IMG/VR virus record: IMGVR_UViG_3300008108_000041
Location: 62,001-126,000 of that record
DNA length: 64,000 bases
Reading direction: 5' to 3' (one strand)
From: a virus
Made by a program: the position numbers and the translations under genes. The notes beneath the pieces are model-generated. The model had not been told where the DNA came from, ran no database searches, and saw nothing but the letters and a program-made list of their open reading frames with translations. Of this stretch, positions 1 to 64,000 are shown one piece after another; position 1 is the stretch's first letter, and each line of letters starts with the position of its first letter.

Positions 1-6
1 TAAATA
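1..6 (+). promoter_or_regulatory. Truncated T4-type late promoter motif
   Basis: TAAATA at the very start of the window, five bases before the ATG at 12. The first two bases of the octamer lie outside the window. The spacing matches other leaderless-type starts here. Confidence 0.4.
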
Positions 7-11
7 TAATC

Positions 12-230
12 ATGCTGCTACAAGAATTTTTCAAAAAAGATCCTGAGGCCTATCAAGATCTATCGCAAGACAACAGTCAACCGCAACTGGGTGATCTGCG
101 CAAAACTCGTTTGACTTTGAGACAACTAAACAAGTTGAGAAAAATGAATGACGTCCGTGCATTTGAGTACAAAGAAAAACTCAAACTAGTGCGCCAACAA
201 TACTCACCTCCCCCAGCCCCAATGGCTTAA
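12..230 (+). CDS. Small conserved T4-type protein upstream of the prohead core gene (gp67-position)
   Basis: A 72-residue basic protein, rich in Lys, Arg and Gln, with the segment LTLRQLNKLRKMND and a Pro-rich tail (SPPPAPMA). Its place directly before the gp68-like, gp21, gp22 and gp23 genes matches the slot held in T4 by gp67, a small prohead core protein, and similar short basic proteins sit there in cyanophages. The function is inferred from position; the sequence itself gives no catalytic motif. The motif TAAATA at 1-6 ends five bases before the ATG and there is no Shine-Dalgarno sequence, so the message may start at or near the start codon. The portal gene gp20 would be expected just upstream, outside the window. 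Confidence 0.6.
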   Translation: MLLQEFFKKDPEAYQDLSQDNSQPQLGDLRKTRLTLRQLNKLRKMNDVRAFEYKEKLKLVRQQYSPPPAPMA

Positions 231-282
231 TTGGCATTTATCGCCATTTTGACTCCTTAAACAGCAGAGTTTTTGGTTGTTA

Positions 283-290
283 TGTAAATA
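283..290 (+). promoter_or_regulatory. T4-type late promoter motif before the prohead core gene
   Basis: TGTAAATA matches the T4 late -10 octamer TATAAATA in seven of eight positions. It lies 32 bases before the ATG at 323, with a Shine-Dalgarno TAGGAG at 308-313 between. Confidence 0.5.
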
Positions 291-322
291 ACAGCACACT
301 TTACCTATAGGAGTTTTCCCTT

Positions 323-1204
323 ATGAACAAATTTGAACAGTTGATTGAATACGTGATCAACGACGAAGACCAAAAAGCTCGCGAGCTTTTCCATGACATC
401 GTGGTGGCCAAAAGCCGTGAAATCTACGAAAATCTAATGCAAGAAGAGGCTGATGAAGACCTTGACGAAGCAGAAGTAAACGAAGCTGACGATTCCGACG
501 ACGAAGAAACTGACGACGAAGAACTCGACGAAGGTGCAATGGGCGGCGATGCTAGCGATGATTTAATTGACGAAATTGAAGCTGACGAAGAACAAGACAT
601 GAGCATGGAAGCCGAAGGCGATGATGACATGGGCGATGATGACGAAGGCGGAGATTTTGGCGGCGACGACATGGGCGGTGACGACATGGGCGGTGACGAC
701 ATGGGCGGCAGCGATGAGCCAGCAACCAAAGATGACGTTATGAATCTAGAAGACAAACTAGATGAGTTGATGGCCGAGTTTGAAGGCTTGATGGGCGGCG
801 ACGACATGGGTGACATGGGCGACGGCGACGGGTTTGGTCCCGAAGAAGGTGGCGATGCCATTGAAATGGACGACACAGGCGAAATGGAACCAGGCATGAT
901 GGAAGCCATCAGCATGAAAGCAGCCCCAAAGCCAGTTACCGCTGAACAAGGCAACGGCAAAGCAGGTCCTGTAGCATTTAACTCAGGTGCAGCTGGTATG
1001 GCCAGCAAGCCAGTACACACTGGCACCAGCATGGGCGGCGTGCATGACAGTGCCGCATATCGTAATACAGTAAAAGAACTTGGCGTAACTCCCACTCAAG
1101 ACGCTGGAAAGAAAGCATTTAAATCTGCTGCTCCTGCGCCTGTAAAGAGTCAAGCCAGTGGTGTAAACACCAAAAGCCCACTACCAAGCGGTCGTAAGGG
1201 TTAA
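323..1204 (+). CDS. 68: Prohead core protein, gp68-like, very acidic
   Basis: A 293-residue protein placed between the gp67-position gene and the gp21 protease. The N-terminal 40 residues (FEQLIEYVINDED...KSREIYENL) resemble the start of T4-type gp68, an internal scaffold component of the prohead that is cut up by gp21. Residues about 42-180 are extremely acidic and include a tandem repeat of GGDDM at residues about 113-128. The C-terminal third is Ala, Lys and Ser rich and changes charge to basic. T4 gp68 is about 141 residues, so this version is roughly twice as long, mainly through the acidic insert. Four bases separate its stop from gp21, and TAGGAG at 308-313 is a good ribosome site. Confidence 0.7.
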   Translation: MNKFEQLIEYVINDEDQKARELFHDIVVAKSREIYENLMQEEADEDLDEAEVNEADDSDDEETDDEELDEGAMGGDASDDLIDEIEADEEQDMSMEAEGDDDMGDDDEGGDFGGDDMGGDDMGGDDMGGSDEPATKDDVMNLEDKLDELMAEFEGLMGGDDMGDMGDGDGFGPEEGGDAIEMDDTGEMEPGMMEAISMKAAPKPVTAEQGNGKAGPVAFNSGAAGMASKPVHTGTSMGGVHDSAAYRNTVKELGVTPTQDAGKKAFKSAAPAPVKSQASGVNTKSPLPSGRKG

Positions 1205-1208
1205 TTAG

Positions 1209-1847
1209 ATGTCATCTAAGTACCTAAGAGAAGATCTTACTTTTAGCCAGGCCAACATCCAAGTTTTGGAAGAAGCTGATGTTGGCGGCAAAAAGCATCT
1301 CTATCTCAAAGGCATCTGCATTGAAGGCGACAAGCGCAATGCAAATGAGCGTATCTACCCCCGACACGAAATTATCAAAGCAGTAGAAACTATCAACGAG
1401 CAGATCCGTGACGGTAACTCCGTTTTAGGTGAAGTGGACCATCCAGATGATTTAAAAATCAATTTAGATCGTGTGTGTCACACAGTTGAAGGCATGTGGA
1501 TGGACGGACATGCCGGTTGCGGCAAGTTGAAAATTCTGCCAACCCCAATGGGTGAATTGATAAAGACTCTGTTGACATCAGGCGTGAAGCTGGGTGTTAG
1601 CAGTCGTGGATCAGGTAATGTCGATGACAGAACCGGACATGTAAGTGACTTTGAAATAGTCACTATAGATGTGGTTGCCCAACCCAGTGCTCCTAATGCG
1701 TATCCTACAGCAATCTATGAAGGTCTCATGAATATGAGAAACGGTCATAAGATCTTAGAGATGGCTAGAGAGTCTGGTCAGGACGACAAAGTGAAGAAGT
1801 ATCTCGCAGGTGAGGTTAAACGCCTTATCCGAGAACTCAAAATCTAA
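1209..1847 (+). CDS. 21: Prohead maturation protease gp21
   Basis: A 212-residue protein, the same length as T4 gp21, the serine protease that digests the scaffold and trims the capsid protein once the prohead is complete. Family hallmarks are visible: ERIYPR near residue 48, the histidine in GEVDHPDD (His78), and the serine segment GVSSRGSG (Ser131/Ser132), followed by the conserved DFEIVTIDVVAQPSAPNA stretch. The order gp68, gp21, gp22, gp23 is that of T4. gp21 of T4 cuts after Glu in Leu/Ile-x-Glu motifs, which matters for the candidate packaged proteins at 42484, 45497 and 45865. Confidence 0.92.
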   Translation: MSSKYLREDLTFSQANIQVLEEADVGGKKHLYLKGICIEGDKRNANERIYPRHEIIKAVETINEQIRDGNSVLGEVDHPDDLKINLDRVCHTVEGMWMDGHAGCGKLKILPTPMGELIKTLLTSGVKLGVSSRGSGNVDDRTGHVSDFEIVTIDVVAQPSAPNAYPTAIYEGLMNMRNGHKILEMARESGQDDKVKKYLAGEVKRLIRELKI

Positions 1848-1859
1848 GGAGAACCAGGC

Positions 1860-2954
1860 ATGTTTGATGCTATTAAACCATTGCTTGACAGCGGATTAAT
1901 CAACGAAGATGTTAGTAAAGAACTCAACGAAGCTTGGGAATCTAAACTGACAGAAGCTCGTGAGATTGTGCGTGCAGAACTTCGCGAGGAGTTTGCACAA
2001 CGCTATGAGCATGACAAAACAGTGATGGTAGAAGCCCTAGATAAGATGGTAACAGAAGGTCTCGCAGGAGAATTAGCCAGCATTGCTACTGAAAAGCAAG
2101 CATTGGCTGAAGACCGTGTGAAGTTTCAACACAAGATGAAAGAGTCAGCCACTAAGTTTAACAGCTTCTTGGTTACTAAACTTGCTGAAGAAATTTCTGA
2201 ACTGCGCAAAGACCGTAAGATGCACACAGAAGGAGTTGCAAAACTTGAGAACTTCGTGGTGCATGCATTGGCAAAAGAAATTCAAGAATTTGCTGCTGAC
2301 AAACGTGACTTGGTGGAAACCAAAGTGCGTTTAGTTAGTGAAGCACGTAACAAACTTGAAACTTTGAAAGCACGATTTGTTAAAGAAAGTGCCAACAAAA
2401 TGAGCCAGGCTGTTAGCAAACATCTTAAGGCTGAATTAAACCAGTTGCAAGAAGACATCAAAGTTGCTCGCGAGAACAATTTTGGTCGTCGTATCTTTGA
2501 AGCATATGCTACCGAATTTGGTGCTACTCACTTGAATGAGAAAGCCGAAGTTCGTAAGTTGCATAACACAATTGCGCACAAGGACAAGAAATTGTCTGAG
2601 GCAATTAAACTCACCATGAAAGCAAAAGTCCTGGTTGAGAATAAAGAGCGCGAACTGCGTATGATTAAAGAATCTAATGAGCGTGACAGCTCATTGGATG
2701 AATTGCTACGTCCCTTGAACAAGGAAAAGCAAGAAGTCATGCGTAATTTGCTCGAAAGCGTCCAAACTAACCGTTTGAAAAACGCTTTTGAAAAGTATCT
2801 ACCAGCAGTGTTGGAAGACCGTTCCGTGAAAGCCCATAAAGTGATCACAGAAAACGTCACCGCAGTTACTGGTGATAAAAATGTTTCGAACCAGCAGACC
2901 GCCCAGGAAGATCGCAGCAATGTGATTGACTTGAAGCGCCTGGCAGGGCTTTAA
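1860..2954 (+). CDS. 22: Prohead scaffold (assembly) protein gp22
   Basis: A 364-residue, highly charged, almost entirely helical protein with long Lys/Glu-rich coiled-coil segments from about residue 25 to 285. It sits between gp21 and gp23 exactly where T4 encodes gp22, the main scaffold of the prohead, which is destroyed by gp21 during maturation. T4 gp22 is about 269 residues, so this form is longer. A strong Shine-Dalgarno AAGGAGA lies about eight bases before the ATG. No enzymatic motif is seen. Identity rests on context and composition rather than a signature motif. Confidence 0.85.
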   Translation: MFDAIKPLLDSGLINEDVSKELNEAWESKLTEAREIVRAELREEFAQRYEHDKTVMVEALDKMVTEGLAGELASIATEKQALAEDRVKFQHKMKESATKFNSFLVTKLAEEISELRKDRKMHTEGVAKLENFVVHALAKEIQEFAADKRDLVETKVRLVSEARNKLETLKARFVKESANKMSQAVSKHLKAELNQLQEDIKVARENNFGRRIFEAYATEFGATHLNEKAEVRKLHNTIAHKDKKLSEAIKLTMKAKVLVENKERELRMIKESNERDSSLDELLRPLNKEKQEVMRNLLESVQTNRLKNAFEKYLPAVLEDRSVKAHKVITENVTAVTGDKNVSNQQTAQEDRSNVIDLKRLAGL

Positions 2955-2973
2955 AATTTTTTAGGAGACTTAA

Positions 2974-4170
2974 ATGTCACAAGATCTATTAGAAAGTCGT
3001 TGGGATGAGACCAAAGAGGCCCTGTTAGAAGGCCTCCAAGGCACCAAACGCAATAGCATGAAAGTTATTCTTGAGAATACTCGTCGCTATTTGAAAGAGA
3101 ATGCTTCTTCTGGAAGTACTGTTTCTGGCAACATCGCCACACTTAACCGTGTGATTCTGCCAGTGATTCGTCGTGTTATGCCTACCGTTATTGCTAACGA
3201 GTTGGTTGGCGTTCAGCCCATGACAGGCCCAGTTGGCCAAATTCACACCTTGCGTGTGCGTTACGCCAACAGCTTGACTGACAACTCAGCTGCCGCTACA
3301 AGCGTTACAGCTGGTCAAGAAGCATTGAGCCCATTCACAATTGCAACTGCTTACTCTACTGTGCCAGCAGGCACAGCTACAGCTACTACCTACACCGGCG
3401 GCTCAACAGCCAGCATGGAAGGTACCGGCGGTAAGCAAATCAGCGTTCAAATCTTGAAACAAGCTGTTGAAGCCAAGACCCGCAAGCTGCAAGCTCGCTG
3501 GACTTTTGAATCTGCACAAGACGCACAAGCCATGCATGGTATTGACGTTGAAGCAGAAATCATGGCTGCTCTGGCTCAAGAGATTACCGCTGAAATCGAC
3601 CAAGAGATTCTTTTGAGCTTGCGCTCATTGGCATCCACTGAGTTCACATACAACCAAGCTACCGTTTCAGGTACAGCTACATTCGTTGGTGACGAACATG
3701 CCGCATTGGCAGTTTTGATCAACCGTGTTGCTAACTTGATCGCCCAACGTACTCGTCGTGGCGCTGGTAACTACGCTGTTGTGAGTTCAGCTGCTCTGAC
3801 AGTGTTGCAATCAGCAACAACTTCAGCTTTTGCTCGTACCACAGAAGGCACCTTCGAAGCACCTACAAACACCAAGTTTGTTGGCACATTAAACGGCGCT
3901 ATGCGTGTGTTCGTTGACAGCTATGCCAGCGATACAACTCCAGTTCTGGTTGGCTACAAAGGCTCTTCAGAAGCTGACGCTCCTGCATTCTACTGCCCAT
4001 ACATTCCGTTGATGAGCAGTGGTGTTGTGTTGGATCCATCAACCTTTGAACCAGTGGTGTCATTCATGACACGTTATGGTTACATTGAGTTGACCAACAC
4101 TGCATCGTCATTCGGTAACGCCGGTGACTATGTGGGTGAGATCGCAGTATCTAACTTGTCATTCTCCTAA
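2974..4170 (+). CDS. 23: Major capsid protein gp23
   Basis: A 398-residue protein with the T4-type major capsid sequence: an N-terminal basic, helical arm (about residues 1-45), then NRVILPVIRRVMPTVIANELVG, PMTGPVGQIHTLRVRY and, later, the EITAEIDQEILLSLR and YCPYIPL stretches typical of the family. It forms the hexagonal shell of the head. Possible gp21 cleavage sites of the Leu-x-Glu type lie in the arm (for example YLKE at residues 39-42). It is shorter than T4 gp23 (521 residues), suggesting lost insertions. The Shine-Dalgarno TAGGAGA precedes the ATG, and a strong terminator follows at 4203-4228, consistent with a highly expressed end of the capsid operon. Confidence 0.95.
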   Translation: MSQDLLESRWDETKEALLEGLQGTKRNSMKVILENTRRYLKENASSGSTVSGNIATLNRVILPVIRRVMPTVIANELVGVQPMTGPVGQIHTLRVRYANSLTDNSAAATSVTAGQEALSPFTIATAYSTVPAGTATATTYTGGSTASMEGTGGKQISVQILKQAVEAKTRKLQARWTFESAQDAQAMHGIDVEAEIMAALAQEITAEIDQEILLSLRSLASTEFTYNQATVSGTATFVGDEHAALAVLINRVANLIAQRTRRGAGNYAVVSSAALTVLQSATTSAFARTTEGTFEAPTNTKFVGTLNGAMRVFVDSYASDTTPVLVGYKGSSEADAPAFYCPYIPLMSSGVVLDPSTFEPVVSFMTRYGYIELTNTASSFGNAGDYVGEIAVSNLSFS

Positions 4171-4202
4171 TCAGAGAACCAACCCAGGGATGGGAAGGAA
4201 CG

Positions 4203-4228
4203 AAAAAGCACCCGAGGGGTGCTTTTTT
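4203..4228 (+). terminator. Rho-independent terminator after gp23
   Basis: GCACCC pairs with GGGTGC around a GAG loop, flanked by an A-run on the left and TTTTTT on the right, 33 bases after the gp23 stop. The A/T flanks can extend the stem to about eleven pairs. Confidence 0.92.
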
Positions 4229-4235
4229 GTCCTCT

Positions 4236-4243
4236 GATAAATA
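4236..4243 (+). promoter_or_regulatory. T4-type late promoter motif, leaderless spacing
   Basis: GATAAATA lies between the gp23 terminator and the ATG at 4248, with only four bases between the motif and the start codon. No Shine-Dalgarno fits in that space. Confidence 0.6.
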
Positions 4244-4247
4244 ATTC

Positions 4248-4514
4248 ATGGCTAATCGAATTCCGCTGGTTGTCAACTCAGCGAGCAGTCAAATTGAAGA
4301 AATAGCAGTTGGTGACAATCTTAATTTAAGTAATAACGACATTATAAATGTAGGCAATGTCAGTGCGGTTGGCAAAACTACTTCCAGTACTATGCAGTTA
4401 TTAGGATTGGTAGCTGATCCTGCAGGTGTAGCAGGCTTGATTTACTACAACATTAACACAGGTAAATTTCGTGGATATAATGGCGTAGTTGGCGCCTGGC
4501 AAGATCTAAATTAA
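4248..4514 (+). CDS. Mini fibre-like protein sharing the head of the large fibre at 9510
   Basis: An 88-residue protein. Its first 40 residues (IPLVVNSASSQIEEIAVGDNLNLSNNDIINVG) closely match the start of the large protein at 9510 (IPLVVNTGSAQIQELASGDNLLLTNNDILGVG). The end (GLIYYNINTGKFRGYNGVVGAWQDL) resembles the terminal module of phage fibre and adhesin proteins. It therefore looks like a virion attachment head joined directly to a short tip, without the repeat shaft. It follows the gp23 terminator under its own late promoter. Its stop shares the bases TTAA with the stop of the reverse-strand gene at 4511-5662. Confidence 0.65.
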   Translation: MANRIPLVVNSASSQIEEIAVGDNLNLSNNDIINVGNVSAVGKTTSSTMQLLGLVADPAGVAGLIYYNINTGKFRGYNGVVGAWQDLN

Positions 4515-5662
4515 ACTTTCATCCACCCTAGATATTGGCTGACTTTTTTGGTAACTGCTGTCCAGTCATCAAAGTTTTCTTGTCTAAAAAGTCTAGCAGT
4601 TGAATACCAAGGACTAGAATCTTGATTCAACAACCAACGCCAGTCTGTGCTGAATTTTTGTAGCATTATCCATGTGGGCCGACCTAATGCGCCACTCAAG
4701 TGTGACACAGCAGTGTCTACGCCAATAACAACGTCCATGGCCATAATTAATGCCGCAGTGTCTACAAAACTTTTAACGCTGCCAGGATAGGCCTGCACTC
4801 CTGCTTCAAGCAAGGCTGCTTCTTCTTCTTCAGGATCGGCGTCAACTTGCAAATTGATCCATTCGTATTGAGGATTAGATTTGATCATGTCCAGCATTAC
4901 AGGGAACGGCACACTCTTGTGTTGATTAAGCCAAGAATCTCTGCGCCCACTCCAACAAAAACCCACACGCATGCGGGTTTTAGGACCCAGTATCTGCAAC
5001 CACTCTTGCTGACGGCCTTGATCTACGTTGAGATAGTTCACTGGCCTGGGCAAATTTTCCAACGTTACTCCAAGTATGCCAGGGATGCTCATGATAGGAA
5101 TCCAATAATCAAACTCACCCATGTCGTCAGTGTATGTTCCCAACTGCTGAATGACGTCGCTAGATTGCAACAAAGGAATCAATCCGTCGGTAACCTGAAG
5201 CTTGATTTTTGCTCCAGCCACATGCAAGTTGTACAAGAATCTGCAAAACTGAATGTTGTCTCCGTGGCCTTGTTCGCCTACCACAAGAATAGTTTTGTCT
5301 TTGAGATCTTCGCCACGCCAGCGAGGCTGTTGGTGTTTGGGTTCAGTGCCAGCAAGATGTTCGTATTGCCATCTGGCTTCATAAGCTGGCCATCCATTGG
5401 TGTAGTCGCCCATCAACAACAGTGCCACTGCCAAATTGAATCTAGCAGTTACGTTATTTGGATCCAAGAGAACAGCATGTTGCAAGAACGGTATGGCTCG
5501 TTGAGGATGTCCAATTTCTCGCATGACATTGCCGTAGTTGTTGAATGCCGCTGCTGAATCCATGTCTTTGGCAAATGCCAATGCATAACATTGCAGGGCT
5601 TCACCGTATTGTCGGTCAGCTCGATGTTGGTTGCCTTGTGAAATTAAAAAATCAGTTTCCAT
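4511..5662 (-). CDS. TPR protein with glycosyltransferase-like C-terminal domain
   Basis: A 383-residue protein. Residues about 1-85 form two or three tetratricopeptide repeats (ALQCYALAFAKD, AAFNNYGNVMREIG, AIPFLQHAVLLDPNN). The rest resembles the GT9/GT41-like domain found fused to TPRs in many bacterial proteins: DKTILVVGEQGHGDNIQFCRFL near residue 125 and VVIGVDTAVSHLSGALGRPTW near residue 305, a GT-B nucleotide-sugar site pattern. A role in adding sugars to a virion or host surface protein is inferred; the acceptor is unknown. It is the only reverse-strand gene between gp23 and the fibres. The motif ATTAAATA lies five bases upstream of its ATG, so it is probably a separate late transcript. 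Confidence 0.75.
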   Translation of the reverse strand: METDFLISQGNQHRADRQYGEALQCYALAFAKDMDSAAAFNNYGNVMREIGHPQRAIPFLQHAVLLDPNNVTARFNLAVALLLMGDYTNGWPAYEARWQYEHLAGTEPKHQQPRWRGEDLKDKTILVVGEQGHGDNIQFCRFLYNLHVAGAKIKLQVTDGLIPLLQSSDVIQQLGTYTDDMGEFDYWIPIMSIPGILGVTLENLPRPVNYLNVDQGRQQEWLQILGPKTRMRVGFCWSGRRDSWLNQHKSVPFPVMLDMIKSNPQYEWINLQVDADPEEEEAALLEAGVQAYPGSVKSFVDTAALIMAMDVVIGVDTAVSHLSGALGRPTWIMLQKFSTDWRWLLNQDSSPWYSTARLFRQENFDDWTAVTKKVSQYLGWMKV

Positions 5663-5667
5663 GGTAC

Positions 5668-5675
5668 TATTTAAT
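5668..5675 (-). promoter_or_regulatory. Late promoter-like motif for the TPR gene
   Basis: Read on the minus strand this is ATTAAATA, a near match to TATAAATA, ending five bases before the start codon at 5662. No ribosome site is present between. Confidence 0.4.
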
Positions 5676-5702
5676 GGCTATATGACTACATTCTAACATT
5701 TC

Positions 5703-5710
5703 CATAAATA
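5703..5710 (+). promoter_or_regulatory. T4-type late promoter motif with an 88-base leader
   Basis: CATAAATA lies 88 bases before the ATG at 5799. The leader holds a small hairpin (GCGG/CCGC around 5739-5752) and ends in a good Shine-Dalgarno, TAAGGAG. Confidence 0.5.
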
Positions 5711-5798
5711 CTTGTCAACACAATACGGTGTTTTATGCGGTTTAACCCGCCGCGTAGCGACTAGAACTCGCATCGGACTTCTGTAAGGAGAAACAAAA

Positions 5799-6584
5799 AT
5801 GGGACGTCCTCTTAAAATACAAAAAACAAGCACTGGTTCAGGCAACGGCGGCGCAGCCGTTAGCGTTGACATTGGCTTTCCAAATTTTGGATCATTAACT
5901 GCCCCTGTGACCAACACAGGCGACACACTCAGTGCTACTGAATATCTTGGCGTGGTGGGTGGTGCAGCCCCCACTGATACGCCTTCGGCAACCAATCCTA
6001 GAATTGACGTAATTGTGAACATTGCAGCCCCTGACGGCAGCGGTATTGGCGTTGCTAATGGATATATTATCCGTCAAAAAGGTTCACACAAATACCTAGT
6101 TGGTGATGCCAATGGCGTTAACGACGGCAGTTTTGTAGTTGGGCAAGCATATCAAATTAGTGTTGTTGGAACAACAACTAACTGGACCGCAGCCGGTGCT
6201 CCTAGTAACTTTGGATTAGGCACAATTTTCACAGCAACTTCTGTTGGTGGATCTGGCAACGGCGCAGCATTCTCAGTGGGTGTTTGTGTACTGGCCGATG
6301 ACACTACTCCAGCAGCTGGATTGATGGCTATCACATTTACAGTTACTGATTCTACTGCTACTACTATCTCCAAATTGACCAACAAGTTCTTGTTGGATTG
6401 GACTGGCGGCGCAAACTATGACCCTGCCAGCGTTGTGGCTGACAAGCGTTATGCAACCAACTTCTTTACAGACGAAGGTACAGTTATCAAATCAGGTACC
6501 ACTGGTGCAGCAAACTCAGGCACAGTACAAAGCGGACAACAAAATCTGCTTGACTTGGCCATTGTTGACAACGTTACTTCTTAA
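5799..6584 (+). CDS. Probable virion structural protein, MGRP family
   Basis: A 261-residue protein, Gly, Thr, Ala and Asn rich, beginning MGRPLKIQK, a start seen in virion structural proteins of T4-type cyanophages. It has no catalytic motif, signal peptide or membrane segment. Beta-rich stretches such as GSGNGAAFSVGV and the lysine-poor composition suit a capsid decoration or fibre component. It stands alone between two transcription signals: a late promoter with a long leader upstream and a terminator at 6601-6632 downstream. A head or fibre location cannot be chosen from sequence. Confidence 0.55.
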   Translation: MGRPLKIQKTSTGSGNGGAAVSVDIGFPNFGSLTAPVTNTGDTLSATEYLGVVGGAAPTDTPSATNPRIDVIVNIAAPDGSGIGVANGYIIRQKGSHKYLVGDANGVNDGSFVVGQAYQISVVGTTTNWTAAGAPSNFGLGTIFTATSVGGSGNGAAFSVGVCVLADDTTPAAGLMAITFTVTDSTATTISKLTNKFLLDWTGGANYDPASVVADKRYATNFFTDEGTVIKSGTTGAANSGTVQSGQQNLLDLAIVDNVTS

Positions 6585-6600
6585 TTGATTTAACCCCTGG

Positions 6601-6632
6601 ATCCTCCTAGATAACTACTAGGAGGATTTTTT
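6601..6632 (+). terminator. Terminator hairpin that also holds the next gene's ribosome site
   Basis: ATCCTCCTAG (6601-6610) pairs perfectly with CTAGGAGGAT (6618-6627) around a seven-base loop, followed by five more T. The right arm contains AGGAGG, seven bases before the ATG at 6633, so the hairpin can both end transcription and hide the ribosome site. Confidence 0.9.
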
Positions 6633-7220
6633 ATGAGTTTTGGTTTTGTATTAGGCAATGGTGTCAGTCGGTTAGAATTGAATTTGCAAACTCTCAAAGA
6701 GCTTGGTCCAATCTATGGATGTAATGCATTGTATCGAGAATTTGCACCCACGGTTTTGGTCAGCACAGACAAGCCCATTAGCGAATCCATTCAACACAGT
6801 GGATATGCCAGTGAACACAGGATGTACACTCGAAAACCCATACCGGGACTAGGAGCACATAGAGTCCCGGATGATTATTTTGGATTCAGTTCAGGACCCA
6901 TTGCAGTGGCTCTTGCGGCTATAGATCAAAATCGTGCAGTGTATCTCATTGGATTTGATATGGGTCCCACAGCCGGGGACCGATTTAACAATGTGTACGC
7001 AGACACTGAGTTCTATAAAAAAAGCTCTGCCCGCCCAACTTACACAGGAAATTGGGTCAAACAACTGCAAAGAGTGTGCAAGGACTTTCCAGACGTTGGA
7101 TTTTTCCGGGTAATGGGCAAAACCACAGCGGCAATTGCTGAGTTACGGGGCATTAAAAATCTAGCTGCCATGCAAATGGAAGACTTTCAAAACCGCATAA
7201 ATAACACAAAGGATCTTTAA
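6633..7220 (+). CDS. DUF115/sialyltransferase-like conserved phage protein
   Basis: A 195-residue protein with a Rossmann-like start (GFVLGNGVSRLELN), YGCNALYR near residue 29, SGPIAVALAA near residue 86 and VYLIGFDMGP near residue 104. The spacing GNGxS, GCNxLY, SGxxA, IGFD follows the plan of DUF115 proteins and GT42 sialyltransferases. This protein is recurrent in T4-type cyanophages, where its role is not settled. A sugar-transfer role on fibres or host glycan is an inference. The ribosome site AGGAGG is inside the terminator stem before it, so its translation may depend on which promoter made the message. Confidence 0.6.
   Translation: MSFGFVLGNGVSRLELNLQTLKELGPIYGCNALYREFAPTVLVSTDKPISESIQHSGYASEHRMYTRKPIPGLGAHRVPDDYFGFSSGPIAVALAAIDQNRAVYLIGFDMGPTAGDRFNNVYADTEFYKKSSARPTYTGNWVKQLQRVCKDFPDVGFFRVMGKTTAAIAELRGIKNLAAMQMEDFQNRINNTKDL
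7196..7203 (+). promoter_or_regulatory. T4-type late promoter motif before the first large fibre gene
   Basis: CATAAATA lies within the end of the preceding gene, 17 bases before the ATG at 7221, with AAGGA between as ribosome site. Confidence 0.6.
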
Positions 7221-8735
7221 ATGACTACCTACAATCGTGTCGCAGGCAATTTGGTATTCCAATCCGTAGGAAATACCGACACAGTAACTTTTGAAGGCTT
7301 GACAGCCAATGCAGCCACGGTTGTGATCAACGGTAACCTTTCAGTGACTGGCAATGCCGCACTCACAGGTAATATTTCTGGCGATAATATCTTTAACGGA
7401 ACCACCAGTATTGCTATTCCCACTGCCAGTGGCAATGCAGTAATTTCAGTAGGTGGTGTGTCCAATGTGGCAGTTTGGTCAACCACTGGTGTGGTTATCA
7501 CAGGAACAGAATCTGTGACTGGCAATGTCACAGGCGGTAACGTATTAACTGCTGGATTGATTTCAGCAACAGGCAATGTCAGTGGTGGAAATATTGTTGC
7601 ATCAAGCAATATTATTTTAAGTTATACTTCAGGTGCAACTACAGACAGAATTCTGCGTTTTTCTGATGCAAATACTGCTATTACCACAGTTGGTGCCAAC
7701 ATTGGAGCAATTGAATGGTTTACATCTGATGCAGCACCAGGATCTAGAGTTACCGCTGCCATCAGAGCTGTGTACTCCGACTCTCTTGGCAATGCCAATA
7801 TTTTAATTCAAACAGCCAACACCACAGCAGCCACTCGTATTGCTATCATTGGAGCATCTGGCAACGTTGGTATTGCCAACACTGCACCATTGCACACATT
7901 TGCAGTTAGTGGCACCATGTACGGATCCAGCACATTGACCATAGTTGGCAACATAGATGGCGGCAATCTAAGCACAGCCGGGTTGGTAACAGCCACGGGC
8001 AATGTAACTGGTGGTAATGTGGCCACAGCTGGATTGATAACAGCTACAGGTAACATCACCGGCGGCAATTTGATCAGTGTTGGTGCAATTGGCGCAGGAG
8101 CCGGCGGCATCAGCACAACTGGCAACGTTACAGGTGGTAATTTGGTCAGCCAAGGTGTTATCACATCAACTGGTAACATTACCAGCGGCAACGTGTTTAT
8201 TGGTACCACAGCCAGCTTGACAGCCAATGTCAATGCTGGAAACGCAGTTATCACATCAAATGTTTCTGGCGCCAACGTCAGTATTGGAACCCTGCTGACT
8301 GGTAACGGTATTGGAGTACCAAATTTTGTTGTGCAATCTAGCGATGCTCCAATTTCTTCAGCTACCCCGGCCAACATTGGAACATTGACATTTACAGCCG
8401 CTGCTAACAATCGATATTCTTTTGTGAGTTATGTTACACTGGTCCCAGACGGATCAATGACCATTTCTCCAAGCGTTAATTTTTCATCAGGCACCTGTAA
8501 CTTCACTACAGAAACTCAAACCACTGGTACGTCTGCATTTGCCACAGCTACAAAAACCACAAGTGATGACGTGGCAACCACTTATGCCAGCACCGGCACC
8601 GTTGCTAGAACACTGAGAATTTCGGGTACTTTCTTCAACACAGTAGATACCGCAGTGACCTTGAGATTGCAAAATTCCACCGGTATAATAACCGCTAAAA
8701 CAGGTTCTTACCTTACTTTCACCAAAGTTGCCTAA
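7221..8735 (+). CDS. Repeat-shaft fibre protein with a distinct C-terminal tip
   Basis: A 504-residue protein. The N-terminal head is TTYNRVAGNLVFQSVGNTDTVTFEG. Residues about 75-370 hold the GNVTGGN-type repeat (TAGLISATGNVSGGN and variants) interrupted at about 130-235 by a non-repetitive domain. The last 140 residues are a beta-rich, Ser/Thr-rich domain without repeats, ending TGSYLTFTKVA, probably the receptor-facing tip. No chaperone or enzyme motif is visible. It is the first of a series of shaft proteins sharing one repeat vocabulary but carrying different ends, which suggests alternative or layered fibres on one virion. Confidence 0.65.
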   Translation: MTTYNRVAGNLVFQSVGNTDTVTFEGLTANAATVVINGNLSVTGNAALTGNISGDNIFNGTTSIAIPTASGNAVISVGGVSNVAVWSTTGVVITGTESVTGNVTGGNVLTAGLISATGNVSGGNIVASSNIILSYTSGATTDRILRFSDANTAITTVGANIGAIEWFTSDAAPGSRVTAAIRAVYSDSLGNANILIQTANTTAATRIAIIGASGNVGIANTAPLHTFAVSGTMYGSSTLTIVGNIDGGNLSTAGLVTATGNVTGGNVATAGLITATGNITGGNLISVGAIGAGAGGISTTGNVTGGNLVSQGVITSTGNITSGNVFIGTTASLTANVNAGNAVITSNVSGANVSIGTLLTGNGIGVPNFVVQSSDAPISSATPANIGTLTFTAAANNRYSFVSYVTLVPDGSMTISPSVNFSSGTCNFTTETQTTGTSAFATATKTTSDDVATTYASTGTVARTLRISGTFFNTVDTAVTLRLQNSTGIITAKTGSYLTFTKVA

Positions 8736-8755
8736 AACGGTAAACTGGGTCTTAT

Positions 8756-8763
8756 GGTAAATA
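8756..8763 (+). promoter_or_regulatory. Late promoter-like motif before the fibre gene at 8786
   Basis: GGTAAATA keeps the TAAATA core and lies 22 bases before the ATG; GAGG between may serve as ribosome site. Confidence 0.4.
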
Positions 8764-8785
8764 CACCAGAGGATCCTGTAAACCT

Positions 8786-9487
8786 ATGGCACAACAAATA
8801 ATTGACACCGGCGCCGCGGCCAATGATGGCACGGGCGAGCCGTTGCGTGATGCATTCGATGCTGTAAATGACAATTTTACAGAAATTTATGCCGCAGGTC
8901 CTGTTGGCAGCAATGTTGTTATTGCCAACAATGTAATTTCTGTCAACGGTCTTAATTCCAATTTGGTGCTGGCTGCCAATGGTATTGGAAACATTCAGGC
9001 CAATAGTTCCATCATGCCTTCAATTGATGCTGTGTATGACATAGGATCGCCAACCAAACGAATTGACACAGTTTATGCTTCGTATTTTGTGGGCAACGGC
9101 AGCCTGCTTACAGGTATTGCTGGTGGATCTGGCAACGGCACAGCCATTGCTAACGGCACATCAAATGTAGCTGTTCGCAGTTCAGGTGGTAATGTCACAA
9201 TTGGCATTGGCGGAACTGGCAATGTGGCTGTGTTTTACAACAACGGCCTCACTCTCAGCGGCAACCTACAAGCTGCAAATATTTTCAGCACTGGCTTGGT
9301 CAGTGCTTCGGGCAACGTTACTGGCGGCAATATCAATGCCACTGGCAATATTTACATTGGTAACACTGTTTTTACTAGAACACTAACTGTGGGCACTAGA
9401 ACCACTCCGGTATCCGTACCATTGTCCAGTAACAACAGTTTTAATGTTTTGACTCGCACCGGCAACGTGGTTGTGTATACCACATAA
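8786..9487 (+). CDS. Short fibre-like structural protein
   Basis: A 233-residue protein whose head (QQIIDTGAAANDGTGEPLRDAFDAVNDNFTEIYA, residues 2-36) is the attachment motif common at the start of many phage fibre proteins. Residues about 45-90 contain GNIQANSSIMPSIDAVYDIGSPTKRIDTVYA, a folded spacer typical of phage fibres that ends in peptidase or adhesin domains. Then come one GNGSLLTGI module and two GNVTGGN repeats, and a short C-terminal strand region ending VVVYTT. Small size suggests a short fibre or an adaptor between the baseplate and a longer fibre. Confidence 0.6.
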   Translation: MAQQIIDTGAAANDGTGEPLRDAFDAVNDNFTEIYAAGPVGSNVVIANNVISVNGLNSNLVLAANGIGNIQANSSIMPSIDAVYDIGSPTKRIDTVYASYFVGNGSLLTGIAGGSGNGTAIANGTSNVAVRSSGGNVTIGIGGTGNVAVFYNNGLTLSGNLQAANIFSTGLVSASGNVTGGNINATGNIYIGNTVFTRTLTVGTRTTPVSVPLSSNNSFNVLTRTGNVVVYTT

Positions 9488-9509
9488 ATGATAAAATTGG
9501 ATTAAGATA

Positions 9510-11096
9510 ATGGCAAACAAGATTCCGTTAGTAGTAAACACAGGTAGCGCACAGATTCAAGAGCTGGCCAGTGGCGATAATTTGCTGTTGACCAACAATG
9601 ATATTTTGGGTGTAGGCAGTATCACTGCTGCCAATAACATTGTTGCTAGTGGCAATGTTTACGGTACGTATTTTATTGGTAACGGTTCACAGTTAACTGG
9701 GCTTGCCACCGGCAATTCAACTGCTATTGAAAGTGGAACATCTAACGTTGCTGTTGTAAGTTCAGGCGGCAATGTCACTGTTGGTATTGCTGGCACCGGT
9801 AATGTGGTTGTGGTTGGAACCAACACAGTCACAGTCAAAGCCAATATTCTTCCTGCTGCCAATCTAACCTACAGCCTTGGCAGCCCAACAGCACAGTTCA
9901 ACGATCTTTATCTTTCCAACAGCACTATTTTCCTAGGCAATGCCACAATCAGTGCCAACTCAACTGCTGTTATAATGACCAACGAAAGTGGTCAACAAAC
10001 TGTAATCAGCGGTGGCGGTACGCTCACAAGTTATGGCAATGCCAATGTGGCATCTTATCTTGCCAGTGGCGCAGACACTAGCAACATTATCACTACTGGC
10101 AATGTTCAGGGCACTTATGTTTTAGGTAATGGTTCACAACTGACTGGCTTGCCTGCAACATACGGCAATGCCAATGTTGTGGCTAATTTGGCTGCACTAG
10201 GCACCAACCCAATATCAACTACTGGTAACATCACTGCTGGATATGTGTTTGGTAATGGTAGCCAACTGACTGGCTTGCCTGCAACATACGGCAATTCAAA
10301 CGTTGCTGCATACCTGCCAACCTACACTGGTAACCTAGGTGGCGGCAACGTTGGAGTGAGTGGAGCAGTAACTGCTGCCACAGTTAGTACTTCAGGCAAC
10401 ATCACCGGCAGTTATATATTAGGTAATGGTAGTCAACTGACTGGCTTGCCAGCAACATATTCAAACGCTAATGTTCAGGCATATTTGCCAACCTACTCGG
10501 GCAACATTGGCGCACTACTTGCCAACGGCAACATACAAGTTGTCAACGGTATTTTCATTGGTAACGGTGCTGGACTTACTGGCGTTACTGCCAGCTCAAA
10601 TGTTGGATCAGCAAGCAAACTTTCAAACGGCACAACAGAATTTAATATTCCTGTGGCCAACGGCAACGTGGTTGGTAACATTGGTGGCGTGACCAACGTT
10701 TATACTTTTGCCTCAACAGGAATGAGTGTTGCTGGTAACGTAACAGCAAACTACTTTATTGGTAATGGTAGTCAACTGACCGGTTTACCTGCCAGCTATG
10801 CAGATTCAAATGTTACAACATTATTGGCCGCGTTAGGGTCAAATGTTATTAGCGGAACAGGCAACATAACAACCACTGCCAACATCAGTGGCGGCAATGT
10901 TGCCGGTACATTGAGCACAGCCGCACAACCTAATATCACAAGTGTTGGTACACTCGGATCATTGAGTGTAACTGCCAATATTGATGGTGGCAACTTACGC
11001 ACTGTTGGACTGATATCAGCAACTGGCAATGTGTCAGGTGGTAATTTAAATGCCACAGGATTGAGCTTGAGCAGCCAATATTACAACTACTGCTAA
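9510..11096 (+). pseudogene. Upstream part of a giant repeat-shaft fibre gene, cut by a frame break
   Basis: A 528-residue open frame. The head IPLVVNTGSAQIQELASGDNLLL is shared with the mini protein at 4248. The shaft carries about seven modules with GNGSQLTGLPA followed by TYGNANV-type linkers. The frame ends abruptly after the standard repeat NATGLSLS with the non-repeat tail SQYYNYC and a stop. In the +1 frame the expected continuation (AANITTTANISG) begins at 11071 and runs on without stop into the huge downstream frame. Compared with intact copies of the same module (for example 11391-11470), 29 bases are missing here. The two frames are therefore most simply one gene of about 2,780 residues that is broken or misassembled. 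If real, this piece might still be made as a truncated fibre. Confidence 0.6.
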
Positions 11097-14000
11097 CATT
11101 TCAGGCAACTACATTTTAGGTAATGGCTCACAACTCACAGGGGTCAATTCCGTAACTGTTGATGTAACAGACACAAACGGCCTAACAACCATTTACTACC
11201 CTACGTTTGTAGAGAATCGCACCACAGCTCAGATAGCACGGGCGGATGTGGATCTCACCTACCGGACTGATGATAACCTATTGACCGTGGGCAATGTTTC
11301 AGTCACTGGCAACATAGATGGCGGTAATCTACGCACAGCAGGGCAGGTTACAGCTACTGGTAACGTCACTGGTGGTAACTTGAATGCCACAGGCTTGAGC
11401 CTAAGTGGCAACGTTGTCAGTGCATTAGTGTCTGCGGCAAATATAACAACCACAGCCAACATCAGTGGCGGATACATTTTAGGTAATGGCAGTGCGTTGA
11501 CTGGCTTGCCAGCAGGATATGCCAACTCAGATGTTTCAACATACTTGGCCAGTGGTACTGAAACTGCTAATATTATCACAACTGCCAATGTCAGTGGCGG
11601 AAATTTAGTTTCAACTGGTTTGGTCAGCGTTGCTGGCAACGTTATTGCTAACAACATTAATACAACTCAAAGCGTAACTGGCACAGTAATCAGTGCTTCG
11701 GGCAACATCACAGGTGGGAATGTAAACACAGGCGGCCAAGTGGTTGCTACTGCTAATGTGTCAGGTGGCAATTTAACCACAGCAGGACAAGTAAGCGCAA
11801 CAGGCAATATTACTTCAGCAGCCAATGTGTCAGGTGGAAACTTGACCACAGGTGGTCTGATTAGTGCAACTGGTAACATCACCGGTGGTAATATCTTAGG
11901 TGGTGCTAATGTTAATGCAACCACTCACACAGGTACTACAGTATCAGTAACTGCCAACGTAACTGGTGGAAACTTGACCACAGCAGGATTGATCACTGCT
12001 ACAGGCAACATTGACGGCGCAAACATACGCACTCAAGGTACAGTAAGTGCCGCAGGTAATATTATCACTACAGGTTACTTTGTGGGTAACTTTGCCGGCA
12101 ACATTACTGGTAACTTAACTGTTCCTGGTTCAAACACACAAGTGCTTTACAACGCCAATGGCAATGCTGGCGCAGTAGCAGGATTTACATATAACACAGA
12201 CTCCAACACAATGACTGTGTTGGGAGTTGTATCTGCACAAGGAAATGTGATAGCTGGCAACGTGACCACAGTTGGTCAAGTCAGTGCCACAGGCAACGTG
12301 ACTGGCAATTACTTTGTTGGTAATGGTGCATTGTTGACAGGCGTTGCAACAGGTACACCCACACAAATTGTCAGCGGAACATCAAATGTTTCTATTGTAA
12401 GCTCAGGTGGCAACGTAGCAGTTGGGGTTGGCGGAACTGCCAATGTGGCGGTATATGCTGCAACTGGCGAATATGTTACTGGCTTGATCAGTGCTACAGG
12501 CAATGTGTCAGGTGGTAATTTGACCACAGCAGGACAAGTTGTTGCTACAGCCAACGTGTCAGGTGGTAATTTGACCACAGCTGGCGAAGTAAGTGCTACA
12601 GGCAATGTAACTGGTGGCAACATCATGGGTGGCGCTAACGTTAACGCCACAACTCACACAGGTACCACAGTCAGTGTAACTGCCAACGTGTCAGGTGGCA
12701 ATCTAACTACAGCAGGTCAAATAAGTGCTACTGGTAACATTACTGGTGGTAACTTGAATATTGCTGGCAATATTGTAGACACTGGTGCTTTAACAATTAT
12801 TACAGGTAGCAACGGCAACATTGCGTTGGCACCAAATGGTACAGGTATAGTCACAGCGTCTGGCGCATTTAGTGCTGTTGGCAACATCACTGGTGGTAAT
12901 ATTTTAGGTGGTGCTAATGTCAACGCAACTACCCACACAGGTACTACAGTATCAGTAACTGCCAACGTGACTGGTGGCAATCTAACCACAGCAGGACAAG
13001 TAAGTGCTACTGGCAACATCACTGGTGGCAATATCTTAGGTGGTGCTAACGTTAATGCAACCACTCACACAGGTACTACAGTCTCGGTAACTGGCAACAT
13101 CACTGGTGGCAATATCTTAGGTGGCGCCAATGTCAACGCAACCACTCACACAGGTACCACAGTATCAGTAACTGCCAACGTAACTGGTGGTAATTTGGTA
13201 ACAGCTGGTACGGCCAACGTAGCAAGCATAGTCACAAGCGGCACTGCAATTGTAACTGGTAACGTAACTGGTGGCAATTTGTTGACTGCTGGCGTAGTTT
13301 CTGCAACTGGTAACGTCACAGGTGGCAACATTGTTACCACAGGCGCTGGCGGCAACATTACTGGTGCCAACGTTATCACAGCAACAACATTGAGTGCAAC
13401 TGGTGTTGTTGTTGCAACAGGCAATGTCAGCGGTGGCAATTTGACCACAGTTGGCAATGTCAGCGCATCAGGTAACGTAGCTGGTAATTACATTTTGGGT
13501 AACGGTGCATTGCTGTCAGGCATTGCAGCCGGTACTCCTACAAAGATTGCTAACGGTACTACAGAAGCCAATATTGGTGTCACTGGTGGTAACGCCAACA
13601 TTTCTGTTGGTGGTATTGCCAATGTGGCAGTGTTTGCCAATACTGGTGCGTTTGTAACTGGACTGATCAGTGCTACTGGTAATGTAACCGGTGGCAATTT
13701 GGTAACTATTGGAACTGGTAACATAGCTGCATTGGTAGTTTCTACTACAGCCAATATTACAGGTAACGTAACTGGTGGTAATTTATTAACTGCTGGATTG
13801 ATTTCTGCAACTGGCAACATCACTGGCGGCAATTTGAATGCTACCGGCTTGAGTCTAAGTGGCAATGTTGTAAGTGCATTGACCAGCGCGGCAAATATCA
13901 CAACCACTGCCAACATCAGCGGTGGATACGTGTTAGGCAATGGTGCTCTGTTAACTGGCGTTGTGGCCACCAGCATTGGTACACTGCCAAGTGTGAGTGT

Positions 14001-17000
14001 AACTGGCAATACTGTAACTGGCAACTTGAATGCATTGGAACAAGTTAGTGCCGTGGGCAACATCACCGGTGGCAACATTTTGTTTGGCACATTCAAATTA
14101 CTTGGTAATGGTGATGCACAAGTTGGTAATTTAACAGTTACTAATGGCCCAGGTACTGGCAACATTGTTGCTGGTAGCATCATAAGTGCCACAGGTAATA
14201 TATTAAGCGGTAGTAATATCATTGCAACTGCCAATGTCACTGGCGGCAATATTACCACTGCTGGATTGATTTCTGCAACTGGCAACATCACCGGCGGTAA
14301 CATATTGGGCGGCGGAGTTGGTACTCAAATCAGCACAGGCGGCAATGTTAATGGCGCGGCGTTCAATGGTAATGTATATTTTGGCACTGGTATAGTAACA
14401 GGCACTGGTAACATCACCGGCGGCAATATTGCAGTTTCGGGTGTGTTGTTGTCTACTAATACAGTTTCAGCAACTGGTAATATCACTGGCGGCAATATTG
14501 GAACAGCTGGAAATATCACTAGCACAAACACTGTTATTGCTGAAAATATCATAGTTGGACCAGGCATCACCGGTGGTAACATCAGTGCACTGGCCAATAT
14601 CACAGGTGGCAATTTGCTCACAGGTGGTATAGTAACTGCTACAGGCAATGTAACTGGTGGCAATTTGGTCACAGGTGGATTGATCAGTGCCGCAGCCAAC
14701 GTCATTGGCGGTAATTTAATCACAGTTGGAACAGTCAACGGCGCCACACTTAACATCACTGGTAATGCAGTTGTGGGTGGTGACTTGACTGTTGATGGCA
14801 ATGTTATCTACATTAACATCACAGACTTAAATGTTCAAGATCCAATTATTGGATTAGGCCGTGGTGCCAACAACACACCTCTTACAGTCAACGATAACAA
14901 AGATCGTGGCGAACAAATGTGGTATTATACCACTGCTGAGAATTCAGCGTTTATTGGTTATCAAAACTCCACAGGCAATTTGATTGCAGCCAGCAACGTA
15001 AGCATTGCTAACGAAATTGTCACAGTCAACAGCTACGGTACATTTGTGGTTGGTGCATTGGCAGCAGCATCTGTAACTTCTACTGCTACCATAGCAGCCG
15101 GCAACGTGACCACAGCAGGATTGATCAGTGCCGCAGGCAATGTCACAGGTGGTAATGTTAGAACTGTTGGACAAGTTAGTGCCACAGGCAACATCACTGG
15201 TGGCAATGTTGGTACTGGTATCTTAACAGCAACCACAGTTAGCGCAACAGCCAATATCACTGGTGGTAATATTCTTACTGGCGGAGCAATTAGTGCAACT
15301 GGTTTGATTGTAGCAACTGGCAATATCACCGGCGGAAATATTGACACCACAGGAACAATCAGTGCATCTGGACTGAATGTAACTGCTAACACAGCCACTG
15401 GAAATTTAACCACAGCGGGCATAGTAAGTGCAACTGGCAACATCACTGGTGGCAACATCACTGGTGGTATTTTGTCAGCCACAGGCAACGTAGTTGGTGG
15501 AAATGTATCAACTGCAGGTTTGATCCTGGCAACTGGCAACATCACAGGCGGTAATTTGAATGCCGCAGGATTGAGTTTGAGTGGTAATGTTCAGAGTGCA
15601 TTGAACTCTACTTCTAACGTCACAACCACAGGCAACATCAGTGCCGGCTACTATGCTGGTAATGGTAGTTTGTTAACTGGCGTGGTTGCCACTGCAATTG
15701 GTACTTTACCTAGCTTGAGTGTAACTGGTAACGTTGATAGTGGAAATCTACGCACAGCAGGGTTAGTTTCAGCCACAGGCAACATTGACGGTGGCAACTT
15801 GCTGACAGGTGGCACAATCACAGCCACAGGCAACATTTTTGGTGGTAATCTGCAAGGTGCATTGATTTCTGCCACAACAGCAATATCAGCTACTGGCAAC
15901 GTGATTGGTGGCAACATTGTCACAGGTGGATTGATCACAGCCACAGGCAACATTGTTTCTACTGCCAACGTTGCAGGTGGTAATGTGGTTGCTACCACTT
16001 TGGTACAAGGTGCTGGACTTAGTGCTACAGGCAACATTGATGGCGGCAACTTAACAGTTAGCGGTGGAGTAACAGCCACAGCCAATGTGTCAGGTGGCAA
16101 TTTGGTCACTGGTGGTTTGGCTGCAATCACTGGCAACGTAACTGGTGGCAATTTACGCACAGTTGGTTTGGTAACAGCAACTGGTAATGTCACTGGCGGC
16201 AATATCACAACAGCTGGTGAAGTAAGTGCAACAGGTAATGTAACTGGTGGCAATGTCAACGGCAGTATTGTTAGTGCAACAACCAATGTCACAGCAGGCG
16301 GCACAGTAAGTGCGCAAGGTAATGTAACTGGCGGTAATATTGTTACTGGTGGATTGATCACTGCTACTGGTACTATCACTTCTGCTGCTAACGTAGCAGG
16401 TGGAAACTTAACAACTGGTGGTGCTGTTAGCGCAGCTGGTAATATCACAGCCGCAGCCAACATTGCTGGTGGCAATATTTCAACTGCTGGGTTGATTGTA
16501 GCAACAGGTAACATCACAGCTATAGCTAACATTGCTGGCGGCAATATTTCAACAGGCAATGCAATTGCAGGTGGCAGCATATTATCAAGTACCACTCTCA
16601 GTGCAGTGGGCAATGTGATTGGTGGCAATATCAATACTGGCGGACAAGTTAGTGCTACTGGTGCCATTACAGGCGCAAATATTTCTGGTACAAATTATAC
16701 AGGTACCACACTCAGTGTTACAGGCAATATTGACGGCGGCAACATCAGAACAGTTGGTCAACTTTCAGCAACAGGTAACATCACTGGTGCAAATGTCATA
16801 GCAACCACATTTATTGGTAACTTGCAAGGTAATATCTCCCTAGCAGGCAGTAATACTCAAGTGTTGTTTAATGACGGCGGCATTGTTGGTGGTACTGCTG
16901 GCATGGTGTTTGACAAAACTACCAATGCACTCAGCATCACTGGCACATTTGCCACAAACGGTGTGGCAGCAGACATCAACGTTGGCGGCAGAATTTCAGT

Positions 17001-17829
17001 AGCTGGTAACATTTTGACTGGTACTGGCAACATCAGTGGCGGCAACGTTTTGAGTGGTGCTCAAATTAGCGGTATTGGTAACGTCACAGGCGGTAACATT
17101 GTCACAGGTGGATTGATAACTGCAACAGGTACAATCACTTCTGCTGCCAACGTTGTGGGCGGAAACATCACCACAGGTGGTCAAGTAAGTGCAACAGGTA
17201 ACATCACTGGCGGTAACATTATTACCGCAGGCGCAAGTGGTAACATCACTGGTGCCAATGTAATCTCGGCTACCACATTGAGTGCAACTGCCAACGTAAA
17301 TGGCGGCAATGTTATCAGTGTAGCATTGGTACAAGGTGCAACGGTCAGCGCAACTGGTAACGTGATTGGTGGCAATGTAACCACAGCAGGTTTAGTGTCA
17401 GCAACTGGCAATCTTGCTACTGGTGCCAACGTAGTAGCATCTGGATATGCTACCGTAACTGGCAATATCACAGGCGGCAATATTATCACTGCAGGAACAG
17501 CCACAGTAACTGGTAACATAACCAGTGGAAACATAGCAGCTACAAATCACACAGGAACCACAGTCAGTATCACTGGCAACGTGATTGGTGGCAACTTGAC
17601 CACAGGTGGATTAATAACTGCAACAGGCAATATAACTGGTGGCAATGTCAACGCCACAGGATTGAGCTTGAGTGGCAACGTGGTTTCTGCAATCACAATG
17701 ACTGCAAATATCACCACTACAGGCAATATTTCAGGTGGAAATATCTCAGCTACAGGTAACATAAATATTGCTGGACAGTTGGCGGCAACCATAGCAGACG
17801 CAACAGCATTGGCAATAGCATTAGGATAA
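11071..17829 (+). CDS. Downstream part of the giant repeat-shaft fibre gene
   Basis: The frame is open from 11071; the first possible start is a GTG at 11248 without a convincing ribosome site, giving 2,193 residues. The region before that GTG (VTVDVTDTNGLTTIYYP, FVENRTTAQIARADVDLTYR) is a fibre domain clearly meant to be translated, supporting fusion with the frame ending at 11096. The rest is over 100 imperfect copies of a short repeat of the form (G/A)N(I/V)xGGN(L/I)xTxGxxxAT, broken by GNGALLTGV modules and by one non-repeat domain at about 14815-15050. It ends LAATIADATALAIALG. A trimeric beta-helix shaft is inferred. Very low complexity at the protein and DNA level makes it a recombination hot spot. 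Confidence 0.6.
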   Translation, partial: AANITTTANISGNYILGNGSQLTGVNSVTVDVTDTNGLTTIYYPTFVENRTTAQIARADVDLTYRTDDNLLTVGNVSVTGNIDGGNLRTAGQVTATGNVTGGNLNATGLSLSGNVVSALVSAANITTTANISGGYILGNGSALTGLPAGYANSDVSTYLASGTETANIITTANVSGGNLVSTGLVSVAGNVIANNINTTQSVTGTVISASGNITGGNVNTGGQVVATANVSGGNLTTAGQVSATGNITSAANVSGGNLTTGGLISATGNITGGNILGGANVNATTHTGTTVSVTANVTGGNLTTAGLITATGNIDGANIRTQGTVSAAGNIITTGYFVGNFAGNITGNLTVPGSNTQVLYNANGNAGAVAGFTYNTDSNTMTVLGVVSAQGNVIAGNVTTVGQVSATGNVTGNYFVGNGALLTGVATGTPTQIVSGTSNVSIVSSGGNVAVGVGGTANVAVYAATGEYVTGLISATGNVSGGNLTTAGQVVATANVSGGNLTTAGEVSATGNVTGGNIMGGANVNATTHTGTTVSVTANVSGGNLTTAGQISATGNITGGNLNIAGNIVDTGALTIITGSNGNIALAPNGTGIVTASGAFSAVGNITGGNILGGANVNATTHTGTTVSVTANVTGGNLTTAGQVSATGNITGGNILGGANVNATTHTGTTVSVTGNITGGNILGGANVNATTHTGTTVSVTANVTGGNLVTAGTANVASIVTSGTAIVTGNVTGGNLLTAGVVSATGNVTGGNIVTTGAGGNITGANVITATTLSATGVVVATGNVSGGNLTTVGNVSASGNVAGNYILGNGALLSGIAAGTPTKIANGTTEANIGVTGGNANISVGGIANVAVFANTGAFVTGLISATGNVTGGNLVTIGTGNIAALVVSTTANITGNVTGGNLLTAGLISATGNITGGNLNATGLSLSGNVVSALTSAANITTTANISGGYVLGNGALLTGVVATSIGTLPSVSVTGNTVTGNLNALEQVSAVGNITGGNILFGTFKLLGNGDAQVGNLTVTNGPGTGNIVAGSIISATGNILSGSNIIATANVTGGNITTAGLISATGNITGGNILGGGVGTQISTGGNVNGAAFNGNVYFGTGIVTGTGNITGGNIAVSGVLLSTNTVSATGNITGGNIGTAGNITSTNTVIAENIIVGPGITGGNISALANITGGNLLTGGIVTATGNVTGGNLVTGGLISAAANVIGGNLITVGTVNGATLNITGNAVVGGDLTVDGNVIYINITDLNVQDPIIGLGRGANNTPLTVNDNKDRGEQMWYYTTAENSAFIGYQNSTGNLIAASNVSIANEIVTVNSYGTFVVGALAAASVTSTATIAAGNVTTAGLISAAGNVTGGNVRTVGQVSATGNITGGNVGTGILTATTVSATANITGGNILTGGAISATGLIVATGNITGGNIDTTGTISASGLNVTANTATGNLTTAGIVSATGNITGGNITGGILSATGNVVGGNVSTAGLILATGNITGGNLNAAGLSLSGNVQSALNSTSNVTTTGNISAGYYAGNGSLLTGVVATAIGTLPSLSVTGNVDSGNLRTAGLVSATGNIDGGNLLTGGTITATGNIFGGNLQGALISATTAISATGNVIGGNIVTGGLITATGNIVSTANVAGGNVVATTLVQGAGLSATGNIDGGNLTVSGGVTATANVSGGNLVTGGLAAITGNVTGGNLRTVGLVTATGNVTGGNITTAGEVSATGNVTGGNVNGSIVSATTNVTAGGTVSAQGNVTGGNIVTGGLITATGTITSAANVAGGNLTTGGAVSAAGNITAAANIAGGNISTAGLIVATGNITAIANIAGGNISTGNAIAGGSILSSTTLSAVGNVIGGNINTGGQVSATGAITGANISGTNYTGTTLSVTGNIDGGNIRTVGQLSATGNITGANVIATTFIGNLQGNISLAGSNTQVLFNDGGIVGGTAGMVFDKTTNALSITGTFATNGVAADINVGGRISVAGNILTGTGNISGGNVLSGAQISGIGNVTGGNIVTGGLITATGTITSAANVVGGNITTGGQVSATGNITGGNIITAGASGNITGANVISATTLSATANVNGGNVISVALVQGATVSATGNVIGGNVTTAGLVSATGNLATGANVVASGYATVTGNITGGNIITAGTATVTGNITSGNIAATNHTGTTVSITGNVIGGNLTTGGLITATGNITGGNVNATGLSLSGNVVSAITMTANITTTGNISGGNISATGNINIAGQLAATIADATALAIALG
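11876..13180 (+). repeat. Five near-identical 80-85-base copies within the giant fibre gene
   Basis: Copies encoding GGNILGGANVNATTHTG then TTVSVTANV (one with TGN) begin near 11876, 12605, 12883, 13015 and 13096. The last two are directly tandem. They differ at only a few, mostly third-codon, positions, whereas the surrounding repeats are much more diverged, pointing to recent duplication inside the gene. Confidence 0.8.
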
Positions 17830-17832
17830 AAA

Positions 17833-18168
17833 ATGGCAAACACTTTTACACGAAAACTCAGCAGACTTGTTGGAACCACAGCTACCTCAGTTGGTGCGTA
17901 CACAGTTGCGGCAAATACAACCGCAGTTGTGGTTGGACTTTCTTTGACCAATGTCACATCAAGTGCAATTGCAGCCAACGTGATTATTTTAGATAACGCA
18001 GCGCAAACCACTCGATTGGCAGTAAATGCACCTATTTCAGCAGGGTCAAGTTTGGTTGTAGGAGGCGGCGATCAAAAGATTGTGTTGGTCACAGGAGATC
18101 AATTGCAAGTTCAAAGTAGCGCAGCTACCAGTATTGATGCAGTAATGAGCATAATGGAAATCACATAA
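17833..18168 (+). CDS. Small virion protein in the fibre cluster
   Basis: A 111-residue protein, mainly predicted strands, with no Cys and no catalytic motif. It starts three bases after the giant fibre and its stop overlaps the next start in TAATG, so it is probably translated by coupling. Residues 15-80 (TTATSVGAYTVAANTTAVVVGLSLTN and the later VVGGGDQKIVLVTGDQLQVQ) look like the small decoration or tail-accessory proteins seen in T4-type and other phage tail regions, which resemble compact beta-sandwiches. Function cannot be fixed further. Confidence 0.5.
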   Translation: MANTFTRKLSRLVGTTATSVGAYTVAANTTAVVVGLSLTNVTSSAIAANVIILDNAAQTTRLAVNAPISAGSSLVVGGGDQKIVLVTGDQLQVQSSAATSIDAVMSIMEIT

Positions 18169-21100
18169 TGAGTTACGTTGGCCTAAATCCGCAACAACAA
18201 CTGCTGAACACCAGCACACAGACCTTTAGTGGCAATGCGGTAGCATATCAGTTCACTTTGGGTCGAGCCGTTGCATCAGCGTCTGACTTGGACGTGATGA
18301 TTGACCAAACTCTACAACGTCCATTCACTGACTACGAAGCCGAAAATGTAAGTTTGTTGTTTCAAACACCACCTCCTAGTGGTACCAACAACATCACGGT
18401 TACCTATCGTGCAGGCGCACTTAACTCTTTAAATCTCACAGCCAACGCATTTGGCGCTGGCACAGTTGGCGCACCTAGTGTGTACTCAGTAGCAGCCAAC
18501 AACACTGGTATATATTGGCCAAATGCTACCACAATGGTCATGACTGTGGCAGGTGGCAATCGTGCCACTTTCAGTAGTAATGTTGAATCAACCAGCAATG
18601 TAACAGGTGCGTTGACAGTAACAGGTGGAGTTGGCGTTACTGGTAATATCAACACCAGCGGAGCAGTGACCATTACCAATGCTACTAACAGTGGCAATGT
18701 AACCACTGGCGCATTAACTGTGGCAGGTGGTGCAGGCATTGTTGGTAACTTAAATATTGGCGGCGACATTACCTGTGTGGGCGATTTTACAGTTAATGGA
18801 ACATTTACCACAACAGGCACAGACAGTTTAGAGGTAAACGATCCGTTTATCTTCTTGGCCAATGCCAATCCGGGTGACACATTCGATTCTGGTGTGATCA
18901 CTGAATACTTTGATGGCGTCAACACACGTTATTCTGGATATTTCCGTGACATCACAGATGCCAAATACAAACTCTTTGGTAATCTAATCGTCAAACCAAC
19001 CACAGTTGTTGACACAGCCAATGCCAGTTTCACATACAATGATTTGATTCTGGCCAATTTGAGTGCTACAGGCAACGTTAGTGGAACATATATTTTGGGC
19101 AACGGTGCATTGCTGAGTGGTATTACAACTGAGACCAGTCAAATTTTCAATGGTACCAGTCGAGTTATTATTCCATCAGCAGCTGGTAATATTGTTAACA
19201 ACGTTAATGGAGTAACAATTGCCACAGTTTGGTCAGGCGGCCTTGTTGTAACTGGTGCCATAAGTGGATCAACTACACTTTTGGTAACTGGCAACGTCAC
19301 AGGTGGTAACATAACCACAGCTGGCGAAGTAACTGGCACAGGCAACATAACTTCAGCAGCTAACATATCTGCTGGTAACATTTTAACAGGCGGCATGTTC
19401 AGCGCCGCAGGTAACATTACTGGTGCAAACGTCAACACTGGCGGTTTGGTATTGGCCACTGGCAATGTCACAGGTGGTAACTTGCGCACAGCTGGTCAAG
19501 CCAGCGCTGGTGGTAACGTCATTGGTGGTAACGTAACCACAGCTGGATCAGTTTCGGCAGCTGGTGTTGTATACGGAGACAGTTTTAGTGCAGCAAATGG
19601 TGTTAGTGCTGGCACAACAGTTGCGGCAACTACAGATATCACTGCTGGTGGCACAATATCAGCGGTGGGAACAATCACTGGTGACGGTGGCGTAACATCT
19701 TCTGCAAACATAGCAGGCGGCAACATCACAACTGGTGGTGTAGTTAGCGCCACTGCTAACGTAATTGGTGGTAACATAACCACAGCTGGTCAGATAATAT
19801 CATCTAAACTTGGCAGCTCAGCGGCTAATGCAGGCCAAATTTTCTTGAATGGTGCTGGTAACAATCGAATTGATTTCAACACAAACGGTACCGATGCTCC
19901 GGCATATACCACAAGAAGTGCTGGTACTAAAATTACATTATTCCCTTCGGTGGGTGCAACCAATGCAGATTATGCCATTGGTATTGACATCAGTACGCTA
20001 TGGAACAGCGTGCCAGGCAATGACGGTTCGCAATTTTTCAAATGGTACGGCGGCACAACACTGGTTGGAAGTTTAAGTAGCACAGGTATATTGTCAATTG
20101 TGGGTAATGTGATTGGTGGTAACATCAATACTGGTGGAATAGTTTCATCTACAGGTAATGTGGTTGGCGGAAACGTAATTGCAACCACATTGGTTCAAAG
20201 TACTTCAGTCAGTGCCACTGGTAACATCACAGGTGGAAACGTACTTACTGGTGGAATTGCCAGTGCCACAGGTAATATCACAGGCGGCAACATTATCACA
20301 GGTGGTGCTATATCTGCAGGTGGTGCTGTTAGTGCCACAGGCAACGTGGTTGGTGGCAATGTCACTGCAACCACAGCAGTCACAGCAGGTTCAGGTGGTG
20401 TGAGTGCAACAGGCAACGTCACAGGCGGTAATTTAGTTACTGCTGGAATTATTACATCAACTGGTAACATAACATCAGCTGGCAACATTGCTGGCGGTAA
20501 TATTTTAGGCACCACACTAGTGCAAGGATCAATTGTTAGTGCCACAGCCAACGTGTTGGCAGCAGCTAACATTTCAGCAGCTGGCACTGTGTTGGCAGCT
20601 CAGTTGAGTTTGAGCGGTAACATTATCAGTGCTGTAGCAACCACAGGCAATATCACAGGCGCTAACGTCAATGCCACGCTTGCATTGAGTGCAGTTGGCA
20701 ACATCACAGGCGGCAATATTTCAACTGCTGGTAACTTGGCAGCACCAACCGCAGCTCAAAATACCAATACTACACAAGTGGCAACTACTGCATTTGTTAT
20801 TGGTCAAGCCAGCTCAACTTCACCAGGTGCAGTTGGGTCAGCCGCAGTTGGAACAGGTACAACTTTTGCCCGAGCAGACCACACTCACTCAGGTGTTACA
20901 AACATCACCACCAGCAGTGGATTAAGCACCAATACCAATGCTACTGGTGCAGTTTCAATTACCAACACTGGTGTTACATCAGCTGTGGCTGGCACAGGTG
21001 TTGGCGTAAGTGGAGCAACAGGTGCTGTTACAATTAGTATTGGACAGTCAGTAGCAACAGGTGCAACTCCAACATTTGCTGGATTAACAGTTGGCACAGG

Positions 21101-21584
21101 ATCAATTACTGGCGGCAACATTATCAATGGCAACGGCAACGGCGTTGGTAACATTGGTAGTTCAACAGTGTATTTCAACACTGGTTTCTTGAAAGCAACC
21201 ACAGCACAATACGCTGACTTGGCAGAAAATTATTCTGCCGATGCCGTGTATGCACCAGGCACTGTGTTGGTGTTTGGCGGTGACAACGAAGTCACAATGG
21301 CAAACAAGGTCAGTGACCCCAAAGTGGCTGGTGTGGTTTCTACCAATCCTGCACACTTGATGAACAGTGTGATGGAAGCTGAACACATTGTGGCAGTGGC
21401 ACTAACTGGACGAGTTCCAGCGCAAGTGATTGGACCTGTGAAGAAAGGCGACATGATGGTGTCAGCAATCAACGGTCGTGCGCAGGCCTGTGCTACTCCT
21501 GCAATGGGCACAGTGATAGGCAAAGCATTGCAAGACTTTGATGGCGATCAAGGTACGATTGAAATTGTTGTAGGAAGATTATAA
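18168..21584 (+). CDS. Large repeat-shaft fibre with conserved C-terminal processing-type domain
   Basis: A 1,138-residue protein. The head (SYVGLNPQQQLLNTSTQTFSGN, residues 2-23) begins a domain related to the whole of the next small protein at 21584. Residues about 220-290 hold a non-repeat domain (VNDPFIFLANANPGD), followed by many GNVTGGN repeats to about residue 880, with a second insert at about 545-640. The last 135 residues are not repetitive: QYADLAENYSADAVYAPGTV, PKVAGVVSTNPAHLMNS, VAVALTGRVPAQVIGPVKKGDMMVS. This end recurs in marine phage fibres and recalls, in layout, the auto-cleaving Peptidase_G2 tip chaperone of other fibres; cleavage is not proven. TAATG overlaps join it to both neighbours. 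Confidence 0.65.
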   Translation: MSYVGLNPQQQLLNTSTQTFSGNAVAYQFTLGRAVASASDLDVMIDQTLQRPFTDYEAENVSLLFQTPPPSGTNNITVTYRAGALNSLNLTANAFGAGTVGAPSVYSVAANNTGIYWPNATTMVMTVAGGNRATFSSNVESTSNVTGALTVTGGVGVTGNINTSGAVTITNATNSGNVTTGALTVAGGAGIVGNLNIGGDITCVGDFTVNGTFTTTGTDSLEVNDPFIFLANANPGDTFDSGVITEYFDGVNTRYSGYFRDITDAKYKLFGNLIVKPTTVVDTANASFTYNDLILANLSATGNVSGTYILGNGALLSGITTETSQIFNGTSRVIIPSAAGNIVNNVNGVTIATVWSGGLVVTGAISGSTTLLVTGNVTGGNITTAGEVTGTGNITSAANISAGNILTGGMFSAAGNITGANVNTGGLVLATGNVTGGNLRTAGQASAGGNVIGGNVTTAGSVSAAGVVYGDSFSAANGVSAGTTVAATTDITAGGTISAVGTITGDGGVTSSANIAGGNITTGGVVSATANVIGGNITTAGQIISSKLGSSAANAGQIFLNGAGNNRIDFNTNGTDAPAYTTRSAGTKITLFPSVGATNADYAIGIDISTLWNSVPGNDGSQFFKWYGGTTLVGSLSSTGILSIVGNVIGGNINTGGIVSSTGNVVGGNVIATTLVQSTSVSATGNITGGNVLTGGIASATGNITGGNIITGGAISAGGAVSATGNVVGGNVTATTAVTAGSGGVSATGNVTGGNLVTAGIITSTGNITSAGNIAGGNILGTTLVQGSIVSATANVLAAANISAAGTVLAAQLSLSGNIISAVATTGNITGANVNATLALSAVGNITGGNISTAGNLAAPTAAQNTNTTQVATTAFVIGQASSTSPGAVGSAAVGTGTTFARADHTHSGVTNITTSSGLSTNTNATGAVSITNTGVTSAVAGTGVGVSGATGAVTISIGQSVATGATPTFAGLTVGTGSITGGNIINGNGNGVGNIGSSTVYFNTGFLKATTAQYADLAENYSADAVYAPGTVLVFGGDNEVTMANKVSDPKVAGVVSTNPAHLMNSVMEAEHIVAVALTGRVPAQVIGPVKKGDMMVSAINGRAQACATPAMGTVIGKALQDFDGDQGTIEIVVGRL

Positions 21585-21976
21585 TGGCTTATGTAGGTTA
21601 TTCACCTGTATTGGGACAATACCGTAAAATGGATGCGTTGACTTTTAATGGATCCACGCAGACATTCAACATCACTGTGGGTGGTGTGAGTTTTACACCA
21701 CCAACTGCGTATGCAATGTTGGTAGTGCTAAACAACATTCCATTAAATCCTGGTGTAGATTTCAGCGTAACAGCTTCTACCATAAGTTTTTCTGTAGCAC
21801 CTGTAAACAACACACCGTTCTTTGCGTTGTTGTTTGGCGACACACTATATACAGGCACACCCAGCGATGCCACTGTTATCAACAGTAAAATAGCCACAGG
21901 TGCTGTGAGTTATGACAAGTTCAGTGCTAGTACACAAGCTAGACTAACTGCCGGACAAATTATATTTGGAGTTTAA
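21584..21976 (+). CDS. Small fibre-associated protein related to the head of the preceding fibre
   Basis: A 130-residue protein. Its start (AYVGYSPVLGQYRKMDALTFNGSTQTFNITVGG) matches in plan the first 90 residues of the protein encoded just upstream (SYVGLNPQQQLLNTSTQTFSGN...QFTLGRAV): a connector-like strand domain with VLNNIPLNPGVDFSVTASTISF. It ends with a helix (YDKFSASTQARLTAGQIIF). It may be a stand-alone adaptor between the baseplate or neck and a fibre. Coupled to its neighbour by TAATG. Confidence 0.55.
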   Translation: MAYVGYSPVLGQYRKMDALTFNGSTQTFNITVGGVSFTPPTAYAMLVVLNNIPLNPGVDFSVTASTISFSVAPVNNTPFFALLFGDTLYTGTPSDATVINSKIATGAVSYDKFSASTQARLTAGQIIFGV

Positions 21977-21979
21977 AAG

Positions 21980-24900
21980 ATGGCAAGAAAAAGATTATAC
22001 GAGTATTCGTTTACCCCAGGAACTGCTGGTTTAGGCACAGTGAAGGTGCCAGACAGATACAACCTGGCTGACATTCTGGCTATCTATGATACAACATACA
22101 ATGTTGCTATCTACAACTTTGCCGATCCTACCATGGGTGGTACAGTGTCATGGGCAGCGGGCCCAACTGCAACATTCCCCACAGCCTATGCTGGTGTAAC
22201 AACTATCACTTTGGATTTAGATACCAGTGCATACGTTAACACTGATAAATTAGCAGTTTATGTTGAAGAACGTAGTTTAGTAGTTGAACCTTGGGCGTTT
22301 GGCGAAGACGCAATTGGACGTAATCGTATTTCAAATCCAGAAGCCTTGATTGACGCTGACTTTGAATATGGTTTGCAAAACACCAAGTGGCAAAACGTTT
22401 CAACCAACAACAACATTCCTGGGTTTTTTGAAGACATTGGAGGTGATTTAACAATCAATACCAATGGTTATATTAGTTTGATAGCCGGCGATGATGTTAT
22501 TACATCCAACGTTGATACCAGTCTCAAATTGCAAAATCCTGGCACTGCCCAATGGGTAGCCAATGACTATGCGTTGATCATCAGTCAAACACAAGGTAAT
22601 GTCACACCATTTACTAGCAACTATCTCACAACCGCAGTCAACAGTTCAGCAGAAAGAACATTTACTTTGGCCAGTACCACTGGGTTCACTGCATTGGATA
22701 ACGTGATATTGATTGGCAGACCCACTTCTGGTGGTACCACAATTGCAGTAGCCAATATTACCAGCACTGCAACAACCACAGTTAACGTGGCCAATGCGTC
22801 AGGTATTGTGGATGGTTCTTATGTTATTGCTGAAACAATCACTGGCAACGTGTATGAAGTCATGGCAGTGACTAACGTAGCTGCTAATGCTTTAACAGTT
22901 ACTCGACAGACCAACAACACTAACGGTGCTGGCGCAAACATCATCATTGGCGCAAACATCTATCCTGTAAGTACTTTAGAAATTGCGCAAGTGCAGAGTG
23001 TGGGCAACGGCACAGCTATTAACTTGAACAGAGGTTGGTACAATACCACTGCTGCTAATGCTTTTGCTACAGGCACAGTCATGCAAAAACTCAGCAGTAA
23101 CGTAGAAATTGTGCAACATACTGTGATCAGCACTGCTGTAAACGGAACTCAAACAATTTCTAGAGGCATCAATAATACCACAGCATTGACAGCAGCCGGC
23201 GCAGGATCACCAATGGTGAGATTGACTGGAATATTTTATGCCACAGGATCTAACAATCTTCCTCAAGTTGGCGTTAATCAAAGTGACACTCCAATTGATG
23301 TGAACGAGTATGTAAGCAATCAAAATTCAGCCAGTTCTAATGCTGAAGGTATTGGTTTGGTATATTCTGCAAACACCAACAATTTCTTTTACTATCCACG
23401 TAGAAGTTTGAATCTAGCACCTGGTTATCCAATCAATCAATTTGATTCCACAATCAGACAGGCATTCCCGTATACTGGTGCAGATTTGGACGTTGTGTCT
23501 ATTGTGAGTGATGGCGGCAATCCTAGCACAATCACAGTGACCACAACCTATGCACATGGCATGGTACCTGGCACTCCAATCTTGGTCAGTCTGAGCTCAG
23601 GTACTAACGAAGCTTATGCTGAAGGATCGTTTTTTATAATTTCTGTGCCCAGCACAACTACATTTACATACACTGCCAAAACTGGAGCCGCAGTAAGCGG
23701 TAGTTTGGCTGGTACAATTAATGTGCGAAGTAACGCAGTGTTTTTACCAAGACCATTTGACGGCGGCGTTATATTAGGCCCAGGCACTCCCACACGTGGT
23801 GCTTCCGCTACTAGACAGACCAAAAAATATTTCCGTTATCAATCTGGTAAAGGTATCCTGTTTTCATCTGGTACCATGCTCAAGCCAACATTTGACATTT
23901 CTGCTCTGAGTGCTGACGGAACAACAGTCAACAGCAATATCACAGTTACCACAGATGTTGAACACGGTCTCAATGCTGGCGCAACAGTAACCATCAGTGG
24001 TATTACTACTAGTGGTTACGATGCTTCAGGGTATATTGTGACCAGTATCACATCAGATGTCAGTTTTGTTGTACAGGCGCAAGGCTCGCTAGGAAGTGTT
24101 GCACCAGAGTTAGGGCAACAACCAAGATTGTTTATCACAGCCTGGCACGGTTCAAGCATCCGTGCTGGAATTTTTGATGATCAAAACGGACTATTTTGGG
24201 AATCTGATGGCATATCATTGAATGCAGTTCAACGCACCAGCACGTTCCAAACAGCTGGCCTTGTGTCAGTTGGAGTGGGATCCAACCTTGTTACAGGTGA
24301 TGGAAACTGTAGATTCCAAGATCAACTCAACAACGGTGACGTAGTGGTAATCAAGGGCATGACTCACACAGTGACCAGTGTGATTGACAACAATGCCATG
24401 ACCATTGTGCCCACTTTCCGCGGAGTGAGCAATCAGACTCGTGTAAAAATGACTTTGCGTAATGAAATTAGAGTTCGTCAAAGTGACTATAACATTGATC
24501 CAATTGATGGCACAGGCGCAAGCGGGTATACTATTGATACCAACAAAATGCAGATGTTGGCAATTGAGTATTCATGGTACGGTGCTGGCTACGTGACTTG
24601 GATGGTGCGTGGACAAGATGGCAGATTTATTCATGCACATCGTCGTCCTAACAACAACTTGAACAACGAAGCTTACATGCGTTCAGGTAACTTGCCAGCA
24701 AGATACGAAGCCATTAACGAAACTGCTACCAGCAGTCTTGATGGCGGCATTACAGATGCAGACACCACAATTAGTTTACGTGACGCAACAGACTATCCTG
24801 CGGCCAGCGTAACATATCCAGTGTATGTGATGATTGACAGTGAGATTATTAAGTATTCAGGTAAGAGTGGCAATGACCTAACTGGTTGCACACGAAATGC

Positions 24901-25933
24901 AACGTTTACACAATGGGTTGAAGGTGCAAGTCGCAGCTTCACAGGAGGTCCAGCTGCTTCGCATACTGACAACACTGGTGTGATATTGATCAGCAATACT
25001 TGTACTCCGCTGGTTAATCACTGGGGTAGTTCAGTGATCATGGACGGTAATTTTGATGGTGACGAAGGCTATCAATTTACCTACAATAGATCAAACTACG
25101 GCTTGCCAGCCACAATTGGTGCAAAGCAAGTGGCATTTGCCATGCGATTGGCTCCTAGCGTTAGCAATGGTATCATTGGTGACTTGGGAGTAAGAGATTT
25201 GATCAATCGTGCGCAGTTGACACTGATCGATCTAAACGTGCAAGTGGGAGCTGGTAGATATCTAATTGAAGGTATTTTGAATCCCAACAATATAGATTCT
25301 GCCAACACTTCTTGGCAGGGGCTGAACAATTCGGGCGGTGGCTTCCAGCCTAGCTTTAGTCAATTCTCAGTGGCGCCTCGTTTCACTTCAGAATCAACTG
25401 GTGGTTTGACTGGTGCTCCTTTTAATACCACTGGTGGTATGAGTCGCTCGGGCGTAAAAGTAACCACCAGTGGCCAAAGAGTGTATGCTAACCTTGCTCC
25501 AACCAACATATCAAGTTCTGGAACAGGTGCAAATTTAACAGTGACACTGACTGCTGCTGGCACCGCATATAATACCACAACCACTCAAATTTCAGTTCAA
25601 GTAGCTGGTACTGGATATGCTGTGGGAGATACTATTAAAATTCTTGGTAATGCGCTAGGTGGATCAACCACTGCTAATGATTTAACGCTGACAATTCAAG
25701 CTATCACTGCTGACATTAATGGTGGCGAGCGACTGTTTGCTATTCCAGTCAGTTCTACAAACCAAGGAGTGTTGAACCTAAGCTCAGTCAAACAAATTGG
25801 TACCAGTGCAGTGCCTGGCACAGGAACTTTCCCAAATGGACCAGAAGTGTTGGCTGTACAAATTACTGCACTGTCAACTCAGTCAACTCCAGTGGGTGAA
25901 ATTCAACTGAGCTTCCAAGAAAGTCAGGCTTAA
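21980..25933 (+). CDS. Very large virion adhesin-like protein with receptor-type domain
   Basis: A 1,317-residue protein without the GNVTGGN shaft. It begins RKRLYEYSFTPGTAGLGTVKVPDRYNLADILAIYD, a baseplate/fibre attachment type of start. It carries several immunoglobulin-like or knot-like inserts with TTFTYTAKTG and VTTDVEHGLNAG type signatures. Residues about 725-915 (RAGIFDDQNGLFWESDG, GTGASGYTIDTNKMQMLAIEYSWYGAGYVTW, FIHAHRRPNNN, ARYEAIN) form a domain also present in the protein at 46613. Residues 1070-1130 look like another adhesive tip. It ends with the stop TTAA shared with the Nudix gene on the other strand. A structural role on the virion surface is likely; the exact part is not known. 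Confidence 0.65.
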   Translation: MARKRLYEYSFTPGTAGLGTVKVPDRYNLADILAIYDTTYNVAIYNFADPTMGGTVSWAAGPTATFPTAYAGVTTITLDLDTSAYVNTDKLAVYVEERSLVVEPWAFGEDAIGRNRISNPEALIDADFEYGLQNTKWQNVSTNNNIPGFFEDIGGDLTINTNGYISLIAGDDVITSNVDTSLKLQNPGTAQWVANDYALIISQTQGNVTPFTSNYLTTAVNSSAERTFTLASTTGFTALDNVILIGRPTSGGTTIAVANITSTATTTVNVANASGIVDGSYVIAETITGNVYEVMAVTNVAANALTVTRQTNNTNGAGANIIIGANIYPVSTLEIAQVQSVGNGTAINLNRGWYNTTAANAFATGTVMQKLSSNVEIVQHTVISTAVNGTQTISRGINNTTALTAAGAGSPMVRLTGIFYATGSNNLPQVGVNQSDTPIDVNEYVSNQNSASSNAEGIGLVYSANTNNFFYYPRRSLNLAPGYPINQFDSTIRQAFPYTGADLDVVSIVSDGGNPSTITVTTTYAHGMVPGTPILVSLSSGTNEAYAEGSFFIISVPSTTTFTYTAKTGAAVSGSLAGTINVRSNAVFLPRPFDGGVILGPGTPTRGASATRQTKKYFRYQSGKGILFSSGTMLKPTFDISALSADGTTVNSNITVTTDVEHGLNAGATVTISGITTSGYDASGYIVTSITSDVSFVVQAQGSLGSVAPELGQQPRLFITAWHGSSIRAGIFDDQNGLFWESDGISLNAVQRTSTFQTAGLVSVGVGSNLVTGDGNCRFQDQLNNGDVVVIKGMTHTVTSVIDNNAMTIVPTFRGVSNQTRVKMTLRNEIRVRQSDYNIDPIDGTGASGYTIDTNKMQMLAIEYSWYGAGYVTWMVRGQDGRFIHAHRRPNNNLNNEAYMRSGNLPARYEAINETATSSLDGGITDADTTISLRDATDYPAASVTYPVYVMIDSEIIKYSGKSGNDLTGCTRNATFTQWVEGASRSFTGGPAASHTDNTGVILISNTCTPLVNHWGSSVIMDGNFDGDEGYQFTYNRSNYGLPATIGAKQVAFAMRLAPSVSNGIIGDLGVRDLINRAQLTLIDLNVQVGAGRYLIEGILNPNNIDSANTSWQGLNNSGGGFQPSFSQFSVAPRFTSESTGGLTGAPFNTTGGMSRSGVKVTTSGQRVYANLAPTNISSSGTGANLTVTLTAAGTAYNTTTTQISVQVAGTGYAVGDTIKILGNALGGSTTANDLTLTIQAITADINGGERLFAIPVSSTNQGVLNLSSVKQIGTSAVPGTGTFPNGPEVLAVQITALSTQSTPVGEIQLSFQESQA

Positions 25934-26370
25934 TGTTCAGTGGCAAGATAGCGTTCAACAATGTCTATCTTGTCCTGAATTGCTACAATATTCACAGTTG
26001 ACCACAAGCCTGGATGCATGGGCTTGGGCCAGGTGCCTTTGTCTATCCATGCATATCCTAAGTGTTCGTGATTTAGTGTGGGTTGAAATTCTTCAGCAAC
26101 CACACATACCCAGGTGTGATATTCAAAGTTTAAATCTGCTGATGTGAATTTTTCCAAAGGAACCAGGCGTTGGTAAACAGGAAAACTTCCCAGTTCTTCA
26201 ATGCATTCGCGTTCCATACCACCCAGTAGAGTTTCGCCAGTTTCCACTTTGCCCCCCGGCAATCCCCATGCACCTGGATGTTTTGAATCGTTGCGCAACA
26301 AATAAAGATAACGGCCAGTGTTGCTGGCTCTAAACCAAACACCCACAGCTTTTACAGCACCAGTCTCCAT
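25930..26370 (-). CDS. Nudix hydrolase
   Basis: A Nudix-fold pyrophosphohydrolase of 146 residues. The Nudix box is visible: GGKVETGETLLGGMERECIEELG, matching GX5EX7REUXEEXGU with one variation (Ala or similar helix residues, Glu-Cys-Ile-Glu-Glu). T4-type phages encode Nudix enzymes such as NudE that hydrolyse ADP-ribose or dinucleoside polyphosphates; the substrate here cannot be assigned. The ATG at 26370 is chosen over the one 39 bases upstream because GGGAGG lies just before it and because the longer form would overlap gp15 by 58 bases. The chosen start still overlaps the end of gp15 by 19 bases, so translation is coupled. Confidence 0.85.
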   Translation of the reverse strand: METGAVKAVGVWFRASNTGRYLYLLRNDSKHPGAWGLPGGKVETGETLLGGMERECIEELGSFPVYQRLVPLEKFTSADLNFEYHTWVCVVAEEFQPTLNHEHLGYAWIDKGTWPKPMHPGLWSTVNIVAIQDKIDIVERYLATEH

Positions 26371-27749
26371 TGGCCTCCCGGGTAGTATCCTTGATAACTT
26401 TTCATCCATGCGTCACCAGTCCACATATACTGTTGACTGGTGGTTATGTTGGTCACATACTGGCCAGCAGGTTGTCCATTGGCTCTAAAAACCACACGCC
26501 AGTAGTTGTTTGAGTACTCAATTACATCATTGGCTTCGGCAACAAGTGGCCTGCCATTGGCTCCTATCCAGGCCTCAGCAGGTCCTGAATTGCCAGCAGA
26601 TCCTGTGCTTTCGGTAAGCAAATATCTTTGCCCTTCTAGCGCACTGTCTAATCCGTTTAACGGGCCACTTGCTTGTGGGTTAATCACAGCGTCAATTGCA
26701 TCCAGTGTGTTTTGTGGCGCAGTGTCAATGTCTATATCATACAACACAAATCGATCATCATTTGGGTCAAGGGCAATGGTACCAACAACCTCAGACCCAT
26801 CTGGTTGTTCTAAATAAATTTGACTTATTCCGGGCCGCAGAACACCGTATGCATCAATAACTGCTGGCCACAACAAGTTGCTGTTGCCTACAATGTTAGT
26901 TGGAGTAAGACTGCTGTTGCTGGGTTCTTCTACAGAACTTGGAGGTCGCAAAATTTGTATTTTGTTGCCAATCAACACTGTGGCATAGTTGTAGGGTGTG
27001 ATCACTTGTCTAGTACCCAACAACAAATCATTGTTTGTGATAGCATCAACAGCATCGCCTTGTGCATCAAACACACTGGCAATAACTCTTTCCACCACAC
27101 CCAATTTTTTAACTTTGGCAGGTGAACTGATCCAGATTGGCAATGTGAATCTCAGTGTGCATATATCTATGGGATTTTCTGCACCCATGGGGATAGTTCT
27201 AGACGTCCAAGTGGTGCCATCTAGTTCTACCACACTCAATGAAGTCCAGTCAATGTAATTGTCTGTGCTTTGAATTTCCAAACTGGGGTTGAACAGCGTT
27301 AGAATTTGCTCAAGCAATTGCAATTTTTGATTGGTATTTGAAGTCCACAAATCTAAATTCAAAGTCAGCTTGTACGGAACAGGCATCAGGCGTTCAATGG
27401 TAAATGCATTGCCTTGAGTGGTTTCGTAAGTTTCAGTGCTGGTATCGTAGGTGCGTTGACGTACAGAAACCTTACTCACATGGTAAGGCTCTTGGATTCT
27501 GGGTCTATCATAATCTAGTGCAGTGATGTAAAATGTCATCAACGGAGTTGACGGCAAGCTGTTGCGTGAGTTGTCCTGCAATATGGTTTGTGCGTTTCTA
27601 CTTGAATCACCATATCTGATTGGAACTCTAAGCAAGGCCGCATTCTCGCTGCCTTCTTCTCTGCCATACTCAATTTGGAACCCCGAAAAGATTCTAGTGA
27701 ATTGCAGTAAGAATCTGCGTATCTGTTCGTCGTAAAAAAATTGTTGCAT
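26352..27749 (-). CDS. 15: Tail sheath stabiliser / tail completion protein gp15
   Basis: A 465-residue protein. The first 210 residues match the plan of T4 gp15, the hexamer that caps the finished tail and joins it to the head: FFYDEQIRRFLLQFTRIFSGFQIEYGRE, LLRVPIRYGDSSR, PLMTFYITALDYDRPRIQ, PVPYKLTLNLDLWTSNTNQKLQLLEQILTLFNPSLEIQ and LRFTLPIWISSP. T4 gp15 is 272 residues; the extra C-terminal half here contains strand-rich segments and ends with a module (IEYSNNYWRVVFRANGQPAGQYVTNITTSQQYMWTG) often found as an immunoglobulin- or carbohydrate-binding-like add-on in phage neck proteins. It lies directly after gp14 on the minus strand, two bases apart. Confidence 0.85.
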   Translation of the reverse strand: MQQFFYDEQIRRFLLQFTRIFSGFQIEYGREEGSENAALLRVPIRYGDSSRNAQTILQDNSRNSLPSTPLMTFYITALDYDRPRIQEPYHVSKVSVRQRTYDTSTETYETTQGNAFTIERLMPVPYKLTLNLDLWTSNTNQKLQLLEQILTLFNPSLEIQSTDNYIDWTSLSVVELDGTTWTSRTIPMGAENPIDICTLRFTLPIWISSPAKVKKLGVVERVIASVFDAQGDAVDAITNNDLLLGTRQVITPYNYATVLIGNKIQILRPPSSVEEPSNSSLTPTNIVGNSNLLWPAVIDAYGVLRPGISQIYLEQPDGSEVVGTIALDPNDDRFVLYDIDIDTAPQNTLDAIDAVINPQASGPLNGLDSALEGQRYLLTESTGSAGNSGPAEAWIGANGRPLVAEANDVIEYSNNYWRVVFRANGQPAGQYVTNITTSQQYMWTGDAWMKSYQGYYPGGQWRLVL

Positions 27750-27751
27750 TG

Positions 27752-29122
27752 TTAACTTGACTTTTGTCCAGGTTGTGTGCCAGGTCTAGGGTTAGCAGGT
27801 TTGTCCCCACCTTGATCACCGTTGTCAGCACGGGGTTTCAATATCTCGCTGAGACTCTGTCTACTTGGTATGTTACCCAGGTCTGTAGTATTCACAGTGT
27901 ATGTATTGTTCACAAAGGTCGAGCGCAAAGTATCATTGGTAGGACCATTGTTAAGATTTGTACGCACATTGCTTTCAATTTTGACCCAGCGTCGGCCATC
28001 ATAGCGGAACAGTCGATTTGGTTGATAATCTAGTCGCAAGGCATAATCTCCACTTACAGGATTGGTTGGGAAACTCACGCCAGGTGTAACAGGCAGGCCA
28101 TTTGGTGCCATATCGTCGCCAGTGAGGTAACCCATGGTATAACCAAATGACTTTGGTGTGACATTCATGCCACCTTGTGTGCCATCTACTGTGACAGTGC
28201 TTTCTGACCCAAGGCCTACTGGATTGGCAGGTTGACCATCTTGTGTGGGCTCAATGTAAAATTTAGTTACGTCATAGCCACTCAATGGAACTTCTGCGTC
28301 GGCCTGTGTGAGTATGGCGTCATTGATCTGAGTGTCTTTGGCACGAGTTCCTTGAACATCACTAATGGTGGCAGGAGTATAGGGCACCCAAAATTCAGTG
28401 TTGGTTATTTCTGTGCCTGCTGGCGTATTTTTCTGAGCTTGATAATACACATCTCCATAGTTCACAATAGAACCCATGGGGTAAAAATCGCCCGGATCCC
28501 AAATGTACTCAGCCACAAAAGGTTTATCAGTGATTGATTTGTATTCTTGTTGATCGTTCAGTGGCGTGGCTTTCACACGCCACAAGTGTGGCAACCAAGT
28601 TTGGCTAAATCCTTCAGAAGCAAACGACGCATCTTGTATCACGTAGTATTTTGGAAATGCTTTTGGGATAGCAGGATTCAGTGGATTGTAATCTTTTAAA
28701 TTTGGAATCTCAAGCACATCGCCGTTCATGAGTTTACGACCAAATGTGTCAATCATGTCGTTGTAGTGGAACGTGATAAACAGCGTGTCGTTGTTCAAAA
28801 ACAAACCAAATTGTGTGAGATCAAAGTCAATATCTTGTGTGTTGTACACACCACGCATGACATAAACATCTGTGTCATACACTCTATCTCTGTTTTCCAG
28901 CAACAGCAAGTCTTGAATGTTCAGTACACTTTGCGTTTCATAAACAGGTTGTGTAGCATCAGCATTGCCGCTGAATGCAGAATCTTGGCCGCCAGTTTCT
29001 GGCCCTAGATACTTGTGAACAAGGATATCCAAGCCGCCCACAGTGTACATTTCACTGATAGTACGGTCAAAAAATTGGTAGTCTCTTGTGCGATTTGGGC
29101 GGTATAAACTTAGGCGTGGCAT
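27752..29122 (-). CDS. 14: Neck protein gp14-like
   Basis: A 456-residue protein placed immediately before gp15 on the same strand. The N-terminal 190 residues hold stretches typical of cyanophage-type gp14: DRTISEMYTVGGLDILVHKYLGP, VMRGVYNTQDIDFDLTQFGLFLNNDTLFITFHYNDM, RKLMNGDVLEIPNLKDY and KYYVIQDASFASEGFSQTWLPHLWRVK. gp14 with gp13 forms the neck that accepts the completed tail. It is longer than T4 gp14 (256 residues) because of an added central region with WVP and EFWVPYTP repeats and a Gly/Pro/Asp-rich tail. The late motif CATAAATA lies six bases upstream of the ATG. Confidence 0.7.
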   Translation of the reverse strand: MPRLSLYRPNRTRDYQFFDRTISEMYTVGGLDILVHKYLGPETGGQDSAFSGNADATQPVYETQSVLNIQDLLLLENRDRVYDTDVYVMRGVYNTQDIDFDLTQFGLFLNNDTLFITFHYNDMIDTFGRKLMNGDVLEIPNLKDYNPLNPAIPKAFPKYYVIQDASFASEGFSQTWLPHLWRVKATPLNDQQEYKSITDKPFVAEYIWDPGDFYPMGSIVNYGDVYYQAQKNTPAGTEITNTEFWVPYTPATISDVQGTRAKDTQINDAILTQADAEVPLSGYDVTKFYIEPTQDGQPANPVGLGSESTVTVDGTQGGMNVTPKSFGYTMGYLTGDDMAPNGLPVTPGVSFPTNPVSGDYALRLDYQPNRLFRYDGRRWVKIESNVRTNLNNGPTNDTLRSTFVNNTYTVNTTDLGNIPSRQSLSEILKPRADNGDQGGDKPANPRPGTQPGQKSS

Positions 29123-29128
29123 AACATA

Positions 29129-29136
29129 TATTTATG
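29129..29136 (-). promoter_or_regulatory. T4-type late promoter for gp14-gp15-Nudix
   Basis: On the minus strand this reads CATAAATA, with six bases to the gp14 start codon at 29122. It leads away from the divergent host-type promoter at 29143-29171. Confidence 0.65.
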
Positions 29137-29142
29137 GGCAGG

Positions 29143-29171
29143 TTGACCAATAATTCCAAACCTGCTATACT
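29143..29171 (+). promoter_or_regulatory. Host sigma70-type promoter, leaderless spacing
   Basis: TTGACC, a 17-base spacer, and TATACT preceded by TGC (extended -10). The ATG at 29178 lies six bases beyond the -10 box, at the expected transcription start, and no ribosome site exists. Confidence 0.85.
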
Positions 29172-29177
29172 TTGGGC

Positions 29178-29447
29178 ATGAAAGTAGTTAAACTGAACAA
29201 CCGATTCCGCCAATTCAAACAGCATGGGCATGTGATTGCTGTGCGATGTGATAGTTGGCTGGGAGAAGGCACATCTTTTGAACAAGTATGCAAAGCCAAA
29301 CTGGGAGGCCAAGGTTACATGCCCACCAACGACTGGCATGCTTACTTTGGTAAAAACAACGGCCGCGCCAATCGTCCATTCTGGATTTCCTTCCGCAGGG
29401 AATCAGATCTTACTTTAGTACTACTTTCTGCCTGCTTGACCAAATAA
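29178..29447 (+). CDS. Small unknown protein, probably early expressed
   Basis: An 89-residue basic protein that I do not recognise. It contains Trp-rich stretches (RCDSWLGEGTSFEQVC, DWHAYFGKNNGRANRPFWISFRRE) and two or three Cys. The ATG at 29178 is preferred over a TTG two codons earlier because it stands exactly where the promoter at 29143-29171 should start transcription. Being under a host-type rather than a late promoter, and short, it fits the pattern of early phage proteins that act on the host. It ends just before a second, very similar promoter. Confidence 0.6.
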   Translation: MKVVKLNNRFRQFKQHGHVIAVRCDSWLGEGTSFEQVCKAKLGGQGYMPTNDWHAYFGKNNGRANRPFWISFRRESDLTLVLLSACLTK

Positions 29448-29464
29448 TCAAAATCTGCTATAAT
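29436..29464 (+). promoter_or_regulatory. Host sigma70-type promoter
   Basis: TTGACC, a 17-base spacer, then a perfect TATAAT, again preceded by TGC. The spacer shares much of its sequence with the promoter at 29143, so the two are probably duplicates. Transcription should begin near 29471. Confidence 0.9.
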
Positions 29465-29491
29465 ACACACTTGTTCACTACAGGAGTCTGT

Positions 29492-29779
29492 ATGCAAAAG
29501 GCAGCAAAATTTGTTGCAAAGTACTCTACTGCCAACAAGTCCAAAGCAGTGGTTCCTTATGATCGTATACAAGCCACAGAAAAATGGGTGGAATACAGCC
29601 TGGACATTGTGGATATGAATCGTATTTTGATGCAGTCAGACTTTGACACCAAATGGCGTCTAATGGAGGCTTTGGACATTGCAGAGCGCAAGAGAAAGTA
29701 CATGTACAACCACAAAAACTTTAAACTCAAACGTGCTACGGAATTGTTTGAACTCTGCCGAGATTTACCTGTAAAATAA
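29492..29779 (+). CDS. Small unknown helical protein under a strong early promoter
   Basis: A 95-residue Lys/Arg-rich protein, mostly helical, with no recognised motif. The ATG at 29492 is chosen because AGGAG lies seven bases before it; a TTG seven codons upstream would fall at the very start of the message. The promoter at 29436-29464 gives a leader of about 21 bases. The next gene (29792) follows 12 bases later and is probably transcribed with it. Composition (KRKYMYNHKNFKLKRATELF) suggests nucleic acid or protein binding, but that is weak. Confidence 0.6.
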   Translation: MQKAAKFVAKYSTANKSKAVVPYDRIQATEKWVEYSLDIVDMNRILMQSDFDTKWRLMEALDIAERKRKYMYNHKNFKLKRATELFELCRDLPVK

Positions 29780-29791
29780 GTAAGGACACAC

Positions 29792-30928
29792 ATGAGCACC
29801 ACATTCAAAATTAAACTGCTAAACCCTCGCAGTTCTGACACTAACATCCTAGGTATGGAGCCTACTTGGCAAATCCAGCCCACAGAGTATCGCACCAGTC
29901 GACTGAGCAAAGCGTTCTCTTGGTACAACTATTTCTACGGCAAAAAAGATGCCCGGGACATGATTGTAAACTATCTCGAAGCACATGACCGCAAAGCCGA
30001 TGTGCGGTTACTCAAAGGCATTCCAGACTCAGCAATTCGACTGACCACAGGTTGGCTGTGTCGCATGAGTATGGTGGGCTTGGAACTGCATGGCGAGGAA
30101 CAGCTCAAGCTGGAAAACCAACTGCGAGAAATCCTGGACAGCAAGCAGAATGAAGTTGCGTCCGAAGCAGTAGTGGAAGACGCTACACCAAGAATTACCA
30201 TCCAAGACCGACTGCGCGAAAAGGCAGCAGAGTGTAACGGTGAATTGGAAGGCTTATTTGATGAATTTATGTTGAGTGGCGCTAAGATGACTGCTGACTT
30301 CAAGCCTGTGGTAATCATGCGTGGATTGAACATAGCACCACAACTGATCAGTCAAATTTCTGACAACTGGAAACGCAAGCTCGCAGAGTTTGAGCGTGTG
30401 GCAGAAGGCAAAGACCCTCAATTGGTTGAAGGCTACAGTTACCTTTCTAAAATACAACTGCGCAATGTGATCAAGTTTTGCGAAGCTGTGGTCAACGACT
30501 GTGGTGCTTATGTGCAGATCAAGAAAGTGGAACGCAAGCCACGCAAGGTCAAGGCAGTGCCACCTGAAAAACGTGCGGCCAAGTTCAAGATTTTGGCAGA
30601 ATTTGCAGAGCTCAAACTCAAGAGTTTGCCCGCCGCAAGCCTTGTGGACAAAACAGAAGCCTGGTTGTATGACAGCAAAAAACGCAAGCTCATCCACCTT
30701 GTGGCAGACAGCCACACACAGGCATTCACTGTGAAGAACAACTCAATCATTGGGTTCTCAACTGTGGAAACCATGCAAAAAACTCTGCGGAAACCAGCAG
30801 AACAACTGAAAGGTATTACAGGTGCTGGCAAGCCAGCCGCCCGCAAAGCATTCAAGGATATCAAAGCCACAGAAACTGCATGGAATGCCCGTGGCACAGA
30901 GAACTTGATCATACTCAAGAGCTGGTAA
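29792..30928 (+). CDS. Conserved phage protein of unknown function
   Basis: A 378-residue basic protein. Three parts are visible: an N-terminal segment with SKAFSWYNYFYGKKDARDMIVNYLE (about residues 38-62), a charged helical middle (about 105-260), and a C-terminal domain with VDKTEAWLYDSKKRKLIHLVAD, FTVKNNSIIGFSTVETMQKTLRKP and a tail ETAWNARGTENLIIL. No P-loop or nuclease motif is apparent. I believe similar proteins occur in other T4-type and marine phages, always as unknowns, but this cannot be checked here. The C-terminal pattern of strand-turn-strand with late conserved tryptophans could bind DNA. It shares a transcript with the small gene at 29492. Confidence 0.6.
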   Translation: MSTTFKIKLLNPRSSDTNILGMEPTWQIQPTEYRTSRLSKAFSWYNYFYGKKDARDMIVNYLEAHDRKADVRLLKGIPDSAIRLTTGWLCRMSMVGLELHGEEQLKLENQLREILDSKQNEVASEAVVEDATPRITIQDRLREKAAECNGELEGLFDEFMLSGAKMTADFKPVVIMRGLNIAPQLISQISDNWKRKLAEFERVAEGKDPQLVEGYSYLSKIQLRNVIKFCEAVVNDCGAYVQIKKVERKPRKVKAVPPEKRAAKFKILAEFAELKLKSLPAASLVDKTEAWLYDSKKRKLIHLVADSHTQAFTVKNNSIIGFSTVETMQKTLRKPAEQLKGITGAGKPAARKAFKDIKATETAWNARGTENLIILKSW

Positions 30929-30931
30929 ATA
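30924..30931 (+). promoter_or_regulatory. Late promoter-like motif before the radical SAM gene
   Basis: GGTAAATA overlaps the stop of the preceding gene; seven bases separate it from the ATG at 30939 and no ribosome site is present. Confidence 0.45.
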
Positions 30932-30938
30932 TGGCTAT

Positions 30939-31856
30939 ATGAAATTGAAATTTGATGAAAAAGTAGAATTTTACATTACCAATGTCTGCAACTACACCTG
31001 CGATAATTGCAACCGTTTTAACAATCATAAATTTTCAGGATGGCAACGCTGGAGCGATTACGAAGGCATCTATCAACAGTGGGCAAAACAAATTGAACTA
31101 CGTGCCATAACTATCTTAGGTGGCGAGCCCACACTAAATCCCACACTGTCAGAATGGGTAGTGGGCTTGAATGAAATATTCAATTGCGATGTAGAAATAC
31201 TGACCAATGGCACTCGACTGAATCATGTCCCAGGACTGTATGAGGCAATGACCAGACCCCGACCGCCAGAAAGGCCAGTGAATCACATTGGAGTGAGTCT
31301 GCACAACATAGCAGACTTTGAAATGTTGCGTCAAAACATATTGGATTTTCTTGATACCGTTGTAGTAGAATTTGGTTTTAAATTAGACCTCCCCCCACCA
31401 CCAAATTGGCAAGGATGGGATTCATACTGGACTGTGGTTGATAAAAATGGTGTGATTGTTTGCATGCACCTAGCCAACAATTTCCAAACATCCGCTGTGC
31501 AGTTAAACAACACTGGCCGATTTATTGTTCATGACAGCGACCCTATACGCAGTCATCAACAGTGCGGATTTGTTAAATTTAAATGCTATCACTTTGTTCG
31601 CGGAAAAATATACAAATGCGGCCCCGCGGCGCTGTTTCCAGAATTTGATGAACAAAATCAATTTGACATTTCTGAATCAGATCGCCAGATCATGAACAGC
31701 TACCGACCACTGACCTTGGACAACTTTGAACTCTACAAAGATGATTGGGTGGAAAGTTTAAAGCACCCAATTCCACAATGTAAATTTTGTCCAGACAAAG
31801 GAATCAATAGAATTATTACCCCCACAGTCAAAGGCACTGCATCCAATGACACATAA
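30939..31856 (+). CDS. Radical SAM enzyme with SPASM-like C-terminal cysteines
   Basis: A 305-residue radical S-adenosylmethionine protein. The iron-sulphur cluster motif is CNYTCDNC (Cys17, Cys21, Cys24), followed by ITILGGEPTLNP (about residue 59), the SAM-contact loop. Cysteines at the C-terminal side (HQQCGFVKFKCYHFVRGKIYKCGP and QCKFCPD) suggest a SPASM/twitch auxiliary cluster. The family performs radical reactions on peptides, sugars or nucleosides; the substrate is unknown. The next gene overlaps its end by 11 bases and encodes an SGNH-fold protein, the same pairing seen in the cassette at 48657-54784. This enzyme belongs to a different subtype from those two: its cluster motif is N-terminal. 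Confidence 0.88.
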   Translation: MKLKFDEKVEFYITNVCNYTCDNCNRFNNHKFSGWQRWSDYEGIYQQWAKQIELRAITILGGEPTLNPTLSEWVVGLNEIFNCDVEILTNGTRLNHVPGLYEAMTRPRPPERPVNHIGVSLHNIADFEMLRQNILDFLDTVVVEFGFKLDLPPPPNWQGWDSYWTVVDKNGVIVCMHLANNFQTSAVQLNNTGRFIVHDSDPIRSHQQCGFVKFKCYHFVRGKIYKCGPAALFPEFDEQNQFDISESDRQIMNSYRPLTLDNFELYKDDWVESLKHPIPQCKFCPDKGINRIITPTVKGTASNDT

Positions 31857-32520
31857 AACGTTATTAACATTTGGCGACAGCTGGCCACAAGGCGGAGAGC
31901 TAACCCCACCCCATGAGGTACCATACGGCGACCTACTGCAACGTCAAATGGGTTTTGATAAATTTTTCAACTACGGATCTGCTGGAGCCAGTAATGAGGA
32001 CATGTTGTATCAGTTTCAAGAATACATTGCTGATCATCACAACACTGATGACGAAATCACTGCTGTGTTTTTTTTAACAAATCCAGGTAGGTCTACACAC
32101 TGGCCTAGATTTGGAACATGGAACGAACAAGATCGTGAGTGGAAACACTGGCCTACAGACGCCAAAGAATGGGCACGTGAGGTGTTCATGCACTTTCATC
32201 GCAAAGGACACGAAGTCATGCGTTCTTCGGCCACAATAACAGCCTTGCAATCTTGGTCCAAGCATTACAAAATCAATGACTTTTACTTTGCTGGATGGGT
32301 GCGATATCCTGAATGGCTGCCTGGAGTTGACACAAGTAAAATTTGGAAACAAGGAACAGAAACAGCCGCAGACTGGTTTGGTGCAACAGACTACCACGGA
32401 GAACACCTACTAAATGTTGCAGACAATGAATTTATTAGACCTAATTTTGCACACCCCAATCAACTTGGGCATGAACTGATTGCATCCAAGCTAGAAAAAT
32501 GGATAACCCCTGGTAAATAA
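31846..32520 (+). CDS. SGNH/GDSL-fold hydrolase-like protein
   Basis: A 224-residue protein with the blocks of the SGNH fold: FGDSWPQGGELT (block I, Ser12 region), GSAGASNEDML (block II Gly), and HPNQLGHELIA (block V His) near residue 203. Such proteins are esterases, lipases or acyl-transferring enzymes that act on sugars; many phage examples deacetylate or acetylate polysaccharides. No signal peptide is seen, so it works in the cytoplasm or on the particle. The start ATGACACATAA overlaps the radical SAM gene by 11 bases, so the two are translationally coupled. Confidence 0.75.
   Translation: MTHKTLLTFGDSWPQGGELTPPHEVPYGDLLQRQMGFDKFFNYGSAGASNEDMLYQFQEYIADHHNTDDEITAVFFLTNPGRSTHWPRFGTWNEQDREWKHWPTDAKEWAREVFMHFHRKGHEVMRSSATITALQSWSKHYKINDFYFAGWVRYPEWLPGVDTSKIWKQGTETAADWFGATDYHGEHLLNVADNEFIRPNFAHPNQLGHELIASKLEKWITPGK
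32512..32519 (+). promoter_or_regulatory. Late promoter-like motif before gp13
   Basis: GGTAAATA spans the stop of the SGNH gene, 18 bases before the gp13 ATG at 32538, with CGGAG between as ribosome site. Confidence 0.5.
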
Positions 32521-32537
32521 CATTATCGGAGTCCACA

Positions 32538-33308
32538 ATGGCTGAACAGCAACAAGATACACTTTCCACGCTCAAGCAAAATCTCATAGATTATGCACAG
32601 CTTCAGCTGGGCAGTCAAATTATCGATCTTGAACTAGATCCCGAACATTACGAAGCAGCATATCAAAAGACCATTGGCACCTATCGTCAACGTGCCAACA
32701 ATGCCTATGAAGAAAGCTACAGCTTCATGTACCTGGTCAAGGACGAAAACATCTACCAGCTGCCGCAAGAAGTCATAAGTGTGCGTCAGATATTTCGCAG
32801 AACATTTGGTGACTCAACTGGACCCTTTGCATCAAACTTTGATCCGTTTAGTCAGGCCAGCTTGAATGTGTATCTGATGAACTTCAACGTGGCAGGCGGC
32901 TTGGCCACATACGACTTTTACTCACAGTATGTGGAACTGGCTGCCAGAATGTTTGGTGGCTACATGAACTACACATACAATCCTGTAACCAAAAAACTGC
33001 AATTGATTCGTGATCCCAAAGGCACCGGCGAAGCTGTGTTGTTGTGGACTTACAATCTAAAACCTGAAATCAACTTGTTGAGTGATTTCCAAATCCAACA
33101 ATGGATCAAAGACTACATGGTTGCCAACTGCAAAATGATCATTGGTGAAGCCCGTGAGAAGTTTGGTCAAATTGCAGGCCCACAAGGCGGCGGCACTCTA
33201 AATGGCACTGCCATGAAAGTCGAAGCGCAAACTCAAATGGATGCTCTTCTTGAACAACTCAAAATGTATGTAGACGGCTCACAACCGTTGACTTGGGTAA
33301 TTGGTTAA
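32538..33308 (+). CDS. 13: Neck protein gp13
   Basis: A 256-residue protein with the T4-type gp13 sequence: LIDYAQLQLGSQIIDLELDPEHYEAAYQKTIGTYRQRANNAYEESY, then IYQLPQEVISVRQIFRR and WTYNLKPEINLLSDFQIQQWIKDYMVANCKMIIGEAREKFG. gp13 assembles with gp14 at the portal to close the packaged head and receive the tail. T4 gp13 is 309 residues. Here gp13 is on the plus strand, while gp14 and gp15 lie on the minus strand 3 kb away, so the usual 13-14-15 order is broken up. CGGAG is a reasonable ribosome site. Confidence 0.88.
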   Translation: MAEQQQDTLSTLKQNLIDYAQLQLGSQIIDLELDPEHYEAAYQKTIGTYRQRANNAYEESYSFMYLVKDENIYQLPQEVISVRQIFRRTFGDSTGPFASNFDPFSQASLNVYLMNFNVAGGLATYDFYSQYVELAARMFGGYMNYTYNPVTKKLQLIRDPKGTGEAVLLWTYNLKPEINLLSDFQIQQWIKDYMVANCKMIIGEAREKFGQIAGPQGGGTLNGTAMKVEAQTQMDALLEQLKMYVDGSQPLTWVIG

Positions 33309-33315
33309 CACACAG

Positions 33316-33344
33316 TAGACACATAGTCATAAATCTGTTATAAT
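33316..33344 (+). promoter_or_regulatory. Host sigma70-type promoter, leaderless spacing
   Basis: TAGACA, a 17-base spacer, then TATAAT. The ATG at 33351 lies six bases beyond the -10 box, exactly as in the promoter at 29143, and no Shine-Dalgarno is present. Confidence 0.8.
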
Positions 33345-33350
33345 CATCAA

Positions 33351-33872
33351 ATGGACCTGATGATTGATCTTGAGGGCTTGGGAACAGGCCCCGACACTAC
33401 TATTCTTACCATTGCTGCTCAGGCGTTTGATCCGTTTGGCTCTGGCTGTTACGAACAATCATTTTATGCTAGAGTCACACTGGAAAGTCAAGAAACTCGT
33501 AGCATACAGCAAGGCACCATAGAATGGTGGGCCACACAACCTGCTGTGGTGCGTGACGAAGCCTTTGCTGATGAAGATCGCATACCATTAGACCAAGCAC
33601 TGGATGGACTAGGCCGATTAATTTGGCATGCCAAGCGTGTGTGGGCGCAAGGACCGACATACGACATGAACATCCTGGAGCATGCCTACAAGAGCTACAA
33701 CAAACCCTTACCCTGGCAGTACTACATGGTACGAGACAGCCGCACAGTGTTCAGTTTATGGCCCGGCCAACCCATGCCTCCCACCACTCACCATGCACTA
33801 GAAGACTGCCGCAGACAAATAGGCATGTTACAAAATACACTTAAATATCTCAATGTTCGGGAGTTGAAATAA
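33351..33872 (+). CDS. dexA: DexA-like 3'-5' exonuclease (DEDD family)
   Basis: A 173-residue protein of the DnaQ/RNase T fold. The metal-binding residues are visible: Asp and Glu in MIDLEGLG (residues 4-11), the middle Asp in GPTYDMNILEHAY, and HHALEDCRRQ near residue 147 (His and Asp). SIQQGTIEWWATQPAVVRD closely follows the STIEWWKNQSPEAR part of T4 DexA, the exonuclease A that trims single-stranded DNA ends. It is somewhat shorter than DexA (227 residues). Its own host-type promoter suggests early expression. Nothing in the sequence decides between DNA and RNA as substrate. Confidence 0.85.
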   Translation: MDLMIDLEGLGTGPDTTILTIAAQAFDPFGSGCYEQSFYARVTLESQETRSIQQGTIEWWATQPAVVRDEAFADEDRIPLDQALDGLGRLIWHAKRVWAQGPTYDMNILEHAYKSYNKPLPWQYYMVRDSRTVFSLWPGQPMPPTTHHALEDCRRQIGMLQNTLKYLNVRELK

Positions 33873-33878
33873 GTTGCT

Positions 33879-34952
33879 ATGACTCAGGTGGTTACGTTTG
33901 ATTTTGGCGGAAAATTTAGCCCGGTATCCTATGAAAACTTGTTGACCAGCATTGCTGTTCTTGCTAAAAAAAGCAAAGATGTTTTGGTATTAGGTTGTCG
34001 GGAAGAAGATTGCAATCCATTAGAGCACTATGCTCAAACTCTTGCACTGCAAGAACACATACACAATCTAGGCATGAAATTTTGTGTGTTTTTTAATTTT
34101 TACACTCAATACACTCAAGAACATTTGCCAGGAATAGATGTTGATTATATTGACTTCATGTTGTTAAAAACAATCCACAATGCTCCTGCGCCTGTTGCAA
34201 AGCAAGGCAGTCGCATTTTATTTTTAATTGGCAAACCTGATAGACCACATCGAGCACCACTGTTATACAAGTTTTATGAGCGTGAGCAACTGGATAAACT
34301 GAGCTGGTCGTTGTTTATACCTGTTCAAATTGAAAATCAAGTACGCAAGTTGATTCCTCATGCAGCTGATCAGCAATGGCAAGAGTTTATGCAACTGCAA
34401 GGCAGTCCTGATGGGGTGACACCAATAGTGAGTGGGTCCAGCATTCACGTTTGTAATTATTGTGATTATGATGCAAAAATATTTGCTGATACCAGCGTGA
34501 GTTTGGTCAGTGAAAGCATGTTTGAACAATCCAATGCGTTGACTGCTCGGGCCACAGAAAAAACTTACAAAGCAATCAACAATCGCCATCCTTTTGTGAT
34601 TGCCGGCCCAGCAGGAACCTTGGAACGATTGCAGTCGCTAGGCTACAAAACGTTTGAAAAACACCTACCCAATCCAGGGTATGATCAGGAAGTTAACAAT
34701 GACATCCGTTTGGAACTAATTTATGAAAACATTTTGGCGTTGCATAAGTTGGCCACAGAGCATCCAGAATCTCTTGCAAATGATATAGAACATAACTATA
34801 CTGTCAACAAGCAACGATATCAACAACAACTTGATCGTGCCGCTGCCATGTTAGCAAAATACGGTTACAACGGATCAGCAATTGACGTTCTCATGCTGCA
34901 TGACCAAGTGGCCCCAAACACACTGACAGAAAAATTTATGGAACTTGTATGA
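33879..34952 (+). CDS. Unknown protein with a glycosyltransferase-like C-terminal signature
   Basis: A 357-residue protein, unrecognised as a whole. Residues about 225-275 carry SESMFEQSNALTARATEKTYKAINNRHPFVIAGPAGTLERLQSLGYKTFEKH, a signature also present near the end of the protein at 52240 (EKIFKPMAYYHPFIVFGSYETLKYLHREGFETFG). This EKxxKPxxxxHPF pattern is common in uncharacterised phage and bacterial proteins and resembles the acceptor-side region of fucosyltransferase-like GT-B enzymes. Sugar transfer is therefore a reasonable but unproven guess. Its stop overlaps the next start in ATGA, linking it to the nucleotide kinase gene. Confidence 0.55.
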   Translation: MTQVVTFDFGGKFSPVSYENLLTSIAVLAKKSKDVLVLGCREEDCNPLEHYAQTLALQEHIHNLGMKFCVFFNFYTQYTQEHLPGIDVDYIDFMLLKTIHNAPAPVAKQGSRILFLIGKPDRPHRAPLLYKFYEREQLDKLSWSLFIPVQIENQVRKLIPHAADQQWQEFMQLQGSPDGVTPIVSGSSIHVCNYCDYDAKIFADTSVSLVSESMFEQSNALTARATEKTYKAINNRHPFVIAGPAGTLERLQSLGYKTFEKHLPNPGYDQEVNNDIRLELIYENILALHKLATEHPESLANDIEHNYTVNKQRYQQQLDRAAAMLAKYGYNGSAIDVLMLHDQVAPNTLTEKFMELV

Positions 34953-35599
34953 TCATTGGTATATGTGGATTCATTGGGTCTGGCAAAGACACCATAGCTG
35001 ATTATCTTGTAAACTTGCACCACTTTCGTAGAGAAAGTTTTGCGAGCACATTAAAAGATGCTGTGGCACAAGTGTTTGGGTGGGACAGAACCATGCTGGA
35101 AGGCCGCACAAAAATGGCCCGTGAATGGCGAGAACAAGTGGATCCGTGGTGGGCAGAACGCTTGCACATGCCCACTCTAACGCCTCGTTGGATACTACAA
35201 TACTGGGGCACAGAAGTGTGCAGAGCCGGGTTTCATGATGATATTTGGATTGCCAGCTTGGAAAACAAACTGCGCCACAGCCAGGATGATGTTGTGATCT
35301 CAGACTGCCGTTTCCCCAATGAAATTTTAGCCATTAAGAACGCAGGCGGACGTGTGGTGCGTGTGGTGCGTGGTCCTGAACCTGCTTGGTATAATGCAGC
35401 CGTAAGTGTCAATCGTGGTGCCAATGGCAATTCAACCTGGGCGCTGAGTCAACGCAAACTGGAAAAACTAGCAATTCATGCGTCAGAAACTGCCTGGGTG
35501 GGAACTGAATTTGATGCTGTGCTAGACAACAACGGCACACTAGACGACTTGTATCAACAGGTCAAGAGTCTGGTTCAAGATCCCCGGGCTTCCACGTAG
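34949..35599 (+). CDS. 1: Deoxynucleoside monophosphate kinase (T4 gp1-like)
   Basis: A 216-residue P-loop kinase. GFIGSGKDT (residues 7-15) is the ATP-binding loop; the rest follows T4 gp1: FRRESFASTLKDAVAQVFGWDR, TPRWILQYWGTEVCR, DDVVISDCRFPNEI (Walker B-like plus base-binding segment) and VVRVVRGPEPAW. The enzyme phosphorylates dNMPs from degraded host DNA (in T4 dGMP, dTMP and hydroxymethyl-dCMP) for phage DNA synthesis. T4 gp1 is 241 residues. The start overlaps the stop of the gene at 33879 in ATGA. Its last 38 bases overlap the end of the HNH gene on the opposite strand. Confidence 0.9.
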   Translation: MIIGICGFIGSGKDTIADYLVNLHHFRRESFASTLKDAVAQVFGWDRTMLEGRTKMAREWREQVDPWWAERLHMPTLTPRWILQYWGTEVCRAGFHDDIWIASLENKLRHSQDDVVISDCRFPNEILAIKNAGGRVVRVVRGPEPAWYNAAVSVNRGANGNSTWALSQRKLEKLAIHASETAWVGTEFDAVLDNNGTLDDLYQQVKSLVQDPRAST

Positions 35600-35906
35600 A
35601 ATCTGTGCGTTTTAAATCCGCCACACAGTTCATACACACAGTCTTTAAATTACGAAGCTCACAGTTATTGAGGTTGCCATCCACATGGTATACCAGCAAC
35701 TGACTGTGATGTCTGGCCTTAAACCCACATCGATCACATGTGGGTTTTTTCTTATATCCGCTTGACTGCCAGCGCGGCACCGGTGCTTTGATTTTGCGAT
35801 TTTTCTTCGTGCAAGTTTCGCAACGACTGCGATAGTATATCTTGCCATCTCTATGGCAGTTTACAGCTCGAGGTCGTTGATTGCAGGCCGGGCACATGGG
35901 TCTCAT
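35562..35906 (-). CDS. HNH-type zinc endonuclease
   Basis: A 114-residue basic protein with three CxxC-type pairs: CPACNQRP at 5, CETC at 29 and CDRCGF near 57, then the core YHVDGNLNNCELRNLKTVCMNC (about residues 72-94), the His-Asn-His-like bba-metal layout of small phage HNH nucleases. Such proteins either assist DNA packaging or act as homing endonucleases. Its position, alone on the minus strand between gp1 and gp18, fits a free-standing mobile nuclease. CATAAATA, read on the minus strand at 35918-35911, ends four bases before the ATG. Confidence 0.75.
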   Translation of the reverse strand: MRPMCPACNQRPRAVNCHRDGKIYYRSRCETCTKKNRKIKAPVPRWQSSGYKKKPTCDRCGFKARHHSQLLVYHVDGNLNNCELRNLKTVCMNCVADLKRTDSTWKPGDLEPDS

Positions 35907-35910
35907 GGTG

Positions 35911-35918
35911 TATTTATG
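35911..35918 (-). promoter_or_regulatory. T4-type late promoter for the HNH gene, leaderless spacing
   Basis: CATAAATA on the minus strand, four bases from the start codon at 35906; no ribosome site between. Confidence 0.6.
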
Positions 35919-35968
35919 CTCAAACCTTACGGTAAGGGCAGTCTACGACACCGTTTTTTGAATCTACC

Positions 35969-35976
35969 CATAAATA
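35969..35976 (+). promoter_or_regulatory. T4-type late promoter for gp18
   Basis: CATAAATA, 25 bases before the gp18 ATG at 36002. The ribosome site AAAAGGAA lies between. Unlike the leaderless sites, this one serves a gene needed in very large amounts. Confidence 0.7.
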
Positions 35977-36001
35977 TCTACAACTTGAAAAGGAACCCAC
36001 C

Positions 36002-39000
36002 ATGGCTCTAGTATCCCCAGGCGTAGAAGTAACAGTAATTGACGAAAGTCAATATATCCCTTCAGCCGTTAACACCGTACCGTATTTCCTCATTGCCACT
36101 GCACAAAACAAAGTGTCAGGCGATGGAGTAACTGTTGCTGCTGGCACAACTGCTGCCAACGCCAACAAAACCTATTTAATCACCAGTCAACGAGATTTGG
36201 TGGCCACATTTGGTGTGCCATTCTTTTATTCTACCACAACTGGCACTCCAATCAACGGTTACGAACTCAACGAATATGGTCTACTGGCTGCTTATTCGGC
36301 ACTAGGCGTTACAAATCGTGCCTATATCCAACGTTGTGATATTGATCTCACAGAGCTTACTGCTAGTTTGACTCGTCCGGTAGGTGAGCCAGCTGACGGT
36401 ACCTATTGGTTAGATACTTCAACATCAGTTTGGGGCATCCAAGAGTGGAATGAAACTACCAATGTTTTCACTGTCAAAACACCAATTCAAATCATTAGCG
36501 AAGATGATGTTGTTGATGCCGCAGGCGGAGACTATGAGCCATTGCCATCAATTGGCAGTGTTGGTGACTATGCTGTAATTGCATTTGCGCAGTTTATACC
36601 AGGCTACTACAAAAATTCTAGCAATCTTTGGGTGCAAATTGGTACTGATGAGTGGAAAACATCGTGGGCCACAGTGGCAGGCACAGCAAGTCCTGCCACA
36701 TTGACTGTTGGTGCAAGCATGTTTATCAACGATACGTTGATCACAGTGGGTGCTACCAATACTGTTGCTGGACTAGCGGCAGTTATTACTGCTGCTTCTA
36801 TAACTGGTGTAACAGCCGCCGCAGTAAGTGGTAAGTTACAAATTTTTGCCACCAGCGACGCTACCAATGACGGATCTACTGGCTCAGGTGGCATTGTGTC
36901 AATTGAAGCTGGACCAACCAGCGGTGCAGCATTACTGACAGCATTAGGCATTGAAGCTAAAGATTATCTTGCACCCACATACTTTGTGGGGTACAGTTAT
37001 CAAGCTCCACGCTGGAGAACCACTGATACAAGTCCTCGTCCAACTGGATCTATATGGAACAACATCAGCTCTGCCAACAATGGCATGAGTTTGAAAGTGC
37101 AAAAATACAGCACCACCTTGGGTGCTTGGGTAAGTCAAGTTAGTGGCGTTTATACTTCAGACCGTGCTGCCAATTATGATCTAGATCCATCTGGTGGTGG
37201 TAAAAATATTCCAGTAGGAACGACCTATGTGCTAACACAAGCTGTAGAATCTGCTTCTGGATTCCCACAATTTAATTTTGAAATCCTTGAAAGAATTGCA
37301 CTTGGTGCTACTGTAGTTACTGGTACTACTGTGCCTCCATCGTTTACTGTTGGTGATTCGCTTCTTATAAGAGCGTCTGTTGCTGGATCAGCAACTACAG
37401 TTAACCAAGGCACTGCAACTGTTGGTGGTACTGGAACAGTGGCTGATTTTATTGCAGCAATAAGTGCTGCCAATGTGCCTTATGTATCAGCCAGTGTGAA
37501 CTCAGCTGGTAACATTGTGTTTTCACACAGTCAAGGCGGATCTATTGCATTGCAAGAAGTTTCAGGGACACCAATTCTTGAAGCTGGATTTACAGACGCA
37601 ACACCCAAATGCCGCCTTAATAAAACTGATGACACGTTTTTAGATTTGAGCAACTGGGTCACAGCTGACTTGTTCACTTACACAGCCAGCGACACTGCAC
37701 CTGACGTTGATCCAGATGACGGACGTTTGTGGTATTACAGCACTCCAAGTCAAGTTGATATCATGATTCAAAACAACGGCAGCTGGATTGGATATCAAAA
37801 CGTAACTAATGATGTTCGTGGTTACGATTTGACAATTACCAATGCAAGTGGACCTATTGTGGCTGCGACTGCACCAACAACACAAAATAATGCTGCTGAA
37901 TCTCCTTTGGAGTACGGTGATTTGTGGATTGATTCAAGTGATCTTGAAAACTATCCATTGATTTATCGTTGGGAATCAGTAAACAACGTTGATCAGTGGG
38001 TAGCAATCAATACCACTGATCAAGTTACAGAAAATGGTATACTATTTGCCGACGCTCGTTGGGCCACAAATGGTACCACAGATCCGATCAGTGATCCATT
38101 CCCAACCATTGAAGCATTGGCAAGTTCTAACTATTTAGACTTGGATGCTCCAGATCCTGCCCTGTATCCACAAGGCATGTTGTTATGGAACACTCGTCGA
38201 TCAGGATACAATGTCAAGAGCTATCAAAGCGACTACTTTAATGCCACAGACTTCCCAGATGATACATTGCCAGCTGTGAAGAATACCTGGTTGACAGCTA
38301 GCGGCAACAAAGATACTGGTGCAATGTTTGCTGGACGTCAAGCACAACGCAAGATGGTTGTGGCAGCAATGAAGTCAGGTATTGATACCAGTGCTGCTGC
38401 AAGAGAAGAGCAGAATGGATTCAACTTGATTTCTGCCACAGCATATCCTGAGTTGACACCAAACATGATTGCACTCAGCAACGAGCGCAACAACACATTG
38501 TTTGTGGTTGGTGATACACCAATGCGTCTTGGACCAGATGGCAACAGCTTGGTTAGCTGGGCTACCAACAACCTTGGACTTGGTTTAGATACTGAAGATG
38601 GATTGACATCAACCAGCAACTACGCCGCCAACTTCTACCCAAGTTGCCAAACAAGCGATCTCAGCGGAAACACTGTGGTTAGTGCGCCAAGTCACATGAT
38701 GATGCGTACAATTCTACGATCAGACGCTGTGAGCTATCCATGGTTGGCACCAGCAGGCACACGTCGTGGTGTTGTTGACAATGCTGTGGCCATCGGCTAC
38801 ATCAATGCCGCAACTGGCGAATTTGAACAACTCAGCGTTGGACAAGCTGTACGTGACATCCTGTATGAGCGTAACATCAACCCAATCACCTTTATTCCAG
38901 GTGTGGGTATTACCAACTTTGGTAACAAGACATCGACCACTGTTACCACAGCATTGGATCGTATCAACGTTGCACGACTGGTTGCATTCTTGCGTGGACG

Positions 39001-39277
39001 TCTTGAAGAAATTGGTAAACTGTATTTGTTTGAGCCCAATGACGAAATCACACGCAATGAGATCACCAACACTTGCAACAGTTTGATGATTGACTTGATT
39101 GCTAAACGTGCAATCTATGACTACTTGGTAGTGTGCGACTTGAGTAACAACACTCCAGCTCGTATTGACCGTAATGAGTTGTGGGTTGATATTGCCATAG
39201 AACCAGTGAAGGCAGTGGAGTTTATCTATATTCCATTGCGTATCAAGAACACTGGTGAAATCGCTGCTGGAGGCTAA
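36002..39277 (+). CDS. 18: Contractile tail sheath protein gp18
   Basis: A 1,091-residue sheath protein. The start (LVSPGVEVTVIDESQYIPSAVNTVPYFLIATAQNK) and the C-terminal 180 residues (YPWLAPAGTRRGVV, VGQAVRDILYERNINPITFIPGVGITNFGNKT, NVARLVAFLRGRLEEIGKLYLFEPND, WVDIAIEPVKAVEFIYIPLRI) are those of T4-type sheath proteins, which form the helical sleeve that contracts on infection. T4 gp18 is 659 residues; the extra 430 lie in the middle (about residues 100-680) and include two similar domains around VGASMFINDTLITVGAT (about 245) and VGDSLLIRASVAGSATTV (about 450), which look like duplicated surface inserts. A terminator-like hairpin follows at 39286. Confidence 0.93.
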   Translation: MALVSPGVEVTVIDESQYIPSAVNTVPYFLIATAQNKVSGDGVTVAAGTTAANANKTYLITSQRDLVATFGVPFFYSTTTGTPINGYELNEYGLLAAYSALGVTNRAYIQRCDIDLTELTASLTRPVGEPADGTYWLDTSTSVWGIQEWNETTNVFTVKTPIQIISEDDVVDAAGGDYEPLPSIGSVGDYAVIAFAQFIPGYYKNSSNLWVQIGTDEWKTSWATVAGTASPATLTVGASMFINDTLITVGATNTVAGLAAVITAASITGVTAAAVSGKLQIFATSDATNDGSTGSGGIVSIEAGPTSGAALLTALGIEAKDYLAPTYFVGYSYQAPRWRTTDTSPRPTGSIWNNISSANNGMSLKVQKYSTTLGAWVSQVSGVYTSDRAANYDLDPSGGGKNIPVGTTYVLTQAVESASGFPQFNFEILERIALGATVVTGTTVPPSFTVGDSLLIRASVAGSATTVNQGTATVGGTGTVADFIAAISAANVPYVSASVNSAGNIVFSHSQGGSIALQEVSGTPILEAGFTDATPKCRLNKTDDTFLDLSNWVTADLFTYTASDTAPDVDPDDGRLWYYSTPSQVDIMIQNNGSWIGYQNVTNDVRGYDLTITNASGPIVAATAPTTQNNAAESPLEYGDLWIDSSDLENYPLIYRWESVNNVDQWVAINTTDQVTENGILFADARWATNGTTDPISDPFPTIEALASSNYLDLDAPDPALYPQGMLLWNTRRSGYNVKSYQSDYFNATDFPDDTLPAVKNTWLTASGNKDTGAMFAGRQAQRKMVVAAMKSGIDTSAAAREEQNGFNLISATAYPELTPNMIALSNERNNTLFVVGDTPMRLGPDGNSLVSWATNNLGLGLDTEDGLTSTSNYAANFYPSCQTSDLSGNTVVSAPSHMMMRTILRSDAVSYPWLAPAGTRRGVVDNAVAIGYINAATGEFEQLSVGQAVRDILYERNINPITFIPGVGITNFGNKTSTTVTTALDRINVARLVAFLRGRLEEIGKLYLFEPNDEITRNEITNTCNSLMIDLIAKRAIYDYLVVCDLSNNTPARIDRNELWVDIAIEPVKAVEFIYIPLRIKNTGEIAAGG

Positions 39278-39285
39278 ACCAAATT

Positions 39286-39308
39286 GGGGGCGGTTTTAAT
39301 CCGCCTCC
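39286..39308 (+). other. Stable hairpin between gp18 and gp19
   Basis: GGGGGCGG pairs with CCGCCTCC (one G-T pair) around a seven-base loop. There is no T-run after it, so it is more likely an mRNA-stabilising or processing hairpin that separates the amounts of sheath and tube message than a true terminator. Confidence 0.6.
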
Positions 39309-39314
39309 ATTCCA

Positions 39315-39322
39315 GGTAAATA
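39315..39322 (+). promoter_or_regulatory. Late promoter-like motif for gp19
   Basis: GGTAAATA, 22 bases before the gp19 ATG at 39345, with AGGAG at 39330-39334 as ribosome site. Confidence 0.5.
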
Positions 39323-39344
39323 ACAATATAGGAGATTACTACAA

Positions 39345-39977
39345 ATGGCAGTTTCATCACTACAGAGAATGACAGTACCACTGGCAAGCGACCAAAGCTC
39401 GAATGCTCAGGGTCTGTTGATGCCCAAACTCAAATATCGCTTTCGAGTGTTTTTTGAGAACTTTGGTGTTTCAAAACCAACTACAGAACTTACAAAGCAA
39501 GTTGTCAGCGCCACACGCCCAAATTTGACTTTTGAAGAAATTACAATTCCAATTTATAATTCAACATTGAAATTGGCCGGCAAGCACACCTGGGCCGACA
39601 TCACAGTGTCGCTGCGTGATGATGCATCAGGACAAATTTCACGCTTGATTGGCGAGCAACTTCAAAAGCAAATGGACTTTTTGGAAATGGCTTCTGCTGC
39701 ATCTGGTATCGACTACAAGTTCTTGACCAAGATTCAAGTGCTTGACGGCGGCAATGGCGCAACAGAAATCAACGTTCTTGAAACTTGGGAGTTGTATGGT
39801 TGCTACCTCAAAGGTGCCAACTATGGTGACTTGAACTATGGTACCAACGAAGCAGCCACAATTGAAATGAGCATTGCTTACGATAACGCCAACCAGACAC
39901 CTGAAGGCTCAGGAGTTGGCAGTGCAATTGGCCGCACAATTAACGATGTTGTAACAGGCGCTGGTCAAGGCGCATAA
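39345..39977 (+). CDS. 19: Tail tube protein gp19
   Basis: A 210-residue protein with the tube-family core: LKYRFRVFFENFG, KQVVSATRPNLTFEEITIPIYNSTLKLAGKHTWADITVSLRDD and WELYGCYLKGANYGDLNYGTNEAATIEMSIAYDNANQ. It forms the inner hexameric tube through which DNA passes. T4 gp19 is 163 residues. It follows the sheath gene, as in T4. The Pro-Glu-Gly-rich tail after residue 185 is extra. It has AGGAG upstream and its stop is nine bases before a second tube-like gene. Confidence 0.92.
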   Translation: MAVSSLQRMTVPLASDQSSNAQGLLMPKLKYRFRVFFENFGVSKPTTELTKQVVSATRPNLTFEEITIPIYNSTLKLAGKHTWADITVSLRDDASGQISRLIGEQLQKQMDFLEMASAASGIDYKFLTKIQVLDGGNGATEINVLETWELYGCYLKGANYGDLNYGTNEAATIEMSIAYDNANQTPEGSGVGSAIGRTINDVVTGAGQGA

Positions 39978-39986
39978 GGATAACTT

Positions 39987-41171
39987 ATGGCCAACGGTGG
40001 CGGCCCTTTTGGCATTGGTAATGAAATCCTTCAGGGATTCATTGGCAACAATACCTTGCGTGACTACACTCACGCAAGTAAAACTTTCACCACGAACAGT
40101 TACGAACTTAAACCTCGGTTTAAGTTCTTGTTCCACGTTAGTTTTACCATAAACACAGATGCCATTCCTTATTTGAGATCAGCAGGCGTATTTGGAAATC
40201 AAGAACGCAATGACCTCAGTCTCTTGGTCAAAACAGCTGAACTGCCAAAATACAAAATGGCCACTGAGACGCTGAATCAATACAATCGCAAAAGAATAAT
40301 TCAAACCAAAATTGATTACCAGCCAGTGACTCTCACCTTTCATGACGATGGTGGAGACAATGCTCGCAAGTTGTGGTACTATTACTATTCCTACTACTAC
40401 AAAGATCCGACCCAACAGTATTTGGCAGCATCTGCTACCAACGGCACTAATGGTACAGTAAACAATCAAACCACTGGATCGAGTCTCAACACCAGAGACA
40501 TCTATTCTGATACCATTCAAAATCGCAACGGCTGGGGATATTCAGGTGAAAGCTGGCTGGATGGCACTGGTTCAGGCACCGGCGGTGGCAAGCCTCCTTT
40601 CTTTAGAGACATCCGAATCTACGGCCTGGATCAGCGCAAGTTTGCTGAGTATGTGCTAATCAATCCTGTAATATCAAACTGGAACCACGATACCTATAAC
40701 TACACTGAAGGTGGTGGCATCATGGAAAATACCATGACTATAGATTATGAAACTGTAAAATACTATGATGGCGCAGTTGGCAGCAGTAGACCTGATGTTA
40801 ACGTGCAAGGATTTGCTGATCGCAGTCACTATGACACCACAGTCAGTCCAATTGCTCGTCCGGGTGGCAATCGTACAATTTTTGGTCAAGGCGGCTTGCT
40901 AGATGCAGGTGCAGGCATCATTGGTGATTTGCAAAGCGGCACAGTGGGTGGACTAATTGGAGCAGCACAAAAAGCCATGCGCACATATCAAACTTTTGGC
41001 GGCAACAAGGGCCCAGGCCTGGCAGCAGTGGTAAAAAGCGAAGCCACTGCACTTGGAACTCAAGTGTTGTTGGGCGGAGTAGCATCTGCCACACGATCAG
41101 TGATGAACCGTCCTACTGGTGTGTTTATTCCAACTCCAAAGACATCACCATCAACTCCTAATGGAACATAA
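39987..41171 (+). CDS. Second tail-tube-fold protein (gp54-like tube initiator candidate)
   Basis: A 394-residue protein with a tube-like pattern: ELKPRFKFLFHVSFTIN, LLVKTAELPKYKMATETLNQYNRKRIIQTKIDYQPVTLTFHDDGGDNARKLWYYYYSYYY and, later, RDIRIYGLDQRKFAEYVLINPVISNWNHDTYNYTEGGGIMENTMTIDYETVKYY. This is longer than gp19 and has a helical, Gly/Ala-rich C-terminal third (about 285-365). Its size and tube core fit T4 gp54, the baseplate protein that starts the tube, or a neck-end tube terminator. It is an inference from fold pattern and order. It is co-transcribed with gp19, nine bases downstream. Confidence 0.6.
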   Translation: MANGGGPFGIGNEILQGFIGNNTLRDYTHASKTFTTNSYELKPRFKFLFHVSFTINTDAIPYLRSAGVFGNQERNDLSLLVKTAELPKYKMATETLNQYNRKRIIQTKIDYQPVTLTFHDDGGDNARKLWYYYYSYYYKDPTQQYLAASATNGTNGTVNNQTTGSSLNTRDIYSDTIQNRNGWGYSGESWLDGTGSGTGGGKPPFFRDIRIYGLDQRKFAEYVLINPVISNWNHDTYNYTEGGGIMENTMTIDYETVKYYDGAVGSSRPDVNVQGFADRSHYDTTVSPIARPGGNRTIFGQGGLLDAGAGIIGDLQSGTVGGLIGAAQKAMRTYQTFGGNKGPGLAAVVKSEATALGTQVLLGGVASATRSVMNRPTGVFIPTPKTSPSTPNGT

Positions 41172-41174
41172 CAC

Positions 41175-41534
41175 ATGAGCACTGTAAACGCCGTTAACCC
41201 TAACATTGATGCAACTGTAAGAGTTTTTGATAACTTTTACAAATTTGAAGTCAACGTGCCGGCTGCTGAATATGATGTGGTCTACAGCTATTTCTTAAAA
41301 GAAATGGGCAACAAAAATTCAGCTGGAAACTTTACATCAAGTTTGTTTCAAGTTGCTTCAAGTACTAACATTCCAGCCTTGACATTGCTCAAAGAATTTC
41401 AGGGCACCAATGGAGTAAATCTAAATGCCAGCTTGGCCTACTACCTCAATCAAATACGCAGCCGTGCCACACTGCTGGGTGTGGGTGTGGCAGTGGTACC
41501 AAACGCATACGTGGCTAGAAACGTATTGCAATGA
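41175..41534 (+). CDS. Conserved small virion protein of unknown function
   Basis: A 119-residue protein with the start TVRVFDNFYKFEVNVPAAEYDVVYSYFLKEMGNKNSAGNFTSSLFQVA and a helical end (LNASLAYYLNQIRSRATLLGV). Similar short proteins appear next to the gp4 or gp19-like genes of T4-type cyanophages, so it is probably a tail or head-completion component. No catalytic motif is visible. Its stop overlaps the next start (ATGA), tying it to the gp4-like gene. Confidence 0.6.
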   Translation: MSTVNAVNPNIDATVRVFDNFYKFEVNVPAAEYDVVYSYFLKEMGNKNSAGNFTSSLFQVASSTNIPALTLLKEFQGTNGVNLNASLAYYLNQIRSRATLLGVGVAVVPNAYVARNVLQ

Positions 41535-41962
41535 GTCGCTGGGCCCAAGGTCAATACGTAGTTCAAAACCCTGCCAAATACGTGGGCAAGGGCACACCTA
41601 GATTTCGTTCTGGGTGGGAACACAGCTTTATGAGATTTTGTGACAGCAACGATCACATACTGCAATGGGCCAGTGAAAGCATAGCCATACCATACCGCCA
41701 TCCGCTCACAGGTAAAATGACCCAATACATACCTGATTTTCTGATTACCTATCGCAATAGAGACAACACTGTGCGAGCAGAGTTGATTGAAATCAAGCCC
41801 AAAAAGCAAAGTGTAGTGGAATCAAAAATGAGCAGTAGAGACCGAGCAGTGGTAGCAATCAACTATGCCAAATGGGACGCTGCAACCAAATGGGCTAGAC
41901 GCAATGGTATGACGTTTCGAGTCATCACCGAAAATGACATGTTTCATAACGGTCGTCCGTAA
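41531..41962 (+). CDS. 4: Head completion protein gp4-like (nuclease fold)
   Basis: A 143-residue basic protein close to T4 gp4 (150 residues): NPAKYVGKGTPRFRSGWEHSFMRFCDSNDHILQWASESIAIPYRHPLTGKMTQYIPDFLITYRNR. The arrangement SWE, then IPDF and LIEIKPK is the PD-(D/E)xK (TnsA-like) nuclease pattern: Glu at about 31, Asp at about 66 and Glu/Lys in EIKPK at about 88. gp4 is needed for finishing the filled head, with gp50 and gp65 in T4. Coupled by ATGA to the preceding gene. Confidence 0.82.
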   Translation: MSRWAQGQYVVQNPAKYVGKGTPRFRSGWEHSFMRFCDSNDHILQWASESIAIPYRHPLTGKMTQYIPDFLITYRNRDNTVRAELIEIKPKKQSVVESKMSSRDRAVVAINYAKWDAATKWARRNGMTFRVITENDMFHNGRP

Positions 41963-41965
41963 GTC

Positions 41966-41973
41966 CATAAATA
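41966..41973 (+). promoter_or_regulatory. T4-type late promoter for gp16, leaderless spacing
   Basis: CATAAATA just after the gp4 stop, four bases before the gp16 ATG at 41978. There is no room for a ribosome site. Confidence 0.6.
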
Positions 41974-41977
41974 TGGC

Positions 41978-42463
41978 ATGACACGAAAACTAGAAGAACT
42001 CTTCGATTTACCCCCTTCTGACAAAGAAATAGACTTGGCTGTTCCTGCCTTAGAGGAAAATCGCAACACCATCGTTGCATTAGATCAAGCCATTGACAAA
42101 ATAGATGCGGCCTTGCCGGCTGTGCGAGGCTTGGAATCTACTGATAAAGAAATGGACGAGCTTAGTGACCTCGCCACTTCCAGTTACCGAGACCTAATGG
42201 ATCTTGGCATGCAGGTAGACAGTCGATTTGCCAGCGAAATATTTTCAGTAGCATCAAACATGCTGGGACATGCAATCACAGCCAAAACTGCCAAGCTGGA
42301 CAAAAAACTCAAGATGATCGATTTGCAAATGAAAAAAGCACGATTAGATCAGCAACAACCTGAAGAAAAACAGCCACAGCAAGGCCAAGGCCATGTGCTC
42401 AGTCGCAATGAGTTGTTGGACAGAATTATTGGTGCCAAGAACCAAAAAGCACAAAATGAATAA
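41978..42463 (+). CDS. 16: Terminase small subunit gp16
   Basis: A 161-residue protein, nearly the length of T4 gp16 (164). It is rich in Asp, Glu and Lys and predicted as two long helices (about residues 40-60 and 95-135) that would form the coiled-coil ring of the small terminase. The segment SSYRDLMDLGMQVDSRFASEIFSVASNMLGHAITAKTAKLDKKLKMIDLQMKKARLDQQ is typical of T4-type gp16. It regulates the motor gp17 and recognises DNA to be packaged. Here gp16 and gp17 are 12 kb apart, not adjacent as in T4. Confidence 0.8.
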   Translation: MTRKLEELFDLPPSDKEIDLAVPALEENRNTIVALDQAIDKIDAALPAVRGLESTDKEMDELSDLATSSYRDLMDLGMQVDSRFASEIFSVASNMLGHAITAKTAKLDKKLKMIDLQMKKARLDQQQPEEKQPQQGQGHVLSRNELLDRIIGAKNQKAQNE

Positions 42464-42466
42464 ATA
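42459..42466 (+). promoter_or_regulatory. T4-type late promoter motif before 42484
   Basis: AATAAATA at the end of gp16, 17 bases before the ATG at 42484, with AGGAA between. Confidence 0.5.
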
Positions 42467-42483
42467 TATCACAGGAACCTGAC

Positions 42484-43092
42484 ATGAAACCATTTGCCAA
42501 ATATCTAGCAGAAAGCGAACGCACATACGACTATCGTATCAAAATGTGCGGCCGCATTCCAGACGATCTTGTGCGTCAACTCAAAACCAAGCTGGATCAA
42601 TTTGATCCAACTAAGTTGGGCGATGCCAAGACCACTCCTATTCAAAAGATCCTCACAGACTTTCCAAACAATCAGAATGATGCTGTGACAATGTTTGATG
42701 TGAGTTTCAAGTATCCTGCTATTGAGCCGCAGATCAAACAACTGTTTCAAATGCTCGGTGGCAATCCCAATCTTATTGTGATGCAGACTCAAGCTCACGT
42801 TGATGGCCTGGTTGATGAAGCAGACAAGATTGAAGCTGAAAACAAAAACTTGTTGGCTGACACAGACTATCCAACACCTGATGCTGCTCAGCGAGCACTT
42901 AGCAAAGACTACTCAACTGGTCCATACGATCATGCTGTGTTGAAAAATGCTTACCGCAGTGATTTTACTATTGCTGGAGAAAAGACTCCACCTGCTAAAA
43001 CCACTAACCAACTTCCCCAGGGCAACAAGAGCCCTATGACCAATATCAAACGTCAACCCAAGCCTGCAACCGGCGCCAACCCAAGAGGATAA
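42484..43092 (+). CDS. Conserved head-region protein with a capsid-targeting-like start
   Basis: A 202-residue protein. The start MKPFAKYLAESERTY resembles the capsid-targeting sequence of T4 internal proteins (MKTYQEFIAE) and carries Leu-Ala-Glu at residues 8-10, a gp21-type cut site. The middle (RIPDDLVRQLKTKLDQFDPTKL, LTDFPNNQNDAVTMFDVSFKYPAI, IKQLFQMLGGNPNLIVMQTQ) forms a small alpha/beta domain; the C-terminal 50 residues are Lys/Pro/Asn-rich and disordered. It may be a protein packaged with the DNA. It precedes the larger EF-hand-like protein by five bases. Confidence 0.55.
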   Translation: MKPFAKYLAESERTYDYRIKMCGRIPDDLVRQLKTKLDQFDPTKLGDAKTTPIQKILTDFPNNQNDAVTMFDVSFKYPAIEPQIKQLFQMLGGNPNLIVMQTQAHVDGLVDEADKIEAENKNLLADTDYPTPDAAQRALSKDYSTGPYDHAVLKNAYRSDFTIAGEKTPPAKTTNQLPQGNKSPMTNIKRQPKPATGANPRG

Positions 43093-43097
43093 TCAAA

Positions 43098-45029
43098 ATG
43101 ACATTTTTTTACGACTTAAACAAAAAGCTGGATTCCATTCGTGAGAAGCCAGAAACCACACACGGTCAACTTAACGAACGTGACATGAGCCGTGCAGCCA
43201 AGGGTTATGAAAAGTATGGCAAGCAAGGTATGGAAGCATTGGCCAAAGCTGGACGTGAAGGCAAGGCATTAGATCCTGTTCGCAAAAAATACGACAAGTA
43301 TGACGAAGGCGCCACTGGTGCTGCTGTTGGTGGCGGATTAGGAGCATTGGCTGCCGGACCGCTGGGTGGCGCTGCTGGAGCTGCTCTTGGTCACTATGCT
43401 GAAAAAGGCATGGACACTGAAAAAACTGCCAAAGAAAGCATGGGCGACATGGCCAAGAAAGTTGGCGGTATGGCCAAGAAAGTTGGCGGCGCTGTGTTAA
43501 ACAAACTAGGCCACGGCGACGATGCTGACATGATGCGTGACCTACAACGCAAGATGGGTGTTCCGCAGACTGGTATGAAGCCAGGCGCAGAACCCAATCC
43601 CAAGCAAGTTAAAGAAAAAATGTCACCAGCCAAGGCCAAGAGCTTTGCTGCACTTGCTGAACCTAAAGACAAAATTACTTTTGCTGACAAGATTGCCGGC
43701 GCCAAGAAAGAAGTTGACGAGCGTTTGGGCGATGTAGCTGCTGAAGCAATGAAGGCTGCACTTAGTCCCAAGCAAAAGAAAATTGACATGAACAAAAATG
43801 GCAAACTAGATGCCAACGACTTTGCTATGTTACGCAAAGGCGGCAAACAAGAAACTGCCGAAGACGATGATAACAATCCGTTTACATCATGGAAAAAGCC
43901 ACGTGCTGATCGACCAAAGGTTGGATCAGTTGAACGCGGTCACAAACACGACATTGAACACACTGCCACTGGCCGTAAAGTAACTCGTAGAGTGGATGAC
44001 CAAGGTCATTCAGTGGGCGCAGATGACACTGCTGATGCTCAACCAGCCAAGCGCGGCCGTGGACGTCCTGCAGGAACAGGTAGCAAAATGGGCGCCAAAG
44101 GACCATCAGGTCGTTCAAAGTTGATGACCAAAGAAAACGACATTGATCCTGGTGAAGACCACGGCGATCTTAAAGCTGCAATGGCATTGTTGAAGAAAGC
44201 TGGCTACAAAGTTAGCAAGTCTGACAGCAAGCCTGAAAGCAATAATGACTCTGCACCAAAGAAAAAATCTTCTGGCAGCAAGCCTGATTTTGCCGATGTT
44301 GATGGCGATGGCGACAAAAAAGAACCTATGAAAAAGGCCGCCAAAGAAAAAGGATCTTCAGAAGACAAACCTAAAAAAGTCAAAGAAGAAGGCGGTACTG
44401 GAACACCAACAGCGTCTAGCGGATTTGGGTTTGGCAAAGGCATCTATGATTCATTGAATCGTGACTTAGAAGCCATGATTGCTGAATCAATGAGCATCAA
44501 CATGAGCGACTCCACAGAAGGCGGCAAGAGCCTGACCATTACAGCGTCTGACGAAGATGCACTTAAATTAGGCATGCTGTTGAAAAACGCAGGTCTTGGT
44601 GGCAGTGGTGATGAAGGCAGTTACATGGGCAGCAAAGTTTCTTGTCCAACTTGTGGCAGCGGCGATTGCGGATGCGGTGATATTGAAAAGGCTATTGATG
44701 AAAATGCTCCTGATTGGCCCACAGAAGAAGAAGGCACAGAAGATGCCATGATGTACAGTGGCGGTCTGAACGGTCCCAAGTCAACTGGTCAAACCACTGT
44801 GCCTGTGATTGCCAGCCAAGAAAATCGTCAACACACCTACGAAGCAGAGTTACAGCGCATGCGTGACATTGCTGGTATTAAGGAAGCCAAGAAACCTGAT
44901 TTTTTAGATGTTGACAAAGATGGCGACAAGAAAGAACCTTTCAAGAAAGCCGTTGATGACAAAAAAGAAAAAAAAGTTGAAGAAAGTATTTTTGATTTGA
45001 CCAATCAATGGAAAGCCTACAAGGGGTAA
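43098..45029 (+). CDS. Large charged head-associated protein with glycine zipper and EF-hand-like loops
   Basis: A 643-residue protein, Lys, Asp, Glu and Ala rich and mostly disordered. The start TFFYDLNKKLDSIREKP is conserved among head-region proteins of T4-type marine phages. Residues 71-99 are a Gly/Ala zipper (GAAVGGGLGALAAGPLGGAAGAALG), a possible membrane-active helix. Three calcium-loop-like segments are visible: DMNKNGKLDANDF (230-242), DVDGDGDKKEP (400-410) and DVDKDGDKKEP (604-614). KRGRGRPAG (318-326) is an AT-hook-like DNA-binding motif and CPTCGSGDCGC (516-526) a Cys cluster. I infer an internal or injected virion protein. Function is not established. Confidence 0.6.
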   Translation: MTFFYDLNKKLDSIREKPETTHGQLNERDMSRAAKGYEKYGKQGMEALAKAGREGKALDPVRKKYDKYDEGATGAAVGGGLGALAAGPLGGAAGAALGHYAEKGMDTEKTAKESMGDMAKKVGGMAKKVGGAVLNKLGHGDDADMMRDLQRKMGVPQTGMKPGAEPNPKQVKEKMSPAKAKSFAALAEPKDKITFADKIAGAKKEVDERLGDVAAEAMKAALSPKQKKIDMNKNGKLDANDFAMLRKGGKQETAEDDDNNPFTSWKKPRADRPKVGSVERGHKHDIEHTATGRKVTRRVDDQGHSVGADDTADAQPAKRGRGRPAGTGSKMGAKGPSGRSKLMTKENDIDPGEDHGDLKAAMALLKKAGYKVSKSDSKPESNNDSAPKKKSSGSKPDFADVDGDGDKKEPMKKAAKEKGSSEDKPKKVKEEGGTGTPTASSGFGFGKGIYDSLNRDLEAMIAESMSINMSDSTEGGKSLTITASDEDALKLGMLLKNAGLGGSGDEGSYMGSKVSCPTCGSGDCGCGDIEKAIDENAPDWPTEEEGTEDAMMYSGGLNGPKSTGQTTVPVIASQENRQHTYEAELQRMRDIAGIKEAKKPDFLDVDKDGDKKEPFKKAVDDKKEKKVEESIFDLTNQWKAYKG

Positions 45030-45033
45030 TAAC

Positions 45034-45204
45034 ATGGTATACAAGCCTTATAACGAAAACTTGAACACGCCCACACAGCAGAACCCTCACAGTCCTGCTA
45101 CCAGTGGGTACCGACAACAGCCAGTAGAAATTCCTGGAGTGTTGCATCAAACACGTGAGTTGTTTCGCCCTGTGGTGATTCAACCCAATCAGGATAGCAA
45201 ATAA
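45034..45204 (+). CDS. 56-residue unknown protein
   Basis: A short frame starting four bases after the previous stop, ending in TAATG shared with the next start. Pro, Gln and Asn rich (NTPTQQNPHSPATSGYRQQP), and largely disordered. It is supported by tight spacing on both sides rather than by a known family. Its end (LFRPVVIQPNQDSK) is strand-like. Confidence 0.6.
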   Translation: MVYKPYNENLNTPTQQNPHSPATSGYRQQPVEIPGVLHQTRELFRPVVIQPNQDSK

Positions 45205-45494
45205 TGGCCAATGTATATACTACCTTAAGCAATACTACTGTTTACACTGACAAACTTGAAATCAGCACCAGTACAGCCAATGCTTGGTTGCAGGTGTATG
45301 CTGTTGCGTTAGGAACAGCCAACGCAGTTGGCAATTTGTATTCTGTACCAGTTAATATCCCAGCCAACACTGTGTATCAAACTTATTCTGGTGCTGGCAA
45401 CAAAGTAACAGTGATATCTACTGCCCCGTTTACCGCAACAGAACTTGGCACAGCCAGTTCAGCCACATCTGGAGTGATTGGCGGAGGCAGCTGA
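45204..45494 (+). CDS. Small beta-rich virion protein
   Basis: A 96-residue Thr/Ala/Val-rich protein with no charged clusters, predicted as strands (NVYTTLSNTTVYTDKLEISTST, WLQVYAVALGTANAVGNLYSVPVN) and a Gly/Ser tail. Composition resembles the small decoration or fibre proteins of this phage (for example 17833-18168). Translation is coupled to the preceding gene by TAATG. No specific family can be named. Confidence 0.55.
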   Translation: MANVYTTLSNTTVYTDKLEISTSTANAWLQVYAVALGTANAVGNLYSVPVNIPANTVYQTYSGAGNKVTVISTAPFTATELGTASSATSGVIGGGS

Positions 45495-45496
45495 TT

Positions 45497-45868
45497 GTGC
45501 GAGCACAAGAGTTCATTGCAGAAGACAAAGTTGGCACGATTAGCAAACGCAATCAAAATGCCACAGTAGGCTTGAACAAGTTTCGAGACAAGCAGTTTGC
45601 TGACCGCGTGTATGAACTCAACAGAATCATGATGGCAGTGGCATCTACTGATGGCACGTTTGTACCTGATCTTGACGGCGAATCATGGAGCGGTCGCAAC
45701 AATGTGGCAGCACCATACACTCCTGAAGAACAGGCCATGTTGAAAAAGGCCTATCAAGCAGTGGGCAGTCATCACCAAGACCTAAATCATGGCGATTTGG
45801 CTTCGCAAGAACATCCAGCAGTGAATGCCACCAGTCCAGTCAAAGCATTCCAGGGCTATCCAAGATGA
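45497..45868 (+). CDS. Candidate internal head protein A (T4 IP-like targeting start, GTG start)
   Basis: A 123-residue protein starting with GTG two bases after the previous stop. The start MRAQEFIAE is nearly that of T4 internal proteins (MKTYQEFIAE), a signal for packing into the prohead followed by gp21 cleavage after Ile-Ala-Glu. The end, SPVKAFQGYPR, is shared with the next gene, so the two are relatives with different middles. The GTG start is chosen because it aligns exactly with the ATG start of the relative at 45865. T4 internal proteins are injected with the DNA and block host restriction; any such role here is an inference. Confidence 0.6.
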   Translation: MRAQEFIAEDKVGTISKRNQNATVGLNKFRDKQFADRVYELNRIMMAVASTDGTFVPDLDGESWSGRNNVAAPYTPEEQAMLKKAYQAVGSHHQDLNHGDLASQEHPAVNATSPVKAFQGYPR

Positions 45869-46254
45869 GAGCACGAGAATTCATTACTGAACAAGCAGCT
45901 ATTTTGCCACCAGAGCAATCTGACCCCATGCGTTACACTTATGTGATTCCAGGACTGAGTGCAGCCGACCCCTATCGCAACTATAGATTTGGTGTGGCAT
46001 TGGCACGAGCCAGAAGTGATGCTGGCAAAGATGGAATTACCAATCACATTCCCAATTGGCATGATGAAACAGCATTTGGTGAACATGGTGTGGTCGAAGG
46101 CATGGGTCCTAACGTTGCTGAAATTATTGATCAAGCGTTGGCAATGACCAACACACCTGGTGGCAAAAAACTAGTGTCAACACCTGACAGCACAGAACCC
46201 AGCTTTGTAAGCACAACCAGTCCTGTAAAGGCATTTGCTGGCTACCCTCGCTAA
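45865..46254 (+). CDS. Candidate internal head protein B (T4 IP-like targeting start)
   Basis: A 129-residue protein starting MRAREFITE, with a possible gp21 cut after Ile-Thr-Glu, and ending SPVKAFAGYPR. Start and end match the gene before it, but the middle (RYTYVIPGLSAADPYRNYRFGVALARARSDAGKD, NHIPNWHDETAFGEHGVV) is different. The middle reads like a compact enzyme-inhibitor or binding domain with no recognised family. The ATG overlaps the stop of protein A by four bases (ATGA). A T-run at about 46256-46265 follows its stop, without a clear stem. Confidence 0.6.
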   Translation: MRAREFITEQAAILPPEQSDPMRYTYVIPGLSAADPYRNYRFGVALARARSDAGKDGITNHIPNWHDETAFGEHGVVEGMGPNVAEIIDQALAMTNTPGGKKLVSTPDSTEPSFVSTTSPVKAFAGYPR

Positions 46255-46265
46255 ACTTTTTTTTT

Positions 46266-46273
46266 GCTAAATA
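46266..46273 (+). promoter_or_regulatory. Late promoter-like motif before the protein at 46292
   Basis: GCTAAATA keeps the TAAATA core and lies 18 bases before the ATG at 46292. Confidence 0.4.
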
Positions 46274-46291
46274 ATTCAAATTGGAATTATA

Positions 46292-46570
46292 ATGGCAAAC
46301 CCACCCCCACCATACGACAACATCACAGGCATAAGCCGTGCTGTAATGAAAGACAACGCACAAGTAACATTGGCAAATTACAATGGCAATGCTAGACCTG
46401 GTGAACTGGTAGTTGATCAAAGTACTGATCAAGTGTATATTGGCAACAGCTCTGGCGCACTAACACAGATTGCTGCCGGTATTAGTAACGGCGGTAGTTC
46501 AGGACTTCCTGCAGGATTTTTTCAATTGGCTTACAATCCCACCACTGGTGAAATTGTATATTACACTTAA
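46292..46570 (+). CDS. Small fibre-type protein
   Basis: A 92-residue protein with NARPGELVVDQSTDQVYIGNSSGALTQI, the PGELV...VYVGN module often found as head or tip unit in phage fibres. Pro-rich start (ANPPPPYDN). It precedes the adhesin-like protein at 46613 by 43 bases and could be its partner or a short fibre. The ending TTGEIVYYT resembles that of the mini protein at 4248 (GKFRGYNG type). No enzyme motif. Confidence 0.55.
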   Translation: MANPPPPYDNITGISRAVMKDNAQVTLANYNGNARPGELVVDQSTDQVYIGNSSGALTQIAAGISNGGSSGLPAGFFQLAYNPTTGEIVYYT

Positions 46571-46612
46571 AGAATAATCAATGATACAATTTAACCCACT
46601 GATAGGATTTTA

Positions 46613-48199
46613 ATGGCAATCCCAGACCCAACTCAAGTAGCACCGTGGTATCTACGGAATATCAATCAAGCCCTGGAGCTTGACGACGCGACTGGCAATG
46701 TTTTTATTCGAACCAATGCTGCTATTATAGGCAACGTATCTGTAGGCAATGTAGCCATTGGTAGTTTAGGCAACGTTGATCTCACAGGCAACACACTGCC
46801 AGTTACTGTGGTAGGCAACATCACAGGCATCACTGGCAACATAGCAGGCATCACTGGCAATGTTACTATCAACCCCATTACTGGCAACGTAGGCATTGTC
46901 GGCAACGTCAACGTCACACAAGGCACCAGCCCTTGGGTAGTATCTGGAAATATCAATGCCACGCTCAACAACGACGCCAATGTGATCATATCAGGATTCT
47001 CGGGTGCAGTATCTGATGCGTTTGGACGACTGCGTGTAAGCAATCCTTTTACTCTATTTGACACACAGTCACGTTATTACGATCATGGACAGTTTGCAAG
47101 CAACGTCACAGGCACAGGCAACGTGGTATATGTGCAAAATCAAAGTTCGTACCAACTCAACGTGGGCACAGCGTCGGGCGATTCAGTGTTGCGAGAAACA
47201 CTGAAACCATTCCCTTATCAGCCTGGCAAAAGTCAACTCACACTGAACACATTCTGTATGAACACTCCCAAAACAAATCTACGCCAGCGTGTGGGCTTGT
47301 TTGATGCCAACGACGGTGTGTTCTTTGAAAACGACGGCACATACAACTACATGGTGATCCGTTCAGGATCATACGGTGTAGAAGAGCGTGTGCGTCAAGA
47401 TGCCTGGAACGGTGACCAACTCACCGGAGTCGGTGGTGCAACAAACCCATCAGGTATCACATTGTACCCACAACGTACACAAATTTATTATGCTGATGTA
47501 GAGTGGCTGGGTGTAGGATCAGTGCGTGTGGGTTTTGTGATTGACGGTGCTTACATTATTTGCCACACCTTCAATCACGCCAATCAGCCGGGCAACACCA
47601 AAGTCTACATGACCACAGCCAGTTTGCCCATTCGCTATGAAATAACCAACACAGCAACAGTGGCCAGTGTTAGTCAGATGACACAGATTTGTAGCAGTGT
47701 AATTTCAGAAGGTGGCTTCCAACTGTCAGGCTCAGGCAATCCGCGTGCAGCTAGTCATGTATTGGGCACTCCAGTGCGGTTGCCTAATGATCAAAGTTTT
47801 AAACCTGTGATTGCTATCCGTCTCAAGAGCACCAATCTCAACGCTGTGGTCATACCCATAAACTACAGTTTAATTCCAATAGCTGCCAGTGTGTTTGCAT
47901 TCCGTGTGTATAAAAGAGCTATCACGTCAGGTGGAACTTGGGTAGATTCAGCCGCAGATAGTTCAGTTCAATACAATCTTGCGCCCACGGCCTTGGTGTC
48001 AGGCGACATTGCTGAGCAATCATTTGTTAACTCAACCAATCAAACCACTGGTGCGCCCACACAAGAGCCATTTTCGTTTGAATATCAATTGGAACGCGAA
48101 CCATTCACTGGCACTCCATACGAGTATCTAATTACCATGGCTACCACAGGCACCAACCAAGACGTATATGCCAGCGTAGAATGGCAGGAAATAACCTAA
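46613..48199 (+). CDS. Virion adhesin-like protein sharing a domain with 21980-25933
   Basis: A 528-residue protein. The start (AIPDPTQVAPWYLRNINQALELDDATGNVFIRT) is followed by a short GNI/GNV repeat (about residues 40-125) and then a compact domain of about 350 residues: VGLFDANDGVFFENDGTYNYMVIRSG, DQLTGVGGATNPSGITLYPQRTQIYYADVEWLGVGSVRVGFVIDGAYIICHTFNHANQ, YMTTASLPIRYEI. The same blocks, in order, occur in the protein at 21980. This domain recurs in phage structural proteins and probably binds a surface ligand. It ends two bases before the secreted nuclease gene. Confidence 0.65.
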   Translation: MAIPDPTQVAPWYLRNINQALELDDATGNVFIRTNAAIIGNVSVGNVAIGSLGNVDLTGNTLPVTVVGNITGITGNIAGITGNVTINPITGNVGIVGNVNVTQGTSPWVVSGNINATLNNDANVIISGFSGAVSDAFGRLRVSNPFTLFDTQSRYYDHGQFASNVTGTGNVVYVQNQSSYQLNVGTASGDSVLRETLKPFPYQPGKSQLTLNTFCMNTPKTNLRQRVGLFDANDGVFFENDGTYNYMVIRSGSYGVEERVRQDAWNGDQLTGVGGATNPSGITLYPQRTQIYYADVEWLGVGSVRVGFVIDGAYIICHTFNHANQPGNTKVYMTTASLPIRYEITNTATVASVSQMTQICSSVISEGGFQLSGSGNPRAASHVLGTPVRLPNDQSFKPVIAIRLKSTNLNAVVIPINYSLIPIAASVFAFRVYKRAITSGGTWVDSAADSSVQYNLAPTALVSGDIAEQSFVNSTNQTTGAPTQEPFSFEYQLEREPFTGTPYEYLITMATTGTNQDVYASVEWQEIT

Positions 48200-48200
48200 T

Positions 48201-48638
48201 ATGAAAAAACTCTTAACACTCTTACTGATTGTGCCATGCTTGGCATTTGCACAACCCAAACAAAAACCCGGCGTTGTTTACGATGCGGTGATCACTCGTG
48301 TGATTGACGGAGACACAGTGGGCATTGCAGCCACATGGCTACCAGCACCACTCAAACAAGAACTCAGCATTCGTGTGTTTGGGGTAGACACTCCTGAAAA
48401 AGGACACAGAGCACAGTGTCCAAGCGAAGCCCAACGTGGCGAAGCAGCCACAGCATTTACCAAGCAAGCAATTGCCAATTCACAAAAGCGACAAATTGTA
48501 CTCATGGACTGGGACAAATATGGCGGTCGTGTGCTAGGTGATGTTTTGCTAAACGGGCAAAGTCTACGTCAAATGCTCATTTCCAACGGATTTGCCCGTG
48601 AATACTACGGCGAAGCCAAAACATCTTGGTGCAACTAA
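48201..48638 (+). CDS. Secreted staphylococcal-nuclease-like protein
   Basis: A 145-residue protein. An N-terminal signal peptide is visible (KKLLTLLLIVPCLAFAQ, with cleavage after Ala-Phe-Ala). The body is a thermonuclease (SNase) fold: VITRVIDGDTVGI, IRVFGVDTPEKGH, then MDWDKYGGRVLGDVLLNGQSLRQMLISNGFARE. Catalytic residues of SNase (Arg35, Glu43, Arg87 in the standard protein) match Arg in VFGV region, Glu in TPEKG and Arg in GGRVLG by position. It should hydrolyse DNA or RNA in the periplasm or outside the cell. In a phage this could act on DNA of competing phages or on extracellular DNA; that is an inference. Confidence 0.85.
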   Translation: MKKLLTLLLIVPCLAFAQPKQKPGVVYDAVITRVIDGDTVGIAATWLPAPLKQELSIRVFGVDTPEKGHRAQCPSEAQRGEAATAFTKQAIANSQKRQIVLMDWDKYGGRVLGDVLLNGQSLRQMLISNGFAREYYGEAKTSWCN

Positions 48639-48642
48639 AACG

Positions 48643-48656
48643 CCCGTAAATACGGG
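48643..48656 (+). promoter_or_regulatory. Palindromic late promoter element abutting a start codon
   Basis: CCCGTA-AA-TACGGG forms a perfect inverted repeat that contains the late motif CGTAAATA (48645-48652) and ends directly at the ATG at 48657. It is both a likely promoter -10 and a small hairpin or protein site. Confidence 0.55.
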
Positions 48657-49805
48657 ATGAAAGAATTTTATTGCGCGGCCCCCTGGCGCGGTCTACATAT
48701 CAATCCCCGAGGCGATGTAAAAACTTGTTGTGCTGGCAACCCCAACATGCTGGGCAACCTCAATACCCAAACAATTGAACAGATCCTTAACTCCAATCTC
48801 ATGACAGAGATACGCACCAGCTTGTCACAAGGCAAGCCGCATGAGTATTGTTCTAACTGTGTGCGAGCTGAACGTTTTGGTGCAGATTCCGAACGCCAAT
48901 GGCACAACAATGTAAATCCCAACTTTGACTATGCCACAGCTGGGGACCAGTATCACTATCCTGTTATTGTGGATGTGCGCTGGAATACCACTTGCAATTT
49001 GAGTTGCAACTACTGTGGCGAATCTTGCAGTTCAAAATGGGCCAGCCTCAAAGGCATTCCATTTAAGAGTGGTGCAAGACCCTACTATGATTCAGTATGC
49101 GACTTTATTGAACAGCACTATGAACACATACACGAAGTAGCACTTGTGGGTGGTGAACCCTTGTTGCTGCCAGAAAACAATCGACTGCTAGATGTCATAC
49201 CCAAGGATGCCATAGTCACACTGATCACAAACCTAAACGTGGACTTGGATTCAAACAAGATATTTCAAAAGTTGTCAACACGCAATCGAGTTGGCTGGTC
49301 AATGAGTTTTGACAACACCGGTGAACGAGTGGAGTATGTGCGACACGGTGCTACATGGTCATTGATCAAAGAAAACTTGAGTAAGATCAAACATCTCATG
49401 ACCACACAAGGTCAGTGGGGCGGCATACATGCGGTGTACAACATTTACAATGCCACTCGCATCTGTGAATTAAGACAGTTTGCTGAGGATACAGGCACCA
49501 CAGTGCTGTGGCAAAACTTGTTTCAGCCCGAATACCTTGATCCGTTCTTGCACGGTGCTGGTGTTGCTCGGGAAGCCATTACAGAGATTGAACGTTTCTA
49601 TGCGATGGGTATTGCTACCCCTGCTGAACGCCAGTTCTTTGACAATGCATTAGCTACCTATCAAGCCAGATTGAGTGAGAACAAAATCAGCAAGATTGAC
49701 ACAGCGTTCTTCAAACACATTCATGACAACGAGACCAAGTATCATCCAGACAAAGCTGGTGAATTTCAACGCCTATGGCCAGAACTGGCATTCCTATGCA
49801 AATAA
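48657..49805 (+). CDS. Twitch-type radical SAM protein (cassette gene 1)
   Basis: A 382-residue radical SAM enzyme with an N-terminal SPASM/twitch domain and a central SAM domain. Cysteines at 6, 24, 25, 65 and 68 (FYCAAPWRGLHINPRGDVKTCC, EYCSNC) hold an auxiliary cluster; CNLSCNYC (Cys113, Cys117, Cys120) is the SAM cluster, with VALVGGEPLL near residue 161. The family, common in T4-type cyanophages, modifies unknown substrates; a peptide or sugar acceptor is likely by analogy. The last ten bases overlap the next gene, ATGCAAATAA, and the whole run to 54784 overlaps in this manner. The late motif 48645-48652 lies four bases before its ATG. Confidence 0.9.
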   Translation: MKEFYCAAPWRGLHINPRGDVKTCCAGNPNMLGNLNTQTIEQILNSNLMTEIRTSLSQGKPHEYCSNCVRAERFGADSERQWHNNVNPNFDYATAGDQYHYPVIVDVRWNTTCNLSCNYCGESCSSKWASLKGIPFKSGARPYYDSVCDFIEQHYEHIHEVALVGGEPLLLPENNRLLDVIPKDAIVTLITNLNVDLDSNKIFQKLSTRNRVGWSMSFDNTGERVEYVRHGATWSLIKENLSKIKHLMTTQGQWGGIHAVYNIYNATRICELRQFAEDTGTTVLWQNLFQPEYLDPFLHGAGVAREAITEIERFYAMGIATPAERQFFDNALATYQARLSENKISKIDTAFFKHIHDNETKYHPDKAGEFQRLWPELAFLCK

Positions 49806-50356
49806 CTGCTGTTGATGAGTATTATGACTTGTTCTTGATTGAAAATGTTTTTCCTGAAAACATTGTGCAAAAAGTCATGACTACCGACTGGTTGTCTCTG
49901 CCCTGGCAAAAACAAGAAGGGCAAGAACTATGGCCACGAAGAAAAATTAACAATGACTCTTTGCCTTGGATGCCAGAATGGCACCAATATCTTGAACAGC
50001 ACATTGATCAAATTGAACATGGCCTTGGGCGCAAACTGCAAGGATATCAAGGCACAGCGTGGTGGGTAGACGAACCAGGATTCACTTGTGCCATGCACAC
50101 TGATGGCGAAATGCCGGGATCCATGCAACTGACTTGGATTGGTGCTGACGCACAGTTGGGCACTTCGTTTTACCACTACAAAAATCCTGACTCATTGCGA
50201 TATCAATTTACCATGCAACCCAACAGTGGTTATATAATGATCAACACACCAGATAGTCAAGGTGTGAGACATTTACAATGGCATGCCATGCTAACGCCAG
50301 TTCCTGCTGACTCTTTTAGACTGTGCAGTTACAGTTGGCTTTCAGAAAAATTATGA
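49796..50356 (+). CDS. 2-oxoglutarate/Fe(II) oxygenase-like protein (cassette gene 2)
   Basis: A 186-residue protein. The pattern FTCAMHTDG (His101, Asp103) followed by a strand-rich segment and SQGVRHLQWH (His159 or His163) is the metal-binding HxD...H layout of small iron oxygenases; a conserved Arg after it (FRLCSYSW) would hold the co-substrate. Such enzymes hydroxylate or oxidise side chains, nucleosides or sugars. The start at 49796 rather than 49775 is chosen because it directly overlaps the end of the preceding gene, and it has no independent ribosome site. The stop overlaps the next start as ATGA. Assignment to a fold rests on the motif only. Confidence 0.6.
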   Translation: MQITAVDEYYDLFLIENVFPENIVQKVMTTDWLSLPWQKQEGQELWPRRKINNDSLPWMPEWHQYLEQHIDQIEHGLGRKLQGYQGTAWWVDEPGFTCAMHTDGEMPGSMQLTWIGADAQLGTSFYHYKNPDSLRYQFTMQPNSGYIMINTPDSQGVRHLQWHAMLTPVPADSFRLCSYSWLSEKL

Positions 50357-51489
50357 TTACACAAAGTCCTACATTTTGTTCAGCACCTTGGACCAGTTTG
50401 AATATTGATCAAACTGGTCGTGTGTTCCCCTGCATGCACTCAGGTTATGAACTGGGCAACATCAAAGAAATACCCATACAACAGGTGTTGTTGAATGCAC
50501 CTGCTAGAGAACTTAAAAATGCCATGGCACAAGGCGAGTGGCATGCAGCATGCACTTGGTGCAAGCAACTTGAAGAAACCACAGGCTCCAGTGGTAGAAC
50601 AGTGCGACATGCAGATCCAGACACATTGTCAGCTATTGATCAAGACATTGAATTTTTTAAATTAGAACATCTTGTGGTTAACTGGAGTAATCTGTGCAAT
50701 CTTACCTGTGTGTATTGCAATCCTGAAACTTCCACGGCTTGGCAAAGTGTCAAACGCATACCAATCAATCATGTTAAAAATGAACATGAAGACCTTATCG
50801 AATTGGCACAAGCACAAGGACAAAACATTCAAGGTCTTGTGTTGGGCGGCGGTGAACCATTGTTGCAAAAAGGGCTTGACAGGTTTCTAAAATTTATAAA
50901 TCCAAACAAAGTACGAGTAATGGTTACTACCAATCTCAGCATGGATATCACTACCAACACAATCTATCAAACACTTAAAACTTGGCCTAGCGTGGACTGG
51001 ATGATCAGCTTTGACAATGCCAATGCTGAAAAATTTGAATATGTGCGGGATCGAGCCAATTGGCAACAGTTTGAAAAAAACATTGCTGTGATGAAACAAG
51101 ATCAACAAAAAGTCATAGCGCATCCGGCCTATTCAATTTATTGTGCATTAGACCTTGTGGAATACTATGAATATTGTGAACGTCACAATCTTGATTTGTT
51201 TTGGTGTGAACTGTCTCATCCTTGGGAGTTAGACATTCGACGATACCCTGAGGCGTTAAGACAACTGGCCATACAAGAAATAGATAAAGTTGTACAACGC
51301 TGGCAAGATCACAAGGGTCGTGCAGTAGACACACTCAAACGATATCGCATGACTTTGCAAGACAACAGTTATTTGATATCTCCTGATTACAACTTTGACA
51401 TTTTGGAATTTCATAAAAACATTGAGCAACAGCTTAAAAAATCAACAAGTTTTGCTGCTCTTTGGCCTACCATTGCTAATTCATTATGA
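50353..51489 (+). CDS. Second twitch-type radical SAM protein (cassette gene 3)
   Basis: A 378-residue paralogue of cassette gene 1. The N-terminal cysteines are at 9, 27, 67 and 70 (FCSAPWTSLNIDQTGRVFPC, ACTWC) and the SAM cluster CNLTCVYC is at 115-122 (Cys115, Cys119, Cys122); GLVLGGGEPLLQ follows. The two proteins share the FCxAPW start, cluster spacing and an end with FAALWP or FQRLWP. Two enzymes of one subtype in one cassette suggest sequential or symmetrical modification. The ATG at 50353 overlaps the preceding stop (ATGA), and the upstream in-frame ATG at 50323 lies deep in the previous gene, so it is rejected. Confidence 0.9.
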   Translation: MITQSPTFCSAPWTSLNIDQTGRVFPCMHSGYELGNIKEIPIQQVLLNAPARELKNAMAQGEWHAACTWCKQLEETTGSSGRTVRHADPDTLSAIDQDIEFFKLEHLVVNWSNLCNLTCVYCNPETSTAWQSVKRIPINHVKNEHEDLIELAQAQGQNIQGLVLGGGEPLLQKGLDRFLKFINPNKVRVMVTTNLSMDITTNTIYQTLKTWPSVDWMISFDNANAEKFEYVRDRANWQQFEKNIAVMKQDQQKVIAHPAYSIYCALDLVEYYEYCERHNLDLFWCELSHPWELDIRRYPEALRQLAIQEIDKVVQRWQDHKGRAVDTLKRYRMTLQDNSYLISPDYNFDILEFHKNIEQQLKKSTSFAALWPTIANSL

Positions 51490-52274
51490 TAACACATCAA
51501 AAACCATATCATCCTGGCATTCACATAGCAGACCAATGTTTGGATTGGATGCCAACTGACACCAAAGAACATTTTGACAACTTGATGCAAAATTCTGCAC
51601 ATCGAGAATATTTTCAAAACATGGGTTGGGACAAGCCAGGTGCTATCACTTACAATCTAAACAGCGAAGGATTCAGATGCGATGAGTTTGATGACTTGCC
51701 GTGTGTTGTGGCACTGGGTTGCAGTTATACCATGGGCATTGGGTTGCCAGTAGAATGCTTGTGGCCCAGCCTAGTAGGACAAGCATTGAATTTAAAAGTG
51801 TTTAATTTGGCTTGGGGCGGCTATTCAGCTGACAGTTGTTTTAGATTGGCTAGATATTGGCTACCAAAACTCAATGCCAAAGTGGTTTGCATGCTTGCAC
51901 CACCGCAAGCTAGAATTGAATTAGTTCTTGCAGAAAAATGCCAAGACAGTGATATATTTAAAGCAGATACTTTTATGCCACAGAGCCAGAGCAAGTATTT
52001 CAACCCTGCAGATGTGTATCTCAACACATGGTTCATGCAAGAAGAAAATCACTTGATCAACAAAGAAAAAAACATTTTTGCTGTGCAGCAAATGTCTACC
52101 AATGCAGGTGCTAAATTTTGTTCTGTAGACACTGACACTACAATGACAAGATCGAGAGAAGACATAGGATATGCAAGAGATCACATGCACGGTGGTCCAA
52201 AGATACATCGTGAAATAGCCAGTACCATGTTGTTACAATATGAGCAAAATCAAACTAATATATCACCCCAATGA
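51486..52274 (+). CDS. SGNH-fold protein with long N-terminal part (cassette gene 4)
   Basis: A 262-residue protein. VVALGCSYTMGIGLP (Ser near residue 79) is the nucleophile block, NLAWGGYSADSCFR (about 107) the glycine block, and YARDHMHGGPKIHREIA (about 227-243) the Asp-x-x-His block of SGNH hydrolases. The first 60 residues (PGIHIADQCLDWMPTDTKEHFDNL, ITYNLNSEGFRCDEFD) occur as a leader in other phage and bacterial SGNH proteins. It probably removes or transfers an acyl group on a sugar or peptide. Overlaps the previous stop (ATGA) and the next start by 35 bases. Confidence 0.72.
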   Translation: MITHQKPYHPGIHIADQCLDWMPTDTKEHFDNLMQNSAHREYFQNMGWDKPGAITYNLNSEGFRCDEFDDLPCVVALGCSYTMGIGLPVECLWPSLVGQALNLKVFNLAWGGYSADSCFRLARYWLPKLNAKVVCMLAPPQARIELVLAEKCQDSDIFKADTFMPQSQSKYFNPADVYLNTWFMQEENHLINKEKNIFAVQQMSTNAGAKFCSVDTDTTMTRSREDIGYARDHMHGGPKIHREIASTMLLQYEQNQTNISPQ

Positions 52275-53232
52275 GTTTGTGAACTTTACTCACGGGTGTG
52301 TTCGCCCGCAGGTTGATCCATACTTTGACCTGGTGCCTTACTCTGATGATGTATTCTATTCACCTGCAGATTGTGTGGTGCTGACCAATCATGTTAGTGT
52401 GCTGGAAAAAACTCCACAATGGTGGCAGCCGTTTGTCAACAGCGGATTTAAAATGATTGTGGACCATCTTTGGGACAGTGATGTAGACACGCCCAGTATA
52501 GCCAAAGATGGAAGATTAACACTGAGAAATGGCAATTGGCTGTGGTACAGAGAAAGTTTGTACTACACTGCTGTGGCATACAACGAGTACCGCCCTAACA
52601 GACGCTATCGACACAGTTTTTTCATGCCAATGAACAAAGAACGAGAACACAAAGACCTCACTTTGAAAACACTGTCTCCTGTGCTTGATCAAGCTCTGTG
52701 GAGTTATGTAGCACGTGGACACCTGTTGCCAGGCGATTGCGATCACAACAATCCCAACAATCCAGTTTACTGGTTGTACTACATGAATCCAGACTGGTAC
52801 GACTCCACTTGCTTTAGTGTGGTGGTAGAAAGCTACATGCGCACCAACGCCTGGACCAACAGCCCATGCTTGCCTTGCTACAAAACAGAAGTGAGCGAAA
52901 AAATATTCAAACCCATGGCCTACTATCATCCTTTTATTGTGTTTGGATCTTATGAAACATTAAAGTACTTGCATCGCGAAGGATTTGAAACATTTGGTAA
53001 TCTCTGGGACGAAAGCTATGACAACATTGCTAATGACGAGCAACGGCATACTCAAGTTACACAAGTTGTTGTTGACGCTGTACGTGAGTATTGGCCGCAT
53101 CAATTTGCAATTGACTCATTGACTGAACAAAAATTGCAACACAATCGCAATAGATTTTTTAACCAACAGTTGGTGCAACAACGATTTGCAAATGAAATCA
53201 TAAGAGACATTGAAAATTTTGTAAACTCATGA
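52240..53232 (+). CDS. Glycosyltransferase-like protein (cassette gene 5)
   Basis: A 330-residue protein, unrecognised as a whole. EKIFKPMAYYHPFIVFGSYETLKYLHREGFETFGNLWDESYD near residues 222-265 matches the signature in the protein at 33879 (EKTYKAINNRHPFVIAGPAGTLERLQSLGYKTF). The pattern recalls the nucleotide-sugar side of fucosyltransferase-like GT-B enzymes. The N-terminal part (NEFVNFTHGCVRP, VVLTNHVSVLE) has no clear parallel. It overlaps the preceding gene by 35 bases in another frame and the next by ATGA. Sugar transfer is inferred from the motif and from the sugar epimerase two genes on. Confidence 0.55.
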   Translation: MSKIKLIYHPNEFVNFTHGCVRPQVDPYFDLVPYSDDVFYSPADCVVLTNHVSVLEKTPQWWQPFVNSGFKMIVDHLWDSDVDTPSIAKDGRLTLRNGNWLWYRESLYYTAVAYNEYRPNRRYRHSFFMPMNKEREHKDLTLKTLSPVLDQALWSYVARGHLLPGDCDHNNPNNPVYWLYYMNPDWYDSTCFSVVVESYMRTNAWTNSPCLPCYKTEVSEKIFKPMAYYHPFIVFGSYETLKYLHREGFETFGNLWDESYDNIANDEQRHTQVTQVVVDAVREYWPHQFAIDSLTEQKLQHNRNRFFNQQLVQQRFANEIIRDIENFVNS

Positions 53233-53831
53233 AACGTGTGTACATTTGCGGTGATAGTTTTTGTGTGCCAGATCCAGAATACGGACCTTGCTGGGTAGAC
53301 CTATTGGGCGTAGAATTTCAGACGGTAAATCAAGCGACAGTCAGTGCTACCAATCTCATGATAGCCATGCAAGTAGATGGTGCCATTGAGGATCAAGCTG
53401 ACTTTGTGATTGTGCAAGGAACCAGTTGCACTCGCAGCCAAACACGATATCAAGACCAAATAGTTCCTTACAGTTTTCTCACAGCCAGCACAGCAACCAC
53501 GCCATTTGATCAACGCAAGTTAGAATTGATCAAACACTATTACACAGAATTTTTTGATCTTGATCTTGCCATATACCAAAATCAATGCGTCATTGAAAAC
53601 ACTCTCCAAAAATTAGTTGATAGCAAAATACCTTTTTTGTTTGACCAAGGCGGCTTTGAACATCCAAAGTTTGGCGGTACCAAACAGTATTTTAGCAAGT
53701 TTGATCAGTATCGCAGCCAAGTGAATCTCTGGGACCATGGCAATACCGCACTGTACAGACCCTACTATCACATAACTGACACTGCCATACATCAACAAGT
53801 GGCTAACTACTATATCAAGGAAATACAATGA
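53229..53831 (+). CDS. SGNH-fold protein (cassette gene 6)
   Basis: A 200-residue protein with VYICGDSFCVPDP (block I, Ser near residue 10), FVIVQGTSCTR (about 57) and YHITDTAIHQQVANYY near the C-terminus (Asp-x-x-x-His). It is shorter than cassette gene 4 and of a different subtype. The central Asn-containing block is hard to place (NQATVSATNLMIA). An acyl-ester hydrolase or transferase role is likely by fold, the acceptor unknown. Both ends overlap their neighbours in ATGA, so all three consecutive genes are read by termination-reinitiation. Confidence 0.65.
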   Translation: MKRVYICGDSFCVPDPEYGPCWVDLLGVEFQTVNQATVSATNLMIAMQVDGAIEDQADFVIVQGTSCTRSQTRYQDQIVPYSFLTASTATTPFDQRKLELIKHYYTEFFDLDLAIYQNQCVIENTLQKLVDSKIPFLFDQGGFEHPKFGGTKQYFSKFDQYRSQVNLWDHGNTALYRPYYHITDTAIHQQVANYYIKEIQ

Positions 53832-54784
53832 AAAAAGTTTTAGTTTGTGGTGCTGGGGGATTTATTGGCACACACCTGGTAAAAAGTTTACGAGCACAAG
53901 GTCACTATGTGATTGGTGCTGATCTAAAACATCCAGAATTTGGGCCGCATGAATGCCACGAATTTTATCAGTACGATTTAAGAAACCAACGGCGAGTGAC
54001 CAGTTTGATCACAAACGAAATAGATGAAATTTATCAACTGGCAGCAGACATGGGAGGCGCAGGATACATTTTTTCTGGGGTCAACGACGCAGAAATTTTG
54101 CACAACAGTGCGCTGATCAATCTCAACATTCTACATGAGATGACTTTTAAACGTTGCAAAAAGATTTTCTACAGTTCCAGTGCCTGTATCTATCCTGCGC
54201 ACAATCAAGTTGATCCTGACAATCCCAACTGTGAAGAGTCCAGTGCTTATCCGGCCAACCCAGACAGTGAATATGGATGGGAAAAACTGTTCAGCGAACA
54301 TCTTTACTCCAGCTTTGCTCGCAATCATGGATTTGATGTTAGAATAGCTAGACTGCATAATGTGTTTGGTCCTGACAGCGCCTGGCAAGGTGGCAAAGAA
54401 AAAGCACCAGCGGCATTGTGTCGCAAAGTTGCTGAAAGTGAAAATGGTATTGTTGAAGTATGGGGACCAGGCACGCAAACTCGCAGTTTTTTATGGATTG
54501 AAGAATGCATTGAAGGCATACACCGACTGATGGACAGCAGTCATACTCAACCTGTAAACATTGGCAGTGATCGAATGATATCAATCAACGACCTAGTAAA
54601 CTTGATAGCCAATGTAGTCAACAAACCAGTTGCAATACAAAACATACCTGGACCACTGGGAGTAATGGGGCGCAACAGTGACAACACCTTGATTGAGTCG
54701 GTGCTGGGGTGGAAACCACAAGATCGTTTGGAGCATGGCATAACCCAATTGTATCTATGGATACAACAACAACGCAATAAGTAA
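53828..54784 (+). CDS. GDP-mannose 3,5-epimerase-like SDR enzyme (cassette gene 7)
   Basis: A 318-residue extended short-chain dehydrogenase. GAGGFIG (residues 8-14) binds NAD; YSSSACIYP (about 114-122) and YGWEK (about 151-155) provide the Ser, Cys and Tyr-x-x-x-Lys active centre. The stretches LAADMGGAGYIFSG, FGPDSAWQGGKEKAPAALCRK and VWGPGTQTRSFLWIEECIEGIHRL follow GDP-mannose 3,5-epimerase, which yields GDP-galactose isomers from GDP-mannose. It would supply an activated sugar to the transferase-like gene 5. No ribosome site; the start overlaps gene 6 (ATGA). It closes the cassette, and gp17 follows four bases later. Confidence 0.85.
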   Translation: MKKVLVCGAGGFIGTHLVKSLRAQGHYVIGADLKHPEFGPHECHEFYQYDLRNQRRVTSLITNEIDEIYQLAADMGGAGYIFSGVNDAEILHNSALINLNILHEMTFKRCKKIFYSSSACIYPAHNQVDPDNPNCEESSAYPANPDSEYGWEKLFSEHLYSSFARNHGFDVRIARLHNVFGPDSAWQGGKEKAPAALCRKVAESENGIVEVWGPGTQTRSFLWIEECIEGIHRLMDSSHTQPVNIGSDRMISINDLVNLIANVVNKPVAIQNIPGPLGVMGRNSDNTLIESVLGWKPQDRLEHGITQLYLWIQQQRNK

Positions 54785-54788
54785 TTGT

Positions 54789-56375
54789 ATGATTGGAATG
54801 AAATCAAATAATCTAGAAACAGTGCTGGTCAAAGCACCGCACAGAGTTGAAACATACACTGAACAAGAACTCACGGAGTTTGCGCTGTGTGCTGATCCCG
54901 TCACAGGCCCGCTGTATTTCATGGATAACTTTTTCTTTATCCAGCATCCCACACGCGGCAAGATGTTGTATCATCCTTTTGACTATCAAAAGCGACTGAT
55001 CCATACCTATCACAACTATAGATATTCAATATCCTTGATGCCTCGACAAACAGGCAAGTCCACATCAGCTGCTGGATACCTGCTGTGGTATGCAATGTTT
55101 GTGCCAGATTCCACAATTCTTATTGCCGCACACAAATACACAGGCGCACAAGAGATCATGCAACGCATAAGATATGCTTATGAGTTGTGCCCCAATCACA
55201 TACGAGCAGGTGCTACCTCTTACAACAAAGGGTCAGTGGAGTTTGAAAACGGATCGCGTATTGTGAGTCAAACCACAACAGAAACAACCGGACGGGGTAT
55301 GTCAATATCCTTGCTGTACGCTGACGAATTTGCGTTTGTGCGACCCACAATTGCCAAAGAGTTTTGGACTTCAATTTCACCTACCTTGGCCACTGGTGGT
55401 AAAGCAATTATCACAAGCACTCCCAACTCAGACGAGGACCAGTTTGCGTTCTTGTGGAAAGGTGCTAATAAGACAGAAGATGAACACGGCAATACCACAG
55501 AACTAGGCATCAACGGATTCCGTGCCTTTCGCAGTTTCTGGCGCGAGCACCCTGATCGTGGAGATCAATGGGGTGCAGAACAACTGGCTCAGCTGGGCGA
55601 AGAACGTTTTCGCAGAGAAATGGATTGCGAATTTGTTATCAATGACGAAACACTAATAGCACCTATCAAGCTGATGGATCTTGAAGGAACAGAGCCCATG
55701 CACAGAACTGGACAGGTACGCTGGTACAAGACTCCCACTAAAGATGGCATGTATGTGGTAGCACTGGATCCCAGCTTGGGCACAGGTGGCGATCCTGCTG
55801 CCATACAAGTATTTGATGCTAGAACTACAGATCAGATTGCTGAATGGCGCCACAACAAAACTGACATTCCCACACAAATTAGAATTCTTGCAGATATTAT
55901 AAAAGAACTGCATGGGGTAGTGAAAGACGAAAAAAGCATTTACTATTCAGTAGAAAACAACACCATTGGTGAAGCGGCCTTGATCAGTATTGCTGAATAC
56001 GGTGAAGAAAATATTCCAGGATATTTTTTAAGCGACAATTCAGTAACAGGCACAACGGGTCGACGATTCCGCAAGGGCTTTAACACCACAAACAAAAGCA
56101 AAATAACAGCCTGCAACAAGTTCAAAATTCTAGTGGAATCTGGGCGTATGAAAATTAACTCAAGGCCCTTGGTTTCAGAACTCAAAACGTTTGTGGCCAT
56201 GGGCACCAGCTATGCTGCCAAACCCGGCGAAACAGACGATTTGGTCATGGCCAGTTTGCTGGTTGTACGCATGCTGTTAATGCTACAAACTTACCACTCA
56301 GACTTGGATTCGCACCTTAAAGACCACGGAGACATGATTGTTGAGCCGTTTCCATTCATATCAATGATGCGCTAA
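54789..56375 (+). CDS. 17: Terminase large subunit gp17
   Basis: A 528-residue packaging motor. ATPase part: PRQTGKST (residues about 82-89, Walker A with the Arg of T4-type terminases) and LLYADEFAFV (about 175, Walker B and catalytic Glu). Nuclease part: VALDPSLGTGGDPAAIQVFD (about 318) and YSVENNTIGEAALISIAEYG (about 390), with DDLVMASLLVVRMLL near the end giving the last acidic residue. It pumps DNA into the head and cuts the concatemer. T4 gp17 is 610 residues. Its small subunit gene is 12 kb upstream, separated by the modification cassette, which implies that the cassette was inserted between or assembled beside packaging genes. Confidence 0.95.
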   Translation: MIGMKSNNLETVLVKAPHRVETYTEQELTEFALCADPVTGPLYFMDNFFFIQHPTRGKMLYHPFDYQKRLIHTYHNYRYSISLMPRQTGKSTSAAGYLLWYAMFVPDSTILIAAHKYTGAQEIMQRIRYAYELCPNHIRAGATSYNKGSVEFENGSRIVSQTTTETTGRGMSISLLYADEFAFVRPTIAKEFWTSISPTLATGGKAIITSTPNSDEDQFAFLWKGANKTEDEHGNTTELGINGFRAFRSFWREHPDRGDQWGAEQLAQLGEERFRREMDCEFVINDETLIAPIKLMDLEGTEPMHRTGQVRWYKTPTKDGMYVVALDPSLGTGGDPAAIQVFDARTTDQIAEWRHNKTDIPTQIRILADIIKELHGVVKDEKSIYYSVENNTIGEAALISIAEYGEENIPGYFLSDNSVTGTTGRRFRKGFNTTNKSKITACNKFKILVESGRMKINSRPLVSELKTFVAMGTSYAAKPGETDDLVMASLLVVRMLLMLQTYHSDLDSHLKDHGDMIVEPFPFISMMR

Positions 56376-56378
56376 ATA
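56371..56378 (+). promoter_or_regulatory. T4-type late promoter motif, leaderless spacing
   Basis: GCTAAATA spans the gp17 stop; seven bases separate it from the ATG at 56386, without a ribosome site. Confidence 0.5.
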
Positions 56379-56385
56379 CACTACT

Positions 56386-59022
56386 ATGGCACAAGAAATC
56401 CAAATTGGCAATGATCTGTATGATCTGTTAAACACTCGTAATTTTGATGTGGATATCACTGACGAGCGTGGGCAAGCAGCTGATCCTGCTGACGGCAAAG
56501 TTTTTAAGTTTGATTGGGTATCATCTAACGGCAACAACTATGGCACCGCAGTGATTGTGGCCGGCGATGAAAACGAGCTCATGCTGTTTTACGGTGACAA
56601 TCTTGGCAAGGGCATGGCGCCTGAAGACAAAGATGAGTGGTTTGGATTCATGAAAGAACTCAAAGATTTTAGTACTCGTCACAACTTCAATACTTTTAGC
56701 CCAAAGAATATCAATGCTCTCAAACACACAATGACTGGCATGGCTGCCATCAAAGAAGGTTTGTTTGAAGGCTACTATGGCACACGCAAAATCAGCTACA
56801 TGGGCGAGCAAACTGATGCAAGATTGGTAATCAAACACAACCGCATGATTGGCGAAAACGACAAACGCTATCGCTATGTAGAAAGTTTGTTTATTGAAAC
56901 TGTGGATGGTGAACGTTTTAAATTGCCATTTGTCAAATTGGTCGGCGGCCGAGCCATGCTGGAACATGTGCGCCAAGGTGGCAGACCCTACGATATCCGT
57001 GGACAACACATCACAGAAACTGTTGGTGAGATGGCAGTGCTGTCAAGATTCCGCAGAGCACAGCAAGGCCGCATGTTTGAAGGTGTTACACAGCAACTGG
57101 TTGAAAGCGCCAATGTATATTACGAAGCCCTGCAAAGCAATTTAAAACACCTGGCCACTGGTCGCGGGTACACACATTATTTTGAATCTTGGACACCAGC
57201 AGACATTGGTGAACAAGAATCACTGGTAGAAGATCTACGCAACATGTTCATTGAACAAACATTGGACACAAGAATTGAACAGGCCTTGCCTACCTTGGCC
57301 AAAATACAACAACGAGGAAACGCTATGAAAGAAGCACAAATTTTTGAAAACTGGGTAAACGGTATCATGGAAGGCACATGGGCCTTGCCAGACAATCCAG
57401 AAGCACAGGAAAAACTCAATCAACTCATGACCGGAGAGCTGATTGTTGGTCCAGACGCCACCAACGCTACAGAACTACTGTACGATGTCATAGGTGACGA
57501 TCAATTGTTTGATATCCTTGGCAACTTGGCTGACCGTGATCCTCGTGCCAACATTTGGGATGACTCAGATGTGCAAGCTAGATTGGCTGAACTAGGGATC
57601 CAAACACCACAGAGTTCTGAAGCTGAACCTGCTGATGTTGCACAAGACACCGCACCTGAACAAGGTATGGCTGAGGCTGCTAAATGGCGTGACCCTAAAT
57701 ACAAGGATCGCTTGTACACTCAAGAACCAGGTGACAGTGACGAATATGATGATATTGGGTACGGCTACGATTTTCCTGAACGACCAGAAAACGATCCTGG
57801 ACAAAAACGTAGAATGGGCGGCGTAGGTAGTGCTTATGATCGTACTGATCCGTTAGTGAAGGGAGCTGGCATTGGCCGTTCAGGCATCGAACATAGTATC
57901 AACACAGCTGGTAAGAGAAAAGGCCTGCCATCAAGAGATCAAATAACCAGTCTAAAACAGAGTATTAGAGATATTAGCGGCAAACACCCCCGCCCAAATC
58001 TTCCTGAGCAAGGCATGGCAGAAGCAATTCCGGCTGCTGGAGTAGATCCCAAAGCAACTCAACAGTATGCTCAACAAATTGTGCAGACATTGCAACAAGC
58101 AACCGGTGCAACTGTAAAAGATTTTCCAAATCAAGACGGCACTGTTAGAATAGTAATAAACCCAGATCCTAACGACCGTACATATCCGCCATCACGTGGA
58201 TATATAGTTCCAACAGGTAATGACGGTGCAACAATGCAAAATATTACCAAAGCAATCAATCCATACTATAATACATTTAGACAAAAAGGTTGGAGATTTG
58301 ATCAACCTGTAGGCGGTGCATTTACAATTGGTATTCCAACACAACAAGCTGTGGCCGAAAACGCAGAACTGAACACCATGCTGAAATATGCTGGTGTGCC
58401 AATGAAAGAAAGTGTGTTGACAGATTCAACTGGTCACACCATGGATCACATCATCAAACGTTTCACCAAAGAAGTTGCAGACTTTAAAGAACGCGGCGAT
58501 TTGGATGATGATCTCTATCATGCACTGTACGACTATTACTTTGATGACATGCCATATGGCACCAAAAAAGCCAGAGATGGTGATCCGTATGAGTGGGTGT
58601 CTGATCGATTTTATGCTGATTTAGGATTAAGCGAAGGTTGGAAGGGCGAACTTGCCGGCGGAACATTAGGCGGTGTTGGCGGAACAGTTGCTGGATCTGC
58701 ATTAGGAGCTCTTGCAGGCGGACCAATTGGCGCAGCAATAGGTGGCGTGGTAGGTGGTGCCGCAGGCGGTACTGGTGGTGCCATGCTAGGTCGCGAAATG
58801 ACCAAAGAAGGCTCTTGCAACTCAACCATGGAAGGTGAGTACTGCCCGGAGCATGGTTTAATGGAATGCGGCATGTACGAAATGGGCACAGTAGCCGGTG
58901 GCATGGCACCAGTAATTGGTGAAGCACCACAGGACGCAATCAACTACAATGGCGCGGTTACAGGCAGCTATTACGAGTCTGACGAATTGGCAAGAATAAA
59001 ATCACTGGCTTTGCTCAAATGA
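56386..59022 (+). CDS. Large head-region protein with two repeated linker elements and a glycine zipper
   Basis: An 878-residue protein. Residues 1-330 form a folded acidic region (FDWVSSNGNNYGTAVIVAGDENELMLFYGD, FSPKNINALKHTMTGMAAIKEGLFEGYYGTRKI); a similar start is seen in unnamed T4-type cyanophage proteins. The middle is helical. From about 405 on, the linker (P)EQGMAEA occurs twice, separating a Tyr/Asp-rich disordered part and a small alpha/beta domain (QQYAQQIVQTLQQATGATVKDFPNQDGTVRIVINPD). Residues about 755-803 are a Gly/Ala zipper (GGTLGGVGGTVAGSALGALAG, GPIGAAIGGVVGGAAGG), followed by a Cys-rich bit (YCPEHGLMECG). It may be a virion or injected protein that meets membranes. It ends in the terminator at 59051. 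Confidence 0.55.
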   Translation: MAQEIQIGNDLYDLLNTRNFDVDITDERGQAADPADGKVFKFDWVSSNGNNYGTAVIVAGDENELMLFYGDNLGKGMAPEDKDEWFGFMKELKDFSTRHNFNTFSPKNINALKHTMTGMAAIKEGLFEGYYGTRKISYMGEQTDARLVIKHNRMIGENDKRYRYVESLFIETVDGERFKLPFVKLVGGRAMLEHVRQGGRPYDIRGQHITETVGEMAVLSRFRRAQQGRMFEGVTQQLVESANVYYEALQSNLKHLATGRGYTHYFESWTPADIGEQESLVEDLRNMFIEQTLDTRIEQALPTLAKIQQRGNAMKEAQIFENWVNGIMEGTWALPDNPEAQEKLNQLMTGELIVGPDATNATELLYDVIGDDQLFDILGNLADRDPRANIWDDSDVQARLAELGIQTPQSSEAEPADVAQDTAPEQGMAEAAKWRDPKYKDRLYTQEPGDSDEYDDIGYGYDFPERPENDPGQKRRMGGVGSAYDRTDPLVKGAGIGRSGIEHSINTAGKRKGLPSRDQITSLKQSIRDISGKHPRPNLPEQGMAEAIPAAGVDPKATQQYAQQIVQTLQQATGATVKDFPNQDGTVRIVINPDPNDRTYPPSRGYIVPTGNDGATMQNITKAINPYYNTFRQKGWRFDQPVGGAFTIGIPTQQAVAENAELNTMLKYAGVPMKESVLTDSTGHTMDHIIKRFTKEVADFKERGDLDDDLYHALYDYYFDDMPYGTKKARDGDPYEWVSDRFYADLGLSEGWKGELAGGTLGGVGGTVAGSALGALAGGPIGAAIGGVVGGAAGGTGGAMLGREMTKEGSCNSTMEGEYCPEHGLMECGMYEMGTVAGGMAPVIGEAPQDAINYNGAVTGSYYESDELARIKSLALLK

Positions 59023-59030
59023 TATAAATA
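59023..59030 (+). promoter_or_regulatory. Perfect T4 late promoter octamer upstream of gp32
   Basis: TATAAATA, an exact match to the T4 late -10 consensus, directly after the stop of the preceding gene and just before the host-type promoter at 59034. Transcripts from it would cross the terminator at 59051-59083. Confidence 0.65.
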
Positions 59031-59033
59031 CAC

Positions 59034-59062
59034 TTGACACCAAGGCAAATAGCGCATATACT
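59034..59062 (+). promoter_or_regulatory. Host sigma70-type promoter for gp32
   Basis: TTGACA, an exact 17-base spacer, and TATACT. The -10 box lies inside the left arm of the terminator at 59051-59083, so transcription beginning near 59069 carries only the right arm and can pass. The leader to the gp32 ATG is about 90 bases. Confidence 0.85.
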
Positions 59063-59083
59063 ACATGGTGTATGCGCTTTTTT
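59051..59083 (+). terminator. Terminator overlapping the gp32 promoter
   Basis: AGCGCATATAC (59051-59061) pairs with GTGTATGCGCT (59068-59078), with one G-T pair, around a six-base loop, followed by a T-run to 59083. It ends the transcript of the 878-residue protein. Confidence 0.88.
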
Positions 59084-59159
59084 GTTTGTGCGTCACAGGC
59101 AACAAAGATCTAATTTTAGATAGGCAACACATAGGCAACTTTTTAAGGAGAAATAAACT

Positions 59160-60158
59160 ATGGCATCTTTAGCAGAAATCCGAGCAAGACTACAGGCAGC
59201 TGACACAAAAGGCAACTCAAACCAAGGTGGAGGCGATCGAGCAATTTATCCACACTGGAACATGGAAGAAGGTCAATCGGCCACACTACGCTTCCTACCT
59301 GACGGTAACACAAAAAACACATTTTTCTGGGTCGAACGAGCAATGATCCGATTGCCATTCAACGGCGTCAAAGGAGAGATGGAATCAAAACAAGTATTCG
59401 TACAAGTACCCTGCGTGGAAATGTGGGGAGACGCCTGCCCGGTACTGGCAGAAGTTCGTACTTGGTTCAAGGACAAGAGCCTTGAAGATATGGGTCGCAA
59501 GTACTGGAAGAAGCGTTCATACTTGTTCCAAGGTTTTGTGCGTGAGAATCCCATTGCTGATGACAAGACTCCGGACAATCCCATCCGCAAGTTCATCATT
59601 GGGCCTCAGTTGTTTACTCTAATCAAGGGTGCATTGATGGATCCTGAACTGGAAGAATTGCCAACTGACTTGATGCGTGGATTGGACTTCCGTATCACCA
59701 AGACACAAAAGGGTGGTTTTGCTGACTACAACAGTTCCAAGTGGGCTCGTAAAGAGTCGGCACTCACAGAAGCTGAACAGGCTGCAATTGAAACTCACGG
59801 CTTGTATGACTTGAGCACATTCCTGCCCAAGCGTCCCGGCGACGTTGAGCTAAAGGTCATCAAAGAGATGTTTGAAGCATCAGTAGATGGACAGCCATAC
59901 GACACTGAGCGTTGGGGTCAATACTTCCGCCCTGCTGGCGTGGCAGCACCTGGTGGTGCCGCTGCCGGTGATGCAGAAGATACTCCGGCACCTGCTGCCA
60001 AACCAGCACTGAAGGTTGCCGCTCCGGCAGCACCTGCGGCTGAGGATGCGTTCGATGAAGAACCAGCACCAGCTGCTGCGCCAGTCACAGCAGCCAAGCC
60101 AAGCGGTAATGCTCAAGACATCTTGGCCATGATCCGCGCTCGTCAAAACAAGCAGTAA
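59160..60158 (+). CDS. 32: Single-stranded DNA-binding protein gp32
   Basis: A 332-residue protein with the gp32 OB-fold sequence: IYPHWNMEEGQSATLRFLPDGNTKNTFFWVERAMIRLPFNG, KQVFVQVPCVEMWGDACPVLAEVRTWFKDK, YLFQGFVRENP. An N-terminal basic arm (SLAEIRARLQAAD) would bring cooperative binding. The C-terminal 70 residues are Ala/Pro/Glu rich and end DILAMIRARQNK, the usual acidic partner-binding tail with a basic tip. T4 gp32 binds zinc with His and three Cys; here only two Cys are seen, near residues 83 and 91, so the zinc site is reduced. The ribosome site AAGGAG lies nine bases before the ATG. It coats DNA in replication and recombination. Confidence 0.92.
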   Translation: MASLAEIRARLQAADTKGNSNQGGGDRAIYPHWNMEEGQSATLRFLPDGNTKNTFFWVERAMIRLPFNGVKGEMESKQVFVQVPCVEMWGDACPVLAEVRTWFKDKSLEDMGRKYWKKRSYLFQGFVRENPIADDKTPDNPIRKFIIGPQLFTLIKGALMDPELEELPTDLMRGLDFRITKTQKGGFADYNSSKWARKESALTEAEQAAIETHGLYDLSTFLPKRPGDVELKVIKEMFEASVDGQPYDTERWGQYFRPAGVAAPGGAAAGDAEDTPAPAAKPALKVAAPAAPAAEDAFDEEPAPAAAPVTAAKPSGNAQDILAMIRARQNKQ

Positions 60159-60168
60159 TCTCTGCACT

Positions 60169-60203
60169 AACACAAGAGGGCAACCTCTTGTGTTCTTCTA
60201 TTT
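60169..60203 (+). terminator. Terminator after gp32 with a GCAA loop
   Basis: AACACAAGAGG (60169-60179) pairs perfectly over eleven bases with CCTCTTGTGTT (60184-60194) around GCAA, a GNRA-type tetraloop, followed by a broken T-run (CTTCTATTTTT). Confidence 0.88.
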
Positions 60204-60219
60204 TTATAACAGGTGATAC

Positions 60220-61275
60220 ATGGGAAAACCATTTGACGTAAGTAAGTTTCGTAAGGAAATTACCAAATCAATCGACGGCCTATCGATTGGTTTTAATGAT
60301 CCAACAGACTGGATCTCAACAGGCAACTATGCACTGAACTACCTGATTTCAGGAGACTTTAACCGTGGCATTCCACTGGGCAAGGTAACTGTGTTTGCTG
60401 GAGATTCTGGCGCAGGTAAGAGTTATATCTGCTCGGGCAACATTGTGAAGAACGCACAAGAGCAAGGTATCTTTGTGGTGTTGATTGACAGTGAAAACGC
60501 ACTGGATGAAGATTGGCTCAAGGCACTTGGTGTTGACACAAGTGACAGCAAATTGCTCAAACTAAGCATGGCCATGATTGATGACGTGGCCAAAACTATC
60601 TCCACATTCATGAGCGACTACAAGGCTCTGCCAGATGGCGAGCGGCCCAAGGTCATGTTTGTAATTGACTCACTGGGTATGTTGTTGACACCCACTGATG
60701 TGAATCAGTTTGATGCAGGCGAAATGAAGGGTGATCTAGGACGTAAACCCAAAGCTCTCACCGCCTTGGTGCGTAACTGTGTGAACATGTTTGGTTCATA
60801 CAATGTGGGTTTGGTTTGTACCAACCACACATACGCCTCACAGGATATGTTTGACCCAGACGATAAAATTAGCGGCGGTCAAGGTTTCATTTACGCCTCA
60901 TCAATTGTAGTGGCCATGAAGAAGATGAAACTCAAAGAGGACGAGGACGGCAACAAGATCACTGATGTCATGGGCATACGTGCTGGTTGCAAGGTTATGA
61001 AAACACGCTATGCCAAACCGTTTGAAGGCGTGCAAGTTAAGATTCCTTACACAACAGGTATGAGTCCGTACTCAGGACTAACTGACTTGATTGAGAAAAA
61101 AGGCCTGCTCAAGAAAGAAGGCAACAGTCTGGTGTTTACTACCAGTCATGGTGAAATCATCAAGAAGTTCCGCAAAGGATGGGAACGCAACGATGACAAC
61201 TGCCTTGACACTGTGATGAAAGACTTTGGAAATATCAAGGAAGAGGTAAGTACCGGCGAGGAGGAAGCAGAATGA
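60220..61275 (+). CDS. uvsX: RecA-like recombinase UvsX
   Basis: A 351-residue RecA-fold protein. VTVFAGDSGAGKSYICSGNIV (Walker A near residue 63-71), FVVLIDSENALDEDWLKALG, VMFVIDSLGMLLTPTDVNQFDAGEMKGDLGRKPKALTALVRNC (Walker B and loop 1) and SGGQGFIYASSIVVAMKK (loop 2 region). It forms filaments on single-stranded DNA coated by gp32 and performs strand exchange, priming T4-type recombination-dependent replication. T4 UvsX is about 390 residues. The four-base overlap with the next gene (ATGA) and the gp32, UvsX, UvsY order support a shared replication module. Confidence 0.95.
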   Translation: MGKPFDVSKFRKEITKSIDGLSIGFNDPTDWISTGNYALNYLISGDFNRGIPLGKVTVFAGDSGAGKSYICSGNIVKNAQEQGIFVVLIDSENALDEDWLKALGVDTSDSKLLKLSMAMIDDVAKTISTFMSDYKALPDGERPKVMFVIDSLGMLLTPTDVNQFDAGEMKGDLGRKPKALTALVRNCVNMFGSYNVGLVCTNHTYASQDMFDPDDKISGGQGFIYASSIVVAMKKMKLKEDEDGNKITDVMGIRAGCKVMKTRYAKPFEGVQVKIPYTTGMSPYSGLTDLIEKKGLLKKEGNSLVFTTSHGEIIKKFRKGWERNDDNCLDTVMKDFGNIKEEVSTGEEEAE

Positions 61276-61538
61276 GTGAACATGTGGCAGCAGAAATTTG
61301 GGGAGAGCTCAAGCGTTATGTAAACACAGTTGACCGCAACGAAGCAGCAGAGACTGTGGTTCAAATTCTAATGGACAATGACTGTGACGCTGAAGATATT
61401 CGTAACGCATTCAAAGGTGATTCAGACATCAAACGAGCACTTACTGTATATCTTGACAACGACAAAGATTACTCAGAAGACGACGAAGAAGAGGATCCTG
61501 AAGAAGAGGATCCCAACGAAGACGACTGGGAAAATTAA
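61272..61538 (+). CDS. Small acidic protein between UvsX and UvsY
   Basis: An 88-residue protein with a helical first half (HVAAEIWGELKRYVNTVDRNEAAETVVQILMDNDCDAEDIRNAFKGDSDIKRAL) and an extremely acidic tail of Asp and Glu. Similar small proteins lie between uvsX and uvsY in T4-type cyanophages. A role with the recombination proteins is suggested by place only; the acidic tail could mimic DNA. It is coupled by ATGA to uvsX, and its stop shares one base with the next start. Confidence 0.6.
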   Translation: MSEHVAAEIWGELKRYVNTVDRNEAAETVVQILMDNDCDAEDIRNAFKGDSDIKRALTVYLDNDKDYSEDDEEEDPEEEDPNEDDWEN

Positions 61539-61990
61539 TGTGGTATAGTCGAGTAGTTGCTAATCTTGATGCTATTCCAGATTTTATAGCACACTACGAG
61601 CGTGAAATAACTGACGCTAAAAAAGACTGCCGCATTGCTGGAATTGTTGAAAAAAACATAACAGCACTTCCTGGCATTACTGAGTTTAGATACAACCAGC
61701 TTCAAGAAATTGAAGCTGTGTTGAACTTCCTCAATATCCAACTGCGTAAGATCCGCAGAAAGCATTTCCAAAAGTATCTGGAAGGCTATGCCCGTGCGCT
61801 CACTAGTCGCGACGCAGAAAAGTATGTGGATGGCGAAGATGAAGTGATTGATTACGAAACCATAATCAACGAAGTGGCATACCTACGCAATCGCTGGTTG
61901 GGTATCATGAAGGGTCTGGATACCAAACAGTGGCAAATGGGGCATGTTGTGCGGCTAAGAACTGCTGGCATGGAAGACATCCAGGTGTAA
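61538..61990 (+). CDS. uvsY: Recombination mediator UvsY
   Basis: A 150-residue basic, helical protein with the UvsY layout: FIAHYEREITDAKKDCRIAG, FLNIQLRKIRRKHFQKYLEGYARALTSRDAEKYVDGEDEVIDYETIINEVAYLRNRWLGIMKGLDTKQWQMGHVVRLRTAGMEDIQV. The final part, after a central helical dimer region, matches in order the end of T4 UvsY (ALDAIKSRGFAIKHIQDMRAF). It loads UvsX on gp32-covered DNA and is a hexamer in T4. T4 UvsY is 137 residues. Direct neighbour to uvsX and the small acidic gene. Confidence 0.85.
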   Translation: MWYSRVVANLDAIPDFIAHYEREITDAKKDCRIAGIVEKNITALPGITEFRYNQLQEIEAVLNFLNIQLRKIRRKHFQKYLEGYARALTSRDAEKYVDGEDEVIDYETIINEVAYLRNRWLGIMKGLDTKQWQMGHVVRLRTAGMEDIQV

Positions 61991-61993
61991 ATA
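61986..61993 (+). promoter_or_regulatory. T4-type late promoter motif before the nucleotidyltransferase, leaderless spacing
   Basis: TGTAAATA spans the UvsY stop, five bases before the ATG at 61999. Confidence 0.5.
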
Positions 61994-61998
61994 CCTGC

Positions 61999-62760
61999 AT
62001 GAAAATTGTACTTGTAACTGGCGGCTTTGATCCGCTACACTCTGGGCATATTGCCTATTTCAAAACCGCCCGCACTTTAGGCGACATGCTGATTGTGGGA
62101 CTTAATTCAGACGAATGGCTGACTCGTAAAAAAGGTCGGCCATTCATGCCATGGACGGAAAGATTGTGTGTGATAAACAATCTTGCCATGGTTGACGAAG
62201 TGTACACATTTGACGATGCAGATGGTTCAGCTAAAGAGTTTATCCGACAGGTTCGAGCACACTACCCTGACGCAACGTTGATATTTGCCAATGGTGGTGA
62301 TCGCACTGACAAAAACATTCCTGAAATGGATGTGATAGATAGCAATTTAGAATTTGCATTTGGTGTAGGCGGCGAGGATAAAAAGAATAGCAGTTCATGG
62401 ATTCTTGAAGAATGGAAAAAGCCCAAGACCTCGCGAGCCTGGGGATACTATCGTGTGTTACACGAAGTTGGCGCCAACACCAAACTTAAAGAACTTACTG
62501 TGGCACCCAAAACTTGTTTGAGCATGCAACGGCATGACCGACGATCAGAGTTTTGGTTTGTGGCTGAAGGTGAAGCCACGGTGTACACACTAGATTCCAG
62601 TACAGATAGAGACATCAAAGATCACCTAACTGTGCATGAAGCTACTTGGATCAATCGCAATGAATGGCATCAATTGTGCAACGAAACAGACCGTCCACTC
62701 AAACTGATTGAAATACAGTTTGGGGAAAACTGTGTAGAAGAAGATATCGAACGCCGATGA
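61999..62760 (+). CDS. Nucleotidyltransferase-cupin fusion protein
   Basis: A 253-residue fusion. Residues 1-130 form a cytidylyltransferase-like domain: VTGGFDPLHSGH (HxGH at 14-17), VGLNSDEWLTRKKGRPFMPWTERL, FANGGDRTDKNIPEMDV. Residues about 150-250 are a cupin of the type that ends mannose-6-phosphate isomerase/GDP-mannose pyrophosphorylase: RAWGYYRVLHEVGANTKLKELTVAPKTCLSMQRHDRRSEFWFVAEGEATVY. The pair should activate and fold a sugar phosphate, probably making a CDP- or GDP-linked sugar. The start at 61999 is chosen because it follows the UvsY stop and a late motif; an earlier in-frame start at 61930 lies inside uvsY. It overlaps the next gene in ATGA. Confidence 0.85.
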   Translation: MKIVLVTGGFDPLHSGHIAYFKTARTLGDMLIVGLNSDEWLTRKKGRPFMPWTERLCVINNLAMVDEVYTFDDADGSAKEFIRQVRAHYPDATLIFANGGDRTDKNIPEMDVIDSNLEFAFGVGGEDKKNSSSWILEEWKKPKTSRAWGYYRVLHEVGANTKLKELTVAPKTCLSMQRHDRRSEFWFVAEGEATVYTLDSSTDRDIKDHLTVHEATWINRNEWHQLCNETDRPLKLIEIQFGENCVEEDIERR

Positions 62761-63443
62761 AAGATATTATACCAGTATTTGTAGGATACGATCCTAGAGA
62801 AGCAATTGCATATCACACCTGCGTAAATTCTATTATTCGAAATTCAAGCAGACCTGTTGCAATCATTCCAGTTGCACTTAATTTGTTCAAGGACTACAGC
62901 GAAACACACACAGACGGCAGCAATCACTTTATCTACACACGATTTCTTGTGCCACATCTCATGCAACACATAGGTTGGGCAATATTCATTGACGGTGATA
63001 TGATTGTGCGTGGAGACATTGCAGAACTTTGGAACTTGCGAGATGCTTATTCAGATGTAATGGTAGTCAAACATGACTATAAAACCAAGATGACTGAAAA
63101 GTATTTAGGGGCCAAGAACGAAGACTATCCACGCAAAAACTGGTCCAGTGTGATACTGTGGAATTGTAACAGTTATCCTAACCGAAAACTTACTCCTGAG
63201 TTTGTGCAAAAAGCTACAGGTGCTGAGTTGCATAGATTCACATGGTTGGATGATGCTCGCATAGGCGAACTGCCTAAAGAATGGAATTGGTTGCCCGATG
63301 AATACGGGCCAAACCCCGACGCCAAGCTCTTGCACTATACCTTGGGCACTCCATGCTTTCACGAGTTTGCTGACACTCCACAAGGTAACGAGTGGCACAA
63401 GGAACGCTTACTAACAGAATATTGTCAACAGAGAGATATATGA
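62757..63443 (+). CDS. Glycosyltransferase (GT-A, GT8-like)
   Basis: A 228-residue enzyme. IPVFVGYDPREAIAYHTCVNSIIRNSS begins the nucleotide-binding fold, FIDGDMIVRGDIAELW (about residue 78) contains Asp-Gly-Asp for metal binding and LLHYTLGTPCFHEF (about 190) matches the later loop of GT8-like enzymes. It would transfer a sugar from a nucleotide donor, perhaps the one prepared by the preceding fusion. Its acceptor is unknown. Both the start and the stop overlap neighbours in ATGA, so the three genes are read together. Confidence 0.8.
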   Translation: MKDIIPVFVGYDPREAIAYHTCVNSIIRNSSRPVAIIPVALNLFKDYSETHTDGSNHFIYTRFLVPHLMQHIGWAIFIDGDMIVRGDIAELWNLRDAYSDVMVVKHDYKTKMTEKYLGAKNEDYPRKNWSSVILWNCNSYPNRKLTPEFVQKATGAELHRFTWLDDARIGELPKEWNWLPDEYGPNPDAKLLHYTLGTPCFHEFADTPQGNEWHKERLLTEYCQQRDI

Positions 63444-64000
63444 GTGAAGAAGATGAAGAACTGTTAGCACCATTACCTCAGCATGTTTTAGACATGGTGC
63501 CTCCTGACATACACAAATTGTTTAGAGATATCTTAAAGTATCGAGTTGATGCTGCTGGCGAATACTATGGTGTCACAGCAGATACTTTAATTCAATCCAT
63601 ACATGGCCTAAAACAAGATACAGTTGCAGCTATTGCCACAGAACCAGGAGATTTCAAGTATAAGGAAAAAGGACACATGTACGATCCCATACTACAAAGT
63701 TTTGTACAAGGGGCTGGCGGAAGAATCAGCAATTGGACAAAAGAAGAAAATAACATGACTCCGGTGGTACTACGAGGTATTACCAAACGCAAAGAGATGG
63801 CAGTGTGCAAACAGCAAGGCAGAGATTTCTACTATCTTGACACTGGTTATTTTGGTAATGGTAAGAAAAAAACATTTCACCGCATCACCAAAAATGATGT
63901 GCAAAATTTTGGGCCCATAATTGACAGACCAGGCGACCGAGTTGCTAAGTGCAATCTTCAACTTACAAAATTTAGACAAGACGGCGCCAAAATTTTGTTG
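63440..64000 (+). CDS. Unrecognised protein, incomplete at the window end
   Basis: At least 187 residues; the frame is still open at 64000. It begins SEEDEELLAPLPQHVLDMVPPDIHKLFRDIL, and continues with a positively charged middle (QGAGGRISNWTKEENNMTPVVLRGITKRKEM, DFYYLDTGYFGNGKKKTFHRITKNDVQNFGPIIDRPGDRVAKCN). The segments FYYLDTGYF, WHR/FHRITKN and RPGDR recall a family of unnamed proteins in phage and bacterial surface-polysaccharide loci. The start overlaps the glycosyltransferase stop (ATGA), so a glycan role is plausible but unsupported by a catalytic motif. Confidence 0.6.
   Translation, partial: MSEEDEELLAPLPQHVLDMVPPDIHKLFRDILKYRVDAAGEYYGVTADTLIQSIHGLKQDTVAAIATEPGDFKYKEKGHMYDPILQSFVQGAGGRISNWTKEENNMTPVVLRGITKRKEMAVCKQQGRDFYYLDTGYFGNGKKKTFHRITKNDVQNFGPIIDRPGDRVAKCNLQLTKFRQDGAKILL

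Follow-up and report, generated by a model that had tools for sequence, protein, structure and literature searches.

A group of uncultivated giant phages carries, next to its DNA-packaging gene, a fixed-order set of radical SAM, oxygenase, esterase-like and sugar-epimerase-like genes that is best read as an outlying piece of a larger phage-borne gene island, probably for building an unusual sugar- or peptide-based modification. We examined a 64,000-nucleotide stretch (hereafter the window) of the IMG/VR virus record IMGVR_UViG_3300008108_000041, positions 62,001 to 126,000, in which seven overlapping genes (g1 to g7) lie on the + strand between virion genes and the terminase large subunit gene (terL) of a phage whose terminase is 51% identical to that of Pseudomonas phage PA5oct. 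The initial annotation had described these genes as one coupled unit, and this observation is confirmed: all seven open reading frames exist, with successive overlaps of 10 bases, ATGA, ATGA, 35 bases, ATGA and ATGA, and the five that could be checked keep their catalytic residues. The features of the unit are as follows.

48639..48656 (+), leader of the unit, with a late-promoter-like TAAATA at 48647-48652 inside the palindrome CCCGTAAATACGGG
48657..49805 (+), g1, radical SAM enzyme with an N-terminal twitch domain (NF033640)
49796..50356 (+), g2, predicted 2OG/Fe(II) dioxygenase (a longer reading frame opens at 49775; the internal ATG at 49796 gives the ten-base overlap)
50353..51489 (+), g3, second radical SAM enzyme of the same family, sister group of g1
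51486..52274 (+), g4, SGNH-type protein (esterase or acyltransferase-like)
52240..53232 (+), g5, a member of a family here called C1, of no recognised fold, with the motif EK..kP..PF..GF.TF...DESYD
53229..53831 (+), g6, SGNH-like by motif only (GDSF)
53828..54784 (+), g7, GDP-mannose 3,5-epimerase-like nucleotide-sugar enzyme (phrog_540)
54789..56375 (+), terminase large subunit, which closes the unit (phrog_36964, E 5.9e-118; 51% identical to PA5oct-group terminases)

The initial annotation had also held that only the first gene has a promoter-like element. A sigma-70 scan performed at chance here (15 sites found, 13.5 expected), but the motif TAAATA, which resembles the T4-type late promoter, lies 5-45 bases before the starts of listed genes in 15 of its 30 occurrences in the window, against 0.45 expected (p 6e-20). 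Its only + strand copy between g1 and terL is at 48647, ten bases before g1; one reverse-strand copy lies at 51960 inside g4, and the next + strand copy is at 56373. We therefore infer, from sequence alone, that g1 to g7 plus terL look like one late unit.

Both radical SAM proteins score above the curated cut-off of NF033640 (210.7 bits for g1 and 190.6 bits for g3, cut-off 170), and a phylogenetic tree groups g1 with g3 with support of 100/99. In g1 the auxiliary cysteines C6, C24, C65 and C68, as well as C113, C117 and C120, are invariant in 35 of 35 aligned rows, and in the broader alignment of the island plus cassette family the CxxxCxxC radical SAM motif is present in 54 of 54 rows, while the second auxiliary Cys column holds Cys in 52, the two others being g3-type rows. 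Among the closest known systems is BtrN, the 2-deoxy-scyllo-inosamine dehydrogenase of butirosin biosynthesis: both the twitch-type auxiliary cluster region with its four Cys and the radical SAM core align, and the four auxiliary Cys are as in BtrN and not as in the open iron site of MoaA (PMC9012708). However, the N-terminal part of g1 aligns to the C-terminal twitch domain of BtrN, such that the layout is permuted and the BtrN domain order is not found here.

For g2, H108, D110, H170 and R182 (numbered from 49775), corresponding to the HxD...H set and a 2OG-binding Arg, are invariant in 28 of 28 sequences, and a structure model (pLDDT 91) has the 2OG/Fe(II) dioxygenase fold, with best PDB matches to PasI (Z 15.6), OGFOD1 (14.9), PolD (14.5) and prolyl hydroxylases (13-14). 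In g4, Ser80, Asp232 and His235, the block I Ser and block V Asp-His of SGNH hydrolases, are invariant in 39 of 39 sequences, and there are weak profile matches to the GDSL esterases 9otv and 4rsh (E about 1e-3). The g7 protein matches GDP-mannose 3,5-epimerase (E 6.5e-91 to 8sg0, 4.3e-90 to 2c59), with the active-site motifs SSACIYP, YGxEK and GGxEKAPAA conserved in the alignment.

By contrast, two names given in the initial annotation, transferase-like for g5 and SGNH for g6, are not independently supported. Searches with g5 returned no Pfam or PHROG match, neither a small nor a deep profile matched a solved structure meaningfully, and its structure model was too poor to use (pLDDT 42). A resemblance of the g5 motif to GT10 glycosyltransferases was considered, but PF00852 gave no match at g5; in 11 records it gave a single 13-bit hit, below cut-off, at 120309-120443 of the related record G003, which is not a C1 place. 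Family C1 gave 1-14 profile matches per record in 11 of 11 records, many of them short or weak. For g6, GDSF is present, but neither g6 nor its G003 homologue matched an SGNH family; 16 loci carry homologues of g6, 10 of them with the order C1-g6-g7.

The gene order recurs in dozens of contigs, and is therefore not due to chance. Random order in relatives had been named beforehand as a condition that would refute the initial interpretation, yet the order was the same in every locus that could be read, 54 by terL and 68 by g1, and no unassigned gap over 300 bases lies between g1 and terL in the readable loci. In one contig (L010) the nuclease and g1 are in one open frame. Two homologue listings in which some contigs appear twice were left out of all counts. 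The seven genes are nonetheless not one indivisible cassette. The core g1-g2-g3-g4 sits at the same place in fixed order in relatives, with g1 near-constant and g2-g4 optional, whereas g5-g6-g7 is a movable trio, found beside terL or, in G003 and locus L318, in the same order inside a separate island of ~17 kb, next to radical SAM, C5 and carbamoyltransferase genes.

This island is present in all eight g1-bearing records over 220 kb examined, and holds 5-6 radical SAM genes of the same family, a NodU-type carbamoyltransferase, an amidinotransferase-like enzyme and a conserved 33-residue peptide. Ten related records carry 3-16 such radical SAM genes each. A g3 orthologue and g2-type genes sit in the island of other genomes, and homologues of g2 to g7 all occur in the island in some relative. 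The carbamoyltransferase was found in 8 of 11 records, namely the 8 over 220 kb, an Fe-S A-type carrier gene in 12 of 13 records (fitting a need to load many Fe-S enzymes), and epimerase-superfamily genes, a broad Pfam family, in 10 of 11. The window's own record shows neither the A-type carrier nor the carbamoyltransferase, though it is a fragment that begins inside the island. Of 80 phage loci around g7-like epimerases, 21 have a family radical SAM gene and 23 a C1 gene within 6 kb, often in the order radical SAM-C1-epimerase, but 59 have no such radical SAM gene within that distance.

The interpretation put forward in the initial annotation, a biosynthetic pathway for a modified sugar, peptide or nucleoside encoded amid the packaging genes, is thus supported only in part. 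A coupled unit with intact enzymes in the packaging region and a plausible biosynthetic role are supported, and no match to g1, g2 or g5 was found at E 1e-5 in 50,697 annotated phage records (g3 has only weak matches, E 1e-3 or so). But it is not a closed seven-gene pathway, and the cassette is best read as an outpost of a genome-wide system whose island lies outside the window and so could not have been seen from it.

We hypothesize, with about even confidence, that the cassette is a late-expressed outpost of a phage-encoded carbohydrate-tailoring system. In this view g7 would convert GDP-mannose to a GDP-L-sugar, as inferred from its family; g5 would transfer this or a related sugar, an inference that is weak, as g5 has no detectable relation to a known glycosyltransferase; g6 and g4 would add or remove acyl groups; g2 would hydroxylate or oxidise with 2-oxoglutarate; and g1 and g3 would oxidise a substrate carbon by radical chemistry, as BtrN oxidises an aminocyclitol alcohol, using a fully Cys-ligated auxiliary cluster as electron acceptor. 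The island would supply further ordered radical SAM steps, carbamoylation and possibly amidination, and a late promoter shared with packaging genes suggests a virion-borne or surface product. What the analysis establishes is gene content and order, the conserved residues, the modelled fold of g2, the families of g1, g3 and g7, and the linkage with the island; the substrate, product and target, the activity of g7 on GDP-mannose, and each of the reactions above are inferred only. It also weighs against this view that the commonest filled state of the site is g1 alone (14 of 54 terL loci, 17 of 68 g1 loci), so that g1 would work without the sugar genes beside it.

The main rival, possible though less likely, is that the radical SAM enzymes and the oxygenase modify a peptide or a virion protein, in a RiPP-like manner, as SPASM/twitch radical SAM enzymes often act on peptides. 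A candidate is the basic peptide of the island, a 33-residue reading frame ending KELRKRDPFIYK that lies just before the carbamoyltransferase or an SGNH gene; of 34 variable bases in five sequences, 23 are third-codon, and of 80 loci kept from a scan for its tail, 66 hold a carbamoyltransferase and 45 a family radical SAM gene. A 33-residue consensus gave no match at E 1 in annotated phages, although the low-complexity filter of BLAST may hide so basic a peptide. In addition, g2 resembles prolyl hydroxylases nearly as well as nucleoside-pathway oxygenases, and two small proteins upstream of the cassette share conserved ends. However, the peptide also precedes the carbamoyltransferase in loci where no radical SAM gene is recognised (for example L408, L409, L449 and L467, which are short loci), and small partners of a NodU-type carbamoyltransferase are known (SxtJ, SxtK; PMC2679770), so an accessory subunit is at least as likely; moreover, no peptide gene was seen in the seven-gene unit, whose reading frames overlap throughout, and sugar enzymes recur next to the radical SAM genes.

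It is unlikely that these are unlinked passenger genes gathered at a hotspot before terL, although gene content does vary: 14 of 54 readable terL loci have none of the cassette genes, and 6 of those 14 have 0.7-2.5 kb of unassigned DNA there instead. Epimerases of this type are also widespread in cyanophage records in which g1 has no match, and in L020, a related locus, the cassette genes differ very unevenly from the window (g2 49%, g7 97%), as in a mosaic. Against this, the order is fixed, and the same families recur together at an unrelated place in the genome, with the trio intact. Hypermodification of phage DNA bases seems very unlikely, even though radical SAM, oxygenase and transferase genes occur in phage base-modification pathways and the cassette lies beside the packaging enzyme, as no thymidylate synthase or dCMP hydroxymethylase family gene (PF00303) was found in any of 11 records, some of them fragments, while 9 of 14 control genomes gave a match; the T4-type entry step to glucosylated hydroxymethylcytosine was thus not found, which leaves aside other entry routes.

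Radical-SAM-rich phages have been noted in print twice: the T4-like TARA_ERS488813_N000010 (PMC5332604), with 12 radical SAM genes and an Fe-S carrier gene, and the Aeromonas giant phage 332-Vera (PMC12390700), with 8 and with radical SAM genes inside the structural gene cluster, which its authors called highly unusual. As far as seen, neither account names a pathway, a twitch family or a linkage to sugar, carbamoyl or amidino enzymes, and our literature searches, confined to open-licence PMC papers, found no report of the present gene set. Cyanophage and pelagiphage sugar genes include the same epimerase family (phrog_540; 57% identity over the full length to P-TIM68) and the same carbamoyltransferase family (Nol-like, phrog_1601), but g1 and g2 have no match in those records at E 1e-5, and an island radical SAM protein matches only 6 records, five Vibrio phages and one marine virus contig, AG-345-D19. 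That contig also has a 49% identical carbamoyltransferase, and another contig of the same name has the epimerase, so parts of the system do occur there. Vibrio jumbo phage K566 has four radical SAM genes of the broad family within 7 kb, but they are very distant (long branches in the tree), and no member of the carbamoyltransferase, amidinotransferase, C1 or epimerase groups was recognised in the 17 kb stretch. The saxitoxin cluster likewise combines a carbamoyltransferase with tiny partners (SxtI/SxtJ/SxtK) and an amidinotransferase (SxtG), but only families are shared, the phage amidinotransferase-like protein scores best against glycine amidinotransferase, and nothing here indicates that toxin. 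A single scan of bacterial genome contigs gave 20 loci that matched only around the radical SAM core, and was uninformative.

Tentatively, a group of giant phages may run its own multi-step radical SAM assembly line, of five position-specific island enzymes plus g1 and g3, with GDP-L-sugar supply, carbamoylation, amidination and a conserved 33-residue peptide, making a product class not known from any virus that would be put on the virion or made in the infected cell late in infection. Viruses are usually seen as borrowing single metabolic genes, whereas here related jumbo phages devote a conserved, ordered island plus an outpost in the packaging region to chemistry normally seen in antibiotic, cofactor and glycan biosynthesis. 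This may give a concrete setting for the unexplained radical-SAM-rich phages already in print, offers a large set of permuted twitch radical SAM enzymes, their reactions still to be assigned, and links them to testable partners: a GDP-mannose epimerase-like protein, a carbamoyltransferase and a tiny conserved peptide.

The virus record is 139,029 bases long, and the window covers its bases 62001-126000. The terminase large subunit (terL) encoded there is 51% identical to those of Pseudomonas phages of the PA5oct group and 49% identical to that of Agrobacterium phage Atu_ph07, and a tail sheath, a tail tube, a UvsX-like recombinase and an SSB protein are also encoded in the window. Pseudomonas phage Paride of the PA5oct group has terminase, SSB and UvsX-like genes in the same order, and in PA5oct a structural gene runs straight into terL with nothing annotated between. 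The seven ORFs of the cassette (g1 to g7) and their overlaps are as the initial annotation had described them, and that observation holds. The motif TAAATA, which resembles the T4-type late promoter, is strongly enriched before genes of the window (15 of 30 sites, against 0.45 expected), and its only plus-strand copy between g1 and terL stands ten bases before g1. The following further features were seen in the window:

45497-45868 and 45865-46254, two adjacent small proteins that start [MV]RA[QR]EFI[AT]E, like a capsid-targeting leader with a prohead-protease site, and end SPVKAF[QA]GYPR; both ends are conserved in about 70 homologues each, while much of the middle varies
46292-46570 (and homologues), a 92-residue protein whose N-terminal 63 residues occur alone or repeated with different continuations in relatives, like a fibre anchor
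33879-34952, a further gene of the g5-like family (termed C1), with a profile match at 96347-96814 of the window's own record (termed G000), E 4.7e-13
30939-31856, an ORF with a weak radical SAM match (15.8 bits, below the cut-off) at 92957-93223 of G000
61980-61995, another TAAATA in a palindrome (CAGGTGTAAATACCTG), like the one before g1

The radical SAM proteins g1 and g3 belong to NF033640. Four N-terminal Cys and the Cys of the CxxxCxxC motif are invariant in 35 of 35 alignment rows. The N-terminal domain aligns with the C-terminal twitch domain of BtrN, while the core aligns, weakly, with the N-terminal part of BtrN, so that the layout is permuted. BtrN carries out a two-electron oxidation with a four-Cys auxiliary cluster, whereas MoaA has an open iron site (PMC9012708), and the Cys pattern found here is of the BtrN kind. 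The g2 protein is predicted by structure modelling to be a 2OG/Fe(II) dioxygenase (pLDDT 91), with PasI, OGFOD1, PolD and prolyl hydroxylases as the best structural matches (Z 13-16), and has invariant H108, D110, H170 and R182. The SGNH-type protein g4 keeps Ser80, Asp232 and His235 in 39 of 39 sequences, and g7 is a GDP-mannose 3,5-epimerase by sequence. By contrast, g5 and g6 have no assignable family.

To examine how the cassette is distributed, we scanned IMG/VR with terL and with g1 and analysed the best 80 loci of each scan, the two lists sharing contigs. Of the 80 terL loci, 54 had a readable anchor upstream (26 were dropped as too short): 39 of these have g1, 14 have none of the genes, and one has g4 alone. 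In the g1 set 68 of 80 loci were readable (12 were dropped). Every readable locus follows the order (C1)-g1-g2-g3-g4-(C1-g6-g7)-terL with members missing, and three loci have two g4 copies in a row; the commonest filled state is g1 alone (14 of 54 and 17 of 68 loci, respectively). Between g1 and terL no readable locus has an unassigned gap over 300 bases, whereas upstream of g1 such gaps are common, and 6 of the 14 empty loci have 0.7-2.5 kb of unassigned DNA. The full seven-gene set is present in four of the 68 loci: in three of them all seven proteins are identical to those of the window, and in the fourth, contig L020, they share 93% (g1), 49% (g2), 74% (g3), 83% (g4), 91% (g5), 85% (g6) and 97% (g7) identity with the window's. 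In another contig, L010 (3819-5423), the nuclease and g1 form one open frame, which may be a natural fusion or a sequence error.

The window's own record has 7 radical SAM genes over the NF033640 cut-off, of which the five other than g1 and g3 lie in its first 8 kb, where the record is cut. Ten related records, picked because their g1 or terL was found and all bearing g1, have 3 to 16 such genes over the cut-off (7 to 16 in the eight records of over 220 kb; 6 to 21 matches of any strength). Records G001 (364 kb) and G002 (220 kb), which carry the cassette at 100% identity, show the whole of a separate radical SAM gene island; they are near-identical to each other and to G000, so the eight records stand for about seven lineages. 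In the eight island stretches compared, an amidinotransferase-like gene (C3), a carbamoyltransferase gene (C4) and a gene of unknown function (C5) are present in 8 of 8, a further family (C2) in 7 of 8 (and in the cut G000), and 2OG-oxygenase-like genes in 5 of 8, with 5-6 radical SAM genes and C1 genes in each. The amidinotransferase-like protein matches glycine amidinotransferase (E 3e-16), then inosamine-phosphate amidinotransferase, HsvA and SxtG, although a Pfam search gave it no family. An AMP-binding enzyme and a periplasmic-binding-like protein (L247:16382-17467 and 17464-18384) lie beside the island in the three near-identical records only. A phylogenetic tree of 61 radical SAM sequences places the island genes into five groups, each with one member from each of the eight records plus a few extra rows, and g1 and g3 into two further sister groups (support 100/99), although the long-branched rows of Vibrio phage K566 and the deep joins are unsure. 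This distribution suggests five fixed steps rather than redundant copies.

Several lines of evidence link the cassette with the island. In record G003 the island holds epimerase, g6-like and g5-like genes in the same order as g5-g6-g7. Of 16 loci with a g6 homologue, 9 have C1-g6-g7 beside terL (six of these identical to the window's g6) and 7 have g6 in an island, one of these with g7 and six, nearly alike, without; L318, a locus from another scan, also has C1-g6-g7 in an island. A g3 orthologue lies in the island of record G006, and g2-type genes lie in the islands of records G003 and G008. Among the best 80 loci around g7-like epimerases, which are a sample, 21 have a radical SAM gene of the family and 23 a C1 gene within at most 6 kb. 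By contrast, 205 annotated phage records hold the epimerase, while no record matches g1 at E 1e-5; one exception to this contrast is that contigs named Marine virus AG-345-D19 hold the epimerase and, on another contig, a 49% identical carbamoyltransferase next to a radical SAM match.

A spacer of about 95 bases between C5 and the next gene of the island encodes a 33-residue peptide ending KELRKRDPFIYK, which overlaps the next start by ATGA; the window's own record is cut before this point. Of 34 variable bases in five sequences (those recovered by the search pattern from eight stretches), 23 are third-codon positions. A pattern scan found at least 120 stretches, of which 80 were retained; because the pattern itself fixes the tail, the conservation of the tail among them is by construction. 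Of 60 stretches with more than 1 kb downstream, 36 have the carbamoyltransferase next, 15 a g4-like SGNH gene, 2 a radical SAM gene, and 7 none of these; of 71 with enough upstream DNA, 28 have C5 just before and 33 have no recognised gene. As SxtI is described as acting with the small proteins SxtJ and SxtK (PMC2679770), an accessory role of the peptide is likely, but a precursor role is not excluded.

An A-type Fe-S carrier gene is present in 12 of 13 records, the window's own fragment being the exception; the marine phages of PMC5332604 include rich carriers too, though many of their close relatives lack such genes. In another IMG/VR contig (L093:10972-11680) an A-type Fe-S carrier gene and an IscU-like gene lie directly beside a g5-like gene, with an amidinotransferase-like gene about 9 kb away. 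In the island, TAAATA stands 12-28 bases before the amidinotransferase-like gene in 7 of 7 genomes examined, and within 70 bases of only two other starts (an unassigned gene in record G005 and a C1 gene in record G007), but not before a radical SAM gene. Late expression is therefore supported, on this sequence evidence, for the cassette and for that one gene, but not for the whole island.

Radical-SAM-rich phages are already in print (PMC5332604, PMC12390700), so the abundance of these genes is not new, whereas the family assignment, the fixed order, the permuted twitch layout in phages, the mobility of the g5-g6-g7 trio and the link to sugar, carbamoyl and peptide genes were not found in the literature searched. 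A carbohydrate-tailoring role is the best-supported mechanism, although we consider it only about as likely as not; modification of a peptide is its main rival, and DNA modification by the T4 route is unlikely. Gene content, gene order, conserved residues and the linkage of cassette and island were observed directly in the sequences, while the roles proposed for the enzymes, the five fixed steps and late expression are inferred from them. The proposal of the initial annotation, that the seven genes form a biosynthetic pathway, is supported in part: rather than standing alone, the unit is a modular outpost of a larger, conserved phage system.
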